Assembly: GCA_025765595.1 (NCBI GenBank)
Contig: JAIVFH010000072.1
Location: 114,178-178,177, forward strand
Length of the DNA: 64,000 nt
DNA from: Obelidium mucronatum
Taxonomy: Eukaryota; Chytridiomycota; Chytridiomycetes; Chytridiales; Chytriomycetaceae
Direction of reading: 5' to 3'
Shown here: positions 1-64,000 of the stretch, in pieces
Layout: each line of letters begins with the position of its first letter
Position numbering within the stretch: position 1 is the stretch's first letter
Made by a program: the position numbers and the translations under genes
The notes under the pieces: generated by a model
Told to the model about the DNA's origin: nothing
The model's database searches: none
What the model saw: the letters and a program-made list of their open reading frames with translations, nothing else

Positions 1-125
1 AGTTTGCTATTGCACAGAGAAGTTTCGTGAAACAAATAATATTGAACTCCTACAACCACATTGTTTTATTCAAATGGACCAACACAAACATCCAAGCAAG
101 ATTAAAACATGAGCAAAGAAACCCT

Positions 126-1587
126 TTAGAGGTCCTTCTTGAGGGTTCCGAAGAATTGCTTCTTCTCTTCGGCAGTTTGGAAACGACCGTGTCCGAACTT
201 GGAAGAGGTGTCGATGAACTTGAGCTGAACATCTTCCAAAGCAGAACGCTTGGTGTGGGTAAGGAGAGACTTACGAAGAGTAACAACTCTCTTCTTAACA
301 CCAACAGTGCAACCCTTGACCATGATCCAGTCTTCGTTGACGATACCGTAGTGTGGGAAACCACCGAGAGGGGTGATTGGCTTTTCAGTCAAGTCAAACT
401 CGGTAGAACCTCCAGAGGCGATCTGCTCCTTGGTACCAATACGGTAGATCTTCTTGTTGGCTTCGGTACGGTGGTGGTAACCGTCCTGACCAGCACGTGG
501 AACAGAGTACATGACACGGGAAGGGTGCCAAGCTCCGATACAGGCAACCTTACGGAGACCCTTGTGGGTCTTTCTTGGGAGCTTCTTAACACCCCAACGA
601 GCAACGACACCGGTGAAACCGTGACCCTTGGTAACACCAATAACGTCGATCATTTCGTTTTGAGTGAAGACCTGGTTAACGGAGACAGTCTTTTCAAAGT
701 GCTCCTTAGCCCAGTCAACCTTGTCGGCGATGGATCCACCGTTCAACTGGATTTCCATGACGTGGGCCTTCTTTTGGCCAAGCTTGACAAGGGAGATTTG
801 AGTGTGAACAATGACACGAACGACTTGGCAGTACTTCTTGATACGCTCGAGCTGTTGCTGGATTGGCTTAGCACCTTCAGTAGTGTACTTCTTGGAGTAC
901 TTGGTGAAGGCCTTCTTCTTGGAGCGGTACCAGTTCTTGTAGAAGCGTCTCTTGAGCTCGTCAGACAAGTGCTCAGCCCAAACAGTGGTGAGGGAACGGA
1001 GACCACGTGGAGTTTCAACGTAACCAACAACACCCACAACGACAAGTGGAGGAGTTTCGAGGACGGTGACGGCCTCAACGACTTCCTTCTTGTGCATCTC
1101 TGTTTTGAGGGAGGAAACATGGTCAGAAAAATAAAAACAGCGGATGCTTTTTTTTGAAGGTACTCAACTGGATCCTGGACGGTCCAAGTCACGAACAATG
1201 TGGGTCATACCAGCCTTGTAGGCAAGGAAGGCAGTCAAGTGGACTGGCTTCTTGGCATCGTCCTTGGGGTAGGACTTTACACGACCACGGTGGGTTCTGG
1301 ACTTCTTTCTTGGGAGGAAACCCAAAGAACCGTGTCTTGGGTGCTCAAACTTACGGTGAGACTGTGTTGGGGACAAGCGGTTAGTTGGGCAGTACTTTCA
1401 TCAGATGTCGCCTCAGTAGATGTCTTCAACATTCTTCGAATCCTCCCATCCAGAGAACTGTTCGATAACCAAACTTCCAGCGATCATTGAAAGCATTGAG
1501 TTGACGTCAACAAGGCACACGTCTATGGGGCAATGTGATGGGGGATGGGGATGGGGATGGGGAGTGAGTGAGGATGGCATGTACCAT
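126..1587 (-). CDS. RPL3: 60S ribosomal protein L3 (uL3)
   Basis: Large-subunit ribosomal protein uL3, which helps form the peptidyl-transferase surroundings. Coding exons on the minus str: 1587..1585, 1361..1169, 1099..126. The middle exon gives [19 protein letters not shown] and ends [11 protein letters not shown]; the last exon continues [17 protein letters not shown] and ends GTLKKDL. The 69-nt intron (1100-1168) splits the Lys codon of GSK-MHKK. The conserved N terminus starts at Ser2, so the initiator ATG must lie in an upstream exon. ATG at 1587-1585, directly followed by GTACAT, fits an intron of 223 nt placed straight after the start codon. The ATG exon is inferred; the other two exons are certain. 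Predicted length is about 389 aa, normal for the family. A long plus-strand reading frame across this gene is antisense and not real. Confidence 0.95.
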
Positions 1588-2039
1588 TTTTCTGAGAGAC
1601 TAAAAAGAAACATTTACAAAACGACGTTTTCGAATATGGAAAGCGAATAGCATGTATTACCAAGTACAAATGCATGCACGAGATAAATGTTTGACTCTTG
1701 AATGAAGATGATGTCTTGAAGATTTTTGTTTTGGACTTCCTTCTTGGAGAAAGGTGGACTTATGTGGGTATGTTGGATGCGGGGGTTCAAAGTAAACACC
1801 TCATGGCACACCAAAGTGTCTGTACTGCATCCACATTGAGCGTCTAGAGGGAGGCAATGGGAATTGTTCGCTTGTCCTTACAAGCTGCTTGACAGTCACC
1901 CCACACAAGCCAATGAGCCTCCGCCAAGGCCACCACAGCAACAGCACTAATATAAAAGGCATAGCAATGATATCATTCCCATCTGCTTCGTCCCGTAAAA
2001 GCCTCATCCAATAACCAACTGTCTCTTTCCTCCTCGTGC

Positions 2040-2269
2040 AGGCTCTCGCCGCGTTCCAGACTGTGTACGCGCAAGACAAGCCCTGGATGCAGCGCCGCGC
2101 AGCCTTTGACGGTGCCTTCGGTGTCGACAGCAGCGCAACAGCTGCGACGACGACGACGACGACGACCGCTTCGAGTGGCGCATCAACGCGCACAACAGCA
2201 TCGAGGTTTGCCACTGGTCTGGAGTCAGCCAAAGTGGAGTGTGCGACTGCCTTTGATGATATGTCTTGA
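2040..2269 (+). CDS. Possible terminal exon of an unidentified small gene
   Basis: A pyrimidine-rich tract ending in GTGCAG at 2039 looks like a 3' splice site, followed by an open frame reading ALAAFQTVYAQDKPWMQRRA and then Ala/Thr-rich sequence to a TGA at 2267-2269. After the GAC/ACG triplet run at 2146-2166 a different frame reads D-rich sequence then RFEWRINAHNSIEVCHWSG to a stop near 2250, which looks more protein-like than the Thr-rich frame. The true gene may therefore switch frame (an intron I could not place, or an indel in the triplet run). TATAAAAG lies at about 1941. No family recognised; upstream exons are not resolved. It would be divergent from RPL3. Confidence 0.25.
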
Positions 2270-2347
2270 ATGCTATAACCTCATCCTGTTATAGCCCATT
2301 GTTTTTATGAAATCCTGATATGGTACTTTATTAAAAGTTTCGGTGAT

Positions 2348-3823
2348 TTATTCTGCCAAAGAACTCCCACCCAACAACACATTTCGAATGCGATCGTTTA
2401 ATCCCATAGAGCTGAAGTTCTGATGAAACGCAACTTCTTCCATGTAAACTTGCGGTGCTCCTTTTGCATCGACCGGCTGACAATGATCGGGACAAGTGTA
2501 GACAACTACAGTACCAAAATCCAGTGCTTTGTCGGACGCATGGTCGATTGATAAATGATTTAATAGAGTGGGCATCACCTAAATAAGAAGAATTAAAATC
2601 AGATGGATCAAGAAAAAAAAACAAAACAAAACAAAACAAACAAAAAAAGAAGCTTAACTTGAAACTCAAACTTGCGAGGCTTCCCGCAAAAAGAACATGA
2701 TCCAATATCCTTGTCAAAATCAGGCTTATCCACGTCAGATACCCACAACACTTGCTGCTCGACTTCATCCTCATCATCATTTTCAGCACTAACATCCTCC
2801 ATGTCGTCGTCATCTTCTTTATGTCGAATCCAGCGCAAAACTTGCTCCGGTTCACGATCAATGCGGTTCTGGAACATCAAGAACGCATTATCCACATCAA
2901 CAGTAGTATCCGGAGCGTCACGAATTTCGTCCTCCGCTTCCTCTGCCTCTTCCTCCGTTTCCATAATCCCTGCGCCTTTCATTTGACTTTCGAGATCCTT
3001 GGCGCCGCGAGCTCCGGCTTCTTTTTCCGTTGGTTCGACTTCAGTTACAATCTCCCACTCCTTGAATTCAACCACCTTGCGAATATCTTCCCACTCAGAA
3101 TCGCCAATTGTTGCTTGGTAATCAGTTCCACAGGTTACATTGTGTTTTCCCGTCTTCCATCCAATAGCTTGATGCTCTTTGCAACAGTAGTGGACGGCCT
3201 TGCATCCTGTACAGACTTTGGATCCTTTTAAACCGCAAATATGGCATTCCAGTGCTTTGGATGAAGATCTTGATGATTCAGACCAATATTCGTTCTGTTC
3301 AGGAAGTTGAGATCGAAAGCACTTGAAGCTACCAAATTAAAAAGAAGCAAGAGAGATGAATGAGTTTGGAATCTGGGACTATTTGGAAAGGATGTACCTT
3401 TTGCAGGTGCCATTTTTGCATGCAAATAGGTAGACGATACGAAAGAAAGCTTCAGGAACTTCATTGTCTGGAGTATATAACTACAAGTGGGGACGTAAGT
3501 TTTGGTCGTCAAGAAGACCACAAAAAAAAAAAAAAAGTAGAATGCAACGCACCTGAACAAGCAGCGGCATAGCAGCCTGGCATTTTGAGCATGTTACAGA
3601 AGCCAGATCCAGCGGATGGGAGCGATGCAGCCAGATAGGCCGGCCCCCGACCTGACGCCAATTTCGTTACCAAACCGCAGATACTTTGGGAGGCACGAGC
3701 GACAACAGCAAAGGGTACCTTGTGTGGAATATCATCGCCAGTAGTGATTTGACTTTGGTGCAGACAGCCGACGGCTTGTTCCAGATCGACGAAGCCCAGG
3801 ACTGTTTCGTTCGCCTTCGCCAT
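2348..3823 (-). CDS. TSR4: PDCD2/TSR4 family protein with MYND zinc finger (uS5 chaperone)
   Basis: Family members are dedicated chaperones for ribosomal protein uS5 (Rps2) during 40S assembly. Exons (minus): 3823..3719, 3651..3553, 3480..3398, 3328..2659, 2578..2348; introns 67-80 nt, all GT..AG, and the phases join without a stop. The N-terminal part reads MAKANETVLGF, then KVGGRPIWL and VTCSKCQAAMPLLVQ, typical PDCD2_N. A MYND finger follows (CHICGLKGSKVCTGCKAVHY, then CCKEH...C). A long acidic stretch precedes the C-terminal domain with CSFCGKPRKFEFQ, MPTLLNHL and DFGTVVVYTCP. The MYND finger makes it the metazoan PDCD2 layout rather than the MYND-less budding-yeast Tsr4. Its ATG lies 40 bp from the divergent F-box gene's ATG. 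Confidence 0.9.
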
Positions 3824-3863
3824 CGCAAAAACAAAAACAAAAATCAAAAAAGAAAGAAATCCA

Positions 3864-5169
3864 ATGGAGATTGATACGCCGTTCCTCGACAGCACGGGCA
3901 ACGACGCCTCGCTGCTCGTGCGGCTGCCGGATGCGCTTGTGGCGCGTGTGTTTTCGTTTGTTGAGTTTGGCGTGCTCGCGCAGTGTGCGGGCAGCGTGTG
4001 TGTGTCCTGGCGCAGCGCGCTGTACGGCAACGCGCTGCTGTGGACGCGGCTCGCGCTGCCGAAGTACGCCGTGCTGCTGCCGTATCTGCCGCACAACTGC
4101 GTGCGCCGCGTCGTCATCGCCGCGCCGCAGCCCGTCGGCGCAAAGCGCAAAGACGCCGCCGACTCGTGCCGTCTGCTCAACAACTACGGCCAGCACCGCA
4201 TCGAACACATCGTGCTCGAAGGCCACGGCATCGACACCGCAATCATGGAGTTCCTGGGTGCGTGCTGCGTCCCGTCCCCTTAAATCGTCGTCTGGCGTCT
4301 CTAACTACTCTCAAACCCTCTCTCCACCTGCAGCCCGCATCATCACCCCGCATCTGGTCCACATCCAGTTCCACCACGTCGGCCTGTCCTTCGAGCGCAA
4401 GCAGTTCCTGGCCGTGCTGCAGCGCGCACAGAACGTGCGCTCGCTGCGCATCACCCGTCGTCCGTTCAAACGTGCAACTATTCTGTCGCCGCTGCTGTCT
4501 CTGTTTAGTCATACTCTCACCCATTTGCGGCTGGACAATTTGGCTGCGGAGCAGATTCCAAACTTTGGAGCTATAGTCCCAAACCTTGTGAGTTTGGAAT
4601 TGGATGGGCTGATGGAACTGGCCTATTGGGCCGAGACAAGATTTAATAGTACTAGTATAACGGATGACCTCGCGGACATTAATGATCTCACTGGGGCCGG
4701 CAACCATGTCGAAAGCATTCACAACCCTCCAAATCAACCCAGCAACAATTCTGCAGATAACATGACGATACATTCATCCTCGTTTCAAATTATTCCCCAA
4801 CTCCGCTATCTATCTTGTACAAATATGGACGAATCAGATCCAGACGCAGTATCGAAACTCATGTGTTTCCTCCTTTCAAAGTGCCCTCTCCTCACTCATC
4901 TTGTCTTTTCATGTCCAAATTATATGATGGATCTTTGGCCATGTGTCGAATTCTGGCTTAATATTCAACACGTACATTTGGATCACTGTTTCATTGCCAG
5001 TGATTTTGTGAGGGGGCTCCAAGCTGGGATTGGACAGCTTCGCGATCACCATTTAGCAACCTATGGCGTTTATCCGGCACATGTTTTACAAATCAAAATA
5101 GGGCGGTCTTGCCAAGTGGAGGATCCAGACCTTGTGCGATATGTGTTTGGGAATGATTGCTTTTTGTAA
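3864..5169 (+). CDS. F-box protein with LRR-like C-terminal region
   Basis: Two exons, 3864..4257 and 4334..5169, with a 76-nt intron (GTGCGT...CTGCAG) that restores the frame G|CC. The N terminus reads LVRLPDALVARVFSFVEF then CAGSVCVSWRSAL...LLWTRL, a clear F-box, which binds Skp1 in SCF ubiquitin ligases. The rest (VRSLRITRRPF, LTHLRLDNL, LVSLELDGL, IQHVHLDHCF) resembles irregular leucine-rich repeats that would select substrates; no substrate can be named. About 409 aa. The first exon and the start of the second (to about 4,480) are strongly GC-rich with G/C third positions, while the 3' two thirds are AT-rich, so base use changes abruptly within one gene. Confidence 0.8.
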
Positions 5170-5254
5170 AACCAGTTTTTTTTTGATAGTTATTAAGTGC
5201 GATAGATGTGGGTAAATACACAAAATCCTTTTTAAGTTTATTGAAATAAGTAAG

Positions 5255-5909
5255 CTATTGCTGCTTCATTTGTTCGAAAGCAGTTTGCAATCTCACAATC
5301 TAAATGTTTGTGTGGTTAGTGGGTGGAATCGAAACCTCAATCCACAACAAACCTCCATCTTCTTCTGCTCCTGTTTCTCTTCGAAAGACTTAATTTGTGT
5401 TTCCAGGCGCTTACTACAATTGGATTAAAGTCTCCCGTTAGCTAATGGTTTCGCAAAGCCTGTTGAATTGAATTTACATTTCGCCTGTGATGTATTCAAT
5501 ACGTTTGTTCACGTTCGCAGCAGCCTCTGGTCTATCTTGCTTTACAAGCACTGGTCCAATCAACTTGTAAACAGTCGCATCGTCTTTGATGTTGTCGAAT
5601 TCCTAAGCAAAAAAACCGGTGCGCAAAACCTTGAGCCAAACAACATCCATGCGTCAACACGAAATAAAGAAATTCACCTTCTTGACCATTTCGTTTTCCT
5701 TCAGCTGCGCTTCGAGCGTGCTTCTAGACGCCACGGCCTTGGAGTACTCTAAAAAAACACATACACACAAGCAGCTCCATCAACTCAAACATCCAAGACG
5801 TTCCTTCCAACAACAAATAATTGCGACGAAAGATTTTACCCTTTTGCAGGTTTTGGAATTCACCAACTTGTCTCTCGAGTTGTTGTTGGGTGACGGTTGC
5901 AGCAGACAT
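5255..5909 (-). CDS. PFD6: Prefoldin subunit 6 (beta-type)
   Basis: Subunit of the hexameric prefoldin chaperone that hands nascent actin and tubulin to CCT. Exons (minus): 5909..5840, 5748..5678, 5602..5478, 5413..5353, 5299..5255, giving 123 aa. N-terminal coil LERQVGEFQNLQKEYSK, then TLEAQLKENEMVKKEFD, the conserved hairpin VYKLIGPVLVKQD, and the C-terminal coil KRLETQIKSFEEKQEQKK ending KQQ. All four introns are 53-91 nt and the reading frame is unbroken across them. Length and hairpin match the family. It is convergent with the F-box gene (85 bp between stops) and its ATG is 91 bp from the divergent SLX4 ATG. Confidence 0.92.
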
Positions 5910-6000
5910 CTCTTGGATTTATTTGTTTGTTAATTATTTTCCTCTATTTTATTTCATTTTATTTTTACATAAATAATAAAAAAACACTTCTCGAAAAAAA

Positions 6001-6420
6001 ATGGCCGAATGCCCCATCTGCAACACCTTCTTCAAAGACATTGTCCAGCTTCAAGACGACCACATTCCATTATGTCTCAGTGGTGGAGAGTCAACAACAC
6101 CCGTCGAAGCAGCGAGCGAGAGTTGTCCAATCTGTCACCTTCCATTCGCGTCACTGCATCCGTCTGTCGTGTGGGATGGTATGCAATTCACCTTCTCCTT
6201 TTATCTCTTTGCATGCTTTTCTTCTTGCACTGCTAAAAAAAAATGAAATGAATACTGCGCGGTAGACCATGTTGATTCTTGCATCCGAATTCAAGAACAG
6301 AAACACAGTAGGAAGCAGCAAAGCAAGGCGCCAACTCCCAAACAAAAACAAACTACTCTATCGTTTGTGGATGTTGAAATCCCGAATGATAATGATTCAA
6401 ATCCACAAACCACAGCAGCA

Positions 6421-6451
<31 letters not shown>

Positions 6452-9303
6452 AAACAACAACAACAACAACTCGAAAAAAATATAAACTGTCAGAATCTTG
6501 CTTCCAAGTCGATTTATCTTCTGATGAAGAATTTTGTGCCGTCAAAAGACACGTTCGGATTCTCCGTTTCGACACTGATAAAGTTGTTGATACCATCGCC
6601 ACAGCGAAACAGTCGTCATCCAAAAGGTCAGGGACCTCTGCTGCTGCCTCTAAAAAAAGGAAACAAGATCCGAACCATACTAGTGTTGCTCTTGGGAAAG
6701 AGTTGGAGGACCATTTGACAGAGCGATATCATGAATTTCTTGGCAAGGGAGGAAGAAGCAATAGGATAATATGCCAACAGGGACAAGAAAGACGCTCCAA
6801 CAGCGACGAGACGAATCATGATGACTTTGAAAACCACCATGTTCCTCTGATGGAAGAAGATGATCAAGAAAATAGCGATGATGGGTCCACCGACTTGTGG
6901 CGGGTGGCGGGAGCTCAAAATGGATACAAATTTGATACTTTTATGACGCTCTTTTTGTCAAAGTATATTCAGGATAGTTCTGGGTCGTTGTCTTCCAACA
7001 ATTCTACTGATGAAGGCTTGAATGTTGATAATAAATGTAAGTAATATATTTCCCCTACCACAAACTGTACACGCGTTTTTATGGATACTGGTATTCCTAT
7101 TTCTCTTTTCTATTTAAAAAAAATACGTCAATATTTAGGTTTTCAAAGGCAAGTCATGAGTGATTGCATGAAAGATGTGAAGCTTGCCAAACGCGCCCTT
7201 GACAGAAAAATCGACGAGCTCCGAATGGAATACAATGAATTTGTAAGCAACAATTCAAAAAAAAAAGTTAGTCTTTTTTTAATTGTTTTTAATCATGCTC
7301 TACTTTTTTTTTTAGGTTCGTCAATGTGTCAAGTTTCGTGATTTGACGATTTCCAAATCGAAAACACGACCACAACCCATTGAATCAACAATAGAAAGTA
7401 CCACCGCCTACAGTGCCGCCATTTCACCCCAAGATTTTTTCTTTGATGCTACCACATCAACATCAACAAACTCCTCATTTACCCACGAAAATGAAAATCC
7501 GCGACCAACCACAAACTCACAACCAAAAGCAACACTTCCCGCAGCAACAACAGCAGCTAGCAGCAGCACCTACCGCTCAAACATCACCACAATCGTAATC
7601 AGCGACGACAGCGACATGGAAGACCAAACCACGGCAACCACTACTACAGCCACAAATCCAAAATGGAACTCCAACTCAATCAAACTGTTATCATCTCTCG
7701 TCGCAGCACCCACCACACCTTCTCCTGTAAAAAAATCCAACCGTCTGTACCAAGCATCCCCACACATATCAAGCCAGTTTCAAAATCTAGGGATCCAAGA
7801 AGATCCAATCACAGCAACAGCATCAACGCGGTCAAAACCTACCCATGCCGTCTCACCAGACGACGACTCAATCGATTGGGTAGTTGAAAACACACCATCC
7901 CCAAAACGGCGAATGGCGCCACCATTGGAAGAGGAGGAGACGAACAAAAAGTCAGCGGTTCAGTTCTTGGACACCAAGAAAGCAGGCATTCAATCACCGT
8001 GTGATGAACTATGGAATGAAGATATTCAAGGTGGTGGCAGTGGTGATATTAGCAGGCAACTTGAATACGAAGAAGGGTTTTATGTTGGATATGATGATGG
8101 TGATGGACAGGAGGAGGAGGAGGAGGGCGACTTTGGTGGAGTTTTGGATAGTGACTCACCACCACCTTCAGCAGCAGTAGCACATCCAGTACAATTTCAT
8201 TGTAGTGTTGATAGTTTGGCTGCAGCAGCTGAACCGCCCATATTATCCGCTTCTGGCTCCAATTATCGTTCTTCTTCTGCTGGAGCTGTTACAACTGCCG
8301 CCGCCGTCAACGCCACCGCATCTGCCTCCAACTCTTCTGCTAAAAGCGGGAATAAATTAAACGCTTTGGACGTCTTGATGAGAACAGCAGCTTCTATGGC
8401 CGCGGGTGAGACAATCGGTGGCACAACAGGTGCTGCTAAACCGGCTCGACAAAAAGCAACATTAAAAACGAGTTCAAATTCAAAATCTGCAGCCGCTCCT
8501 ACAAGTATTAGCACAGCTGCTTCTTCTTCTAGTAACACAGCAAAATCCAAAGTTCCCAGCAAAAGAAAAAAGAAGGGGGAAGAAAATGAACCTACGGTGA
8601 AACCCGATTATTCTAGTATGGAGATTTCTGAATTAGAGGTGAGATTGATAACCACAAAAACAAAACCGTTTTTAACAAAAGTGGCGATGGGGAACTAAAA
8701 AAAAAATTTTAACAGAAAATCGCAGGAAAGTATGGTATTCGAAAACTCCCAAAGACGGTTTTGATTGACCAATTGAACAAGATTTGGGACACCTTGCATC
8801 CTTCTTCGATAACAGTAACAGCAACAACTGCAGTATCAGCACCAGCAGCAGCAGCAGAACCCACCGAAATATCTTCTCACGACAAAAAACAACTCAAGAA
8901 AAAATCATCTTCATCAAATAGCGTCATTAATGATGTTACGGAACAACAACAACAAGACCAACAAGAACAACCGCCAACAACCAAACAGAAGATATCTCGA
9001 AAAAAGACGCCCACCTCGTCCGCTGCTACTCCCGAGGTTTCGCTTGACCAACAGATTTATGATTATATTCATTCGAACCAAGAATTGTATGGCCAAATTC
9101 TCCGATACAAGGTTTGTGTTTTCCCGTCTCGTCTCCTTACAAAAAGTTTATGTGTAACTTGCCTAAACCCCCACAACTTGCAGCCGCTAGATTTTGAAAA
9201 ACTGCATCAAGAGGTGAAAGCAACAGGAATTAAGTGCAGTAAAAAGAGCCTTCAGACTTTTCTTGATGCACGAGGAATCACAACAAGAAATAGCGTTGCA
9301 TAA
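6001..9303 (+). CDS. SLX4: SLX4-like structure-specific endonuclease scaffold with UBZ fingers
   Basis: Scaffold subunit of the SLX1-SLX4 nuclease that resolves branched DNA in recombination and crosslink repair. Exons: 6001..6178, 6266..7036, 7139..7242, 7316..8638, 8716..9111, 9184..9303; all phases close, giving 963 aa. The N terminus has two UBZ4-like fingers (CPICNTFF...H...C and SCPICHLPF...DHVDSC, the second split by intron 1). The middle is low-complexity and acidic. The C terminus carries the SLX4 signature: ELEKIAGKYGIRKLPK, IWDTLHP, and the CCD helix-turn-helix QILRYKPLDFEKLH with FLDARGIT, the part that docks SLX1. A poly-Ala run lies near residue 105. The two-finger N terminus is like animal SLX4/BTBD12; budding-yeast Slx4 lacks UBZ fingers. 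Confidence 0.85.
6411..6470 (+). repeat. CAG/CAA triplet repeat inside SLX4
   Basis: Imperfect (CAG/CAA)n run followed by ACAACAACA, read in the SLX4 frame as poly-Ala then poly-Thr. Length-unstable coding microsatellite. Confidence 0.8.
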
Positions 9304-9440
9304 TTGTATTTATTTAATAAACCAAAGCTATTTTTTTAATTGCCATCTGATACTGGTGTCCAAGAATCGTCTAAACTCCGCCCGCATCAAGTAATGCAAT
9401 CGTTTCACAAAACTTAAAAAGTGGATTTTGCAATTTTTAT

Positions 9441-9579
9441 TCAAAACTGCAACTTCTTATCCTCCTCTTCCCGCCTCAAACGCATCTTTTCTTTAGCTTC
9501 CTCCTCCAACCCTTCAACAAACTTGCGAAAGTATTCTACATGGGGTTTCATCGCCGTCTTTTGATAGTCTGGGCATAAA

Positions 9580-9648
<69 letters not shown>

Positions 9649-11607
9649 AGTCAATAAAAAATCACAATTCAGCATTCCCTTTTTTTTTACCTGCAAGTTT
9701 CCCCATCTGATCGGGATTCGCCATATCAAACTCTGCAATCTCATTCACCAAGTCAACCAATTTTGGGGCTTGGAAAGGATCAAAGGTATCACATTTCTTT
9801 GGATCAATTGGAATACAAACACGACCTGTTTTTTTTTTTAGTATCATGATTAAGATCAAGAAACACTTTGTTTTGTATGTATGTGTGCGTGCATACCAGT
9901 CTTTGGGTGAACACAAAACGGTGCCTTAAGCAAGTGATTCAATCCAATCGAGACATTAGAATCCAAACGAGGATAACTGTATTGAAACATAATCTCCAAT
10001 GTAGTAGCAGCTAATGCCGGTTTCTTAACACGGAAACAAAACACGTCACAAACGTTAAACGTCAAAACAAAACAAACAATATACACCCATACCTTTTTGG
10101 CGAGAATTTGCATTTCTCCCATGATTTGTCCCCATTTTTCCTGGGGTGTAGACTTTTTGTTGTTTGTCCAATGATCCTCAAACTTTCTTCTCAAATCTGA
10201 TTGTAAACGAGTCATTGATAAGCATCAACACACTACAAAGAACAGAAAAAAAAGGACCTTCGTCAGGAATCAGGGCGATAATCTTCTTCCACTTTTCAGG
10301 GTTCGTCAAAATATCTTGATTGTGAATCAACCGTTGTGTAAACATTGGGTTCAAGACTTCCTGAGCTTTTCTAAATTTTGTACAGACAAACTCATCAGTC
10401 TCAATATAAACGCCTTGTTTTTTTTTCACCTCAAGGATGGATGAAGTGACTTTGCATTCAACGAAACCTTCTTGGATGTTTCCTCTCCTCCTTTGACAAC
10501 TTCCAGGTAATTCACGATAGCTCGTCTCGCTTCGGCTGTTAGTTTTCTGGCACGGTCGTCGCACACCCAACAATGGACACCACGACGACCAGAGTAAACC
10601 CACAATCGGTGTTTGAAACCAAAATCATCTGAAGCATCAGTGTTAGACTTGTGAGGCGTGGGATAGCAAGCATATCAACTTGTTTTCAAAAGAAACTTTC
10701 AAACCTTGCAAAGCACGATCCAAAATCTTGATGGATACTGTCATGAAATCCCAGCACTTGAGACAAATTTCTGCACCACTATTTTCGACCAAAAAGAAAA
10801 TACCAATTAGGCACTTGGTGGGGTTCCGACCTTCCCTCTCCTCTCTTCCACTTCTTTTTCACCTGCAACACGACCGAATCGGATCGTAGTCAGTCATATC
10901 GATATCAAACACAAGTTCACGTTCCATGGGGTTGAATGATCCTGGCCTCAAGATTTTCTTGTCTTTTGGCTGGCACAAGAGATATGAGATTTCAATGAAA
11001 CACACGGCCAAGAAAAAGACTTTCAACAACACCTTTGCATTGTACACCGCGCCAATATCAATCTTGACTGGCTTCATATCGCAGATACTCTTTTTCAGCT
11101 CGTCGCCGTCCTTGAACGACTGGAACCGCAGGTACGCGTCGTTTGCAAGGGTGAAGGACAGTTCGCGGTGCAGAAAGTAGTTTTTCTGGACTGGGTTAAT
11201 TTGTCAGCACGTCGCAGCGAAGGGATGAGTCACGACGCACCGTTGCCGTAGGCCAGCCAGCGGTAGAACTCGCGGAAGGGAAACAGGCGGTGGTAGAAGA
11301 CGGCGAGCAGCGTGTTGAAGTCCGTGTCGGCGGCCAGACGCGTCGACAGCTCGGCGACGCGCGGCGGCGGCGGCGGCAGCGCGGCGGCGGCAGCGGCGTC
11401 GTCGTCGGCGTCAAAGTCGATGCCGAGGTCGTTCGTGCTCAGCGCCTTGAGCGCCGCAAGCCGCAGCGCGCGCGGCGACAGGCCGCCGTCGCTGGCGCCG
11501 TCGTTGTCCATGTCGAAGTCGGCGTCGGCGCCGTTGGCTGCTGCCGCTGCCGGCTCGGGCGTTGCGGGCTGCGAGAGCGGAAGGGCAAGTGTGTCCGAAC
11601 AATCCAT
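9441..11607 (-). CDS. PRI1: DNA primase small (catalytic) subunit
   Basis: Catalytic subunit of the Pol alpha-primase complex that makes RNA primers at replication starts. Ten exons (minus): 11607..11241, 11190..11033, 10969..10863, 10778..10705, 10628..10430, 10370..10258, 10196..10093, 10023..9897, 9825..9691, 9568..9441; phases close at 503 aa. Visible family motifs: [30 protein letters not shown], the catalytic Asp triad region [14 protein letters not shown], the zinc site [12 protein letters not shown], and [15 protein letters not shown], with GRVCIPID late. The N-terminal ~80 residues are an Ala/Asp-rich extension in very GC-rich DNA (11,240-11,600). The ATG lies only 8 nt after the USE1 stop. 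Intron 9 contains a 63-nt poly(T) tract in the sense direction. Confidence 0.95.
9583..9645. repeat. 63-nt poly(A) homopolymer in PRI1 intron 9
   Basis: Uninterrupted run of A on the plus strand (T in the PRI1 sense strand), about 14 nt upstream of the 3' splice site CCCAG at 9569. It would act as an extreme polypyrimidine tract and its exact length is likely unreliable in an assembly. Confidence 0.9.
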
Positions 11608-11615
11608 TTTTTGGT

Positions 11616-12586
11616 TTATGTTTTTACAACTGAAAACAGCTTCATCCACACAAACGCAAAAACAAAGAGCAGGCAAACTCCAACAACCGCAAACACTGTC
11701 AGCCAGCAGTTGCCACGCGTCGTTGCGAGCACCTTCTCCAGCTTGCTTCCCTGTCGAGTAATTGTCTGCACGTTTGCATCCAGCTTGTGTTCCGCGTCCG
11801 CCATCACCTAATCACAGAAAGTGGGTGGTTCGTTTTTTGGGTTGGTTGAAACCCCACACAACGACATCAAACCTCTTTATCGCGTGCCAAAGAGTCTCCA
11901 AACATTAGCGAATTTGCTTTCAATCGCTCCGCCATTTTGACCAAATCTTCCGATATAGCCTCTTGCATCTTTTGCTGTTCTTTTAAAATCCGCTCGTCGT
12001 CTGGATTATCCGGCTTTACATCTTGGATGGAAGAAACATTCCTGTTTCCAATAGCGCAATTATTGAGCATCCGCACGAACGGCACCAATATCGACAGTAC
12101 CTCCGCCTCAGCAGTTCAGATTTCGCATCTCGAGCTTAGTTGCCGCCAAGACAATGGTTGATTAGAAGAGCGCCAGTCGATCTCATCATGATCACCTTCT
12201 TGTTTTGCCGCTGCTGGCGCATTTCTCGGCGCAGCAGTTTCCAGACGCACCCACGGCGTCGCGGGATTCGCCAGACCGGCGAGCAGCTCGGCCTCGCGGT
12301 CCGCAGCGGCGGGCGGCGGCGGCGGCGCGCGCGGGCCGGAGGGAGACGCATGCGGCGGCCGCGCACTGGCGGCCCACTCGTCGAGCGCCGCCAGCCGCGC
12401 TTCAAACCCGCTCGCTGCCGCTGCCGCCGCGCGCACAAACGCCAGTGTCGTGCGCGTCTTCGCCGCCAGCAGCCCGCGCTGCGCCGCATCGTCCGGCGCC
12501 GCCGTCCACGCGCCCTCGAGGCCCGCTAGGATGCCGTCGATGCGCCGCGCCGAGAGCGGCGTTGCCGTTGCTGTCGCGGTGCTCAT
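11616..12586 (-). CDS. USE1: USE1-type SNARE (ER-Golgi retrograde traffic)
   Basis: Tail-anchored Qc-type SNARE at the ER that receives COPI vesicles. Exons (minus): 12586..12196, 12105..11873, 11807..11616, 271 aa. Evidence is the C-terminal half: KMAERLKANSLMFGDSL, then DKEVMADAEHKLDANVQT and ITRQGSKLEKVLATTRGN (SNARE heptads), then a transmembrane anchor WLTVFAVVGVCLLFVFAF and a short tail. The N-terminal 130 residues are Ala/Pro-rich and encoded by very GC-rich DNA; no family motif is obvious there. Intron 1 (12106-12195) was chosen because it removes in-frame stops and joins phase 1 to phase 1; its ends are less certain than intron 2. The start is 42 bp from the divergent gene at 12,629. 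Confidence 0.85.
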
Positions 12587-12628
12587 CTGCTTTCTGCGTG
12601 TTTAATAAAGGTGCGGAATTTAAATTCG

Positions 12629-15600
12629 ATGAATACCACTGTCTCACTCCCTGGCTCTGTCGCATCGGACGCGGCGCCTCGATGCGACTCGACTCACTCG
12701 ACAATTATTAACGCAAGTATGCTTGCATCGAATGACTGCGCGTCTGCATGTCAAGAACCTGTTGCAAAAACGCGAGACTGTTCGGACAGCTGTACAAACT
12801 CTCTTTCCGACAGTCCTGCGAATCCAGACCGTATTGTCTCAATCGAGAATCTCGCTGTCGCGCTTATTCAGCCTCAAGCGTTTTTCCCAGTTGTTGTTCA
12901 AGAAGTTAGTCGGTCATCCGTTCTCTCGTCTCAACTCTAACATGGTTTAACTTTTCTAGAATCTTGCTATTGTATTGCATCACACTGTTTCAAATTCAAA
13001 TGAGCCCGGGAATAAGTCTGCCGTCACCTCCTCAAGTCTGGCGGCCATGGCGAGCGACACTGCTACTGACGCCACAAAACCGCAAACCTTCGAACAGGAT
13101 ACTTTTCAAAACGAACCCTTGATTCTGTCTGATTCTCCTGCATCGCGCTTTGTGGACCCAAGAAGCATTTTTCCTGTAACTGAAAAAGCTGTCTCTTCAG
13201 ACGTAGTTGTGGCGAATGACAACTTCACTGAGGCCACAGAGCAGCAAACATTCGAAGTCACTCAACTTCAAAATACACACTTGCTTCTGTCTGATTCCAT
13301 TCTGCGCGTTATACAGCTTCCAGCAGCACTGCAAGCAGCAACGCTCAAACAGGAAGAAACATCATACCCACCCACTTCCGAAAAGGGGCGTCATTGCGAT
13401 CTTGACCATATAGTTTCATGTGATATTATTCCCTCTGAATCTGATTCACGGTACCAGAGTGACCAGCCGTTGCTTCAGATGTACCACCTGAGTGATACCG
13501 ATATCACTAATGTTAATAACGACGTAACTACAACCCAACCAACAACTGAGCTTTTAGAATTTGAATGCCTTCAAAATCTTGCAAACGACGGTTCTGCCAC
13601 CAAAATGGAAGAAAACACCCAAGCCATTGAAAACGCGACAACAAAAACATGCAATGAGGCCGAGAATCGTGATAGTTCTGATGAATTGGATGGATTGAAA
13701 CCAGTCGAAGTTCGCAATATGGTTATGGATTTTCTCCCAGCACCGAACAATGATGCATCACATGAAACGTTGGATCAAGTTCACCTTGAAGTTCTATCAG
13801 TAAATGAAGAAGATGTGTCAATGAGTTTAATTGGTTCTGAGTTGGAAAAACAGAAATGTGCGGCTCCCATCGAGGAAGAAGAAACGGCGCATTTTCACAT
13901 TGACACCGAAATTGGCTGCGAAGTTGGTGTGAATGTTGAGGAACCCTGTGTGGGTGCACTGTCAGCTTTTGGAGAACCAGAGGGACAGGCATTATTTATG
14001 GAAAAAGAACCAGTATCTGTTGAAGAATGTTATGAAAGTTTGGATGATATCAAGGCAGTAGGCCAAAAGGATTTACCTGACGATTCTGCAGGTTCTTTAA
14101 TGAACGTTTTCTCATTGGATTGTGAGCTCTCTGAACCAGCCACCATTCTTGACGCACCATGCGCTCACAATAATGAAAAAGAGTCACTATCAAATGACTG
14201 TGTTCGTGAAATTGATGCCCAATCGACTCAAAGTGTTGCGCAATCACCGTTGGTTATTTATATAGCACCTGAATGTGTTGTGAATACTGAAACAAACGGA
14301 AGAATCAATGGAGACTTGCCCTTGGTGAATGATTCTGACATGAACAGCTTGGAAGACGTCTGCAAAACCTTGCAACCAGGAATATCAAAAACACCAAAGA
14401 GCCTTCAAAGCGGTTTCTGCAATTCTTTGGATAAACAGGCATCTGCTGTTGTATTGCCGAAACTTGCATTCACCACTGAATTGGACGGTTCGTCAACCCT
14501 GTCGTCCACCTCCTCCTTACTAATTCCATCAAACTTATGAAAATTAGAGATCAAAACCGACTCCCTGGTCAGCTTTATTCCACTTTGTACCGGTGGTAGC
14601 ACACCCACTCAAATGCAACCGCAACAATTTGATTTTGAAGGAGTTGTCGCCTCCTCGGTTGATTCACCATCATCTTTCGGCACATCACCTCAAATGATTT
14701 CCCACGATTTCGTCTTTGTTGAACCAACAGCAGCTTCAAATGAATCTCTAGCTAATGAATCACAAATGGCGATTGTTAATCCTGATGTACTTGGATCTCA
14801 ACTGTCGCCGCAATGCACTTTTGAAGAAGTTCACGATGATTTGCATTCAGCTCTCTTGCCGTCGCCATCTGTCTTTTTTGAATCTAGCAGTTTGATGATT
14901 TGTGACTACAATAGTTCGAACCAAGTCCCGCAAAATGAAACACCCATGAGCGGAAATACAGTCAAAAGAGCAGGAGAAAGATTTCAACTGGCTGAAAATG
15001 AAGACCCAACTGTTGAACGTCCTCAAAATCCTCAAGCTGATGAAGAAGCCTTACAATTCGATTGTCGTGTGCAAAAGATTGACGCGAATCTTCAGGCATC
15101 TGACTTATCGGTTGATGAAATTAAATCAGTAGACTTGATGAACGAGCTGGATTTGCAGGACGCTGATGTTGTGGTCAATCATGATCTTTGCAGTGACATT
15201 CCCTTACGAGACAGTCGAAGTTTGGAAGACCAGAGTCATGATACGATGCATCAATTTGAAGCGAAAACGATTCTTGTGAGTTTATTTGGGTAACCTTATA
15301 ATAATTGTCTTCACTTACATTATTTTTTTTTTTATTTTTTTTATTTTTTATCAAGGCAAACCCCACCCTGCACAAGAAACCAATCAGAAAACCATTCAAA
15401 GCCCCTAAATTTGTTTCCAAGGAGGATTCACCTCATGCGCCGCCAGCCCATGCTGACATCAGAAATGATACAACACCAGTAACAGAATTAAGCAAAGCAG
15501 AGAAAGCAACGATCCCCCGAAAAACCACCATCCGTGCTTTCAAGCCGCCAACGCGAATCGATGCGCTGATTACTGCTCCCTCTCTTGAACTCCCAAAAGG

Positions 15601-16629
15601 CCAAAACTCAATCATCAACCTCCAAGTAAAACCTCAATTCGACGCAAATTCCACTCAAACAATGCCCCAGAACAAGAAGCAAATCGATTCCATCAAGGAT
15701 ACAAACTTATTGATTCAGCAGCAGCAGCAAAATCCACCTCGAATTGACGCCGCATCATTTGGGTTGACACCAAAGCAGTTTCGAGCCCACCTAGAAAGCC
15801 ATCCAGATATCCAATCACTCGTTTTTTTGCGTGCTCAATTAGAAAGGAAATTGAAAGGCCTTGTGGAGGCCAAGGAAAAGATTCTTGGTGCTGAAAGGCT
15901 GAGCAAGAGTGTGAGTGGTTTTTTATTTATTTTTATTTTATCTTTGCATGAGTTTTTTTCTTTTTGATTAAAATGACCCCTTTTCAAAACTCCATATTTT
16001 TTTTGGCGGTACAGGAGGAAGGTGAAAAGATTCGAGATTTGTGTCTTAAATGGAAGAAGGCATGTCGTGATGGTATTGTGGAACTAAGGGATTTGGCTGG
16101 CCCGCGAGTGAGAATTTATGGCCAAGATTATGGACGAACGGATACCGGGAATGCAGCTTTACTTGATGGGGGATACATCGCGGGTGGTGGTGATGGTGGT
16201 GGAATTCCAAATCTACAAGGGGCCAGCAAACGCCGTAATCGTGGTGGCGACCAAAGCACTAGAAAAAAGGCACGATTGAATGAAAAAAATAAGAAGGAGG
16301 ATAATGCAGATGAAGATGAGGATGAAGATGCAGCAGGGTGGAGCAACTTTGTGAAGAGAATGGGTGTGGGATGTGTAGTCGAAACAGGGGATATCAGCAG
16401 CGAGGATGAAGAAATGGACGACGGGACCGAAGAAGCCATCACCAAAGAATCTGACCAATTAGATGGAGGGTATCATGTGCTCGATTCGATCGATAACTCT
16501 GCTGTCCGGTCAGTTCGTGAGTTCCGTGATGGAGATCAATGGAATTTGAAAGATCTCGGAATCAATATTGGAATGGATGTTACAGAGTATGGGATGTACA
16601 ATAGCGATGAGGATTGTTTTGATGATTAG
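12629..16629 (+). CDS. 1,233-aa acidic protein with Sfr1/Mei5-like C-terminal region
   Basis: Exons 12629..12904, 12960..14487, 14548..15275, 15356..15910, 16015..16629. The in-frame TGA at 14538 falls inside a 60-nt intron (GTTCGT, branch CTAAT, 3' AAATTAG), so the frame is intact. Residues 1 to ~840 are Asp/Glu/Ser-rich with no recognised fold. Then come short basic motifs RKPFKAPKFVSK and RAFKPPTRI, and a coiled coil (KQFRAHLES, FLRAQLERKLKGLVEAKEK, KIRDLCLKWKKACRDGIVEL) resembling the Sfr1/Mei5 partner of Swi5, which stimulates Rad51/Dmc1 strand exchange. An acidic tail ends CFDD. Sfr1 proteins are normally ~300 aa, so the long N-terminal part is unusual. The Sfr1 link rests on motif resemblance only; an unrelated coiled-coil nuclear protein is possible. 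Confidence 0.6.
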
Positions 16630-17111
16630 AACTTTCCTTTCCTACGGATGTGCATTGAAGAGATTGATTCTCTTTCGCTTTAATACATTATTCAATTCAC
16701 TTTCACGGATTGTTTGTAAGATACCCTCTGGATGATGTTGGCCGGGTTTAACTTGCATTTTTCTATCTTCACATTTTCTTCATTTTTCCGAAAGGTGAGC
16801 AGAGACCTTAACTTTTGGTTGGAGGGACAGCGAGCAACCTTCGAAGCATGAGAGCGGGAGCCATCAAACAGCTGACTGGAAGTAGTAACTCTGGGCAGCT
16901 GTAGTAGTAGTCGCTTAGCAGTTACCGAGTTTGGGTTGGGAGGCGAAAAATATTTCTTCTTTGAAAGTTTTCTGCTTGAACTGAGGATATAGTTTAGGGT
17001 ACTGGGACCGAGCAAACGGGTGTATGAGGCTGGTGTGAGTGTGGAAGGGAGCGAGGTGTTGGGTGGATGTTCTTATGCGTTAACCGTCACACTAAACACC
17101 ACTCGTTTCAG
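16630..17111. other. Intergenic region upstream of the zinc-finger gene
   Basis: No coding sequence I would support. Pyrimidine- and purine-rich patches and many GT/AG signals suggest 3' UTR of the left gene and promoter or long 5' leader of the right gene. No TATA box stands out. Confidence 0.5.
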
Positions 17112-18151
17112 ATGAGTACAAAGTCACCGCAAAACCCACCATCAAAGCCCGGCGGCTCGTCGTCGGATTTCGAAACAACACCAGGAAAGGTTCCGTTGCA
17201 ACATCATGAGCCGGTGTACCATCACCACCCTCATCGTCAGCCTGACTATGGTGAAGGCCCAGTCTCAGACCCGCAACATATAGTTCGTATCTAGTGTGTG
17301 TTTTATGGCAGCAGCTTTCTTTTGACTCTCCTTTGGCAAACCCCAAACAGCATGATATGCAGAACTATGGAATCTACAACATGTATCCACAGGGGCCACC
17401 TGACCCCTACAGCCATCATCCGTACATGGGACAACAATCGGATCCCCGTTATTTACAGGGAATGGGAGGCATGGATAACTCGTTTCCGGGCCAAGTAATA
17501 ACTATCTTCTTTATGAACATTAAGTCTGTCTAACCTCGAGTTTTTTTTTTTTTTGAAAGGGGCTCACTTTACCCTACATGGGCCATCAAGATTCACACGG
17601 AGCCAGTTCAGATTACAATCAATCCTCACACAGGCCCCACCCTACTCACCCCACATCACCCATACGCACAAGCATCAACAGGATCACCCAACAATAGCTC
17701 ACGCAGGAAAGGCCGTAGTCACCAACCACAGCAACAGCAGCAACAGCAGCAGCATCATCAGCAGCAGCAGCACCAGCAGCAGCAGCAACAACCCAACCCA
17801 CACCACCCACCGCAATTCTATATGGATCCATCACACCAACCCCATCATTTGGAACAACACCACATGTACCAACACCATCCAGACGCAATGTATCATCCCG
17901 GGCATCATCCAGGATTACATCTTGAGCACGGTGGATTTGTTGGAGATGGAGGAGGAGGAGTGCAAGAGTTTGATCAAGTTACAGGAGCCCCGATTCCGTC
18001 TGCGAATCCTCCTGGGCCAGTGATTAATGACCGGTCCGCGGCTGCTGCCGCGCTGGTGTCTTCTATTGTTGCTGTTGATAATGGAAAAGGAAGTAAGGTT
18101 TACAAGTGTCCGAGACCGCTGTGTACCAAGGTATTTTTTTTTTCAAAAAAT

Positions 18152-18187
<36 letters not shown>

Positions 18188-18664
18188 TTAAATCTTGCAT
18201 AATAACAGGTGTACAAGAACCCCAACGGTCTCAAATATCATCTGGATCGAGGGGCTTGTGAAGTTGACCATGATGTGATGGAAGCGACAACTGGGATATC
18301 GTTGCACACAGATGATCCTACAGCACTGTTTAATTTGCAACAGCAAGCCCAGCAAGCTCTTCACAATGGATACGAAGGGTTTGGTCCTGACGGGAACCCT
18401 CTGCCTGGTGGTGGTGGAAGGCACGATGGGACAGTGAATGTGGCGGCGGCGGCGGCAGCGGCGGCAGCTGCGGGGACTCAGAATCTAACAGCAGCGCTAA
18501 TGGCGAGTGATGATAGTTTAAAGATTGTGCACAGGCCGTATGGCTGCAAGATTGCCGGTTGTGGGAAAAGATACCAAAACTTGAATGGGCTAAAGTACCA
18601 CGCGAAAACGGCTCATACGGGTTTGGATTTCAAGACGGAGGTGTATGTGTTGTACCCATTCTGA
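17112..18664 (+). CDS. Sfp1/JAZF1-like split C2H2 zinc-finger transcription factor
   Basis: Sfp1 in yeast drives ribosome-biogenesis genes; JAZF1 shares the same finger type. Exons 17112..17282, 17351..17494, 17560..18130, 18209..18664. The first finger reads YKCPRPLCTK then VYKNPNGLKYHLDRGAC, split by an intron with a 34-nt poly(T). The second reads YGCKIAGCGKRYQNLNGLKYHAKTAH. Both carry the NxNGLKYH signature of this family. Gln/His-rich tracts lie between. One problem: exon 3 opens in the frame GLTLPYMGHQDSHG but the Gln-rich and finger parts need the +1 frame, and the first frame meets a TAG near 17,695. Either a small indel or an unrecognised intron lies at about 17,630-17,690. The 3' end may also splice on beyond 18,629. 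It is convergent with gephyrin. Confidence 0.75.
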
Positions 18665-18740
18665 TTTTTTTTTTTCTTTTTTCAAGAAATGAATTAAAAA
18701 GAAGAGAATATTCGGAAGGTTGTGTTTTTTTTATCCTTCT

Positions 18741-21011
18741 TTAAATTAAAAAGGCTTCAACAACGTCTCCTTCCGCCAATGATTGCTTCTCGCTTGTGGC
18801 CGGTGGCAATTTCAAAAGTGCATTCGCTCCTCGCATCGATAGCATCCTTGAACTCATTTGAGACCCTGTTCCGTGTGCAATAAATCGCGTCACACCATTC
18901 ACTGAATCCAGCTCTAAACTCAGATGCACGCGATAAAACTCTGGACGAGCATCAAGTTGGATAGAGTGTGCCACCTGAGGAAATATAATGAGAGGCAAGA
19001 AAAATATGTAAGTAAGGAATATGACCCTCAGGAATATGACCGACCTTTGCTAATACACTTTGGAGGTTGGGGGAAGGATATCCCGCCATTTTACGAAGAG
19101 CCGGTAAAACAAAGAGATAAAACCCAACTATGGAAGAATATTTCAGACAAATGAGAAATTTAACAAAAAAACAAAAATACAGTACCAAGTGCAGAAACAG
19201 GATTTCCTGGCAGTGCAAAAATAAGTTTTTCTACGCCATTCTTTTCAACAGTTGCAAACGTTGTTGGTTTGCCTGGTTTCATCAAAACACGGCCAAACCA
19301 AATTTTCGCTCCCAAACGCCTTTCCAAAACCGACTTCATCATGTCAGCTTCTCCCATTGATACTCCTCCCGTCGTAATAATAACATTGCTTTGTGATTCA
19401 ATCGCATTGTGGAGCAAATTATAGAGACTGTCTTGAGTGTCTTGAGCAACTAGAGGAGAAGTCAAAATCGTACAATGGGGCATAGCGGCTTGAATAGCGG
19501 TTGCGAGAGACGGAAAGTTTGTGTCGCGAACGTACGGAGCTGGGAGGGGCGAAGGGGTTGAATAATGCACCAGTTCATTTCCGGTCGAAAGGATTGAGAT
19601 TGTGGGGTGTGGGTGTGCCAAAACCTGATAATGATTTAAAAGAGAATCACGGAAAACCGCATTTGATGATTCGATAGAGTATTCATACATCAGTTACACC
19701 AACAGACGCAAGTAAACCGACTTCACCTCCAGCAGCTGATACCAAACTACCATTTTCCAGAATCAATTCACCGACAGCAGCGTCACTGCCAATCGCTCGA
19801 ATGTTTTCATTTTTTTGAACGGCAGACTTTAAAATACGAATATTCACTTCTTCTCCTGATGCTGAAGAATCTACCAGCTCCGTATCTTCAACCATTACAA
19901 CAGCGTCAGCTCCTTCGGGAACCATTGCCCCAGTGGTAACACGAGCAATCGTTCCAGACTTCAAAATATGACCGTCAGACGCTTGGTCTGGGGCACCAGC
20001 GTGCTGAACTTGACTGACAGGATACACTCCAGGACCGTCAGAAGCTATACTCAAGTAGGAAAGATCAAAAAAAAAAAAACTGGAAAATAACAAGAATCAA
20101 CTTACAAATCACAGCATATCCATCAACAACAGACGCGCGATATCCAGGGACTGGATCAACAGCTTTGACATCTTGGGCGAGAATATGGCCAGCCAAAGAA
20201 TCGGATACTTTCATTACTCTGGGAGACAAAACCGTCGCGTGCTCCATCACCGTTTTCAGGGCTTGATCGAAGGGTATCAACGGGTAAGCGGATTTTCTGA
20301 CACGATTTGCAACTGTGGCGTCCAAGTCGCTAGAGAGACCAAATGCTTCCACTTTCTCTGACACGTCGACACGATCGGATGTATGATGACAGACATGCAC
20401 ATGGCTTTTGTGATGAGAATGCGAATGCGAATGCGAATGCGAATGCGCAGCGTCTTTGATCATTTTCGCGTGTGTTGCGTCGCCCGCAGTTGGGCCGCCG
20501 CGCACCAGCTCGACGGCGTGCGGCAGCACGGACAGCAGCGCGGCCAGGTTCTCAGTCGCGCCCTTCGGCGAGCCCGGCAGCGTCAGCACCAGCGAGCGGC
20601 GGCGCACGCCGGCCACGGGGCGCGCCAGGGCGGCCAGCGGCGTGGCGGCCAGGCCGGCGGCCAGCATCGCGGCGACGAGCCCCGGCGCCGCGCGCTCGAG
20701 CAGCGGCGCCACGGCCTCGGGCGTCACGTCGCGCGCGCCGAACCCCGTGCCGCCCGTCGTCACCACGAGCCCCGGCGCCGCGCCGCCCGCCGCGTCCGTC
20801 CACTGCGCCACGGCCGCCGCGATCGCCGCCGCGTCGTCCGCCACCACGCGCGTGTCCGCCACGCGCCAGCCCGCGCTGAGCACGAGCGCCGCGAGCGCCG
20901 GCCCGCTGCGGTCCTCCGCCTCGCCGCGAGACACGCGGTCGCTGACTAAGCTGCGTTAGCGCAACATGCGCGCGTGCAAGAAAGAATACCTGTCAGAATT
21001 GCAACGTCCAT
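18741..21011 (-). CDS. cnxE: Gephyrin-type molybdenum cofactor synthesis protein (MogA-MoeA fusion)
   Basis: Bifunctional enzyme that adenylylates molybdopterin (G domain) and inserts molybdate (E domain). Exons (minus): 21011..20990, 20945..20106, 20044..19689, 19624..19186, 19127..19045, 18974..18741, 657 aa. G domain: MDVAILTVSDRVSRGEAEDR, VVTTGGTGFGARDVTPEA, LPGSPKGATENL. E domain: ALKTVMEHA, VVDGYAVI, GAMVPEGADAVVMVEDTE, SILSTGNELV, VIITTGGVSMGEADMMK, ALPGNPVSALVGF, LPALRKMAGY. The order G then E is that of animal gephyrin and fungal cnxE, the reverse of plant CNX1. The linker at about residues 174-195 is unusually His-rich (alternating His-Ser, then HHKSHVHVCHH). Exon 2 is very GC-rich up to about 20,440. 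Confidence 0.95.
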
Positions 21012-21023
21012 TTATTGATAAAA

Positions 21024-21804
21024 ATGTTCAACACTATAATCTTGGCTGGCTGCGAGGACGACAAGGGCTTTGAAAAGGTGTGCTCACTTTGGCTTCAACG
21101 CCACACCACTAACTCGCATCACGTGAGAAATAGGCGGAAGGTTCGTTGGTCAAAATTGCCTCCACTACCTTCCCTGCAAACACAACAAGGACACAAACGA
21201 GGCCGATACTACCTCCCTCAAGATACACAGATATCTGAGATATTGCGCTAACTCTGCTACTTTGCTTGTCTTGTTTATAGCACTGGCGTATCACCTTTGC
21301 GCCAACCTTCCAGAATACTCCATTGAAATCAACCTAGTTCCACTGAAAGAATGGGACTCTTACAAGAGATCAGTATATCAAGAAAATGGATGGGATAATC
21401 GCCGTGCCCGTGATCGTAAAATTAAAACTCTGGATGAACTGCAACAAATCATTTGGAGAGATAGTGGCGAACTTATTGGAAACACAGAAGACTATATCAA
21501 ACTCGTAGGAAACTTCAATAATGATCAATTATTGATGTCTTTCCTTCTTGTGACTTCTCTTTCTTTATTTTATTTAGATGAAACACTCTTATGGGGAAAC
21601 AGTGGTTCAAACAGGTCTATTTCGCGTGACCGACTCGCCGTGATGCCTTTTAAGGACCAAATAAATGATCTTCTTTCTGTTGACAGCTTAATTGATTGCA
21701 TTGTTCTTGGTTGTATTTGGAATTTCATTGTCTGTGTTTGTCTCTTGGAGATCTTTTGTGCCATCACAAAGGTCTTTGGAAACTACTCCAGAAAGAAAAG
21801 ATAA
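21024..21804 (+). CDS. MDH1B-like N-terminal domain, short or decayed gene
   Basis: The start reads MFNTIILAGCEDDKGFEK, and after a probable intron ending TTTATAG at 21,281 an exon reads ALAYHLCANLPEYSIEINLV, EWDSYKRSVYQENGW and QIIWRDSGELIGN. This aligns by eye with the N-terminal domain of MDH1B (LADYLQKNLPDFRI, then W..WL..VC..N.W and IIWREL), a cilia-associated malate-dehydrogenase-like protein. I see no Rossmann or catalytic region downstream; the frame runs on through hydrophobic sequence to a TAA at 21,802, or splices at ~21,493 into a short tail. The first intron's phase does not join cleanly, so it may be a pseudogene. The ATG is 12 bp from the divergent gephyrin ATG. Assignment is tentative. 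Confidence 0.4.
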
Positions 21805-21871
21805 AGTCACCATTCATATTTCAATTTGAACGGACAACCCACCAGATTCAAGGAGATACTACTTCTCATCA

Positions 21872-24800
21872 ATGATTTATCAGAATTTTTCAAGAATTGG
21901 TGTATGGTTCCTCTTGTGCCAAGTCTTGCACGTCTTTGGGTTGGTTAAAGTTTCTAAAGCAAGACAGCGTGACTAATATGTATCAATAGTCGACCATTAA
22001 ATGTTGAATTGGATGTAGCCCAAAGCGACGGCCGATTAAAGGTACTTCACTAGATTTCACTAAATTCTCAAGGAAAGTCATAACACAGCCGCATAGATTA
22101 AGCGTGACCCAAACACAATATGTGCAATTGATTGGGATAAATCAAAAACATATGAAAAGTCACCTCCCATCAGAGTTAGCTATGCCGGATTTAACTGGCA
22201 AAATACAGACAAGGTTATGCCAAATGCTGCACCACCAAGCACCAACAAATTATGGAGCAAAATAAGCTCATGTGATCCTATGGATCTCTGTGCGACCCCT
22301 TGGGTCGCTAATACCCCTTATACCCTTGCATACTCAACTGTCAGCCACCAAGGTTCAAACTGGCAAAATCCAAAGCCTCTCCAGAGTTCTCAAAATAAAA
22401 TACCACCGTCTTGCGATAATCAAGATTGGGTGGATGTCGGAAACTGTACTACTCCTGTGGTTCCACAAGGCTGTGCTGAGCCTTGGAATTCGCTTAAAGA
22501 GTACACAGCACCCACAACTGTCAGCTACAAAGGCCAAAATTGGGCAAATAAAGGAAAAGTCCCAATAGGTCAAGCTCCCTCTTTGGACAACTGGGTTCCT
22601 GTTGCGGGGTGTCAATCATCTACCTCTTCCACAACAGCACGCACCAGCTCAGTTCAAACAACCAAAACTTCTTCAAGCACGCCTTGTTATGCAGCTTATA
22701 TTCCTGGTACAACTTACAAAGCAAACACTTTTGTGAGCTGGAAGGGAGCAAACTGGAAAAGCATCTTGCAAGCTGCATCTGGCGATGTTCCAGGCACTGG
22801 ATATAGCTGGCAAAACATTGGAGCGTGTGACCCAAATTCAGTTTCAAGCAGTCAGGCAAGTCGAACCGTGTCTTCAACGGCGAAATCTTCTAGCAGTTTG
22901 TCAACTACCAAATCATCCTCTCAGGCGTCAAGAACGGTTAGTGTCACTCATCCCTATTAATATGTGAATGTTTAATTTAATTGATTTTTTTTTATCAGAC
23001 CTCAAACCCCACACCTGGATATTGCAAGAAGTCTGAATTTTCCTGCCAAATCCAGTCTGATCCTTGGATCAACTCACTGAAGCCCTCCGTTTATGAATTT
23101 CATGAAAACGGAACATTCTATGCCATAAAATCAGACGAAATGGATATCGAAATTGACACGGTAGATGTATACAGCCCGACCCAGAAGAAAATGGTTGTCG
23201 TAACTTTGCAAGTAGTCTTCACTTGCAAATCCAACCCACCAGTGAAACATGTCATCAACAAAAGCAATTGGAGTGCCGGAAACAGCAAAATGCTTGAATA
23301 CAATTGTGTCGTGGGCACTTGTACTGGACAACACGGTGGCTATTGTAGTCTTTCTGTTACCCCACACGCCGATCCCGTCCCCAACGTCAATATCAACGAA
23401 ATTAAATACATGGGAACCAGAGGATTAGGAGGATTATGTTACCATGACGATCCATCCTGTCCACCGTCTGCCACAACAACTCTGATACCCAGTATAACCT
23501 CGAAAACTTCCGCCAACACTGGAACAACACGAGCTACTTCATCCATTCGATCTTCTCTACCAACTTCCTCGGCAAGAACGTCTTCTAAAAGCTCCTCCGA
23601 AGCTCCCAAGCCGTCGTCATCGACAACGAGCCACACCACCAAGGCCACTACAACGAAGGCGTCAACATCAAATACGTCCAAGAGCTCAACCGTTTCTACT
23701 TCCAAGAGTTCCAGTGCTTCTACCAAGAATACCTCCTCCGAAACGCCCAAGCCATCTTCAAGCACAACGGCTACTACAACGAAGGCGACTACAACGAAAG
23801 CTACGACAACGAAGGATACCACAACAAAAGCCACTACAACGAAGGCCACTACAACGAACGCAACTCCAACAAAGGATACGACAAAGAAGGAAACGACTAC
23901 GAAGGCCACCACAACGAAAGCCACTACCACGAACGCTACTACAACAAAGGATACGACAACGCAGGCGCCAACTTCGAGTACTTCCAAGAGCTCCACTGTT
24001 TCCACTTCCAAGAGCTCCAGTGCGTTAACCAAGAGCTCCTCCTCCGAAGCGCCCAAGCCATCTTCGAGCACAAAATCCACTACAAAGGCGACCACATCCA
24101 AGGCTACGACAACAAAGACCACGACAACAAAGGGTACGACAACGAAAGAAACGACTACGAAGGCCACCACAACGAAAGCCACTACCACGAACGCTACTAC
24201 AACAAAGGATACGACAACGAAGGCGCCAACTTCGAATACTTCCAAGAGCTCAACCGTTTCTACTTCCAAGAGCTCCAGTGCGCCTACCAAGAGTACCTCC
24301 TCCGAAGCACCCAAGCCATCTTCGAGCACAAAATCCACTACAACGAAAGCAACCACAACGAAGGCTACGACAACGAAGGCCACGACAACAAAGGGTACGA
24401 CAACCAAGGGTACGACTACGAAGGATACAACTACGAAGGCTACGACAACGAAGGCATCAACTTCGAGTGCTTCAAAGAGCTCAACCGTTTCTTCTGCCAA
24501 GAGCTCCACAGCGTCCACCAAGAGTACCTCCTCCGAAGCTCCCAAGCCATCGTCGAGCACAAAAGCCACCGCAACGAAGCCGACCACAACGAAAGATACG
24601 ACCACAAAGGCTACGACTACGAAGGTACCAACCTTGAGTACTTCCAAGAGCTCGTCCGCTTCGACTTCCAAGAGTTCCAGTGCTTCTACGAAGAACACGT
24701 CATCAACAGCATCCAAGCCATCGTCAAGCACAAAAACCACCACAACAAAGGCGACCACAACAAAGGCCACGACAACAAAGGCCACCACAACGAAGGATAC

Positions 24801-27800
24801 GACAACGAAGGCCACCACAACAAAGGCACCAACCTCAAGCACTTCCAAGAGCGCAACCGTTTCTTCTGCCAAGAGTTCCACTGCGTCTACCAAGACCACC
24901 TCGTCGGGAGCGCCAAAGCCATCGTCAAGCACAAAAGCCACCACAACAAAGGCGACCACAACGAAGGCTACGACAACAAAGGCCACCACAACGAAGGATA
25001 CGACAACGAAGGCCACTATAACGAAGGCACCAACCTCAAGCACCTCCAAGAGCGCAACCGTTTCTTCTGCCAAGAGTTCCACTGCGTCTACCAAGACCAC
25101 CTCGTCGGGAGCGCCAAAGCCATCGTCAAGCACAAAAGCCACCACAACAAAGGCGACCACAACGAAGGCTACGACAACAAAGGCCACCACAACGAAGGAT
25201 ACGACAACGAAGGCCACTACAACGAAGGCACCAACCTCAAGCACCTCCAAGAGCGCAACCGTTTCTTCTGCCAAGAGTTCCACTGCGTCTACCAAGACCA
25301 CCTCGTCGGGAGCGCCAAAGCCATCGTCAAGCACAAAAACCACCACAACAAAGGCGTCCTCAACGAAGAACACGACAACAAAGGCCACCACAACGAAGGT
25401 CACGACAACAAAGACCACTACAACGAAGGCCAGTACAACGAAGGCGTCAACATCGCATACGTCCAAGAGCTTAACCGCTTCGACTTCCAAGAGTTCCACT
25501 TCGTCTACCAAAAGCACGTCATCGGGAGCACCCAAGCCATCGTCAAGCACAACATCCACCTCGGCGAAGGCGACCACAACGAAGGCTGCGACAACAAAGG
25601 CTACGACAACAAAGGCCACCATCACAAAGGCATCAACTTCAAGCACTTCCAAGAACTCAACCGTTTCTACTTCCAAGAGCTCCACTGCGTCTTCCAAGAG
25701 CACTTCCTCTCGGGTACCCAATCCCAGCGCAACGACTGTCCGTACAAGTAGGACATCTAGTAAGGTATCGTCAAGTGTCTCTAGGAATAGCACGACGGCA
25801 TCCACCAGGCCTGTTTCCCGTAGTTCAACATCATTGTCATCCAAGCGATCTTCAACGACCGCAAAATCTATCCCCACTCAGTCTCGGTCCTCTTCGGTTT
25901 GTTTTTTCTTTTAATTGTATTTTACGTTGTGGTTGACTAAGTATCGCAATGAACAGACTGCAAAGCCCACAACCTATTGCAAGAAGTCAGAATTCTCCTG
26001 CCAGATTCAGTCAGATCCTTGGATCAACTCACTGATATCCACCACTCATGAGCATCATGAAAAAGGAAATTTCTATGCCATCAAGTCCGCGGAAATGGAT
26101 ATTCAAATTGAAACGGTCGAAGTGTTCAATTCTAACCTGCAGAAGAAAGTTGTGGTGACGTCGGAAGTCGTTTTTACATGCAAATCCAGCCCGCCTGTGA
26201 AGCAAGTCATCAATCTGAACACTTTGAAGTCGGAGAAAATGGTCGACTATCAGTGTGTCACTGGTACATGTACAGGAAAAGCTGGCGGATTCTGTTTCCT
26301 CAGGGTCGTCCGTCACGCAGATCCTGTGCCTAACATCAACATCCAAGAAATCAAATACATGGGAACAAGAGGAGAGGGAGGATTATGTTACCATGGCGAT
26401 CCCTCATGTCCCTTATCCACAACCCACACTAGCAAGGCGACTTCAACGAAAACCACGTCGTCCAAGGCGACCACTTCTCTCACAAAAAGACCTTCGACCG
26501 CGAGTACATCTAAGAAACACACCACTTCTTCGACAAAGCAGGCCACTAACAGTACCGCAACTCCTTCTTCGACTGCCCGCCGTACAGGCACGACATCAAG
26601 TACAAGTAAGGTATCTTCGAGTGCATCAAGGAACAGTACAACCGCAAACACCAAATCTGCTTCCCGTAGCTCAACGTTTTTATCGTCCAAACAAACATCA
26701 AAGACTTCCATTCCTTCAACTACAAAAACATCAAAGAGCACTTCCTCTCGGGCACCCAAGCCCACCGGAACGACTGTCCGTACAAGTAGGACATCTAGTA
26801 AAGTGTCTTCAAGTGTCTCTAGGAATAGCACGACGGCATCCACCAGGCCTGTTTCCCGTAGTTCAACGTCATTGTCATCCAAGCGATCTTCAACGACCGC
26901 AAAATCCATCCCCACTCAGTCTCGGACCTCTTCGGTTCGTTTTTTCTTTTAATTGTATGTTACGTTATGGTCGACTAAGTATCGCAATGAACAGACTGTA
27001 AAGCCCACAACCTATTGCAAGAAGTCAGAATTCTCCTGCCAGATTCAGTCAGATCCTTGGATCAACTCACTGATATCCACCACTCATGAGCATCATGAAA
27101 AAGGAAATTTCTATGCCATCAAGTCCGCGGAAATGGATATTCAAATTGAAACGGTCGAAGTGTTCAGCCCTAACCTGCAGAAGAAAGTTGTGGTGACGTC
27201 GGAAGTCGTTTTTACATGCAAATCCAGCCCGCCTGTGAAGCAAGTCATCAATCTGAACACTTTGAAGTCGGAGAAAATGGCCGAGTATCAGTGTACCACT
27301 GGTACATGTACAGGAAAAGCTGGCGGATTCTGTTTCCTCAGGGTGGTCCGTCACGCAGATCCTGTCCCTAACGTCAACATCCAAGAAATCAAATACATGG
27401 GAACAAGAGGAGAGGGAGGATTATGTTACCATGGCGATCCCTCATGTCCATTATCCACAACCCACACTAGCAAGGCGACTTCAACAAAAACCACATCACG
27501 CTCTGGCAAGACTTCCACTTCAGTTTCAAAAACGAGTACAGCCAAGAGTCACACCACCTCAAAGAACGCAGTAACATCAACGTCTCGGTTGTCTACACGT
27601 CCAACATCAACAAGATCGACAACGGTATACTCTCTTTGTAATTGTATTGAAATTTTAAACTTGAATATTCACAGTCAGTATCCGCTACAAGTGCTATACG
27701 TGAGCCTTCCTGCAAGTTCACAGAATCTATTTGTCAAATTCAGTCCAATATTGGGGGATTTAACAACACTGGCTTTGAGTTTAAGGAGCCCGGAAGCTCA

Positions 27801-30800
27801 TTTGCCATTCAATCCAAAGAAATGGATATTCAAATTCATATCAACAAAAGTCCAAATTCGAGTGGGAACAATTCAAGTTTCACGATTGATAAAATCACTT
27901 ACAATTGTAAGAAGCCAACGCCAGTTGTGGAAACTATCACAATCAATTCACTTGCGCCAAACTCCTCAAAAACATTTGAGTGTGAAACGGGCACATGCAT
28001 TGGTGTGCGTTGCTTCCTCACAGTTCATTCCATTAGAGGAAGTCTAGATATTCAAGCGATCAAGTATATGGGTACTCAAGCGAAAGGCGGTTTATGTTAT
28101 GCAAAAGATCCTACTTGTCCATCATACCGTACAACCAGTTCTACGTCATCAACCACACAATCGAAGACTTCCAAAGGAACGACGAGTAAATCTTTGGTAA
28201 GTACTCTTTGCACTTAGAAATTTTTTTTGAATAATTTCACAGGCATCAACATCAACAAAGAAGACAACATCAAGTGCCAAGACATCAATCACCAAAACCA
28301 AAACAACAATCACAAATTCGTCTCGAAGCAGCAAAACATCACAGAAGACATCGGTTTGTGATTGGGTTTTCTGCCTTAAATAGACTACGCTGACTCGTTG
28401 CACTAGATATCTCCAAGCCCATCATCTTCACCAGGTTGTCATTGCCCGCAGTATCGGGCACCATGTAAAATTCAATCAGACCCTTGGATTTTCCCGTTAG
28501 ATGCTGGATACAACGGTGCACCTGCTGTTTATGAGTTCAAAGAGAATGGAACATATTACGCTCTTAAGTCTGATGAAATGGAAGTCAAAGTCGACGTTGG
28601 GGAATACAATGGAAAGTATGTCGTCGATAGTGTTTATTTCGCCTGTATTTCCACACCTATAGTTCAAAAATGGATCACCTTGGAGTCCATCAGAGGAAAA
28701 GGTCAAGTCACATATCAATGCAAAACTGGAACATGTATTGGTCCGTCGGGTTTCAATGATTGTTCGTTAACTGTTGCGGAACATGCCGACCCTGTTATGC
28801 ACGTGAGCATTGAGAGACTGGTATACATGGGGACCAAAGGAAGCAGCGGTCTTTGTTATCATAAGAATATTTGCCCGTGCAAGAGTACCAAAACATCTAC
28901 GACTTCCACCACTACTTCTACAACAACATCGACAACATCCACAACCACTTCCACAACATCCACCACTTCTTCCACAACAAGTACATCAACTACTACTACC
29001 TCAACAACGTCAACATCAACAACCACGTCAACAACATCATCAACAACAACATCGACCACAACATCGACAACAACATCGACAACCACATCAACAACAAGTA
29101 GTACCACCACCTCCACTACCACAACCACTACAAGTACTACCAGCACGATAACCGAAGGCGAAACAGATACTACTGAAACCGATACTTCCCCTACTTCCAC
29201 TACGACAACGACAACTACAACGTCAACCACAACTTCAACAACGACATCAACGACGACGTCTACAACTTCTACATCAACCACAACATCAACTACGTCCACA
29301 ACCACTTCGACCACTTCAAGTACAACGTCGACAACAACGTCCACAACTACGTCGACGACCTCTACTACTACGTCCACAACCACTTCGACCACTTCAACTT
29401 CCACAACTACAACAACCAGCACATCAACTACTACGTCGTCAACTACGACATCTACGACGAGTACAACAACCGAAACCGATGACTCTCCTCAGTCTACAAG
29501 TGACACAACTACAACCACATCAACGACAACAAGTACAACGACAACAAGTACAACGACAACTTCAACATCGACAACAACTTCGTCAACAACAACATCGACT
29601 ACAACAACTTCAACCTCTACAACTACATCCACGTCTACAACAACATCCACAACAACCACTTCCACGTCTACGACTACGTCCACGTCGACAACATCGACAA
29701 CCTCTTCAACAACATCAACAACGACATCAACAACTTCAACTACGAGTACAACGACTTCAACATCAACTACTACTTCTACAACGTCGACAACAACATCTTC
29801 GACGACAACAACAACGGCGACGCTCGAGACCCTGCTTTCAACTCCCACTGTCACCACTTCAACATCCACGACATCAACAACCACAACCACAACTTCAACA
29901 ACAACATCATCCACAACAACATCGACGACATCAACTACATCCACGTCAACTACAACTACTTCGACAACAAGCACTACTTCAACAACCACATCCACCACAT
30001 CCACAACGACATCGACAACATCCACCACAACATCGACAACCTCTACTACGACATCAACAACATCCACTACAACATCGACAACATCCACGACAACATCGAC
30101 AACATCCACGACAACGTCAACAACTTCCACCACAACTTCAACAACATCAACGACATCCACTACCACTTCCTCTACTACTTCTACAACAAGTTCATCAACT
30201 TCTGCCGGTACAGATACTCTCCCGCCATACAACCCAAGTACCACTACCACCACCACCACAACCACCACAACCACAAGTACAACCACAAGTACAACCACAT
30301 CAACAACTTCTACCACTTCCACGACCTCTACAACAACTTCTACAACTTCTACGACTTCTACAACAACGTCCACCACGTCCACGACTTCTACGACTTCTAC
30401 GACAACTTCGACAACTTCGACAACGACTTCAACTTCAACCACAACTTCAACAACTTCGACAACGACTTCAACAACTTCGACAACAACATCTACGTCAACC
30501 ACCACGTCAACAACGTCTACAACAACAACCTCTACGTCTACAACTTCTACAACATCAACTACTACTTCAACTACTACTTCAACCACAACATCAACTACGA
30601 CATCAACAACATCGACTACGACATCCACAACATCCACGACTACATCAACAACGAAAGGACTGGATTCTTCGGCAACTCATGCCCCAATATCAGGCAGCAC
30701 AACGACTACCACGACATCTACGACGACAACGTCTACGACAACTTCTACTACAACCTCGACGACATCAACTACAACGTCTTCAACAACCACATCCACTACA

Positions 30801-31094
30801 TCCACTACAACGTCAACAACATCAACCACAACATCAACCACAACGTCGACAACATCTACCACGACATCTACTACGACATCCACAACAACATCGACAACAA
30901 CATCAACTACGTCATCCACAACTACATCGACTACAACTTCCACAACAACTTCTACAACAACTTCAACAACTTCTACTACGACATCTACGTCGACAACGAC
31001 TTCTACAACAACATCAACAACATCTACTACATCCACAACAACTTCAACATCGACAACAACATCGACAACTACATCCACAACTACAACTACAACT

Positions 31095-31148
<54 letters not shown>

Positions 31149-31550
31149 GCAATTACTCAGGTGCCATGCCCTCTCGCACCGACAACAACAACTGTTCCAA
31201 CCTGTCCATTTGCAGTCACGACAACCACAAAAGGATGCCCAATTCCAGGTACAACAACTACAGCTACTTGTCCAGACCACGATGAACTGGCAATGCTGAA
31301 GGAGAAGATAACTCAACTTAGCAACAAGGTGACGAAACTCAAACAAAAAGCACGTGTCACACACTCCCCAGCGTATGTCAAGACTCCATCTATTCCGGTC
31401 TCTAGTGTTGCGGCTGGAGTAACGGGAGTACCGCGTGTTGAAAAGAAGAAACAACTTACAAAATTGAATGAAGACCCAACTGGTCGTAAACACCACCATG
31501 GCGCTATTGGAAGACGTGCCAAGCGCAGCGAAAAAGGCATCGAACTTTGA
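21872..31550 (+). CDS. Giant secreted chitin-binding mucin with five copies of an unrecognised Cys-rich domain
   Basis: Nine exons: 21872..21939, 21990..22041, 22097..22936, 22999..25896, 25957..26934, 26995..27624, 27675..28196, 28243..28353, 28407..31550, giving about 3,080 aa. It starts with a signal peptide (SRIGVWFLLCQVLHVFG, then RPLNVEL). Four CBM5/12-like chitin-binding repeats follow. Then come five copies of a ~145-residue domain with QIQSDPWI, YAIKS-EMDI, CKS-PPVK-VI, GTCTG, HADPVPN and KYMGTRG-GGLCYH. Copies are separated by Ser/Thr stalks: Lys-punctuated TTTK repeats after copy 1, and a ~750-residue TTS stalk after copy 5. The end has four Cys-Pro pairs, a coiled coil (ELAMLKEKITQLSNKVTKLK) and a basic tail. 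Introns 2-8 are all phase 0. No membrane anchor or GPI signal is evident. Likely an extracellular matrix, cell-wall or adhesion protein; exon 1 choice rests on the signal peptide and phase match. Confidence 0.8.
22106..22840 (+). repeat. Four CBM5/12-like chitin-binding repeats
   Basis: Within the mucin: VSYAGFNWQN, VSHQGSNWQN, VSYKGQNWAN and VSWKGANWKS each follow a W..N..Y or similar element and precede a W..I..C or W-V..C element, the ChtBD3/CBM5_12 pattern in which aromatic residues stack on chitin. Cys residues bracket each repeat (SSCDP...LC, GNC, AGC, GAC). Confidence 0.75.
23020..23464 (+). repeat. Cys-rich domain copy 1
   Basis: YCKKSEFSCQIQSDPWINSL to LCYHDDPSCP. Eight or more Cys; the most complete copy, opening exon 4 of the mucin. 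Confidence 0.85.
24871..25473 (+). repeat. 201-nt coding minisatellite, three units
   Basis: The marker aagagttccactgcgtctac recurs at 24,871, 25,072 and 25,273, an exact 201-nt (67-codon) period. Each unit encodes SSTASTKTTSSGAPKPSS followed by TTTK repeats. Units are nearly identical, so the array is recent. Confidence 0.9.
25975..26415 (+). repeat. Cys-rich domain copy 2
   Basis: YCKKSEFSCQIQSDPWINSL to LCYHGDPSCP, nearly identical to copy 3 and preceded by a nearly identical 60-nt intron. Confidence 0.85.
27013..27453 (+). repeat. Cys-rich domain copy 3
   Basis: Differs from copy 2 at only a few residues (for example FSPN for FNSN and AEYQCTT for VDYQCVT), so it arose by a recent tandem exon duplication. 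Confidence 0.85.
27711..28128 (+). repeat. Cys-rich domain copy 4, divergent
   Basis: CKFTESICQIQSNIGG, SFAIQSKEMDIQIHIN, YNCKKPTPVVETI, CETGTCIGVRCFLTV, AIKYMGTQAKGGLCYAKDP. Core motifs kept, the DPW motif lost. Confidence 0.8.
28437..28884 (+). repeat. Cys-rich domain copy 5, divergent
   Basis: CHCPQYRAPCKIQSDPWIFP, YYALKSDEMEVKV, CISTPIVQKWI, CKTGTCIGPSGFNDCSLTV, LVYMGTKGSSGLCYH. Opens the last exon and leads directly into the long TTS stalk. Confidence 0.8.
28884..31158 (+). repeat. Uninterrupted Thr/Ser (TTS) mucin tract
   Basis: About 750 codons of almost only ACN and TCN/AGY, in TTS and TTTS units. Short spacers with acidic or Pro residues interrupt it (TEGETDTTETD, TETDDSPQ, LETLLSTP, AGTDTLPPYNPS, GLDSSATHAPISG). 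Codons are shuffled while the residue pattern is kept. It ends in (ACA)n. Confidence 0.9.
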
Positions 31551-31636
31551 TGATATTTTAACTGTTCCTTATCAGTTGCACAATTTATTAATGATATAAA
31601 GTTTTCTTTTCATTGTCCTCTTTTTGTATTCCAAAA

Positions 31637-32642
31637 ATGGCCCAAGCCAGAAAAGTGGATTTTTCGCTTGACGAAAGCAGTTCAGACGCTTCAGAAACCA
31701 GCGATGTCAGCGATAACGAGATGTCTCGACCTAGCAATGTCAATCAGTTTCCAATGAGAGGTATGGTTGGTGGCGCTTTGTAAGTGAGGATTAAGAAACG
31801 ACTAGGGTCTCCCCAGATTGCTGGTGGTAGCAGTGGGCGGCAGCAAGTTGGTGTCGCAAGGAAGAAGGTTCCGCTAGGAGTTGGCCACTCGTCGATGGGT
31901 GAGTTTACAATATCGACTTGCAATCTAACATAAAATCAGACTGGAGTCGTCTGAAAACATCAGGTGCTGACCTTCGCGGCGGCATTACAGCGTTACAGAG
32001 ATATACTCCTTCTGAAATAGCGCAACATAACTCAAAAGATGATCTATGGATGGCATTTCAGGGAAAGGTGTACTGTTGCACTCACTATCTGGCATTTCAT
32101 CCAGGTGGCGTTGGACAGGTATACCTTTAATATCATGGCAACACTCTAACGCTTTCCTTTGACAAGCTGATGCGGGGCGCAGGAAAAGACGCGACTGACC
32201 TCTTCATGAAAGTGCATCCAGTTAGTTTTATTTTTTGGTTTACTCCATCTAACCTATAGATTAAGTGGGTGAATCTTGATTATATCCTCAGCGATAAATG
32301 CTTGATAGGATACTTGATTCCAGAGTCAATGAAACAGTTAGTTATCCTGTTAGTCCTTCAGCAATCTGAACAACGAGACTAAATCACAGGCAGCCACTAC
32401 CTGCAAAGGTACCAATTCTCGATTTGAACAAACCAGGAGATGCACTTAATCCATCTGCCGTTCCTGGAAGGTCCAAGATTCCTACTTCGGGGATAACGTC
32501 ATCAACACCACGCAAGGAATTGGACCGTTCGAATGTTGCAAGTTCGCCAATTCAGTTCAAAATGTTTGCCCCGAAAGTACCGCTCCAAGAACAGCATGCA
32601 TCCAAAACGGTTGAAGAAAACTTTGGGAAAGATACAGAATAA
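31637..32642 (+). CDS. Solo cytochrome b5 protein of the NCB5OR (CYB5R4) type
   Basis: Heme-binding electron carrier. Exons 31637..31760, 31806..31898, 31940..32118, 32167..32220, 32260..32336, 32390..32642, 259 aa with unbroken phase. The lead-in RKKVPLGVGHSSMDWSRL followed by SGADLRG matches the N-terminal signature of CYB5R4, and the b5 core reads YTPSEIAQHNSKDDLWMA, HPGG (heme His), LMRGAGKDATDLFMKVHPIK with the second heme His, and WVNLDYIL. The CS and flavin/NADH reductase domains of CYB5R4 are absent: a ~90-residue basic, Pro/Ser-rich tail follows and a stop. It must therefore take electrons from a separate reductase or have another role. Starts 86 bp after the mucin stop. Confidence 0.85.
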
Positions 32643-32700
32643 TATTATAATTCACATTTTATTATGCTCAGAAAGAAATTAACAGAATAGGAAACCGCAA

Positions 32701-33282
32701 TCAGATAGCCTTTTCAGCTTCGCTGGGTCGTGGAACAATTACAGGCACCTTGAGGTGATGAATCAAATATTCCGACACAGACCCAAGGAAAGCCCGCTTG
32801 AATCCCGACAGCCCACGGCTTCCAATCACGAGCATATCCGCCTTGATATCTTCCACCTTGTACGCCAGTTCGTCGCGGGCATCGCCTCGCAGGGCAACGC
32901 CGCGAATGTTGTACTTGTGGCTGGGTAGTTTGTTGGCATAGGCACGCAAGAGGTCGTGGCTCTCCTTCTTGTTGGCAGCCTCAATCGCCTCAAATTCTTT
33001 GGAGAAGTCGACATAGAGGGTTCCGTACACGGCTGGAAGAGAAACAGTGGGACGCACATTCATGAGCACAATTTGGTCGGTTTCAGCGCGGACCAGGTTC
33101 TGGATGGCCCAGTCAAAGGCGTATTCAGAGAACTTGGACGCATCGACAGCGATAGCAACAACGCGCGTTGGCGTGACTGTGTGGTCCTCGTGTGGGTGGA
33201 CAACGTCTTCATGAATGGCGTTTGGAGTGGCGTTTTGGTCTTGGGTCACTGCGGCAGCAGCAGGAGTGGCAGTTGCAGACAT
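32701..33282 (-). CDS. Universal stress protein (UspA-fold) family member
   Basis: Intron-free, 193 aa. Nucleotide-binding Usp fold: VVAIAVDASKFSEYAFDWAI, IVLMNVRPT, ADMLVIGSRGLSGFKRAFLG with the ATP-binding G-x2-G-x9-G(S/T) pattern, then SEYLIHHLKVPVIVPR. A ~35-residue Ala/Pro/His-rich N-terminal leader precedes the fold. Start at ATG 33282. It is head to head with a paralogue at 33,720. Confidence 0.88.
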   Translation of the reverse strand: MSATATPAAAAVTQDQNATPNAIHEDVVHPHEDHTVTPTRVVAIAVDASKFSEYAFDWAIQNLVRAETDQIVLMNVRPTVSLPAVYGTLYVDFSKEFEAIEAANKKESHDLLRAYANKLPSHKYNIRGVALRGDARDELAYKVEDIKADMLVIGSRGLSGFKRAFLGSVSEYLIHHLKVPVIVPRPSEAEKAI

Positions 33283-33719
33283 TTTGTTGTAAGTATAAAC
33301 TTTTTTGTTTTTTGGTGGATGTGTTTTGCGTGGGATGATTCTATTTGTACTTTTCGGAATTGTCGGAATCAGTGTGACTCACCAACGTTGAGTCATTCTG
33401 GACGCTTCTGTTCACAAGAACGCTCGAACGGTATTTCAAAAATTCAAATCGTGTATATTATTGCTTGGATATCCTTTATTCGTATTGTTGTGCCTATCCA
33501 CCGAATCTTTCGCTCGCCTTTTCTCCAGCGGACAAAGCGTATATACTTAATTGCTCGACGCGGTCGGAACCAACGAAATGCCTTTTGCAACTTTCTTCTA
33601 CAGTGGAGCATATTATTAATTTGGACGAGTGTGATTGACTGTGACTCACATTTTCGGAACGAACCATAAAACCGGGCAGCTGTATTCCGAAATCCACCAA
33701 AAACAAACATCTCTTCTAA
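33283..33719. promoter_or_regulatory. Shared intergenic region between two divergent Usp paralogues
   Basis: 437 bp with no coding sequence I support. Two short repeats, GTGTGACTCA (~33,372) and TGTGACTCACATTTTCGGAA (~33,640), resemble AP-1/bZIP-type TGACTCA sites and may control both genes; TGTGACTCA occurs twice. Function is inferred from position and motif. Confidence 0.4.
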
Positions 33720-34365
33720 ATGATCAATTCCCTTGCTACTGCTTCTACTTCCCAACAGCAAATATCTCCTGCTAACAAGGCAGTGATTGACAAATATGTT
33801 GCTCCAAAAGTCCACGAAGAAGTAGTGCCCTCAACAACGCAGGAGCACAAGCGTGTTATTGCAGTTGCTGTAGATTCTAGTCCCGATGCAGAGTATGCTT
33901 TCCAATGGGCGCTACTACATCTGGTGAATCCAAACGATCAAGTGTGCTTGATCAACGTTCGTCCTTTTGCCGTGGATGGAAACTTTGGCCGTTCATTAGA
34001 ATTGTATCCCGCATTTTCACATGAATACAACGAGGTAGGGCTTTCTTTGATTCAATCCAGTTCTCATATTTTTTTAAACGCAGGAATATGTCGATGCAAT
34101 TGAGAACTACAACCGCGACGAATCACATTCTCTCCTCAAGAAATATGGCAGCCAAGTTCTTGCCAAAGGAGCCATGTGTCGTGGTATTGCTCTTCGAGGA
34201 AACCCAAAAGAAGAAATTCTCACCAAAGTCAATGAAATCAAGCCAGACATGTTGGTAGTTGGTTGCCGCGGATTGAGTCCATTGAAGACTATGTTTTTGG
34301 GTAGTTTGAGTCACTACCTAATTCAACATGCGCCTATCCCCGTCATTGTTCCAAAGCGACAGTAA
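33720..34365 (+). CDS. Universal stress protein family member
   Basis: Exons 33720..34034 and 34084..34365, 198 aa. Usp motifs RVIAVAVDSSPDAEYAFQWA, QVCLINVRPF, ADMLVVGCRGL-type loop (PDMLVVGCRGLSPLKTMFLG) and SHYLIQHAPIPVIVPK. The ATP-loop G-x2-G spacing differs (GCRGLSP), and the gene has an intron its neighbour lacks. Convergent with the glycosyltransferase (22 bp between stops). Confidence 0.88.
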
Positions 34366-34387
34366 AAAAATAAAGCACATCTTCGAT

Positions 34388-36203
34388 TTATTTGTGCCCC
34401 TTAAATAACGCGTCAGATCCAGACGTGAACTTGCTTCCCAGCAATAATGTTTTCCCACCACGTCCAGTGATAACGAAGTATCCATCCCTGGAGTCCCCCA
34501 ACCCTTTCAGCAATTCTGCACTTTGATCTGAGAAAAACTGCTGAGCCACAGCTTGAAACATTGTACGCCCCACTGTTGCCGAAAAGTTGGAACGATCTTT
34601 CGCCTCGGCGGGACTCATGTTCACGAGTTTGTCGGTAATGTATCGAATCAGAGCAAGCACAAATGGATTCTGGGGACCAGCGGCCACAACGGTTTGAGAA
34701 AACCGCAAACTCTCGTTATCCTCCAACCCAAGTATTAGATCAAGGGCTTGAACACCAAAATCCCACTTGTTCAACGGAACTAAACATTCAACATTCAAAC
34801 TGTCGACAATGACGCCCCCAAACTTGTACAGCATTAAGTAGCGCCCAAACTCCCCTCTCCAATCGACGGGTAGCTTGGAATAGGCGCCAACAATCCGTTT
34901 GGAGAAGCCGCCTCGTACAAAACGGTCCAAGTCATCGTCACCAAATAGCAACTGCAAGTGCTTCTTGTTGAAATGATCCCAAGATCCAAACCATTTCGCT
35001 TGGCTTGCTCCTTTATTGTTGGTCTGAAAGTTTTTCGATAATTGTAGCCGGCTGTTGGTTCGTATGGGCCGCATGATTCGCAAAGGAATATTCGAATGTC
35101 GATTCGATGCCGTGATGACATGGGTAGCAGTATCAAAGTATAGCGAAGAATTAACAGCGTACGCAGTTTTGCTAATGGATTTTTCGGGAACCTTGACGTT
35201 TTTCCAACCGTTTTTGAGTTCGCCCGCAAAGTGGTGATACGAAAAGACGGACGGGTCGCGAAAGTAGGTATGCCCTAAAACCATGACATTTCCAAAGATT
35301 TTGTAAGATCGATCAAGGCCTTGCATAGCTTGAAGATCAAACTCTTGTTCGCGAAAGTACTGCCACCACATTTGAGACCAATACACTGGTCCAGTGAATC
35401 CAACTACACCATCCACTTCAGCCATAGATTCAACATGAGAGCTGTGTATTTTGGCGGCGAGACCCAGAATTAATTTCTTCATGAAGGGGTGTTTGGGTGC
35501 CAATGCCATAGTCCATTGTGTAAATTGATCCAATCCATCCACAGTTCCAAAAAGCTAAACATTGACGCATATATTTAGCATTCTCTTGTACATGGTTCAA
35601 AGTTTTTGTTATCACCTCAACGCCAATAATAGCAGCTACAGTGTCATGCCCAAACGTCCAATAATCGATCGGCGTCCAGCATTCCGTATCCATATCTGTA
35701 TAAACGCCCCCAAACTCATACAGCATCAAGTATCGAGCAAAATCAGCTCGAAGAACAATCCGAGGCAGTTTGAAAAAAGCATCAACAACAAACGGACTGA
35801 ACGTCCCTTGCACAAATCGCTCCAGATCATCGTCATTGAACAGTATTTGGACGTGGTTTGGGTTATGGCCTTCCCAGGTATGAAACCAGTCGTATCTTCC
35901 CTTTGCAAGATCAGATCCATTTAGCACACTTTCCAAGATTTCTTCACGATTCGCCGTTTTGAAAGTACGAAGTATGTAGTTTGGGATATTGTTCTCGAGC
36001 GTGCCGTCAATGGGATTAGTTCCTGGGTGCTTGAGTTCGGCGCTTGAGCGGTGGCCTTTCCTGTCAACGACAATGTGCGTCACATTGCGTATCTTGAGGT
36101 CAAGATATGGAACAAAGTATATCAGCAGAAGAACGGCCGCGATGATTAGCCAAGGGCGTAAGCGTTTGTTGGCTATCATCTTCCAATACGGTCGAAGATT
36201 CAT
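34388..36203 (-). CDS. GT32-type glycosyltransferase with second degenerate domain
   Basis: Golgi type II membrane protein, exons (minus) 36203..35616 and 35554..34388, 584 aa. A signal anchor RPWLIIAAVLLLIYFVPYL follows a short basic tail. First domain: IPNYILRTFKT, HVQILFNDDDLERFV, RADFARYLMLYEFGGVYTDMDTEC, with the DXD motif that binds Mn2+/nucleotide sugar (OCH1/MNN-like family). Second domain repeats the layout (HLQLLFGDDDLDRFV, RGEFGRYLMLYKFGGVIVDS) but has DSLNVECL where DMDTEC should be, so its metal site is lost. The start ATG at 36203 was chosen because it precedes the anchor; an upstream in-frame extension has no ATG. A second gene with the same layout is at 45,151. Confidence 0.85.
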
Positions 36204-36266
36204 CTTTGGCTGACAAGTGTTTCTTTCACAACGCAAATGAAGAACGTAGCATTGTTAATAGACTCC

Positions 36267-38105
36267 TCAATTGATTTTTTTGCCACCAGTTTGCTTCCAT
36301 TCCAACTCCCTCAAGACAAACTTTTGGATTTTACCGGTTGATGTTTTGGGAAGTTCTGCCAAAATATTAACGCGAACAGGCATCTTGAATCCAGCAAGCT
36401 TGGTTCGCAAAAACGCCAATAGCTCGGTGCCAAACATGATAGCTTCCTCTCCTGTTTTTGCTTCCTTCAACGTAACGAAGGCAACAGGACGCTCACCCCA
36501 TTGAACATCAGGCGACGAAACAACACAAGTCTCCAGAATGGCAGGGTGCGACATAATTGCATTTTCAATCTCAATTGTTGAAATATTCTCGCCGCCTGAG
36601 ATAATGATATCTTTTTGTCGATCGCGTAATTCGATGTATCCATCTGGGTGTTTAACAGCAACGTCACCCGAGTGGAAGAACCCTCCACGAAAAGCCTCGC
36701 TGGTTGCTTTTTCATCATCCAAGTATCCTGTCATCACCAAATTCCCGCGGAAAACAACCTCACCCAGAGTTTTCCCATCACTGGGAACCTGCTGCCCCGT
36801 TTTGGAATCCAATACGAGGACTTCATCACTGGCCAGAAAGGCCTGGCCCTGACGAGCGAGTTTTTCAGCGAGATCATGGGGACCCAGCTGCTTCCATTCC
36901 GGTTGCCATGCACAAACAGTGCTTGGGCCGTAGGTTTCAGTGAGTCCATAGACATGAATCGGGGTGATATTGAGTTTGAGCATTGATTCGAGAAGGGTGG
37001 GACTCGGAGGAGCTGCCGCGACCATTGTCTTTATGGGTTTTGCGACTGGTTTTGCTGATGGGTGGTTGACAATTGAAAGCTGGACAGTTGGGGCTCCACA
37101 AAAGTGCGTGATTCCGTTGTTCAAGAGCAGACTCCAGATGAGGGAGTAGTCCACCTTTCTAAGTAGTGTATGGCATCCACCGACGGCTGTTACTGCCCAT
37201 GGAAAGCACCAGCCAGACGCGTGAAACATTGGCAGAACCCACAAGTAATTTGTCTCCACTGTCATTCCCATTTCGAGGGCCATACAAAGCGAGTTGAGGT
37301 AGGCCCCACGGTAATGGTACATGACTCCTTTTGGTCGACCCGTTGTCCCACTTGTGAAATTGATGGCAATAGTGTTATTCTCGCTGATCAATGGCGGAAA
37401 TGAACTGAATGGTTTCAGGGCAGCGGAAGTTCCAGCGCCGGCAAGAAATTGCTCATATGGATCAGTTTTGATTGCTGAATAAAGTAAAAACCGTCATGAA
37501 ACGATCGCATCTGCAAGACACCTTACAGTTATTCAGCCCAAAATGATCCGCAGAAACAACGCGTACACGAACTCCGCAGGATTTCCAATTCACCGTCAAG
37601 TACTCCAATTCTTTGTCAACAAAAAGCAAGCGCGCTTGGCTTTTTTTCAAGATGTATTCGACCTCGTCTTGAAGCAAACGAGTGTTGATGGAGACGAGAA
37701 TTGCACCAGCCAAAGGTACTCCAAAGTTGGATTCCAAAATAACAGGCGAATTTGGGGCGAGAACCGCTACCTACGGGGAGTGGATCATGTTAGAGTATTA
37801 TTTAAGTGCGACAACAAAGTGACTGTCTCCACCTTTTCGCCTGGTTTGATCCCTCCCTTCGCAACAAGAGAGATAGCAAGCTGTTTTATGCGCAGAGAAA
37901 ACTGTCTGTAGGAGCACGAGGCATTGTTGTTTGTGGCATGAACAAAAGCAGGCTGGTTTGGATACAAATTCACTGTTCTTTCGAGCAAGGCAAGAGGAGT
38001 CAGTTCGCTTCGGCAAACGCTCCGACCACCATCGCGACTAGTGCTTGAGGAGTTCGCCAAATGTCCAGCAATTGCCTGAATGCGCTCGTTTGCAATACTG
38101 TTCAT
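36267..38105 (-). CDS. Acyl-CoA synthetase / AMP-forming ligase
   Basis: ANL superfamily enzyme that activates a carboxylic acid as acyl-AMP then acyl-CoA. Exons (minus) 38105..37833, 37770..37527, 37474..36267, 574 aa. Motifs: P-loop FTSGTTGRPKGV, VLPMFHASGWCFPW, GAPTVQ, VYGLTETYGP, FHSGDVAV, LRDRQKDIIISGGENIS, and the C-terminal Lys motif PKTSTGKIQKFVLREL. By overall look it is close to short/medium-chain acyl-activating enzymes (plant AAE1/bacterial DmdB type), but the substrate cannot be read from sequence. The C terminus GGKKIN is not a PTS1 peroxisomal signal. Confidence 0.9.
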
Positions 38106-38149
38106 CTTTGTGTGGCTGGAGGTGGCTCCTATAAATATTCACAGTTTAT

Positions 38150-39061
38150 TCAAAACAAAGAGACTCGAAAGAATCGCACAGTTACGCCAAATAGAAATCC
38201 GCCTACATGCGCCGCATATCCAACACTTTCATCAATCAATTGAACCTGAGGCATAGATCCAGAAGCATTGCTCGTGCCACCAGGTGCTTGCCTGATAGAA
38301 TACGCATTGTTGTCGCCAAAGAGACCAGCAGCAGCCACAACCTGCGATCCAATCGCAACCACGTGGCCAATCGCAACAGCTAGAATGTGGACAATGTTGT
38401 TGTGGATGCGGGCGCGTTCTTTCAGGGCCGCACTGTCCAAGTACTGGCGGCGCTGCAGCCGCGCCAGCTTCCTGAGTTCGGCGGCCAAGTCGACGGCGAT
38501 GCGGACGCATTCGGCGCCCATCAGCGCGTAGACGCCGGCGGACGCGCCCATCATCACGCACGTGTCGGCGCCGAACAGCGGCAGCCGCAGACTCACGGGC
38601 GCCGCGGCGTCGCCCGCAACGGCGGCCAGCGCCCAGTTGAGCGAGTCTTCGGCGGCCGCCACCAGCTGGTCCGCCAGCGCGCGTCCGGGCCGCGGCGGCC
38701 GGCGGCGCGCCGCCGTGGCCACAGTCTGCGCCGCGACGCCGGCCACGCCGCCGCACACAAACGTCAGCGCGTCGCCGCCGAACGACGCGTCGCCGGTCTG
38801 CGCCGTCACGGCGACGAGCGCGTACATGTTGGCGAACCAGTGCGCCGCGTCGCGGTGGTGGAACATGTGGCTGACGAGCGTGTGCACCGGCGACACGAGC
38901 CGCACGTCGTCGAGCGTCGGCGTCGCCGCCACGCGCAGCACGAGATGCTTGCTGACAAATTGCGGCGTCAACGGCGGCGCCGCGAGGCCGAGGCGATCGT
39001 AGTACTGCGAGACGAGCGAGGGCAGTGTCAAGCCCAAAACGCAAAATGCAAATGCCGACAT
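38150..39061 (-). CDS. Rhomboid-family intramembrane serine protease
   Basis: Intron-free, 303 aa, multi-pass. HMFHHRDAAHWFANMYAL matches the rhomboid H-x-x-x-N segment, MMGASAGVYALMG holds the catalytic serine (G-x-S), and GYAAHVGGFLFG carries the catalytic His and following GxxxG. A signal-like N terminus (FAFCVLGLTLPSLV) could be a mitochondrial or secretory leader. An Ala/Arg-rich insertion lies between spans. DNA from ~38,420 to the start is very GC-rich, producing false Arg/Ala-rich frames on both strands. Substrate and compartment unknown. Confidence 0.85.
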   Translation of the reverse strand: MSAFAFCVLGLTLPSLVSQYYDRLGLAAPPLTPQFVSKHLVLRVAATPTLDDVRLVSPVHTLVSHMFHHRDAAHWFANMYALVAVTAQTGDASFGGDALTFVCGGVAGVAAQTVATAARRRPPRPGRALADQLVAAAEDSLNWALAAVAGDAAAPVSLRLPLFGADTCVMMGASAGVYALMGAECVRIAVDLAAELRKLARLQRRQYLDSAALKERARIHNNIVHILAVAIGHVVAIGSQVVAAAGLFGDNNAYSIRQAPGGTSNASGSMPQVQLIDESVGYAAHVGGFLFGVTVRFFRVSLF

Positions 39062-39132
39062 GTTAGAATAAATATTCTTATCGAATATTTGTATATTTGA
39101 TAATTATTTATCTCATTCCAATCATCCAAAAG

Positions 39133-40157
39133 TCAAGCAGACAAGTTGACTTCAACTGTCCACACTAGAGGCGCATCCGTCACCACTTCAACGCTTTTGA
39201 CCCTTTCGTCACCATCCGCAAACCAATTGGAAGTACTGATTAATTCGTGGAACGACATGGGAATCGAATGATCTGTAAGGTAAATTGAGAAACAACCGGC
39301 TTGAATCAGATAAACGCGAAAACGGGTCAGTCTAACTAACCAAGATTCCACTTCAATCCCTGTGTTTCAACCAATGCTCTACCACTCATTGGAATCAAAC
39401 CACAAGTAGGTCCTTCCAAATCCATATTACATACAATGTGGTGTTTGCTTTCCTGAGTGCGATCAATCAGAAGTGCATTCTGCTTAAAACCAAAGAAACT
39501 CAACTGGATTTAGCAGAAGCGCAATGCTTTCATTCGACACCAAATAAACCTTCCTAATTTCTTTTCCCTCCTCTTTGTCTTTCTTTTGCATCTGATAGAG
39601 CATAAACACACTGGAAAGGGTCTGATCAAAACGACCTCCTAATGCTCCCATCGCAATAATTTCATGCACAATTCCCGTCTTTGCTTCAACTGATTCAATG
39701 TGAGCGACGCACTTCCCGAAGTCGGTGCTGTATTGGCAATCGGACTTTGAAATCACAACCCCCTTCGCAGACAGTAAGTAAGATACGACCAAAAATCCGT
39801 CAAGTATGAACTCTCACATGAGATGAGTACCAATCGCTCACATCAGGTCTCACTGAGTCCAAATCACCCCGAATCAAATCTGGCAAGAATCTATCGAGCG
39901 CCACAATAAACACGATAACATCCAATACGAAGCTTTCGAATGAACACGTACTCGAGTCTATCTTCATCGTTGGCAAATGCATCAAACAATCGATTCGCCC
40001 CTCCATCAGCGCATATTTTTATAGCAGCACTGGTCCACAAGTTTCTCAAGTACTTTCTCGCGCAAATAGGTTGGTTGAGGATAATGAGAGCATGCGGCGG
40101 CGGCGGTGAAGAATTCGTTGGTTGCAGATAAAGACTTGCATTCCAAACACTTGACAT
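39133..40157 (-). CDS. THI80: Thiamine pyrophosphokinase
   Basis: Transfers pyrophosphate from ATP to thiamine, giving the cofactor ThDP. Exons (minus) 40157..39952, 39890..39818, 39762..39505, 39452..39341, 39272..39133, 262 aa. Motifs: ALIILNQPI, ICADGGANRL, PDLIRGDLDSVRP (metal/ATP Asp residues), SKSDCQYSTDFGKCV, IIAMGALGGRFDQTLS, CGLIPMSGRALV, TQGLKWNLD and ELISTSNWF. A TAA at about 39,490 lies inside a 52-nt intron (GTTGAG...CTCAG), and the first intron uses the strong donor GTACGT; both choices keep the frame and the family spacing. Confidence 0.92.
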
Positions 40158-40775
40158 TATTTTTTACGAAGTTACAAACAGTCACTTTAATCTACTTTAA
40201 TTGGTTCTGAGCTGACTTTCCATTGAACATTAAATATCAGATTGTAGATTAACGAATGGCGAACACTACAATAAAGTACTCATTTCCTTTTTTTTTCTTT
40301 TTTCAGAAATCACCCGATCTATTTTTAGAACCAAGCAAAAAAGGGTATAAATAGCCAGCATAACCCCAATCCCCTCCTTTTTTCTTTAGAAGTGAATCGT
40401 ATATAAATCCTGTATTTTATACGTGCCCCTAAATACTAAACCTACTCGCAATTTCTATACCCGGGTGGATGTGCCCATTTGAGCACCTTCTGGGCTTCCA
40501 AGCTGCGAAAGATCATTGTTCGGAATGGCATCTCTGATCGAACACTCTTTACAATGGAGTTGTTTGTATTTGTGTCTCTACATTTCATGTCTCTGTATGT
40601 ACCCTGCGTCCATCCAAACCAAAAAGTAGAACTGCGAACCTTCTCCTTTGGTTTCGCACTTCTGCGTATTGAACACTCCCATTAAAATTCATTGATTTCC
40701 CATAATAATGTGCGAAGATTAGGCTGTGTTGTGGTGGCCAACTGGGATTGTCGAATAAATTGAAAAATTGCAAGA
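40158..40775. promoter_or_regulatory. Intergenic promoter region with TATA box
   Basis: 618 bp between divergent genes. TATAAATAG at 40,346-40,354 and TATATAAAT at ~40,400 are good TATA candidates on the plus strand for the mucin at 40,776, although ~400 bp is far, so a spliced or long leader is possible. No credible coding sequence. Confidence 0.5.
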
Positions 40776-42970
40776 ATGCGATCACAGCTACTACTTCTCA
40801 TCTACCTTTTAACCTTTCTATTGGTACAGAGTGATTCCATAGAAACAAGTGTGTATAGGTGACGCGTTCCGAAAGTGCTTGAGTTAACCACATCGACCAG
40901 GTACCTCTACAACTTCAACAACTTCTTCAACATCAGAGACCACATCAACAACTTCTTCGACGACCAGTCAAACCACTTCGACTAGTACATCGTCATTGAC
41001 TTCATCCACTTCTACCACATCCAAGACAACAACAACGTCGAAAACAACAAAGACAACGAAGACCACTAAAACGACAACCACATCGAAGACAACATCAACT
41101 TCGTCGACATCATCAACATCCACTACCTTGACTACATCAACGAGTACAACCAGCGAAACCACTTCGACAAGCACAACTTCAACATCTTCAACCAGTAGTA
41201 CCACAACAACGAGTTCTACTTCTTCTAGCACGACCTCGAAAACAAGTATGTGTGCATTCGACGCGCTTTTTATTCGATGTTTTGATGTATTCCACAGCAA
41301 CAACTTCGAAAACTACAAAAACCACAAAAACAACTACAACTACATTGACCACAAGTACTTCAACGACGTCGTCAACTACGTCCTCGACAACTTCTTCATC
41401 CACCTCAACCACGTTGACAACCACTACTTCCACAACCTCCACGACAACTGAAACAACTACAACCACTACATCAACATCCACTTCCACGTCGACAACTTTG
41501 ACAACGACCACATCTACGAGCTCAACTACAACTGAAACAACAACTACGTCCACATCATCAACATCGTCAACCACAACATCTACATCATCAACGTCAACGA
41601 GTTCAACATCGAGTACCAGTTCCACATCTTCAAGTACGACAACTCTTACTAGTATGTTTTGTGATATATTGTGACGATGTGAGCTAACTGCCCCTCTAAC
41701 AGCGACAACATCAAAAACAACAAAAACAACAAAGACTACAAAAACCTCCACGACTACGACAACCACGAGCTCATCAACAACGTCCACAAGCTCGACCTCA
41801 ACGACATCTTCAACATCTTCAACGTCATCAACATCCACCTCAACGACTTCGGAAACAACGACGACGTCGTCAAGCACCTCAACAACAGTAACTTCCACTA
41901 CAAGTACATCAACAACGACTGAAACGACTTCTACAAGCTCTACCACGTCAACGACGGAAACAACGACAACATCTACCTCCAATACAACAGAAACCACAAC
42001 TACATCAACGTCAACATCGTCTTCAAGCACAACTACATCAACGTCTACAACGTCTTCAACCAGTACATATACAACAACTTCGAGCTCTACTACTTCAAGT
42101 ACATCGTCAACCAGCACATCAACATCGTCGTCCACAACAAGTTCCACATCTACAACTTCCGAAACAACAACCACATCGTCAACCAGCTCAACAACTGAGA
42201 CCACCACATCTACGTCCTCAACCACTACAACTGAAACCACTACAACAACGTCATCAACAAGTTCCACAACAGAGACTACCACATCTACCTCCTCAACAAC
42301 TACGTCTGAAACCACAACCACAACGTCCTCATCATCTAGTACCACATCAACCACCTCTTTCACCACTAGCACTTCAACAACATCTGAGACGACTTCGACT
42401 TCAACATCCTCAACAACATTAACAACAACCACATGTACAACATCCACGACATCAACAAGTACAACTGGCACAACTTCAACAAGCACGTCTACAACCACAT
42501 CATTAACCACCAGTACATCAACAACAAGCGAAACATCGACAACGTCTACAACATCAACCACGGAAACAACAACTACAGAAACAACATCCACAACCTCAAC
42601 GACATCTTCGACCAGCTCTACAACGTCATCCACGTCATCGACTTCATCCACGTCATCCACATCCTCGACATCAACAACCGAAACCACAACAACGTCTTCT
42701 ACGACTACAACCGAAACAACAACAACTTCTACATCGTCTTCCTCTACAACAACGACTCTTCGGGCCACCCCAACTTTCCCAGCAGTGCCCTCCAATTGCG
42801 GGCGAAGTTGCTATGAACGGGAGATACCAGGGTATTCGCCGTACCATACCTTTAATACCTGCGACTTCGTGATTTTGAATGGGACATGGTCAATTTTTTC
42901 ATGTTTCACAGAGAAAGGATGCAATTTGTTGGAGATTGATGTGTTAAAGCGAGCATGTACATATTACTAA
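40776..42970 (+). CDS. Secreted Ser/Thr mucin with C-terminal six-Cys module
   Basis: Exons 40776..40848, 40901..41245, 41298..41651, 41703..42970; all three introns are phase 1 and the frame closes at 679 aa. A signal peptide (RSQLLLLIYLLTFLLVQSDS) is followed by ~600 residues that are almost all Thr and Ser with TTET, TSKTTKTTK and TSSTS units. The last ~65 residues are ordinary sequence with six Cys (NCGRSCYEREIPGYSPY, NTCDFVILNGTWSIFSCF, KGCNLLEI, KRACTYY). No membrane anchor is visible. Exons 2-4 each begin at the same kind of TTTSKTTKTTK sequence, so they look like duplicated modules. Cell-surface or matrix role inferred. Confidence 0.8.
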
Positions 42971-43000
42971 TAAAAAGCCTCGTAACAACGAATCTGACCT

Positions 43001-45074
43001 TTATTTCCGCCCGCAACTCGCCCGACAAACAAGGATCCAACCAACTAACAACCCGGCAACACAACACCCCACCACAACGACACTTGCTACTGCCATCCGT
43101 TCAAATCGCGCTACAGCTTCCATAGCACTAACCTGGTTCATTGACGCTCTTTTCCTCACAATACCTCCTCCATTCGATGAACTGAACGAAGTACGTATAC
43201 TTGGATTCGAGTATGCGTTTCGCAATGAATTGGAGCCTGCCCGTTTCTTGATCATGTTGTTGACAGCATCTGCTAGATTTGAAGCAAAATCCTCGTGATT
43301 GGTATCGTTATGTTGAGGTGTACCAGGGATTGAAGGAGTAGTGTATCCCGATTGTTCACTAGGTTCGTTGCTATCGGAACGGAAAAAGTATCCACCACCA
43401 CCAGTGCCACTACTATTACTCACACCACCACCACCATTCCCACCACCGCTCCCAGATGCATTGTTGCTTTCTTGTCTATGGAGCTGTTGCTGTTGATGAA
43501 ATGAACCACCACTTGCTTGTCGTTGGTGTTGGACTTGATCTTGAGAGAGAAGTGGAACAATCGATTCATCGGTGTCTCCAGCATACGATGCGATGTTGTG
43601 GAGTGAGGTACCACTACTCGACCGCGATTGATTAAATGTTGTGAGATTGATTTGCTGGTTCTTTGGAGGTAGTACACGAATCCCATGACTGCAAGCACCC
43701 CAGTAAATAAGAGAAAAAGAGACAGCGGTTTGAAAAAGAATTATGAAAAGCGGTAGTAGAAAAGCCTTGGAGCTGATGGTGGCCGAGAGTTGCGTTGCTG
43801 CATTAGCACTGTCTGTCAACAAAGCCCCAGTTGGATCAGGAGTTGGGGGCGTGTGGTAAATGAATTCGAGTAAGCCAAGATTCCAACCAGATGCAATAAG
43901 TCCCAGTACTCCAACGTGCGATTCGAAGCTGGTGGCCAACTTTTTGATCCACGTTCTATTGCTGGACTCTATGGATTGCGTTGAACGGGAATATGACCCG
44001 GATGTAGGAATCACAGCAGAAGCTGCAGCAATAGTAGACGAAGAAGTGCCATTTACAGCCGCTACGTGACTTGGGGGGATAATGTTATTCAGAGAAAAGT
44101 TGCTGCTTCGCCGTTTAACAGCCCGCCTACTCCCACTTGAGCCGTCGCTAACAGTAGCTATTATAATTTGCTTTCCCATAATTCTAATACAATAGACAAA
44201 TCCAGCACCGCTTATGGTGGAGGCGAACATGATGATCCGTGGAACCTGAGCAATAGCTCCATGCGCATAAATTAAATCGGTCACAGACGGCGCAATCGAA
44301 GAAAGAGCAAGTACTGGAACACACATCCAGAAAATATTCAGTGGAATCAATGAGGTTGTTTCATGAGCATGCGGATAAATGTGATGCCAATTTGTGTGTA
44401 AATGAAAAAGGTATGGCGCCAAGACTGTAGTAAACGCAATGGATAATATCGCATGGACAACGGAGATTAATGGAGACAGGGCATCAGTTTGATATAGAGA
44501 ATTTGGCCACTTTGCCGGTGAAATAAGCAAATGGGATCGAAGGTAAATGAACATGCCCTATTTCGGCTTGATAAGCAACTATCGCAACAATAGATTCCTG
44601 AAATGATAGGATTTGGTTACCAGCAACTGAGAGACTGAAGTAAAAAGAACTCCGACCCAGAGCACCTTATTGACGAGCGGCTGATTGGAAAATAGACGGC
44701 GCCATAGCTTTAATTGTGAAATGACTATTTTCCTTGGGCTTTGTTTCGATTGTGACGTGGATGTGAAGTGCTGGGGGAGAGTGTTTGTTGTCGAGTTCGT
44801 TGGCCGTGCCAGTGCGGGATCTATCGGTGCATCCGATTCGTCTTGGTTTCTAGCAAGCGTAAATGAATATTTTAACGTTTGTGTATGCGGTCCAGAGGCC
44901 TCTTGTTTGTTCTTACCTTAGATTAGATGCGCTCGTGTCGCTGCTGCTCCCGTACTGGTAGGCGCTTTTTCTGGTTACGCTGACAGCCGGCGCTGATGAC
45001 GACGACAGTGGCGATCGCAGTGCGCTTGTGGATTTGACCATTCGCACGGCGGTCTTTGATTTCGAGGGCAGCAT
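43001..45074 (-). CDS. Multi-pass membrane protein, about seven spans, unknown family
   Basis: Exons (minus) 45074..44917, 44849..44621, 44557..43001, 647 aa. A Ser-rich cytosolic-type N terminus precedes hydrophobic spans KVLWVGVLFTSVSQLL, LISVVHAILSIAFTTVLAPY, NIFWMCVPVLALSSIAPS, IIMFASTISGAGFVYCI, VGVLGLIASGWNLGLL, AFLLPLFIILFQTAVSFSL and a C-terminal VASVVVVGCCVAGLLVGWIL. Two Ser/Gly/Asn-rich loops, one with a poly-Gln/Gly run, separate them. I recognise no family; a GPCR-like or channel-like topology is possible but unproven. Its ATG is 76 bp from the divergent glycosyltransferase ATG; stop is 30 bp from the convergent mucin stop. Confidence 0.7.
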
Positions 45075-45150
45075 TTGTTGGGTTTTCTATAAATAGAATC
45101 CAGCAGAATCACACGTCAAAACAAACAAACAAACACGAATCACCGAACGA

Positions 45151-47010
45151 ATGCTCAACAAACTCAGCAAGCAGAGCATCGCGTCCTCGCGCCGCCGCCG
45201 CCTCGTCCGGGCAGTGCTGCGGCTTGCGCTGCTGACGGCGCTGTTTGTGCTCGTCGCGTTCCCGCCGCGCTCGAAGCTCGACCTGCAGCTGCTCGCGTGG
45301 CGCCGCGCGCGCTGGCCGCCCGCGCCGCGTCTGCCGCTGCCGGAACCCCGCGCCGGCCACGTGCTCGGCGCGCCCGCCGCCATCCCGCGCCTCGTGCTGC
45401 GCACCTTCTGGACGCGCGACCCCGCCGCCATCGCCGCCGCCGCCCGCAACGGCTCAGACCCGGCGAAAGCGCGTCTGGCGTGGTTCTCGTCGTGGACGAA
45501 TCTCAATCCAGCGCATATTCAACTGATTCTTGACGATGCTGCGGGCGACGCGTTTGTCAAATCCCACTTTGCGAAATCGGTTGTCGACGCTTATCAAAAA
45601 CTACCATTGGTTGTACAGCGTGCAGACATGATACGATATCTGATGCTTTATGAGTTTGGAGGAGTTTACGCTGATATGGATACGCAATGCCTGTTACCAG
45701 TTGAAGAATGGACAAGTGGATTGAAACCCGGCTACTCAGCACCGTTCAATTTACTGCATACACAACCCGCGACATCCTCTGCAGCTTACGCCAATGATGT
45801 ATCAATGATTGTCGGTGTGGAAGTGAGTTCGGAAGTCCTCAATTGGCCTGTACTCACAAATGAACTCTTTTGCCAGGAATTCCGGGTAATTGGCGGAAAT
45901 GATCAGTTGACTCAATGGACCGCAGCAGTTTCTCCACAACACCCTTTTCTTCACCATTTCATTTTGAAACTTGTACAAAACATCCTCGAAGCCCCTCCCC
46001 ACGTTCTTGGCAGCAGTGATGCAGTGACCGGACTGACTGGTCCCGCATTTTGGAGCAAGATATTTTGGGAGTGGATGGAGAAACGGCATCCGTACTTTGA
46101 TATCAATCAAGTTATGGGGATGGAAAGAAACAGAAAAGTTGTTGGAGGAATATTGATTTTGGGTCAAGTGTATTGGCGATGGCCCGGAGTCTATGTTAAA
46201 CATTTTGGAACTGGTGAACAGCCAGGTGGTTGGAAAACTCGTAAAGGGGTTGTTACAAGCGACAGTTCAAACTCTTCGTCTCAGGTTGTTCTCAACAGCC
46301 GAAGACCCCCACCGCTCTCAAACGACACTCCAACCGTTGGGCTCTCGAGCGAGAACATTAAAACATCAATCTTAAGCATACCTCCTCGACTGATTGACAC
46401 AACATTACCTACTGATATGAAACACAGTCGCGCAGGAAGTTTTTGGAAGCGGAAGGGAAAAAACATAAATATTTACCCAGAACAGTTGCATGAATCATGG
46501 AAGAATCGGAATTCAGACCTGCTTCATCTGCAATTCCATGGAGAGGATATAGAAAGGTTTGTCAAGGGCTCATTTTCTCTTTCTGTGTGGAAGGCCTTCA
46601 TGAAACTCACCAAGTATGATCGAGTTGTTTTTGGGAGAATGTTGATGCTCTATCAATTTGGAGGGTTTACGTCATTAGTTGTTGGTGATATCAGTTTGGT
46701 TGGAGTGGGAAACGTCAAATGCCAAGTGCCACTCCGTGAATGGGGGCTTTTGGGTAATCCTCATATCAATTTGGTATTGAGTGGAAGTGGAAGAGCTACA
46801 GAGTCAGAAGGAGTTTCTCCAGACGTTGTTGGAGCAACACCAAGGCATAAGTTTGTTGAACAGGTTATTTTGCGAATGACAGAGGTGGTAATGGAAAGGA
46901 AAAAGCTTTCTTGGACAGAAGCTTTCATCACAGAATACAATTCTCTTGGAAGAAAATTCCTGAATGGCGAAGATGGTGGAGAATCTGTCCTTTTGGTTTC
47001 TAGCTTTTAA
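45151..47010 (+). CDS. GT32-type glycosyltransferase with second degenerate domain (paralogue)
   Basis: Intron-free, 619 aa. Basic N-terminal tail and signal anchor LRLALLTALFVLVAF (type II, Golgi). Domain 1: IPRLVLRTFWT, HIQLILDDAAGDAFV, QRADMIRYLMLYEFGGVYADMDTQC with DXD, then GGNDQLTQWTAAVSP and TGLTGPAFWSKIFWEW. Domain 2: HLQFHGEDIERFVKGSF, GRMLMLYQFGGFTSLVVGD, with no DXD at the equivalent site. Same two-domain layout as the gene ending at 34,388, so one arose from the other. The first ~380 bp are extremely GC-rich. Confidence 0.85.
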   Translation: MLNKLSKQSIASSRRRRLVRAVLRLALLTALFVLVAFPPRSKLDLQLLAWRRARWPPAPRLPLPEPRAGHVLGAPAAIPRLVLRTFWTRDPAAIAAAARNGSDPAKARLAWFSSWTNLNPAHIQLILDDAAGDAFVKSHFAKSVVDAYQKLPLVVQRADMIRYLMLYEFGGVYADMDTQCLLPVEEWTSGLKPGYSAPFNLLHTQPATSSAAYANDVSMIVGVEVSSEVLNWPVLTNELFCQEFRVIGGNDQLTQWTAAVSPQHPFLHHFILKLVQNILEAPPHVLGSSDAVTGLTGPAFWSKIFWEWMEKRHPYFDINQVMGMERNRKVVGGILILGQVYWRWPGVYVKHFGTGEQPGGWKTRKGVVTSDSSNSSSQVVLNSRRPPPLSNDTPTVGLSSENIKTSILSIPPRLIDTTLPTDMKHSRAGSFWKRKGKNINIYPEQLHESWKNRNSDLLHLQFHGEDIERFVKGSFSLSVWKAFMKLTKYDRVVFGRMLMLYQFGGFTSLVVGDISLVGVGNVKCQVPLREWGLLGNPHINLVLSGSGRATESEGVSPDVVGATPRHKFVEQVILRMTEVVMERKKLSWTEAFITEYNSLGRKFLNGEDGGESVLLVSSF

Positions 47011-48340
47011 AGTCATATCTGAAAACCGGGGGCTTAGGACAGATTCTTAGTAGATAAAAAAATTGTTAAAACATGACAATTACCAAAACTTTGACACAGC
47101 CAGATTGGCTGCTGATCAGTCAAAGCGGATCTTAATTTCTTTCATGTTATGGATTTAATTATTAAAACTTTCTTGTCATTAGGGAGGGTCTGGCTCGATT
47201 TAGAGTTGTCAACTTTGAAAACATTGGAATCCCAGCCAGTTGCCAACAAATTGCTGACTGTTGCGGTCAAAGAAGCTATTCATGTCACCACTCTCCAGAC
47301 TGTCATTGGTGCCAAGTACGGATGTGCCAAAGTGTGTGAACAACTTTGCTGCGGACTTGCCAAAGCCCAAAGTTTTGTTACCTTCGCTGCTCTTTTGGAA
47401 GTCACTGGAGTTCAAGCCCACGCCAGAGGTCTAGTTCCACGACATCAAGAACGCTGTTGCTTTTATTGCCAGCTGGTTTTAAGCATTGGTAATTCTTCGA
47501 TGCCCATCCCTTTTGAAGAAAAACTCTGCAGAATTGTGCAGTCAGCTGATAAAAACACAAAAAAAAGTTGAAAAAAGTAGGGTTTCTTTGCTCTGTTTTT
47601 TGATATTGAAGAAATTGTCCAAGTAAGACAACCAAAGTCTAATGGTCATGGGTTCTCTCCACGTAAGCAAATTGAGAGTCTGACCATCCAGAGCTCCAAA
47701 AAGATGATCATGAAGAATACTTCTCTTTATCAGTTTTGTCAGATGGAACAAACTGTTAGAAATCACCTGTCTTACAGGAACTGAAACTCAGGGCAGAAAT
47801 CTTGCCATTTCTGCAAGTTCTTGCAATTCCAAATAAATAACAAAGAAACCAAACTTAAATTAAACTGAAAATATAACTAGAGACATACGCTCAGTCACTT
47901 TGCTTCTTCGCAGTGCAGGTTGCAACTCCAGAGAAATTAGGACTTTATGCGATTGCAACACTTGTAACTTGTAAGCAGAAATTTTCTTTTTAGCAGAATT
48001 TCTATTTTGATTGCCAGAAAATTAAAAGATGATGTTATAACACTGGTAGGTGGGCAATGGGATAGGATGTAGGTGTCCACTGTGTTCAAACGCTCACATG
48101 ATGTCTTCAAGCAAAAAAATTGTCAGAAAAATGCAATATTAAAAAATAATACATAAAGAAAAGTAAAATTTCCAAATTTGGACTAAGTGCCACAGCCAAG
48201 CAACCAAGACTATGCTTCCAAGAAGCAGTTGTTGAATAAGCAGTTACCCCCAGTTCTTATGCCCAAAAGTAATAGGGCAGTTTGTCCAATCACCCCTACT
48301 TTGTTTGGAGTCCTGAAGTATCTTGATGGCCAAAAACTAC
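47011..48340. other. AT-rich repeat-derived DNA, no gene supported
   Basis: A 140-codon plus-strand frame at 47,149-47,571 and an overlapping minus-strand frame have no recognisable motif, and I regard neither as a gene. The region holds an inverted partial copy of the R1 repeat (47,876-48,040) and marks the change from compact genic DNA to transposon-rich DNA. Confidence 0.6.
47876..48040 (-). repeat. R1 repeat, inverted partial copy
   Basis: Reverse complement of 58,253-58,306 (shared core cagtcactttgcttcttcgc and gcagtgcaggttgcaactcc) and, further in, of 63,936-64,000 (core ttctggcaatcaaaatagaa). Confidence 0.85.
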
Positions 48341-48354
48341 ACTCTCAGCGCCAA

Positions 48355-49027
48355 ATACGTGCCTGAGAGAAAAACTAAGAAATTTATCACTCATGTCTAA
48401 CTTTAAATATTAGGGGGTTTCAAAGTTAGATTTTTTTCAAACAAAAAAAGCTGTTTCTTTGATGTCAAAACTCTTTAAAAAAATTGAGTTTTTCTGGCTG
48501 GGGGTTTCAAAGATAATCCCCAGCTTTTCATGGACCGCCAATGCCCTACCAATGCCCCGCCAATGCCCTGGCTTTCTTTAACTTGGCTCCTGAAACATAA
48601 GTACCATTTAAAGCGGCAGAACCAGTAATAAGTTTGAGTTTGGCTGTGATTTCCAGCCAGGAAACTATTGCGTTTTATTGAACAGGAGTTTTGAGCTTTG
48701 CGTATGGTTTAACGTTTGTAGCCGCAGCCGTTGTCTTAGTTGCAGCCTGAGGAATGAGGGCACAACCCTTTGGCATAGCTGCTAGAAAAAAATGACAGAA
48801 AGAAAAAAACGGGAGAAAAAAACGATTTCTTTTGAGAAAAAAATGAACAAAAGAAATGAATTTTTTTTGTAACTTTGAAACCCCCTATTTTGTCTCACCC
48901 AAAAATTGTTCAAAGCTACTGCCATTTCATAACTGCACTATGTCAACTTATATAAATTCTTGATTGCATGCAAACATAGCTACTTATTTTGTAGTGAATA
49001 AATTCATGATTGTGAAATCTGAAGCAA
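48355..49027 (+). repeat. Repeat family C, copy 1, interrupted by a small insertion
   Basis: The flanks 48,358-48,410 and 48,888-49,027 match 62,236-62,405 in the same orientation (gcctgagagaaaaact; cttgattgcatgcaaacata; gctacttattttgtagtgaa). The 473 bp between are absent from the second copy. Confidence 0.8.
48413..48885. mobile_element. MITE-like element, 473 bp, TA target duplication
   Basis: Starts GGGGGTTTCAAAGTTA and ends with its near reverse complement (GTAACTTTGAAACCCCC). TA flanks both sides (48,411-48,412 and 48,886-48,887), as expected of Tc1/mariner-type elements. The paralogous repeat at 62,236-62,405 provides the empty site. No coding capacity. Confidence 0.75.
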
Positions 49028-49047
49028 TTGCAGGTAGCTTAGTCCAA

Positions 49048-49445
49048 GTACTATAGCGAGCGGCACTCCCGATTTTGCCCCTATTCAGACTCCTATTCGG
49101 AAAAACGATTCCAAGTCCGACTAGGGCCCAATTCGGGTCCAAATCGGAGTCCGAATCGGACTAGGCTGTCTGTTAGGCCTAACGGCACTCAAAGGGACTC
49201 CAAACGGACTCCAATTGAGCTCCAAATGCGCTTCCAATTGGATTTACAGCTCCTAACGGCTTTTTCAGCCCATTGCTAATAGCGCGTTGATAGTCCTAGT
49301 CGGAAAGCTAGTCAAACGCAGCTAGGAGTCCTACTAGGATCCCCGTTAGGACTCCAAATCTCAAAAACGTTGTGGGTTTGAAGCCATCAGAAAATTTTTC
49401 TGAGTCTTCATCCTGAAATTTTCTGCCAAAAATTGACTCGATTAG
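49048..49445 (+). mobile_element. Outer terminal inverted repeat A, left
   Basis: About 390 bp starting GTACTATAGCGAGCGGCACT. Its reverse complement is at 62,475-62,828 with roughly 80% identity by eye. It contains dense short inverted motifs (CTAATCGGA/TCCGATTAG-like, CGGACTCC) that could be transposase-binding sites. Confidence 0.85.
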
Positions 49446-49567
49446 GACGAATCGGAACCCCCAACCGTCACTAAAACTCAAGAATAAGTCCCAAAAAATG
49501 TATCAAATAAGGAAGACAGCTATTTATTATCAATAAATAATTAAATAAGTAAATAAGTACACATTGC

Positions 49568-50844
49568 TCAACCCAGTGCTTGCAAAACCGATTCCCGTAT
49601 CTTCCAATTGCGATCTGTGGCATCGCGATTAATGTTGAAGGTAACTCCCCGCTTCTCCACCACAGCGCTTCCCACAAACCTGTCCTGGTTGTGCTTCACA
49701 GCCCAACTCGCTGTTCCCATTCCATCTGCCAGAATCAGCGAGATTCTCCGCTTTCTAGTATCTACCTCCGCCACCAACTCCGCTGCCTCCACAAATCTTC
49801 GCTCCCCTGAATGCCACATCCTGGTCCCATGTTTTTCATGCTTGAACATGGAAACAATCGCCTCCCCATGAACCGCTGGGATCACCACGTTTCGATCCGG
49901 TAGGTACAGCGCTGGCCATACCACAGGCAGTTCCGCGTCTTCCTCATCCACCACAACACTGAAGTTGATCCCGAAAGTCGAATTCTTGCTGTCCAGGTGG
50001 AACTTGAAGTCCCCGTTGTTTGAGCACGCAAGAAACGAGGAGGTGAAAATCCCAAAGATGGGATCGCACGCAGTTGCTACTTCCTATTGGTCTCGTTTTC
50101 GCAATTAGAAGGTGAGCGCTAAACTATAACAAACACATACCTTTGTAATGTTGGCCACCATCTCAAACGCCTCCCGATGTACCAGAGACTCCACAACGCC
50201 AGTGAGGTAAGCGACCAGCGGCTGAAGGCCCTCAAAGTGGGGCAGCAGCTCTGGCTTGATGTTCTCCTTTCCAAACACCGCCAGCCCGTTCGCTACTTTT
50301 TCGGCATGTTCTTTTACCTTGACAGACGCTACATCCGCTGGGTAGTGCGGGTCCTTGATGCCGTCTGCAACTCCAGTCCAGGAGCACAGGTTGATGACTC
50401 GCATGTTGCCGCGCGTCTTGACCTTTGGCTGCGAGCGTCGAAAGATAGCTGCGAGATCGCGGATGTGCGGCATGGCGTCCTTGAGTATATAGGGCGGCAG
50501 TTTGATTCTAATAGCACTCCCAAGTTGTTAGCAACGCTTGGACTGCAACAACACCAAAAAAACCCTCACCTCCCTGCAACAAGCTCTTCAACTCCGTCTG
50601 TGTTTAGACCGTACACAAACTCCTGTCCCTTGGTTCTGTCATCCAGCACTCGCAGCTCTGCAGGTTTTGTTGCTGAAAATGTTTAACACCAACCACAGCA
50701 AAAAAAGAAGTTGGCCCACCAACCTATAATATCAGCGCGGCTCAATCCCTGCTCAGACATGTGCTTTTGGCGTTTCAGCATCTGGTGTGCAGCGGTGGAT
50801 GCTGACTTTTTGACGCGTTTTCGTTTGTTACGCGTTTTGTCCAT
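49568..50844 (-). CDS. TET/JBP-like 2-oxoglutarate/Fe(II) dioxygenase, outer copy
   Basis: Exons (minus) 50844..50724, 50672..50570, 50507..50141, 50083..49568, 368 aa, same structure as the inner copy. The frame is open throughout, and coding differences from the inner copy are very few (for example NWKIRE for NRKIRE), so this copy looks functional. The double-stranded beta-helix reads FHLDSKNSTFGINFSV (HxD), LYLPDRNVVIPAV, AIVSMFKHEKHGT (second His) and RRISLIL (2OG-binding Arg). TET/JBP enzymes oxidise methylcytosine or thymine in DNA. Divergently transcribed from the broken JmjC gene at 51,008. The call relies on the HxD...H...R pattern and the known TET/JBP-KDZ association, not on a search. 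Confidence 0.5.
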
Positions 50845-51007
50845 TGCATTAATAGATTAATAGATAAATAAATAAATAATCAAGTTAACTCAACAATACT
50901 AAGGTAATTTATTGAATCAAAGTATTCCTTGCATATCAACGGCTACAAAGTTGTAATAAAGTATTCTCTGGTTTGTTGTGTTCTCCCTCATCACTTTGAC
51001 TTGAAGA

Positions 51008-52110
51008 ATGCGACACTCAACAAGACAACGCCAAGCCGCCGCCACTGCTGCCACCGCTGCCACCGCCTCAAGCAAACATACAGCAAAATCAGCCTCTTCT
51101 ATTAACCCGATCTCTGCAATTAGAGCGTGTCCTGCTGCTCCTGCTGAGATCCGCATCTACACCTTGCCAGACTGCAAAGCGATTGGAATCCCTCCTGCTT
51201 GCCAATCCTGGCAAGATTCTATTCCTGCCATCCTCCAGTATTCCTGCTGATTGCTTGACGTCAGGGGAGTATTTCCCCACAGCCTGCTACCATAACAATC
51301 AACCACACAAAAGGAGCTTTATTTCTGGGTTTTTTGATCCATTGGAGCAATGGGAGCTGCAGCATGCGGCGTTTTCTGCTCCAATCATGTTGTGTCAACC
51401 CATCAACCACTACCGCCACTCCCCCCTCCATCAGGACTATGGAACAGCCATCAACGTCCTTCTCCAATCACCCACCAATCAGCAGCTCTTCAAGCTGTGG
51501 GTGGTGCTTGTCCCCAGCGACCCTACAGCCATCATCCCTACCCTTTATCCCCTGTCTTTCGCTCAAGCCATGGCTTTGGAGGTGGGTCCTTCCTGCACAT
51601 ACACAGCCAGGATCTGCTTTGTAAAGAGGCCTGGCAATCTCTCTGTCATTCCTTCTGGATACCCGCACGCTGTGATCACAGTCTCAACAACCAAGGACGC
51701 GACATCCATCATGGGCGGCGCACAAGTAATCTTTCCAAAAGACTACCTGTATGTATACAAATACAATTGCGTCAGCAAGCACACGTTCCTTTGGGGGAAC
51801 ACAAATGTTAAGTACCACTACTATATGGTTTGGTTTTATTACCGCTCTACTTTCTTTAAGGGTTGCAATCGTGGTTGTCAGGAGTTGCAAGGGGACTTGC
51901 TAACTGTAGAAGAGTATAGCAATTGCAGGTTTGATGGGGTGAGGGATGTGGTGGCTGAGTTGGTGTCAAGTTGGGCGGGGTGATGCTGGAAGAGTGGCAG
52001 CAGCCAAAGCTGCAAAGCAAGGAATTGCCAAAAGGCTGAAAGTTGAACAAGCAAATAGGGAGAAGATGGAAAGGGCGAGACAGGCCAAAGTGGGATCAAA
52101 GAGAGAGTGA
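51008..52110 (+). pseudogene. JmjC-like dioxygenase, broken outer copy
   Basis: Homologous to the intact gene at 54,101. It lacks an internal segment at ~51,151 (the LATLDQIEQVLLDRSR part), which shifts the frame before LLLANPGKILF. A second frame change near 51,980 separates the body from the basic tail AKAAKQGIAKRLK. The core still reads SPLHQDYG and GYPHAVITV. Divergence from the intact copy (nearly every line has substitutions) is clearly greater than for the neighbouring TET/JBP-like gene. Confidence 0.8.
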
Positions 52111-52258
52111 TATTACCAAGTATCAAAGCACATGCAATAAAGAAAAACCGTCTGACACAATTAAAGGATTCTTTATTGCCAATATATTGGACTTAGAGCG
52201 TTGCGTTGATTGCGATTAGTTGGTTTTCCCCATCAGGCTGAACGCAAACTTATCAAAA

Positions 52259-52390
52259 ATGAGTTGCAAAGAATGGTGGCATTCTGGAATGCACAGAAGA
52301 ACAAAAGTAAAAATAACCAACATGTCCTTCATAGATGAAGCAAGAGCGATAGTTGTGCTGGCCAACGAGTTGCGGAAAGTCAAGCCATTC
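52259..52390 (+). pseudogene. KDZ transposase, 5' remnant
   Basis: First ~45 codons (SFIDEARAIVVLANELRKVK) matching the start of the inner transposase at 55,403, with a small insertion (HRRTKVKITN). The coding sequence is cut at 52,390, immediately before the inner GC-rich terminus. Confidence 0.8.
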
Positions 52391-52420
52391 CTACATAGGT
52401 ACAAGCAATTGGGGATGCGG

Positions 52421-52548
52421 GCCGGACCTCGCGAGTCGCGATACCGGGCGCGTTGCGTGTGCCACGGCCTGTTGGCAGGCCGCTCTGTACCTTTTTATGT
52501 GGGGCGCGAGCCGCAAGCCACTTGTTCACAGGCCGCTAACCCCCAACT
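52421..52548 (+). mobile_element. Inner GC-rich terminal repeat B, left
   Basis: GC-rich (gccggacctcgcgag, caggccgct, gcgagccgc, ttcacaggccgc) in an AT-rich setting. The same motif series occurs in reverse complement at 61,915-62,060. The module copy 2 begins directly after it, just as copy 1 begins after terminus A. Confidence 0.6.
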
Positions 52549-52659
52549 GTCACTAAAACTCAAGAATAAGCCACAAAAAATGTATCAAATAAGGCTGTTT
52601 ATTAAGGCTGTTTATTATCAATAAATAAATAAGTAAATAAGTAAATAAGTACACATTGC

Positions 52660-53937
52660 TCAACCAAGGGCTTGCAAAACCGATTCCCGTATCTTCCGAT
52701 TGCGATCTGTGGCATCGCGATTAATGTTGAAGGTAACTCCCCGCTTCTCCACCACAGCGCTTCCCACAAACCTGTCCTGGTTGTGCTTCACAGCCCAACT
52801 CGCTGTTCCCATTCCATCTGCCAGAATCAGCGAGATTCTCCGCTTTCTAGTATCTACCTCCGCCACCAACTCCGCTGCCTCCACAAATCTTCGCTCCCCT
52901 GAATGCCACATCCTGGTCCCATGTTTTTCATGCTTGAACATGGAAACAATCGCCTCCCCATGAACCGCTGGGATCACCACGTTTCGATCCGGTAGGTACA
53001 GCGCTGGCCATACCACAGGCAGTTCCGCGTCTTCCTCATCCACCACAACACTGAAGTTGATCCCGAAAGTCGAATTCTTGCTGTCCAGGTGGAACTTGAA
53101 GTCCCCGTTGTTTGAGCACGCAAGAAACGAGGAGGTGAAAATCCCAAAGATGGGATCGCACGCAGTTGCTACTTCCTATTGGTCTCGTTGTTGCAATTAG
53201 ATGGTGACTGTCAAACTATAACAAACACATACCTTTGTAATGTTGGCCACCATCTCGAATGCCTCCCGATGTACCAGAGACTCCACAACGCCAGTGAGGT
53301 AAGCGACCAGCGGCTGAAGGCCCTCAAAGTGGGGCAGCAGCTCTGGCTTGATGTTCTCCTTTCCAAACACCGCCAGCCCGTTCGCTACTTTTTCGGCATG
53401 TTCTTTTACCTTGACAGACGCTACATCCGCTGGGTAGTGCGGGTCCTTGATGCCGTCTGCAACTCCAGTCCAGGAGCACAGGTTGATGACTCGCATGTTG
53501 CCGCGCGTCTTGACCTTTGGCTGCGAGCGTCGAAAGATAGCTGCGAGATCGCGGATGTGCGGCATGGCGTCCTTGAGTATATAGGGCGGCAGTTTGATTC
53601 TAATAGCACTCCCAAGTTGTTAGCAACGCTTGGACTGCAACAACACCAAAAAAACCCTCACCTCCCTGCAACAAGCTCTTCAACTCCGTCTGTGTTTAGA
53701 CCGTACACAAACTCCTGTCCCTTGGTTCTGTCATCCAGCACTCGCAGCTCTGCAGGTTTTGTTGCTGAAAATGTTTAACACCAACCACAGCAAAAAAAAG
53801 AAGTTGGCCCACCAACCTATAATATCAGCGCGGCTCAATCCCTGCTCAGACATGTGCTTTTGGCGTTTCAGCATCTGGTGTGCAGCGGTGGATGCTGACT
53901 TTTTGACGCGTTTTCGTTTGTTACGCGTTTTGTCCAT
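52660..53937 (-). CDS. TET/JBP-like 2-oxoglutarate/Fe(II) dioxygenase, inner copy
   Basis: Exons (minus) 53937..53817, 53764..53662, 53599..53233, 53175..52660, 368 aa. A basic nuclear-type N terminus (MDKTRNKRKRVKKS) is followed by ADIIATKPAELRVLDDRTKG, KLPPYILKDAMPHIRDL, MRVINLCSWTGVADGI, then the catalytic beta-helix FHLDSKNSTF (HxD), PALYLPDRNVVI, SMFKHEKHGTRMWHSG and RKRRISLILADGMG. Fungal TET/JBP proteins are known to ride on KDZ transposons, which supports the call. The start codon is 163 bp from the divergent JmjC-like gene, so the two are probably co-regulated. If not TET/JBP it is another DSBH dioxygenase. Confidence 0.55.
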
Positions 53938-54100
53938 TGCATTAATAGATTAATAGATAAATAAATAAATAATCAAGTTAACTCAACAATACTAAGGTAA
54001 TTTATTGAATCAAAGTATTCCTTGCATATCAACGGCTAAAAAGCTGTAATAAAGTATTCTCTGCGTTGTTGTGTTCTCCCTCATCACTTTGACTTGAAGA

Positions 54101-55255
54101 ATGCGACGCTCAACAAGACAACGCCAAGCCGCCGCCGCTGCCACAGCCTCAACCAAACATACAACAGCATCAACCTCTTCTATCAACCCGATCACAGCAA
54201 TTAGAGCGTGTCCTGCTGCTCCTGCTGAGATCCTTGCCACTCTGGATCAAATTGAGCAAGTCCTGTTGGATCGCAGCCGCATCTATATCCTGTCGGACTG
54301 CAACCTGGATCTTACGCGCTTGGAATGCCTCCTTCTTGCCAATCCTGGCAAGATTCTATTCCTGCCATCCTCCAATATTCCTGCAGATCGCTTGACGTCA
54401 GGGGAGTATTATCCCACAGCCTGCTACCACAACAGTCAACCACACAAAAGGAGCTTTGTCTCTGGGTTTTTTGATCCATTGGAGCAATGGGAGCTGCAGC
54501 ATGCAGCGTTTTCCGCTCCAATCATGTTGTGTCAACCCATCAACCAGTACCGCCACTCCCCCCTCCATCAGGACTATGGAACAGCCATCAACGTCCTCCT
54601 TCAATTACCCACCAATCAGCAGCTATTCAAGCTGTGGGTGGTGCTTGTCCCCAGCGACCCTACAGCCATCATCCCTACCCTTAATCCCCTGTCTTTCGCT
54701 CAAGCCATGGCTTTGGAGGTGGGCCCTTCCTGCACATACACAGCAAGGATCTGCTTTGTAAAGAGGCCTGGCGATCTCTCCGTCATTCCTTCTGGCTACC
54801 CACACGCTGTGATCACAGTCTCAACAACCAGGGACGCGACATCCATCATGGGCGGCGCCCACGTCATCTTTCCAAAGGACTACCTGTATGTGTACAAGTA
54901 CAATTGTGCCAGCAAGCACACTTACCTTTGGGGGAACACCAACATCAAGTACCACTACTACATGGTTTGGTTTTATTTCCGCTCTACTATCTTCAAGGGT
55001 GCCAATGGTGGTTGTCATGAGTTGGAAGGGGACTTGCTAACTGTAGAAGAGTATAGCGATTGCAGGTTTGATGGGGTGAGGGATGCGGTGGCGGAGTTAG
55101 TGTCAAGTTGGACAGTGCGGGGTGATGCCAAAAGGGAAGCTGCAGCCAAAGCAGCGAAGCAAGGTGTTTCAAAAAGGCTGAAAGCAAAACAAGCAAATAG
55201 GGAGAAGATGGAAAGGGTGAGACATGCAAAAGTGGGAGGATCAAAGAGAAAGTGA
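54101..55255 (+). CDS. JmjC-like 2-oxoglutarate/Fe(II) dioxygenase carried by the transposon
   Basis: Single exon, 384 aa. Core: FFDPLEQWELQHAAFSAPIM, RHSPLHQDYGTAINVLL with iron ligands His156 and Asp158, KLWVVLVP (Lys177 a candidate 2OG contact), and VKRPGDLSVIPSGYPHAVIT with the third ligand His235. The PSGYPHAV segment is the strongest JmjC resemblance. The C-terminal ~45 residues are basic and helical (DAKREAAAKAAKQGVSKR...SKRK). JmjC enzymes demethylate or hydroxylate proteins, chiefly histones; substrate here is unknown. Lies between the divergent TET/JBP-like gene and the transposase, same strand as the latter (148 bp gap). Confidence 0.6.
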   Translation: MRRSTRQRQAAAAATASTKHTTASTSSINPITAIRACPAAPAEILATLDQIEQVLLDRSRIYILSDCNLDLTRLECLLLANPGKILFLPSSNIPADRLTSGEYYPTACYHNSQPHKRSFVSGFFDPLEQWELQHAAFSAPIMLCQPINQYRHSPLHQDYGTAINVLLQLPTNQQLFKLWVVLVPSDPTAIIPTLNPLSFAQAMALEVGPSCTYTARICFVKRPGDLSVIPSGYPHAVITVSTTRDATSIMGGAHVIFPKDYLYVYKYNCASKHTYLWGNTNIKYHYYMVWFYFRSTIFKGANGGCHELEGDLLTVEEYSDCRFDGVRDAVAELVSSWTVRGDAKREAAAKAAKQGVSKRLKAKQANREKMERVRHAKVGGSKRK

Positions 55256-55402
55256 TATCATAACTATAGAAGCACATGCAATAAAGGAAAACCCTATGAC
55301 ACAATTAAAGAATTCTTTATTGCCAATATACTGGACCTATAGCGTCGCATTGATTGCAATTGTTTGGTTTGCCCCAACAGGCTGAACGCAAACTTATCAA
55401 AA

Positions 55403-57457
55403 ATGAATTGGAAAGAAGGGAGGCATTCTGGAATGTCCTTTATAGATGAAGCAAGAGCTGTAGTTGTGCTGGCCAACGAGTTGCAGAAAGTCAAGCCGTT
55501 CTCCTTGACCAATGAAACAGTATTTACCTTGGCAGACAGAGTATTCCAGTGTCCAGGCATGGACGCGGTCAATCACTGGAAACCTGTCCAGCCATCTGTC
55601 CTTGTGGCTCCATTCTCGCAATGCCACAGGTGCACCAAAAACTTGACTTTCAGCAGCACGCAAGTAGTGGTGTTGGGAATGGAAGGCCCATACCACGCGT
55701 CGCTGTTCAAGGGCAACTGCACTAAATGCCGCATGTGGTACAATGTGGATTCTGTCGCGTACATGAGCGAAGACAAACAGAAGCAGCTGATAGAGATGTA
55801 TCCGCTTGAAACTATCATGTCAGTTGGCTTCCTCAAGATCAATGAGCAGTACTACGTCACCATACCTTTTGCGGATCTCTGGCTAAAGCACCTGCCGTCT
55901 GGCCTTCTGTTAGTCTATCCTTGCATGGTAAATACTAAATTGATCTTTTACTCATACTTCACACATAGGGTGAAGCTGTATCGTGAGCAGCGCACATATT
56001 CACTGGCCTTTCCAACCATCAAAGTGCCTGATCCAGACAGCGCGGTGATCTTCAAACGTGGATTTTACGTGTATCACATGCTACTACTACAGCAGTACAT
56101 CTCCAAGATCGCTGCCAATGATGACTATGAACATATGCGGTACACTCACTTCAGACCTTCCTGGGCCCCCAAAACAACACATTTGTGGAACAACTCCCTA
56201 TTTCTGGGTCCATACTTACCAAAAACAGGTGATTCTATTCATGACATCAGACCCGCGATGCGGGAATACGTCACCTTCATGACTGACTACTTCAGCAAGA
56301 AGTGGTGTCACCGCTGCGACGGGTGCCACCAGTTTTACAATGGCAAAGAAATCTCTGGCAGTGTAATGGATGGGAAAGTCATGGGACATCTCTTGTGTTC
56401 TGTGCCTGGCTGTGTGTTGCCTATTCTTGGTGTGAACACATTGTTCTGCTCATCGCATGCCCAGCTGAAGAATGAGTGCATCATCTCTGGCTGCAAGCGA
56501 AAAAAGACAGACACTGTTTTGAGTACCTGCGTTTGAGTACCTGCGGACTCAGCTCTCACAACGCGACTGTCCAGGAAATCATTGGGAAACAGTGAAACAA
56601 GGACTTTAAAGCGACGCGAAAGTCCAAGAAAACACAAACATCTACAGTGCATATTGATACACAAGAAAAAGGAGTTAGTAGCAGACCAGCGGTTCAAGTA
56701 CAGTCTGAAGCAGCGGTTCCTGCCTGGAATATTTATGGCTGTGTGGAGCTGCCGCATGATCATTGGAATATCTAAGATGTACTCTTTTGAGTCTTCTACC
56801 TTTATTTCTTGCTTCTTATGCCACTGTTTTGCGCGAATGGGCGAAGTACCTACATTTGTTTTCTACGATAGAGCCTGCCGCTTGCTCCAATCCCTACGCG
56901 CCCGACAAGTTGCAGGAAAATTCACAATATATGAAAGGTGCACTTAACTTATTTATTATTATGCGCTCTGTTCATTATATAGTGTTCTGTTCTTATACTT
57001 ACCACCAATCTTTGTTGGAATCAGGTTCTTGTACAAGACTGTTACGTTTGTGGTTGACAGGTTCCACTTTCGGATGCACAGGGACGACTTCTGTGCAGAG
57101 CATTGCGATCCAGCAAAATTCAAGGAATTGACGTCCGGAGGGCCTGCAAATGGAAAGGAAAGGTTTAACACGTCCGCGGCAGAACAGTGTGCCAAGTGGT
57201 TCGATCAGACCACTCACCTGATTCGCTTCCACGAGCCTGTCCAAGCGGATTTCATTATGTGGTGTCTCGCAGACTTGAGAAACGCTGACATCCAGAACAG
57301 AATTTCAAAGAAGAAAAGAGTTATTAGAAACGAAAGCAAAGATCAAATGGAAGCCGAGGGGGAACAACAAGAAAAGGATGACAAGGAAGATGATGAAGAC
57401 GCCAACAAAGATGATGGTGAAGGAGTGGAAGGGGATGAGGAAGAAGAGGATGAATAA
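55403..57457 (+). CDS. KDZ (Kyakuja-Dileera-Zisupton) transposase with CxC5/CxC6 clusters
   Basis: Two exons, 55403..56937 and 57025..57457, about 655 codons. A CxC5-like cluster (SQCHRCTKNLTF...NCTKCRMWY) and a CxC6-like cluster (KKWCHRCDGCHQFY, MDGKVMGHLLCSVPGC, LFCSSHAQLKNECIISGC) precede the KDZ core: FMAVWSCRMIIGISKMYSFES, TFVFYDRACRLLQSL, FVVDRFHFRMHRDDFC, then GKERFNTSAAEQCAKWFDQT and an acidic tail. These are the hallmarks of the KDZ family. An in-frame TGA at 56,534 sits inside a 14-bp tandem duplication (tttgagtacctgcg twice) in the linker between CxC6 and the core; it either kills this copy or lies in a very short intron. ATG at 55,403 is the first in frame. Confidence 0.8.
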
Positions 57458-57534
57458 ATAACAAAACTCACATTTACGATCTTGGTTTTCGCGCCCTTTG
57501 CGTCGACAGTGAGAAACACAGTACAGAGAGAATG

Positions 57535-58325
57535 AGAAAGCCCATTCGTCATCTGCATAGAAGTGTTTGGGAGCGGGAGAACGAGAAAGCCCATTCATCA
57601 CCACTGAATCAAACAACAAACTCGCGCCGCAGGACAGAGAGAATGAGAAAGCCCATTCATCATCTGCGTATCTGCAAAGTAGGAGAATTGCAGGTTGCTT
57701 GTCAACCTGTCATGCTAAAGGGGAGTTTGAGGGGGTTGAAGGCCAATTCCTTGTAGTTCTATTTATAGAAAAGATGTTCCTACTTTGTTAAAATGGTTTG
57801 AGGGTTAAGAAGGGGGTTTTTAATAGTTCTATTTTTAGAAAATGGACTCGTTCAAGCTGTTGCTTCCCTGGCAATTAAAGGAAAATTGACTTGGAAACCA
57901 AAGAAACTCCAGACAACACAACTGTCTCAAGAAGGGTTTTTTGACCTAAGTAATCATGTTTTACTTATTTAATTTTCTAGCTGCTGTCATGTCATGCTTG
58001 TCCACCTGGAAACCAGAATAAGTGTTTGTCTAATTGATTTCATCAACTAACACAAGCCAGATTAATGCTTAGTAAGCAGTACAGATTGCAGGCAGACTCG
58101 TGATGAGAATCAGTCTGCTTTTATCTTGTTTGACATCTTCTGGTTAAATTTGGAGACAGAGACGACAGTGTCTTTTAATTTCTGGCAATCAAAATAAAAA
58201 TTCTGACTTATCGCAAACACCCCTAGAAAGCAAATTTGTGCTTACAAGTTTTCTGGAGTTGCAACCTGCACTGCGAAGAAGCAAAGTGACTGAGCGTATG
58301 TCTCTAGTGAGAAAGCCCATTCATC
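57535..58325 (+). repeat. Dispersed 18-bp repeat, four copies
   Basis: gagaaagcccattcatca (one copy with cgtca) at about 57,535, 57,583, 57,647 and 58,308. The last copy abuts the right end of R1. Possible protein-binding or subterminal repeats of an element. Confidence 0.7.
57690..58306 (+). repeat. R1 repeat, internal copy
   Basis: About 615 bp starting attgcaggttgcttgtcaac, matching 63,395-64,000 in direct orientation with many small indels (shared: ttgtagttctatttatagaa; gggttaagaagg; ctgttgcttccctggca). Non-coding. Confidence 0.85.
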
Positions 58326-58550
58326 ACTACCAACTGCGCATTTTTGCCATTTTTTTGTTAAGTCACTTGGCAGGACAAAATTAAACGGCAATAATGTCAA
58401 ACTGCACCTGGACAACAATCCCCCTATCACTGCATTAATCTTTGTTGGCCTCCCTGCTGAAACAGCAAGCATGATTCTTTGATTTCTGATTGTGGTATAT
58501 GTTTTCTTCTCTTATTATTTATTTTTAATATTATGTCCCGATTAACATGA

Positions 58551-59147
58551 TTGCGAGCCAATCCTCGGGAAATTGTGGATCCAACCAAGGCACCGTGGCC
58601 GAGCCGGTGTGCCAAACCAGGATTGCGTCAACAAGCACCAAAATGGAAGCAGGGGGATCAGACTAAAGCAACAGAACAAACCAAAGCAATCACGGCCTCG
58701 CAGGTGGTCCTGTCCAACGGAGTTAACTCGAAGAAACCAAAGGCAACAATTCGGCTTGATCAAGGGACAGCTTCAAGGAGATCAACAGATGTGGAGTACA
58801 TCAATGCTGGACCAAGCAACACTAAGCCAAAAGCGCGGATACGGCTCAATCTGTCAAAAGGATTATACAAATCAAAAGAACAGATGAAGATGGAATCAAA
58901 AGAACAAGTGAAGATGGAACCTGTTGGCACTGGATGGAATCGTGGGGATGACAGATTTGGTGGATCTCCTGGACCAACACCAAAAGCGGAGGACAACGAT
59001 GATGAAATACTGTCGTATTCAAGTTCAGACGTGGGATCGGATTGGGGACCCGATTGGATGGTTTTGGTTGATGGGGAACTCATGGAAGGGCTCCCAATTG
59101 TTGATGGGGAATTGTACACGCCTGGGCAATACAGGGCAGACTTCTGA
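58551..59147 (+). CDS. Hypothetical protein inside the transposon, start unresolved
   Basis: Open frame of 198 codons without an ATG near its start. A repeated motif KPKATIRLDQG / KPKARIRLNLS and a Lys/Glu-rich stretch (KEQMKMESKEQVKMEP) are followed by an acidic, Asp/Gly-rich end (VDGELMEGLPIVDGELYTPG). An ATG at 58,548 lies in another frame that stops after 39 codons. Either an upstream exon exists or the gene is frameshifted. No family recognised. Confidence 0.35.
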   Translation: MRANPREIVDPTKAPWPSRCAKPGLRQQAPKWKQGDQTKATEQTKAITASQVVLSNGVNSKKPKATIRLDQGTASRRSTDVEYINAGPSNTKPKARIRLNLSKGLYKSKEQMKMESKEQVKMEPVGTGWNRGDDRFGGSPGPTPKAEDNDDEILSYSSSDVGSDWGPDWMVLVDGELMEGLPIVDGELYTPGQYRADF

Positions 59148-59265
59148 GAGTATATGTGGGTTATTTATTCCCTTCCTTCCCTACTCTCCGTTTGTCTTTT
59201 CACGAATAAAAAAACTTTGGGTTGTTTTTAAAGGTTTATTTTTAAAAAAATAAAGAAGATTTTCA

Positions 59266-61897
59266 ATGTCCAAACATCCATTAGCCCCAGGAGACGCCGG
59301 CACAGTCGCAGGTCTGCTGGACCGTATCTGCAACAGTCGGGACTGCAGACACTTCATCAATGTTGCGTTTTCCCTCCCCTCAGTTGCAGACGGGACGTGG
59401 ATTAGCCGCTACCAATAGATAACCAAGCGGCACGGGGATGGCTCCGTTAACCCCAAGTCACTCAAGTACCTTTGCAAGACAATCCACAGGTACGTGTTTT
59501 ACCCAAACATCTCAAAATTGGCGCCCAACGCATGCACAGACGCAATGCGAGAGCTGGTGCCGCATATAATCATGTAATGTTTATTCATCATTCTACACTA
59601 TCCTACCCACTATATCTAACATGCCTTATTTAAGTATGTTGAATACTAACTTTGCGCCAGTGGTGTACAACTATCACCTGAAAGAAAACGACGAACAGCT
59701 AATGACTGTTGTACACCTGGACTTGACGAAGACCTTGCAGCTCTGGCTGGACAAGTGGGGTTTGGTGTCATGTATCCTGACGAAAAAGAGCTGGACCTTG
59801 AGATAGCAAGAAAACTAATGCCGCGATTCATCTACGGTAATGTTTTATTTGACTTAAAGTGTATATGTATTGCTAAAGCTCTGTTTTTTGGTGTTATAGA
59901 TCGCAAGAATGTGAACAACATGTTCAAGGTGCGTTTTACCACACAACTGTACCCAGAGCCCAGCAAAACAAACGTGGATGGATCAAAGAACGCGGAGCGC
60001 TTGCACAGGGTCCCACTGCGGAAGTCGCGGATCAACCTGCAGGAAGCGATCCGGAATGAAGTTCGCAGGGAGCAACGCCAACGCGAGGATGGGAGTGAGA
60101 GTGGCTTTATTCTCCACATTTCCGATGACGAAGAAAAGGAAAGTGACGACGATGTTGTAATTGTTGGTCCAACGCTTGCAGGTATGTTTCTTTATTTTTA
60201 ATGTCCAAGACTAAGCACCAAGCATCGCCAACACCAGCCAAACAGCCCGCGCGCAAAACCTACAGCAAGACGCCCAGCTCTGCTAAACGCGATGAGACTG
60301 CTATGGAAAGGCGCAGAAGACGTAAGCGTTGTTAAAATGGGTTTCTTCAATTTTAATCATTTAAATTGCACAACAGGGTCTGTAAGTTCACCAGACAAAT
60401 GGGGAATCCAATCTGAAAGTGACGCAGACAATGGCACCGATGATAACGATGTCAATGCATCCTCAAGCGAGGACGCTCGCAATGATGACGAAGACTTGGA
60501 TGATGACGAAGATGACGACAAAGACGAACAAGTGTCAAGCCAGCCGCAGTCGTCTGGCTCTATCCGCAGCTGCATTAGTGATACGCAGCCTATTCCTTTG
60601 GATTACGATGATGGTGAAGATATGTTTTTATTGCTTGGCTAACAACATTCAGCTGATGAAGCTGACGAAAGTCCAGCACCAGAACCACCGAAAGCCAAAA
60701 TCGGAGTCACTCTTATTGCAGACAAGTCGACAAAGCTGCTTGTTGAAATTCCGTATGTGATGGATTGGAAAGACCGCTCTGTTTTAGGTAAGTGGATCCT
60801 TTCTTCCGCTGTGTTTCCTCAGAGTATTAACTCTGTTTTAGGTCCGAGTGACATCATCAAGGTCCTCTCAAGTCACGCAGCATTCCTGGCAAGGGGTATC
60901 CGCTGCGACTACGTGGAGCTTGTTGATGAAGATGGCTTTGGACGATCGTCATTTGTAATTCAATACACAGCTGTCTTTGGACAGATTGACATCAAAGCCG
61001 GATGCAGTGAGTGTGTTGTGATTTGTTTGAGCAGGGGAGGGGTACCAACTGCCTTTCTATTGATAGTCTCACAACCAGTGTTTGCTCGCCCTGCCGTTGT
61101 GACCCCCATTGTCATCACAATTGTATTCAACTCCAATGCTTCCCCGCCATGATTCGATGGAATCAACTTCAACGCAGTCGTCAATCCTGTTTTGACCAGC
61201 GGGACGTTTGGGAGGAGTGAAGGAGAAGCAAGTCGATGATGTGATGAAGTATGCGATCATCTACTGCAAGCTGTTGGCTGAAGGAAACATACGGAAGGAC
61301 AAGATCCCGGCAATGGTCAAGCAGGAGACTGGGTTGGTCAACTTCCCTGACAAGAAGGAGTCTGGATATGTGTATGTTGGGCTCCATTTGTACAATGAGG
61401 AGCTGAAAAAGGTGATTGCATGTTATTGAGCGTTTTCTGATTTTGCTACAGATCTTCCAACATACAGCGGAATGACGTTTACTTTTTAATTTGCAAAACG
61501 TCATTTTGTTGACTGGACCAAAAAGCTTGCGTTCCATGCAGGTGTTCCTGACAAAAACCACAATTCTGGCAGCTTCATCCAAGCATCCAACCACCTGCAC
61601 TTCTACAAGGCTGGACAAAGCCGCCATCGTACACAGTGGTTCGGGCCTTTGCAAACAACCAACATGTCAAGAAGGCGTATTGGCGGGAGCCGCTTCAGGA
61701 AGGAAGCGCAAGCAAGAAAGCAAAGCGCTGATCGGGGGTTTTTTTATTTATTGTTTCTTCAATATTTTGTTATGTTCAACTTCGCGCATCCTTTTTTGTT
61801 TTTGTTATTGTTGGTTACTTTGGATTTTGTTTATTACTTCAAATACATATGTTATGGTTTTAAAACTTTGTTTCTTACCTTTTTTGAAATAAAGTAA
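59266..61897 (+). pseudogene. Multi-exon accessory gene of the transposon, unknown function, with in-frame stops
   Basis: Eight exons join in phase: 59266..59573, 59661..59836, 59900..60181, 60238..60321, 60377..60613, 60653..60787, 60842..61006, 61200..61411, and a further exon from ~61,452. Segments: GDAGTVAGLLDRICNSRDC, LAALAGQVGFGVMYPDEKEL, LPLRKSRIN-type basic part, a long Asp/Glu/Ser-rich linker, VLSSHAAFLARGIRCDYVEL, KAGCTGRLGGVKEKQVDDV, YCKLLAEGNIRKDKIP, VDWTKKLAFHAGVPDKNHNS. Two stops break the model: TAG at 59,416 and TAA at 61,487. The consistent introns say it was a real gene; the stops suggest decay (or recoding/sequence error). No known domain seen; a transposition accessory protein is an inference from location. 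Confidence 0.55.
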
Positions 61898-61914
61898 GGA
61901 CAGCTTTCCACTGG

Positions 61915-62060
61915 CTCTCCACTGGCTGTCAACTGGCTTGCGGCCTGTGAACTAACTGCAACGCGGCTGGCTTTCCACTGGTTAGCGGCTCGCACGCGGG
62001 TCGCCCACAGGTTGCGAGCGGCCTGCTAAGCGGCCCGTTAGCGGCTTGCAAGGTCCGGCT
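61915..62060 (-). mobile_element. Inner GC-rich terminal repeat B, right
   Basis: GC-rich block with repeated cggcc, gcggct and tccactggct motifs. Its reverse complement shares the series gccggacctYgcRag, caggccgct, gcgagccgc and ttcacaggccgc with 52,421-52,548. Alignment is imperfect, so the exact ends are uncertain. Confidence 0.55.
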
Positions 62061-62235
62061 TGCTATGGGGACACTGCTAGGCTCCCTTAGTTTGAAATAG
62101 TACCCAAAGAACACCCCCCATTCTTTTCAGCTTTTGATCTTTCTCCTGACTGGTTGACAAGCAAACCTGCAATTTCATGGCACATTTTTTCCCTTCATCA
62201 ATTTTCACCCTGCATATTTATTAACAATTTTAATA

Positions 62236-62405
62236 CCTGCCTGAGAGAAAAACTTAGACAGTTTATCACTCATTCTTAACTTTGAATAATTTGTCTCACC
62301 AATAATTGTTCAATGCTACTGCCATTTTTATATAAATTCTTGATTGCATGCAAACATAGCTACTTATTTTGTAGTGAATGAATTCCGGATTGTGCAATCT
62401 GAACA
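62236..62405 (+). repeat. Repeat family C, copy 2 (lacks the MITE)
   Basis: Direct match to the flanks of the insertion at 48,413-48,885; runs straight from tctaac/ttaacttt into ttgtctcacc. Confidence 0.8.
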
Positions 62406-62474
62406 TATGTTAGACACAAGTTTGTATTACATCATTCATTAAACCCATTGAGGGGACTGGTCAACAACTGTTTC

Positions 62475-62828
62475 CATTTGAGTGAAAATTTTGGCAGAAA
62501 ATTTGAGGATGAAGGCTCAGAAAATTTTTCTGATGGCTTCAAACCCACCAGATGCACAAAGTTTTTGAGATTTGGAGTCCTAATGGGCACCCTAGCCACT
62601 TTTGACTAGCTTTCCGATTAGGACCATCAACTTGCTATTAGCGATGGGCTCAAAAAGCCGTTAGGAGCTGTAAATCCAATTGGAAGCGCATTCGGAGCTC
62701 AATTGGAGTCTGTTTGGAGTGCCTTTAGGCCTAACAGACAGCCTAGTCCGATTAGAATTGGACTCCGAATCATTTTCCGAATAGGAGTCCGAATCGGGTC
62801 GGAATCGGGAGTGCCACTTGCTATAGTA
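62475..62828 (-). mobile_element. Outer terminal inverted repeat A, right
   Basis: Ends in ggcaatcgggagtgcc-like sequence then cttgctatagtac. Inverted match to 49,048-49,445. No clear target-site duplication: ttagtccaa precedes the left end and atgcccc follows the right end. Confidence 0.85.
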
Positions 62829-63394
62829 CATGCCCCGCCGTTGCTGCAATGGTCGCTGCCCCCATTGTCGCAACACCCATTGTTGCTGCCATTGCTGCTA
62901 CAACTGCCATTGCTGCCATTGCTGCTACAACTGCTACTGCCATTGCCGTTACCTCCGCCGTTGTGTCCACCTGTAGTTCCACTTCCCTGCAATCCTTGGC
63001 TATTTACACAGTCTTTTTGAGCTTCTCAAAAGCTGCTAGATACACTCTCACAGTCCAGGGTACTCTGGCAAACCCCCATTCAAATGCCCTATGATTCTTG
63101 AGCCTTGAAATACTTGGCTGCGCTCTGGAGGTACGAGATGGTCCAGATTTGTTTGCAATTTTGGGGAGAGCCTATAGGGAAGATATGGAAAAATGGGTGT
63201 GTTTTTGCAACTTTTGATGAGTTTGACTAGAGAAAGGGATAGTTCATTTGCCATTTGCAGATCACGTTTTTTCCTTCTAAAAAAAAACTAGCCAACACAC
63301 ATGTTCTCATTTGATGCCTCCAGCAGCCCCATCCAGATCAGCAAGAGACCACAGAATGATCAGTTTGGATTTAAGCAACTACTTGAAGAAACAG
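62829..63394. repeat. Degenerate GCT/GCC/ATT triplet tract and flanking DNA
   Basis: From 62,834 to ~63,000 an imperfect triplet repeat (attgctgcc, actgccattgctg) keeps frames open on both strands (Ala/Ile-rich or Gly/Ser/Asn-rich). I see no gene. The remainder to 63,394 holds no supported feature. Confidence 0.6.
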
Positions 63395-64000
63395 GACCAT
63401 TGCAGGTTGCTTGTCACCGGTTGTTAAGGGGGAGTTTGAGGGGGTTGGAGGCCCATTCTTGTAGTTCTATTTATAGAAAAGATGTTCCTACTTGTTCAAA
63501 TGGTTTGAGGGTTAAGAAGGGTTTTTTAATAATTCTATTTTTAGAAAATGGACATGTTAAAGCTGTTGCTTCCCTGGCATTTTAGAAAAATTGACTTGGA
63601 ACCAAAGTAACCTCCATATAGCACAACTGTCTCCAGAAGGATTTTTTGACCTGAGTAATCATGTTTATACTTATTTAATTTTCCTGCTGCTGCCATGTCT
63701 GCTTGGCTACCTGAAAACCAGAAGTAAGCCTTTCCTCTAATTGATTTCATCAACTAACACAAATAATGGAAGCTCTAAAAGAAGCCAAATAAGAAGTGAC
63801 ACAAGGCAGATTTAATGCTTAGTAAGCAGTAGGATTGCAGGCAGACCTCATGATAGAATCTGCCTGCTTTTGGCTTGTTTGACAACGTCTGGTCATCCCC
63901 CCAAGATTTTTAATTTGGAAAACAAGAAGACATCTCTTTTAATTTTCTGGCAATCAAAATAGAAATTCTGCTAAAAAGAAACTTTCTGCTTACAAGTGTT
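63395..64000 (+). repeat. R1 repeat, right copy, runs off the window
   Basis: Direct copy of 57,690-58,250. The last 65 bases also match the inverted copy at ~47,945-48,040. Confidence 0.85.

Follow-up and report, generated by a model that had tools for sequence, protein, structure and literature searches.

A KDZ-type transposon of the chytrid Obelidium mucronatum with head-to-head genes for candidate TET/JBP-like and JmjC/Cupin_8-like dioxygenases

In a 64,000-nucleotide stretch of DNA from the chytrid Obelidium mucronatum (the window), divergent genes with an HxD...H iron site lie beside a transposase gene with cysteine clusters. Do both genes belong to a mobile element, what do they encode, and what could they do for it? 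At a probability of about one half, the reading preferred here is a KDZ-type cut-and-paste transposon carrying head-to-head TET/JBP-like and JmjC/Cupin_8-like Fe(II)/2-oxoglutarate (2OG) dioxygenases that would act jointly against silencing. The features of the window were as follows.

49045-49434, forward strand: long inverted repeat, left arm, of a different repeat family
49456-52405, forward strand: older left-truncated transposon copy with TET-like gene, broken JmjC-like gene and transposase start
49568-50844, reverse strand: TET/JBP-like gene copy 1 (exons 50724-50844, 50570-50672, 50141-50507, 49568-50083; 368 aa)
50999-52110, forward strand: JmjC-like copy that has a 56-nt deletion and no longer keeps its reading frame (P0011, 235 aa, in the source annotation)
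52406-62074, forward strand: KDZ-type transposon with complete ends, identical and sharp in many copies
52660-53937, reverse strand: TET/JBP-like gene copy 2 (exons 53817-53937, 53662-53764, 53233-53599, 52660-53175; 368 aa)
53938-54100, no strand: 163-nt gap between divergent start codons, read from the sequence; candidate shared promoter
54101-55255, forward strand: intact JmjC/Cupin_8-like gene, 384 aa
55433-57457, forward strand: transposase gene carrying the CxC5 and CxC6 clusters, disrupted in this copy
57688-58308, no strand: inserted repeat lying after the transposase and before the following gene, related to 63399-64000
58530-61900, forward strand: further gene region of the transposon, with ORF pieces conserved in other copies
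62486-62832, reverse strand: long inverted repeat, right arm

The complete transposon begins with CAATTGGGG at 52406 and ends with GGGGACAC at 62074; its terminal inverted repeats are short and imperfect (left CAATTGGGGATGCGGGCCGGACC.., right ..GGTCCGGCTTGCTATGGGGACAC). Perfect 8-bp target-site duplications were found at four of the six copies with both ends seen (C332, C52, C45 and C233), and the copy at 52406-62074 is without one. These ends and duplications place both dioxygenase-like genes inside the mobile unit, in agreement with a preliminary description of the locus, which had them carried by a CxC5/CxC6 transposon. The accessory genes lie between the transposon ends, move with the element, are selected at the protein level and keep their iron-site residues. 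At 4.9 kb, the C233 copy interrupts a transposase gene belonging to another copy; the greater part of its own transposase is gone, yet both of its accessory genes are open.

The same description had taken the outer inverted repeat for the ends of the element and the repeated dioxygenase module for a duplication as a unit. The inverted repeat is real but belongs to another repeat family with at least 40 matches, and was rejected as the transposon end; at C79, this family starts inside the right end of another transposon copy. Tandem copying of the module was likewise rejected. The left copy is missing its first 132 nt, and its transposase gene breaks off at 52405, where the second element, the one with complete ends, has inserted; one transposon copy thus lies inside another.

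Genome-wide, among the TET-like copies listed, 33 of 40 had a head-to-head JmjC-like partner and none of the 40 a partner on the same strand. The partnership is thus beyond chance, and the regular divergent pairing proposed earlier was borne out. The distance was 450-486 nt in 28 of the 33 pairs. In the window the start codons lie close together, which points to a possible common promoter, by which both genes would be made simultaneously. Protein searches, which detect only relatives with exact 5-residue words in common, gave 12, 16 and 8 proteins, every one of them from O. mucronatum; since the homologues found are all from one species, the pairing counts as a single inherited linkage and not as many independent ones. 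A second KDZ family was considered as a carrier of the same pair and was rejected, a TET-like or JmjC-like piece lying within 4 kb in 6 of 38 rows with no common layout.

Each TET/JBP-like gene in the window has three GT-AG introns of 51-62 nt, and both splice to 368 aa. The motif residues of copy 2 are H226/D228, the distal H282 and R310, which we take to be the 2OG-binding arginine; HxD, distal His and Arg occurred in this order in 11/11 copies. The one intact JmjC-like gene of the window has H156/D158, K177 (the lysine of the JmjC-like motif) and the distal H235. The JmjC-like copies kept HxD and Lys in 10/10 and the distal-His pattern in 9/10, in order, and the HxD...H motifs that had been noticed in both genes were confirmed in both. 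In the TET-like exons pN/pS was 0.13-0.14; ten copies of the JmjC-like gene gave 0.30 and the transposase 0.28, with other frames as a control at 0.45-1.73 and 0.29-3.88. Both accessory genes are under purifying selection.

Of the checks that the preliminary description had proposed, the HMM searches returned a CxC6 match and left the accessory genes without a Pfam match at E 10 (PF12851 included for the TET-like gene; PF02373 and PF13621 for the JmjC-like gene) and PF18758 unmatched. Profile searches of the PDB gave nothing below E 0.1 for either gene. Structure prediction was run for both, and the AlphaFold2 models, with mean pLDDT of 32.8 (JmjC-like) and 31.6 (TET-like), were too low for use; Foldseek with the JmjC-like model listed 145 matches up to E 10 and none at E 0.001. 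In profile alignments the TET-like gene was compared with Tet_JBP, and none of 150 shuffles did as well (HxD aligned; E 0.013, HH probability 3.5%). The JmjC-like gene likewise beat all 150 shuffles against the JmjC/Cupin_8 profile L042 (E 0.0025 over 29 columns, HH probability 12%), in a match spanning just the strand that carries the distal His. Against L038, L044 and L039, 3, 9 and 24 of 150 shuffles were as good, and no similarity was seen to L041 and L043. Shuffles were not beaten in the cross pairs (TET-like with JmjC/Cupin_8; JmjC-like with Tet_JBP). Because of the motif order and of the alignments that beat shuffles, the data point weakly to one TET/JBP-like and one JmjC/Cupin_8-like gene.

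Canonical Tet_JBP genes (PF12851) number eight in the same genome, and none is the transposon's gene. The latter shares with them HxD(S/N)KN..G and then the distal His, in the same order, together with the specific profile alignment; unlike them it misses PF12851, and further similarity was not found. One of the canonical genes adjoins a Plavaka transposase. The JmjC-like gene has the order HxD ... K-x-W ... P, then PxGxxH, of the genome's JmjC and Cupin_8 proteins, whereas it falls under every Pfam threshold.

The transposase was described at the outset as having CxC5/CxC6 clusters and a KDZ core. In the window the gene has a 39-codon deletion and loses its frame near 56536; elsewhere it is a single open frame (727 aa in C52, 747 aa in C541). 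CxC6 (PF18721) was matched at E 5e-12 with 46-50 bits, above the cut-off of 27.5, and CxC5 (PF18718) at E 1e-4 with 22-23 bits, under the cut-off of 26.9. The KDZ core model PF18758 had no match at E 10 in two full-length transposases; its 16 matches in the genome include none at this transposon, and profile alignment of the transposase with the genome's Pfam-KDZ proteins was not significant (E 0.76). These sequence comparisons do not support assigning the core of the transposase to the KDZ family of Pfam. The 8-bp target-site duplication fits the KDZ range of 7-8 bp (Dileera and Zisupton 8 bp, Kyakuja 7 bp; PMC12730594).

In the transposon copies CpG had changed to TpG at 5.1%, against 0.7-1.2% for other C, and the host genome has 22 DNA_methylase matches (cytosine methyltransferase genes). 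In Spizellomyces, another chytrid, transposons are the sole location of 5mC (PMC12695648). A second transposase family, from which the accessory genes are absent in one examined copy (L026), has the same CpG bias (5.4-fold against 3.8-fold). Since this family decays alike without them, the decay shows methylation and not its removal, and it was rejected as proof of demethylation. CpG decay and the host methyltransferases are compatible with an anti-silencing role, without proving it.

Under the preferred reading of two dioxygenases acting against silencing, the TET-like enzyme would target new copies and oxidise their 5-methylcytosine or a different modified base. The JmjC-like enzyme may oxidise a protein of chromatin or some other partner in the nucleus, and together they could delay silencing long enough for the transposon to be expressed and to jump. 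A bolder form, tentative and somewhat short of an even chance, would have one transposon encode two matching erasers, of a DNA mark and of a chromatin-protein mark, that share a promoter, remove both of the element's own silencing layers and are kept even where the transposase is gone (C233).

It is also conceivable, though unlikely, that both enzymes work on DNA or RNA: the base oxidised by the TET-like one would be 5mC, 6mA or T, and its JmjC/Cupin_8-like partner would act on nucleic acid or the transposase. The profile matches of the latter include Cupin_8-type sequences (L038), a group not limited to histone demethylases, and the Pfam scan of the accessory genes found no histone-reader domain. 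In the same direction, CcTET oxidises both 5mC and 6mA (PMC12730594). That the TET-like gene alone is the working anti-silencing factor, with the JmjC-like gene a passenger or non-enzymatic, would agree with the tighter selection on the TET-like exons, and with the window itself, where one of the two JmjC-like copies is broken and both TET-like ones are open; the JmjC-like pN/pS is nevertheless near that of the transposase, and HxD and Lys persist in all ten open copies, which makes this quite improbable. The least credible account has neither gene a 2OG dioxygenase and HxD...H a coincidence. Family, PDB and structure support are all absent, as it would have them, but the order of the motifs, the conservation of their residues and the specificity of the profile matches across the pairs speak against it, and little weight is given to it.

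TET/JBP-carrying KDZ transposons of fungi were reportedly covered by Iyer et al. in 2014. Such transposons are known from Basidiomycota and Ascomycota (Kojima 2025, PMC12730594), and the Obelidium element resembles them in cut-and-paste movement, KDZ-associated cysteine clusters, short target-site duplications and a TET/JBP-like gene within its ends. It differs in its chytrid host (the word is absent from PMC12730594), in a TET-like gene without a Pfam match and an unmatched KDZ core model, and in the added head-to-head JmjC-like dioxygenase gene; according to PMC12730594, transposons that carry TET code for no other protein that would modify further. In the literature neither a chytrid case of a TET-carrying KDZ transposon nor a JmjC-like partner was found. 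Oomycete transposons with SET histone methyltransferase genes (PMC12730594) likewise hold a captured chromatin-modifying gene, but theirs is a writer alone whereas the Obelidium transposon has two candidate erasers.

TET-carrying transposons are supposed to evade DNA methylation. If the preferred reading is true, TET capture extends to chytrids, two different candidate erasers per cassette form a natural two-part anti-silencing kit, and the effect of each gene on 5mC and histone marks could be tested directly at element copies. For the rest of the transposon, no family match was found for the gene region 58530-61900, and the repeat at 57688-58308 is missing in five other copies (L009, L010, L012, L013 and L017).

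The assembly of Obelidium mucronatum comprises 48.3 Mb in 694 contigs (C numbers below; L numbers are extracted loci), and the window corresponds to C72:114178-178177. The features under study were as follows:

49456-52405, left-truncated copy of the transposon (first 132 nt missing), interrupted within the transposase gene at 52405
52406-62074, the KDZ-type element with CxC5/CxC6 transposase, which interrupts that copy
49045-49434 / 62486-62832, long inverted repeat
57688-58308, 63399-64000 and 47876-48029, a further repeat, present both within the element and around it
45097-47010, reading frame encoding a Gly_transf_sug glycosyltransferase domain (E 9e-16), adjoining repeats

The preliminary description had read the two copies as a duplicated unit and the long inverted repeat as the transposon's ends; the first proved to be an insertion at 52405, and the second a distinct repeat family (at least 40 matches). 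The left end of the transposon is CAATTGGGGATGCGGGCCGGACC, before which the flank differs from copy to copy, and the right end is ..GGTCCGGC(T/C)(T/C)GCTATGGGGACAC. In their inner parts the two ends match as a short imperfect inverted repeat. Complete-ended copies were selected using a strict pattern for both ends (n=6), and four had identical 8-bp flanks:

Identical 8-bp flanks of both-ended copies
C332, AAAACACA
C52, CACAATTC
C45, ATGAGAAG
C233, CTGTCCAA

The C541 and window copies, also both-ended under this pattern, were without identical 8-bp flanks. A variant right end in C120 and C142, followed by a flank common to both, was left out of the end count. The C79 copy had lost its right end at the start of a copy of the long inverted repeat noted above.

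The gene order of the element is TET/JBP-like (-), JmjC-like (+), transposase (+) and a further gene region (+), whose ORF pieces were found again in L009, L012, L013 and L017. Each of the two TET-like genes in the window gives a spliced product of 368 aa; the right JmjC-like gene is intact and the left broken. The transposase is broken in the window copy, with open frames of 727 aa (C52) and 747 aa (C541) elsewhere. The 4.9-kb C233 copy has a target-site duplication and open TET-like and JmjC-like genes, the transposase being mostly lost. pN/pS was 0.14 and 0.13 for the TET-like exons (11 and 10 copies, respectively; that of one copy, C128, contains stops), 0.30 for the JmjC-like gene (10 copies) and 0.28 for the transposase (6 copies). 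The other five frames, aligned as controls, gave 0.45-1.73 and 0.29-3.88, an antisense frame being lowest in each.

Partner counts were based on a TET-like exon search of the genome (at least 40 places). Among the matches listed, a divergent JmjC-like gene lay within 1.5 kb in 33 of 40 places, bearing out the proposed head-to-head pairing, with a spacing of 450-486 nt for 28 of these 33; none of the 40 had one on the same strand, and a contig end adjoined three of the seven places without a divergent partner. A piece of the element's transposase family (family 1) lay within 4.5 kb of 18/40 TET-like exons among the matches listed. By hand count, 63 merged JmjC-like places had a TET-like gene in 33, a downstream transposase in 24 and both in 16. 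Since the copies are of common ancestry, the pairing represents one linkage kept rather than many independent events. The transposon family is real and carries a real two-gene passenger cassette.

In the profile check proposed earlier (Tet_JBP, JmjC), neither protein matched at E 10, nor did any other Pfam model at that threshold or any solved structure. Structure prediction gave no usable model for either, as expected from inputs of 11 and 7 near-identical sequences. Profiles were compared with same-genome genes matching PF12851 (Tet_JBP), PF02373 (JmjC) or PF13621 (Cupin_8), with significance judged against 150 shuffles. The TET-like profile aligned to Tet_JBP only (E 0.013, 72 columns, 0/150 shuffles as good), its FHLDSKNSTFG falling on the canonical HxD segment; against JmjC sequences, 60 to 145 of 150 shuffles were as good. 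For the JmjC-like profile the best result was with locus L042 (E 0.0025, 0/150), followed by L038 (3/150), L044 (9/150) and L039 (24/150); L041 and L043 showed no similarity by profile alignment, and with Tet_JBP 143/150 shuffles were as good. HxD and the distal His coincided in its alignment with the L044 family, and motif residues were conserved in copies of both genes. The genes are accordingly named TET/JBP-like and JmjC-like and not members; their predicted identity as Fe(II)/2-oxoglutarate dioxygenases is likely, if unproven.

CpG transitions across element copies reached 5.1% of 8460 cells (CpA, CpC and CpT, 0.7-1.2%), and CpG observed/expected was 0.65 and 0.71 in the window's two copies versus 0.99 in 1-46000. 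Given this decay and the 22 DNA_methylase matches above cut-off in the host genome, the family was very probably methylated at CpG in the past. L026 (C121:72000-80000) belongs to a second family of transposases (38 rows), with an identity of about 48% in the CxC6 part; this copy has a gene similar to the further gene of the element, and neither a TET-like nor a JmjC-like gene. CpG decay is thus no demonstration of protection by the pair, since the same bias is present in this family, scored as without the pair from that one copy: 5.4-fold (17 sequences) versus 3.8-fold in family 1 (7 sequences), with consensus CpG ratios of 0.38 versus 0.54. An anti-silencing role is the best inference for the pair.

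Kojima 2025 (PMC12730594) places TET/JBP genes in 11 transposon lineages (Pucciniomycetes, Agaricomycetes, Pezizomycetes), and a 2026 review (PMC13297926) gives the same Basidiomycota and Pezizomycetes range. According to the former, TET-carrying transposons encode no extra protein for further modification, whereas the O. mucronatum element has a JmjC-like gene beside the TET-like gene; the words "chytrid", "Obelidium" and "JmjC" are absent from its main text. Neither a KDZ transposase with JmjC nor, more broadly, a similar case was found among the listed papers in literature searches whose coverage mostly excluded subscription papers, so that absence in print is unproven.

Other TET-like genes were present in the genome. 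L066 (C225:3000-11500; 3841-4830 and 6421-7677) probably represents a chytrid Plavaka that carries TET: its canonical Tet_JBP gene, just below cut-off at E 1.6e-7, and a Plavaka transposase (E 1.5e-22) are in convergent orientation. A second Tet_JBP gene is probably mobile, since it occurs in several near-identical copies (C41, two places; C21, C39, C23; L033, L035-L037). L024 (C95, 701-2184) has a canonical-TET fragment tail to tail with a divergent TET-like fragment. L023 (C78, 1667-2212) contains a divergent TET-like relative (53% identity, 182-aa open frame) with HxD changed to YVD and a pN/pS of about 0.34 against the element's gene.
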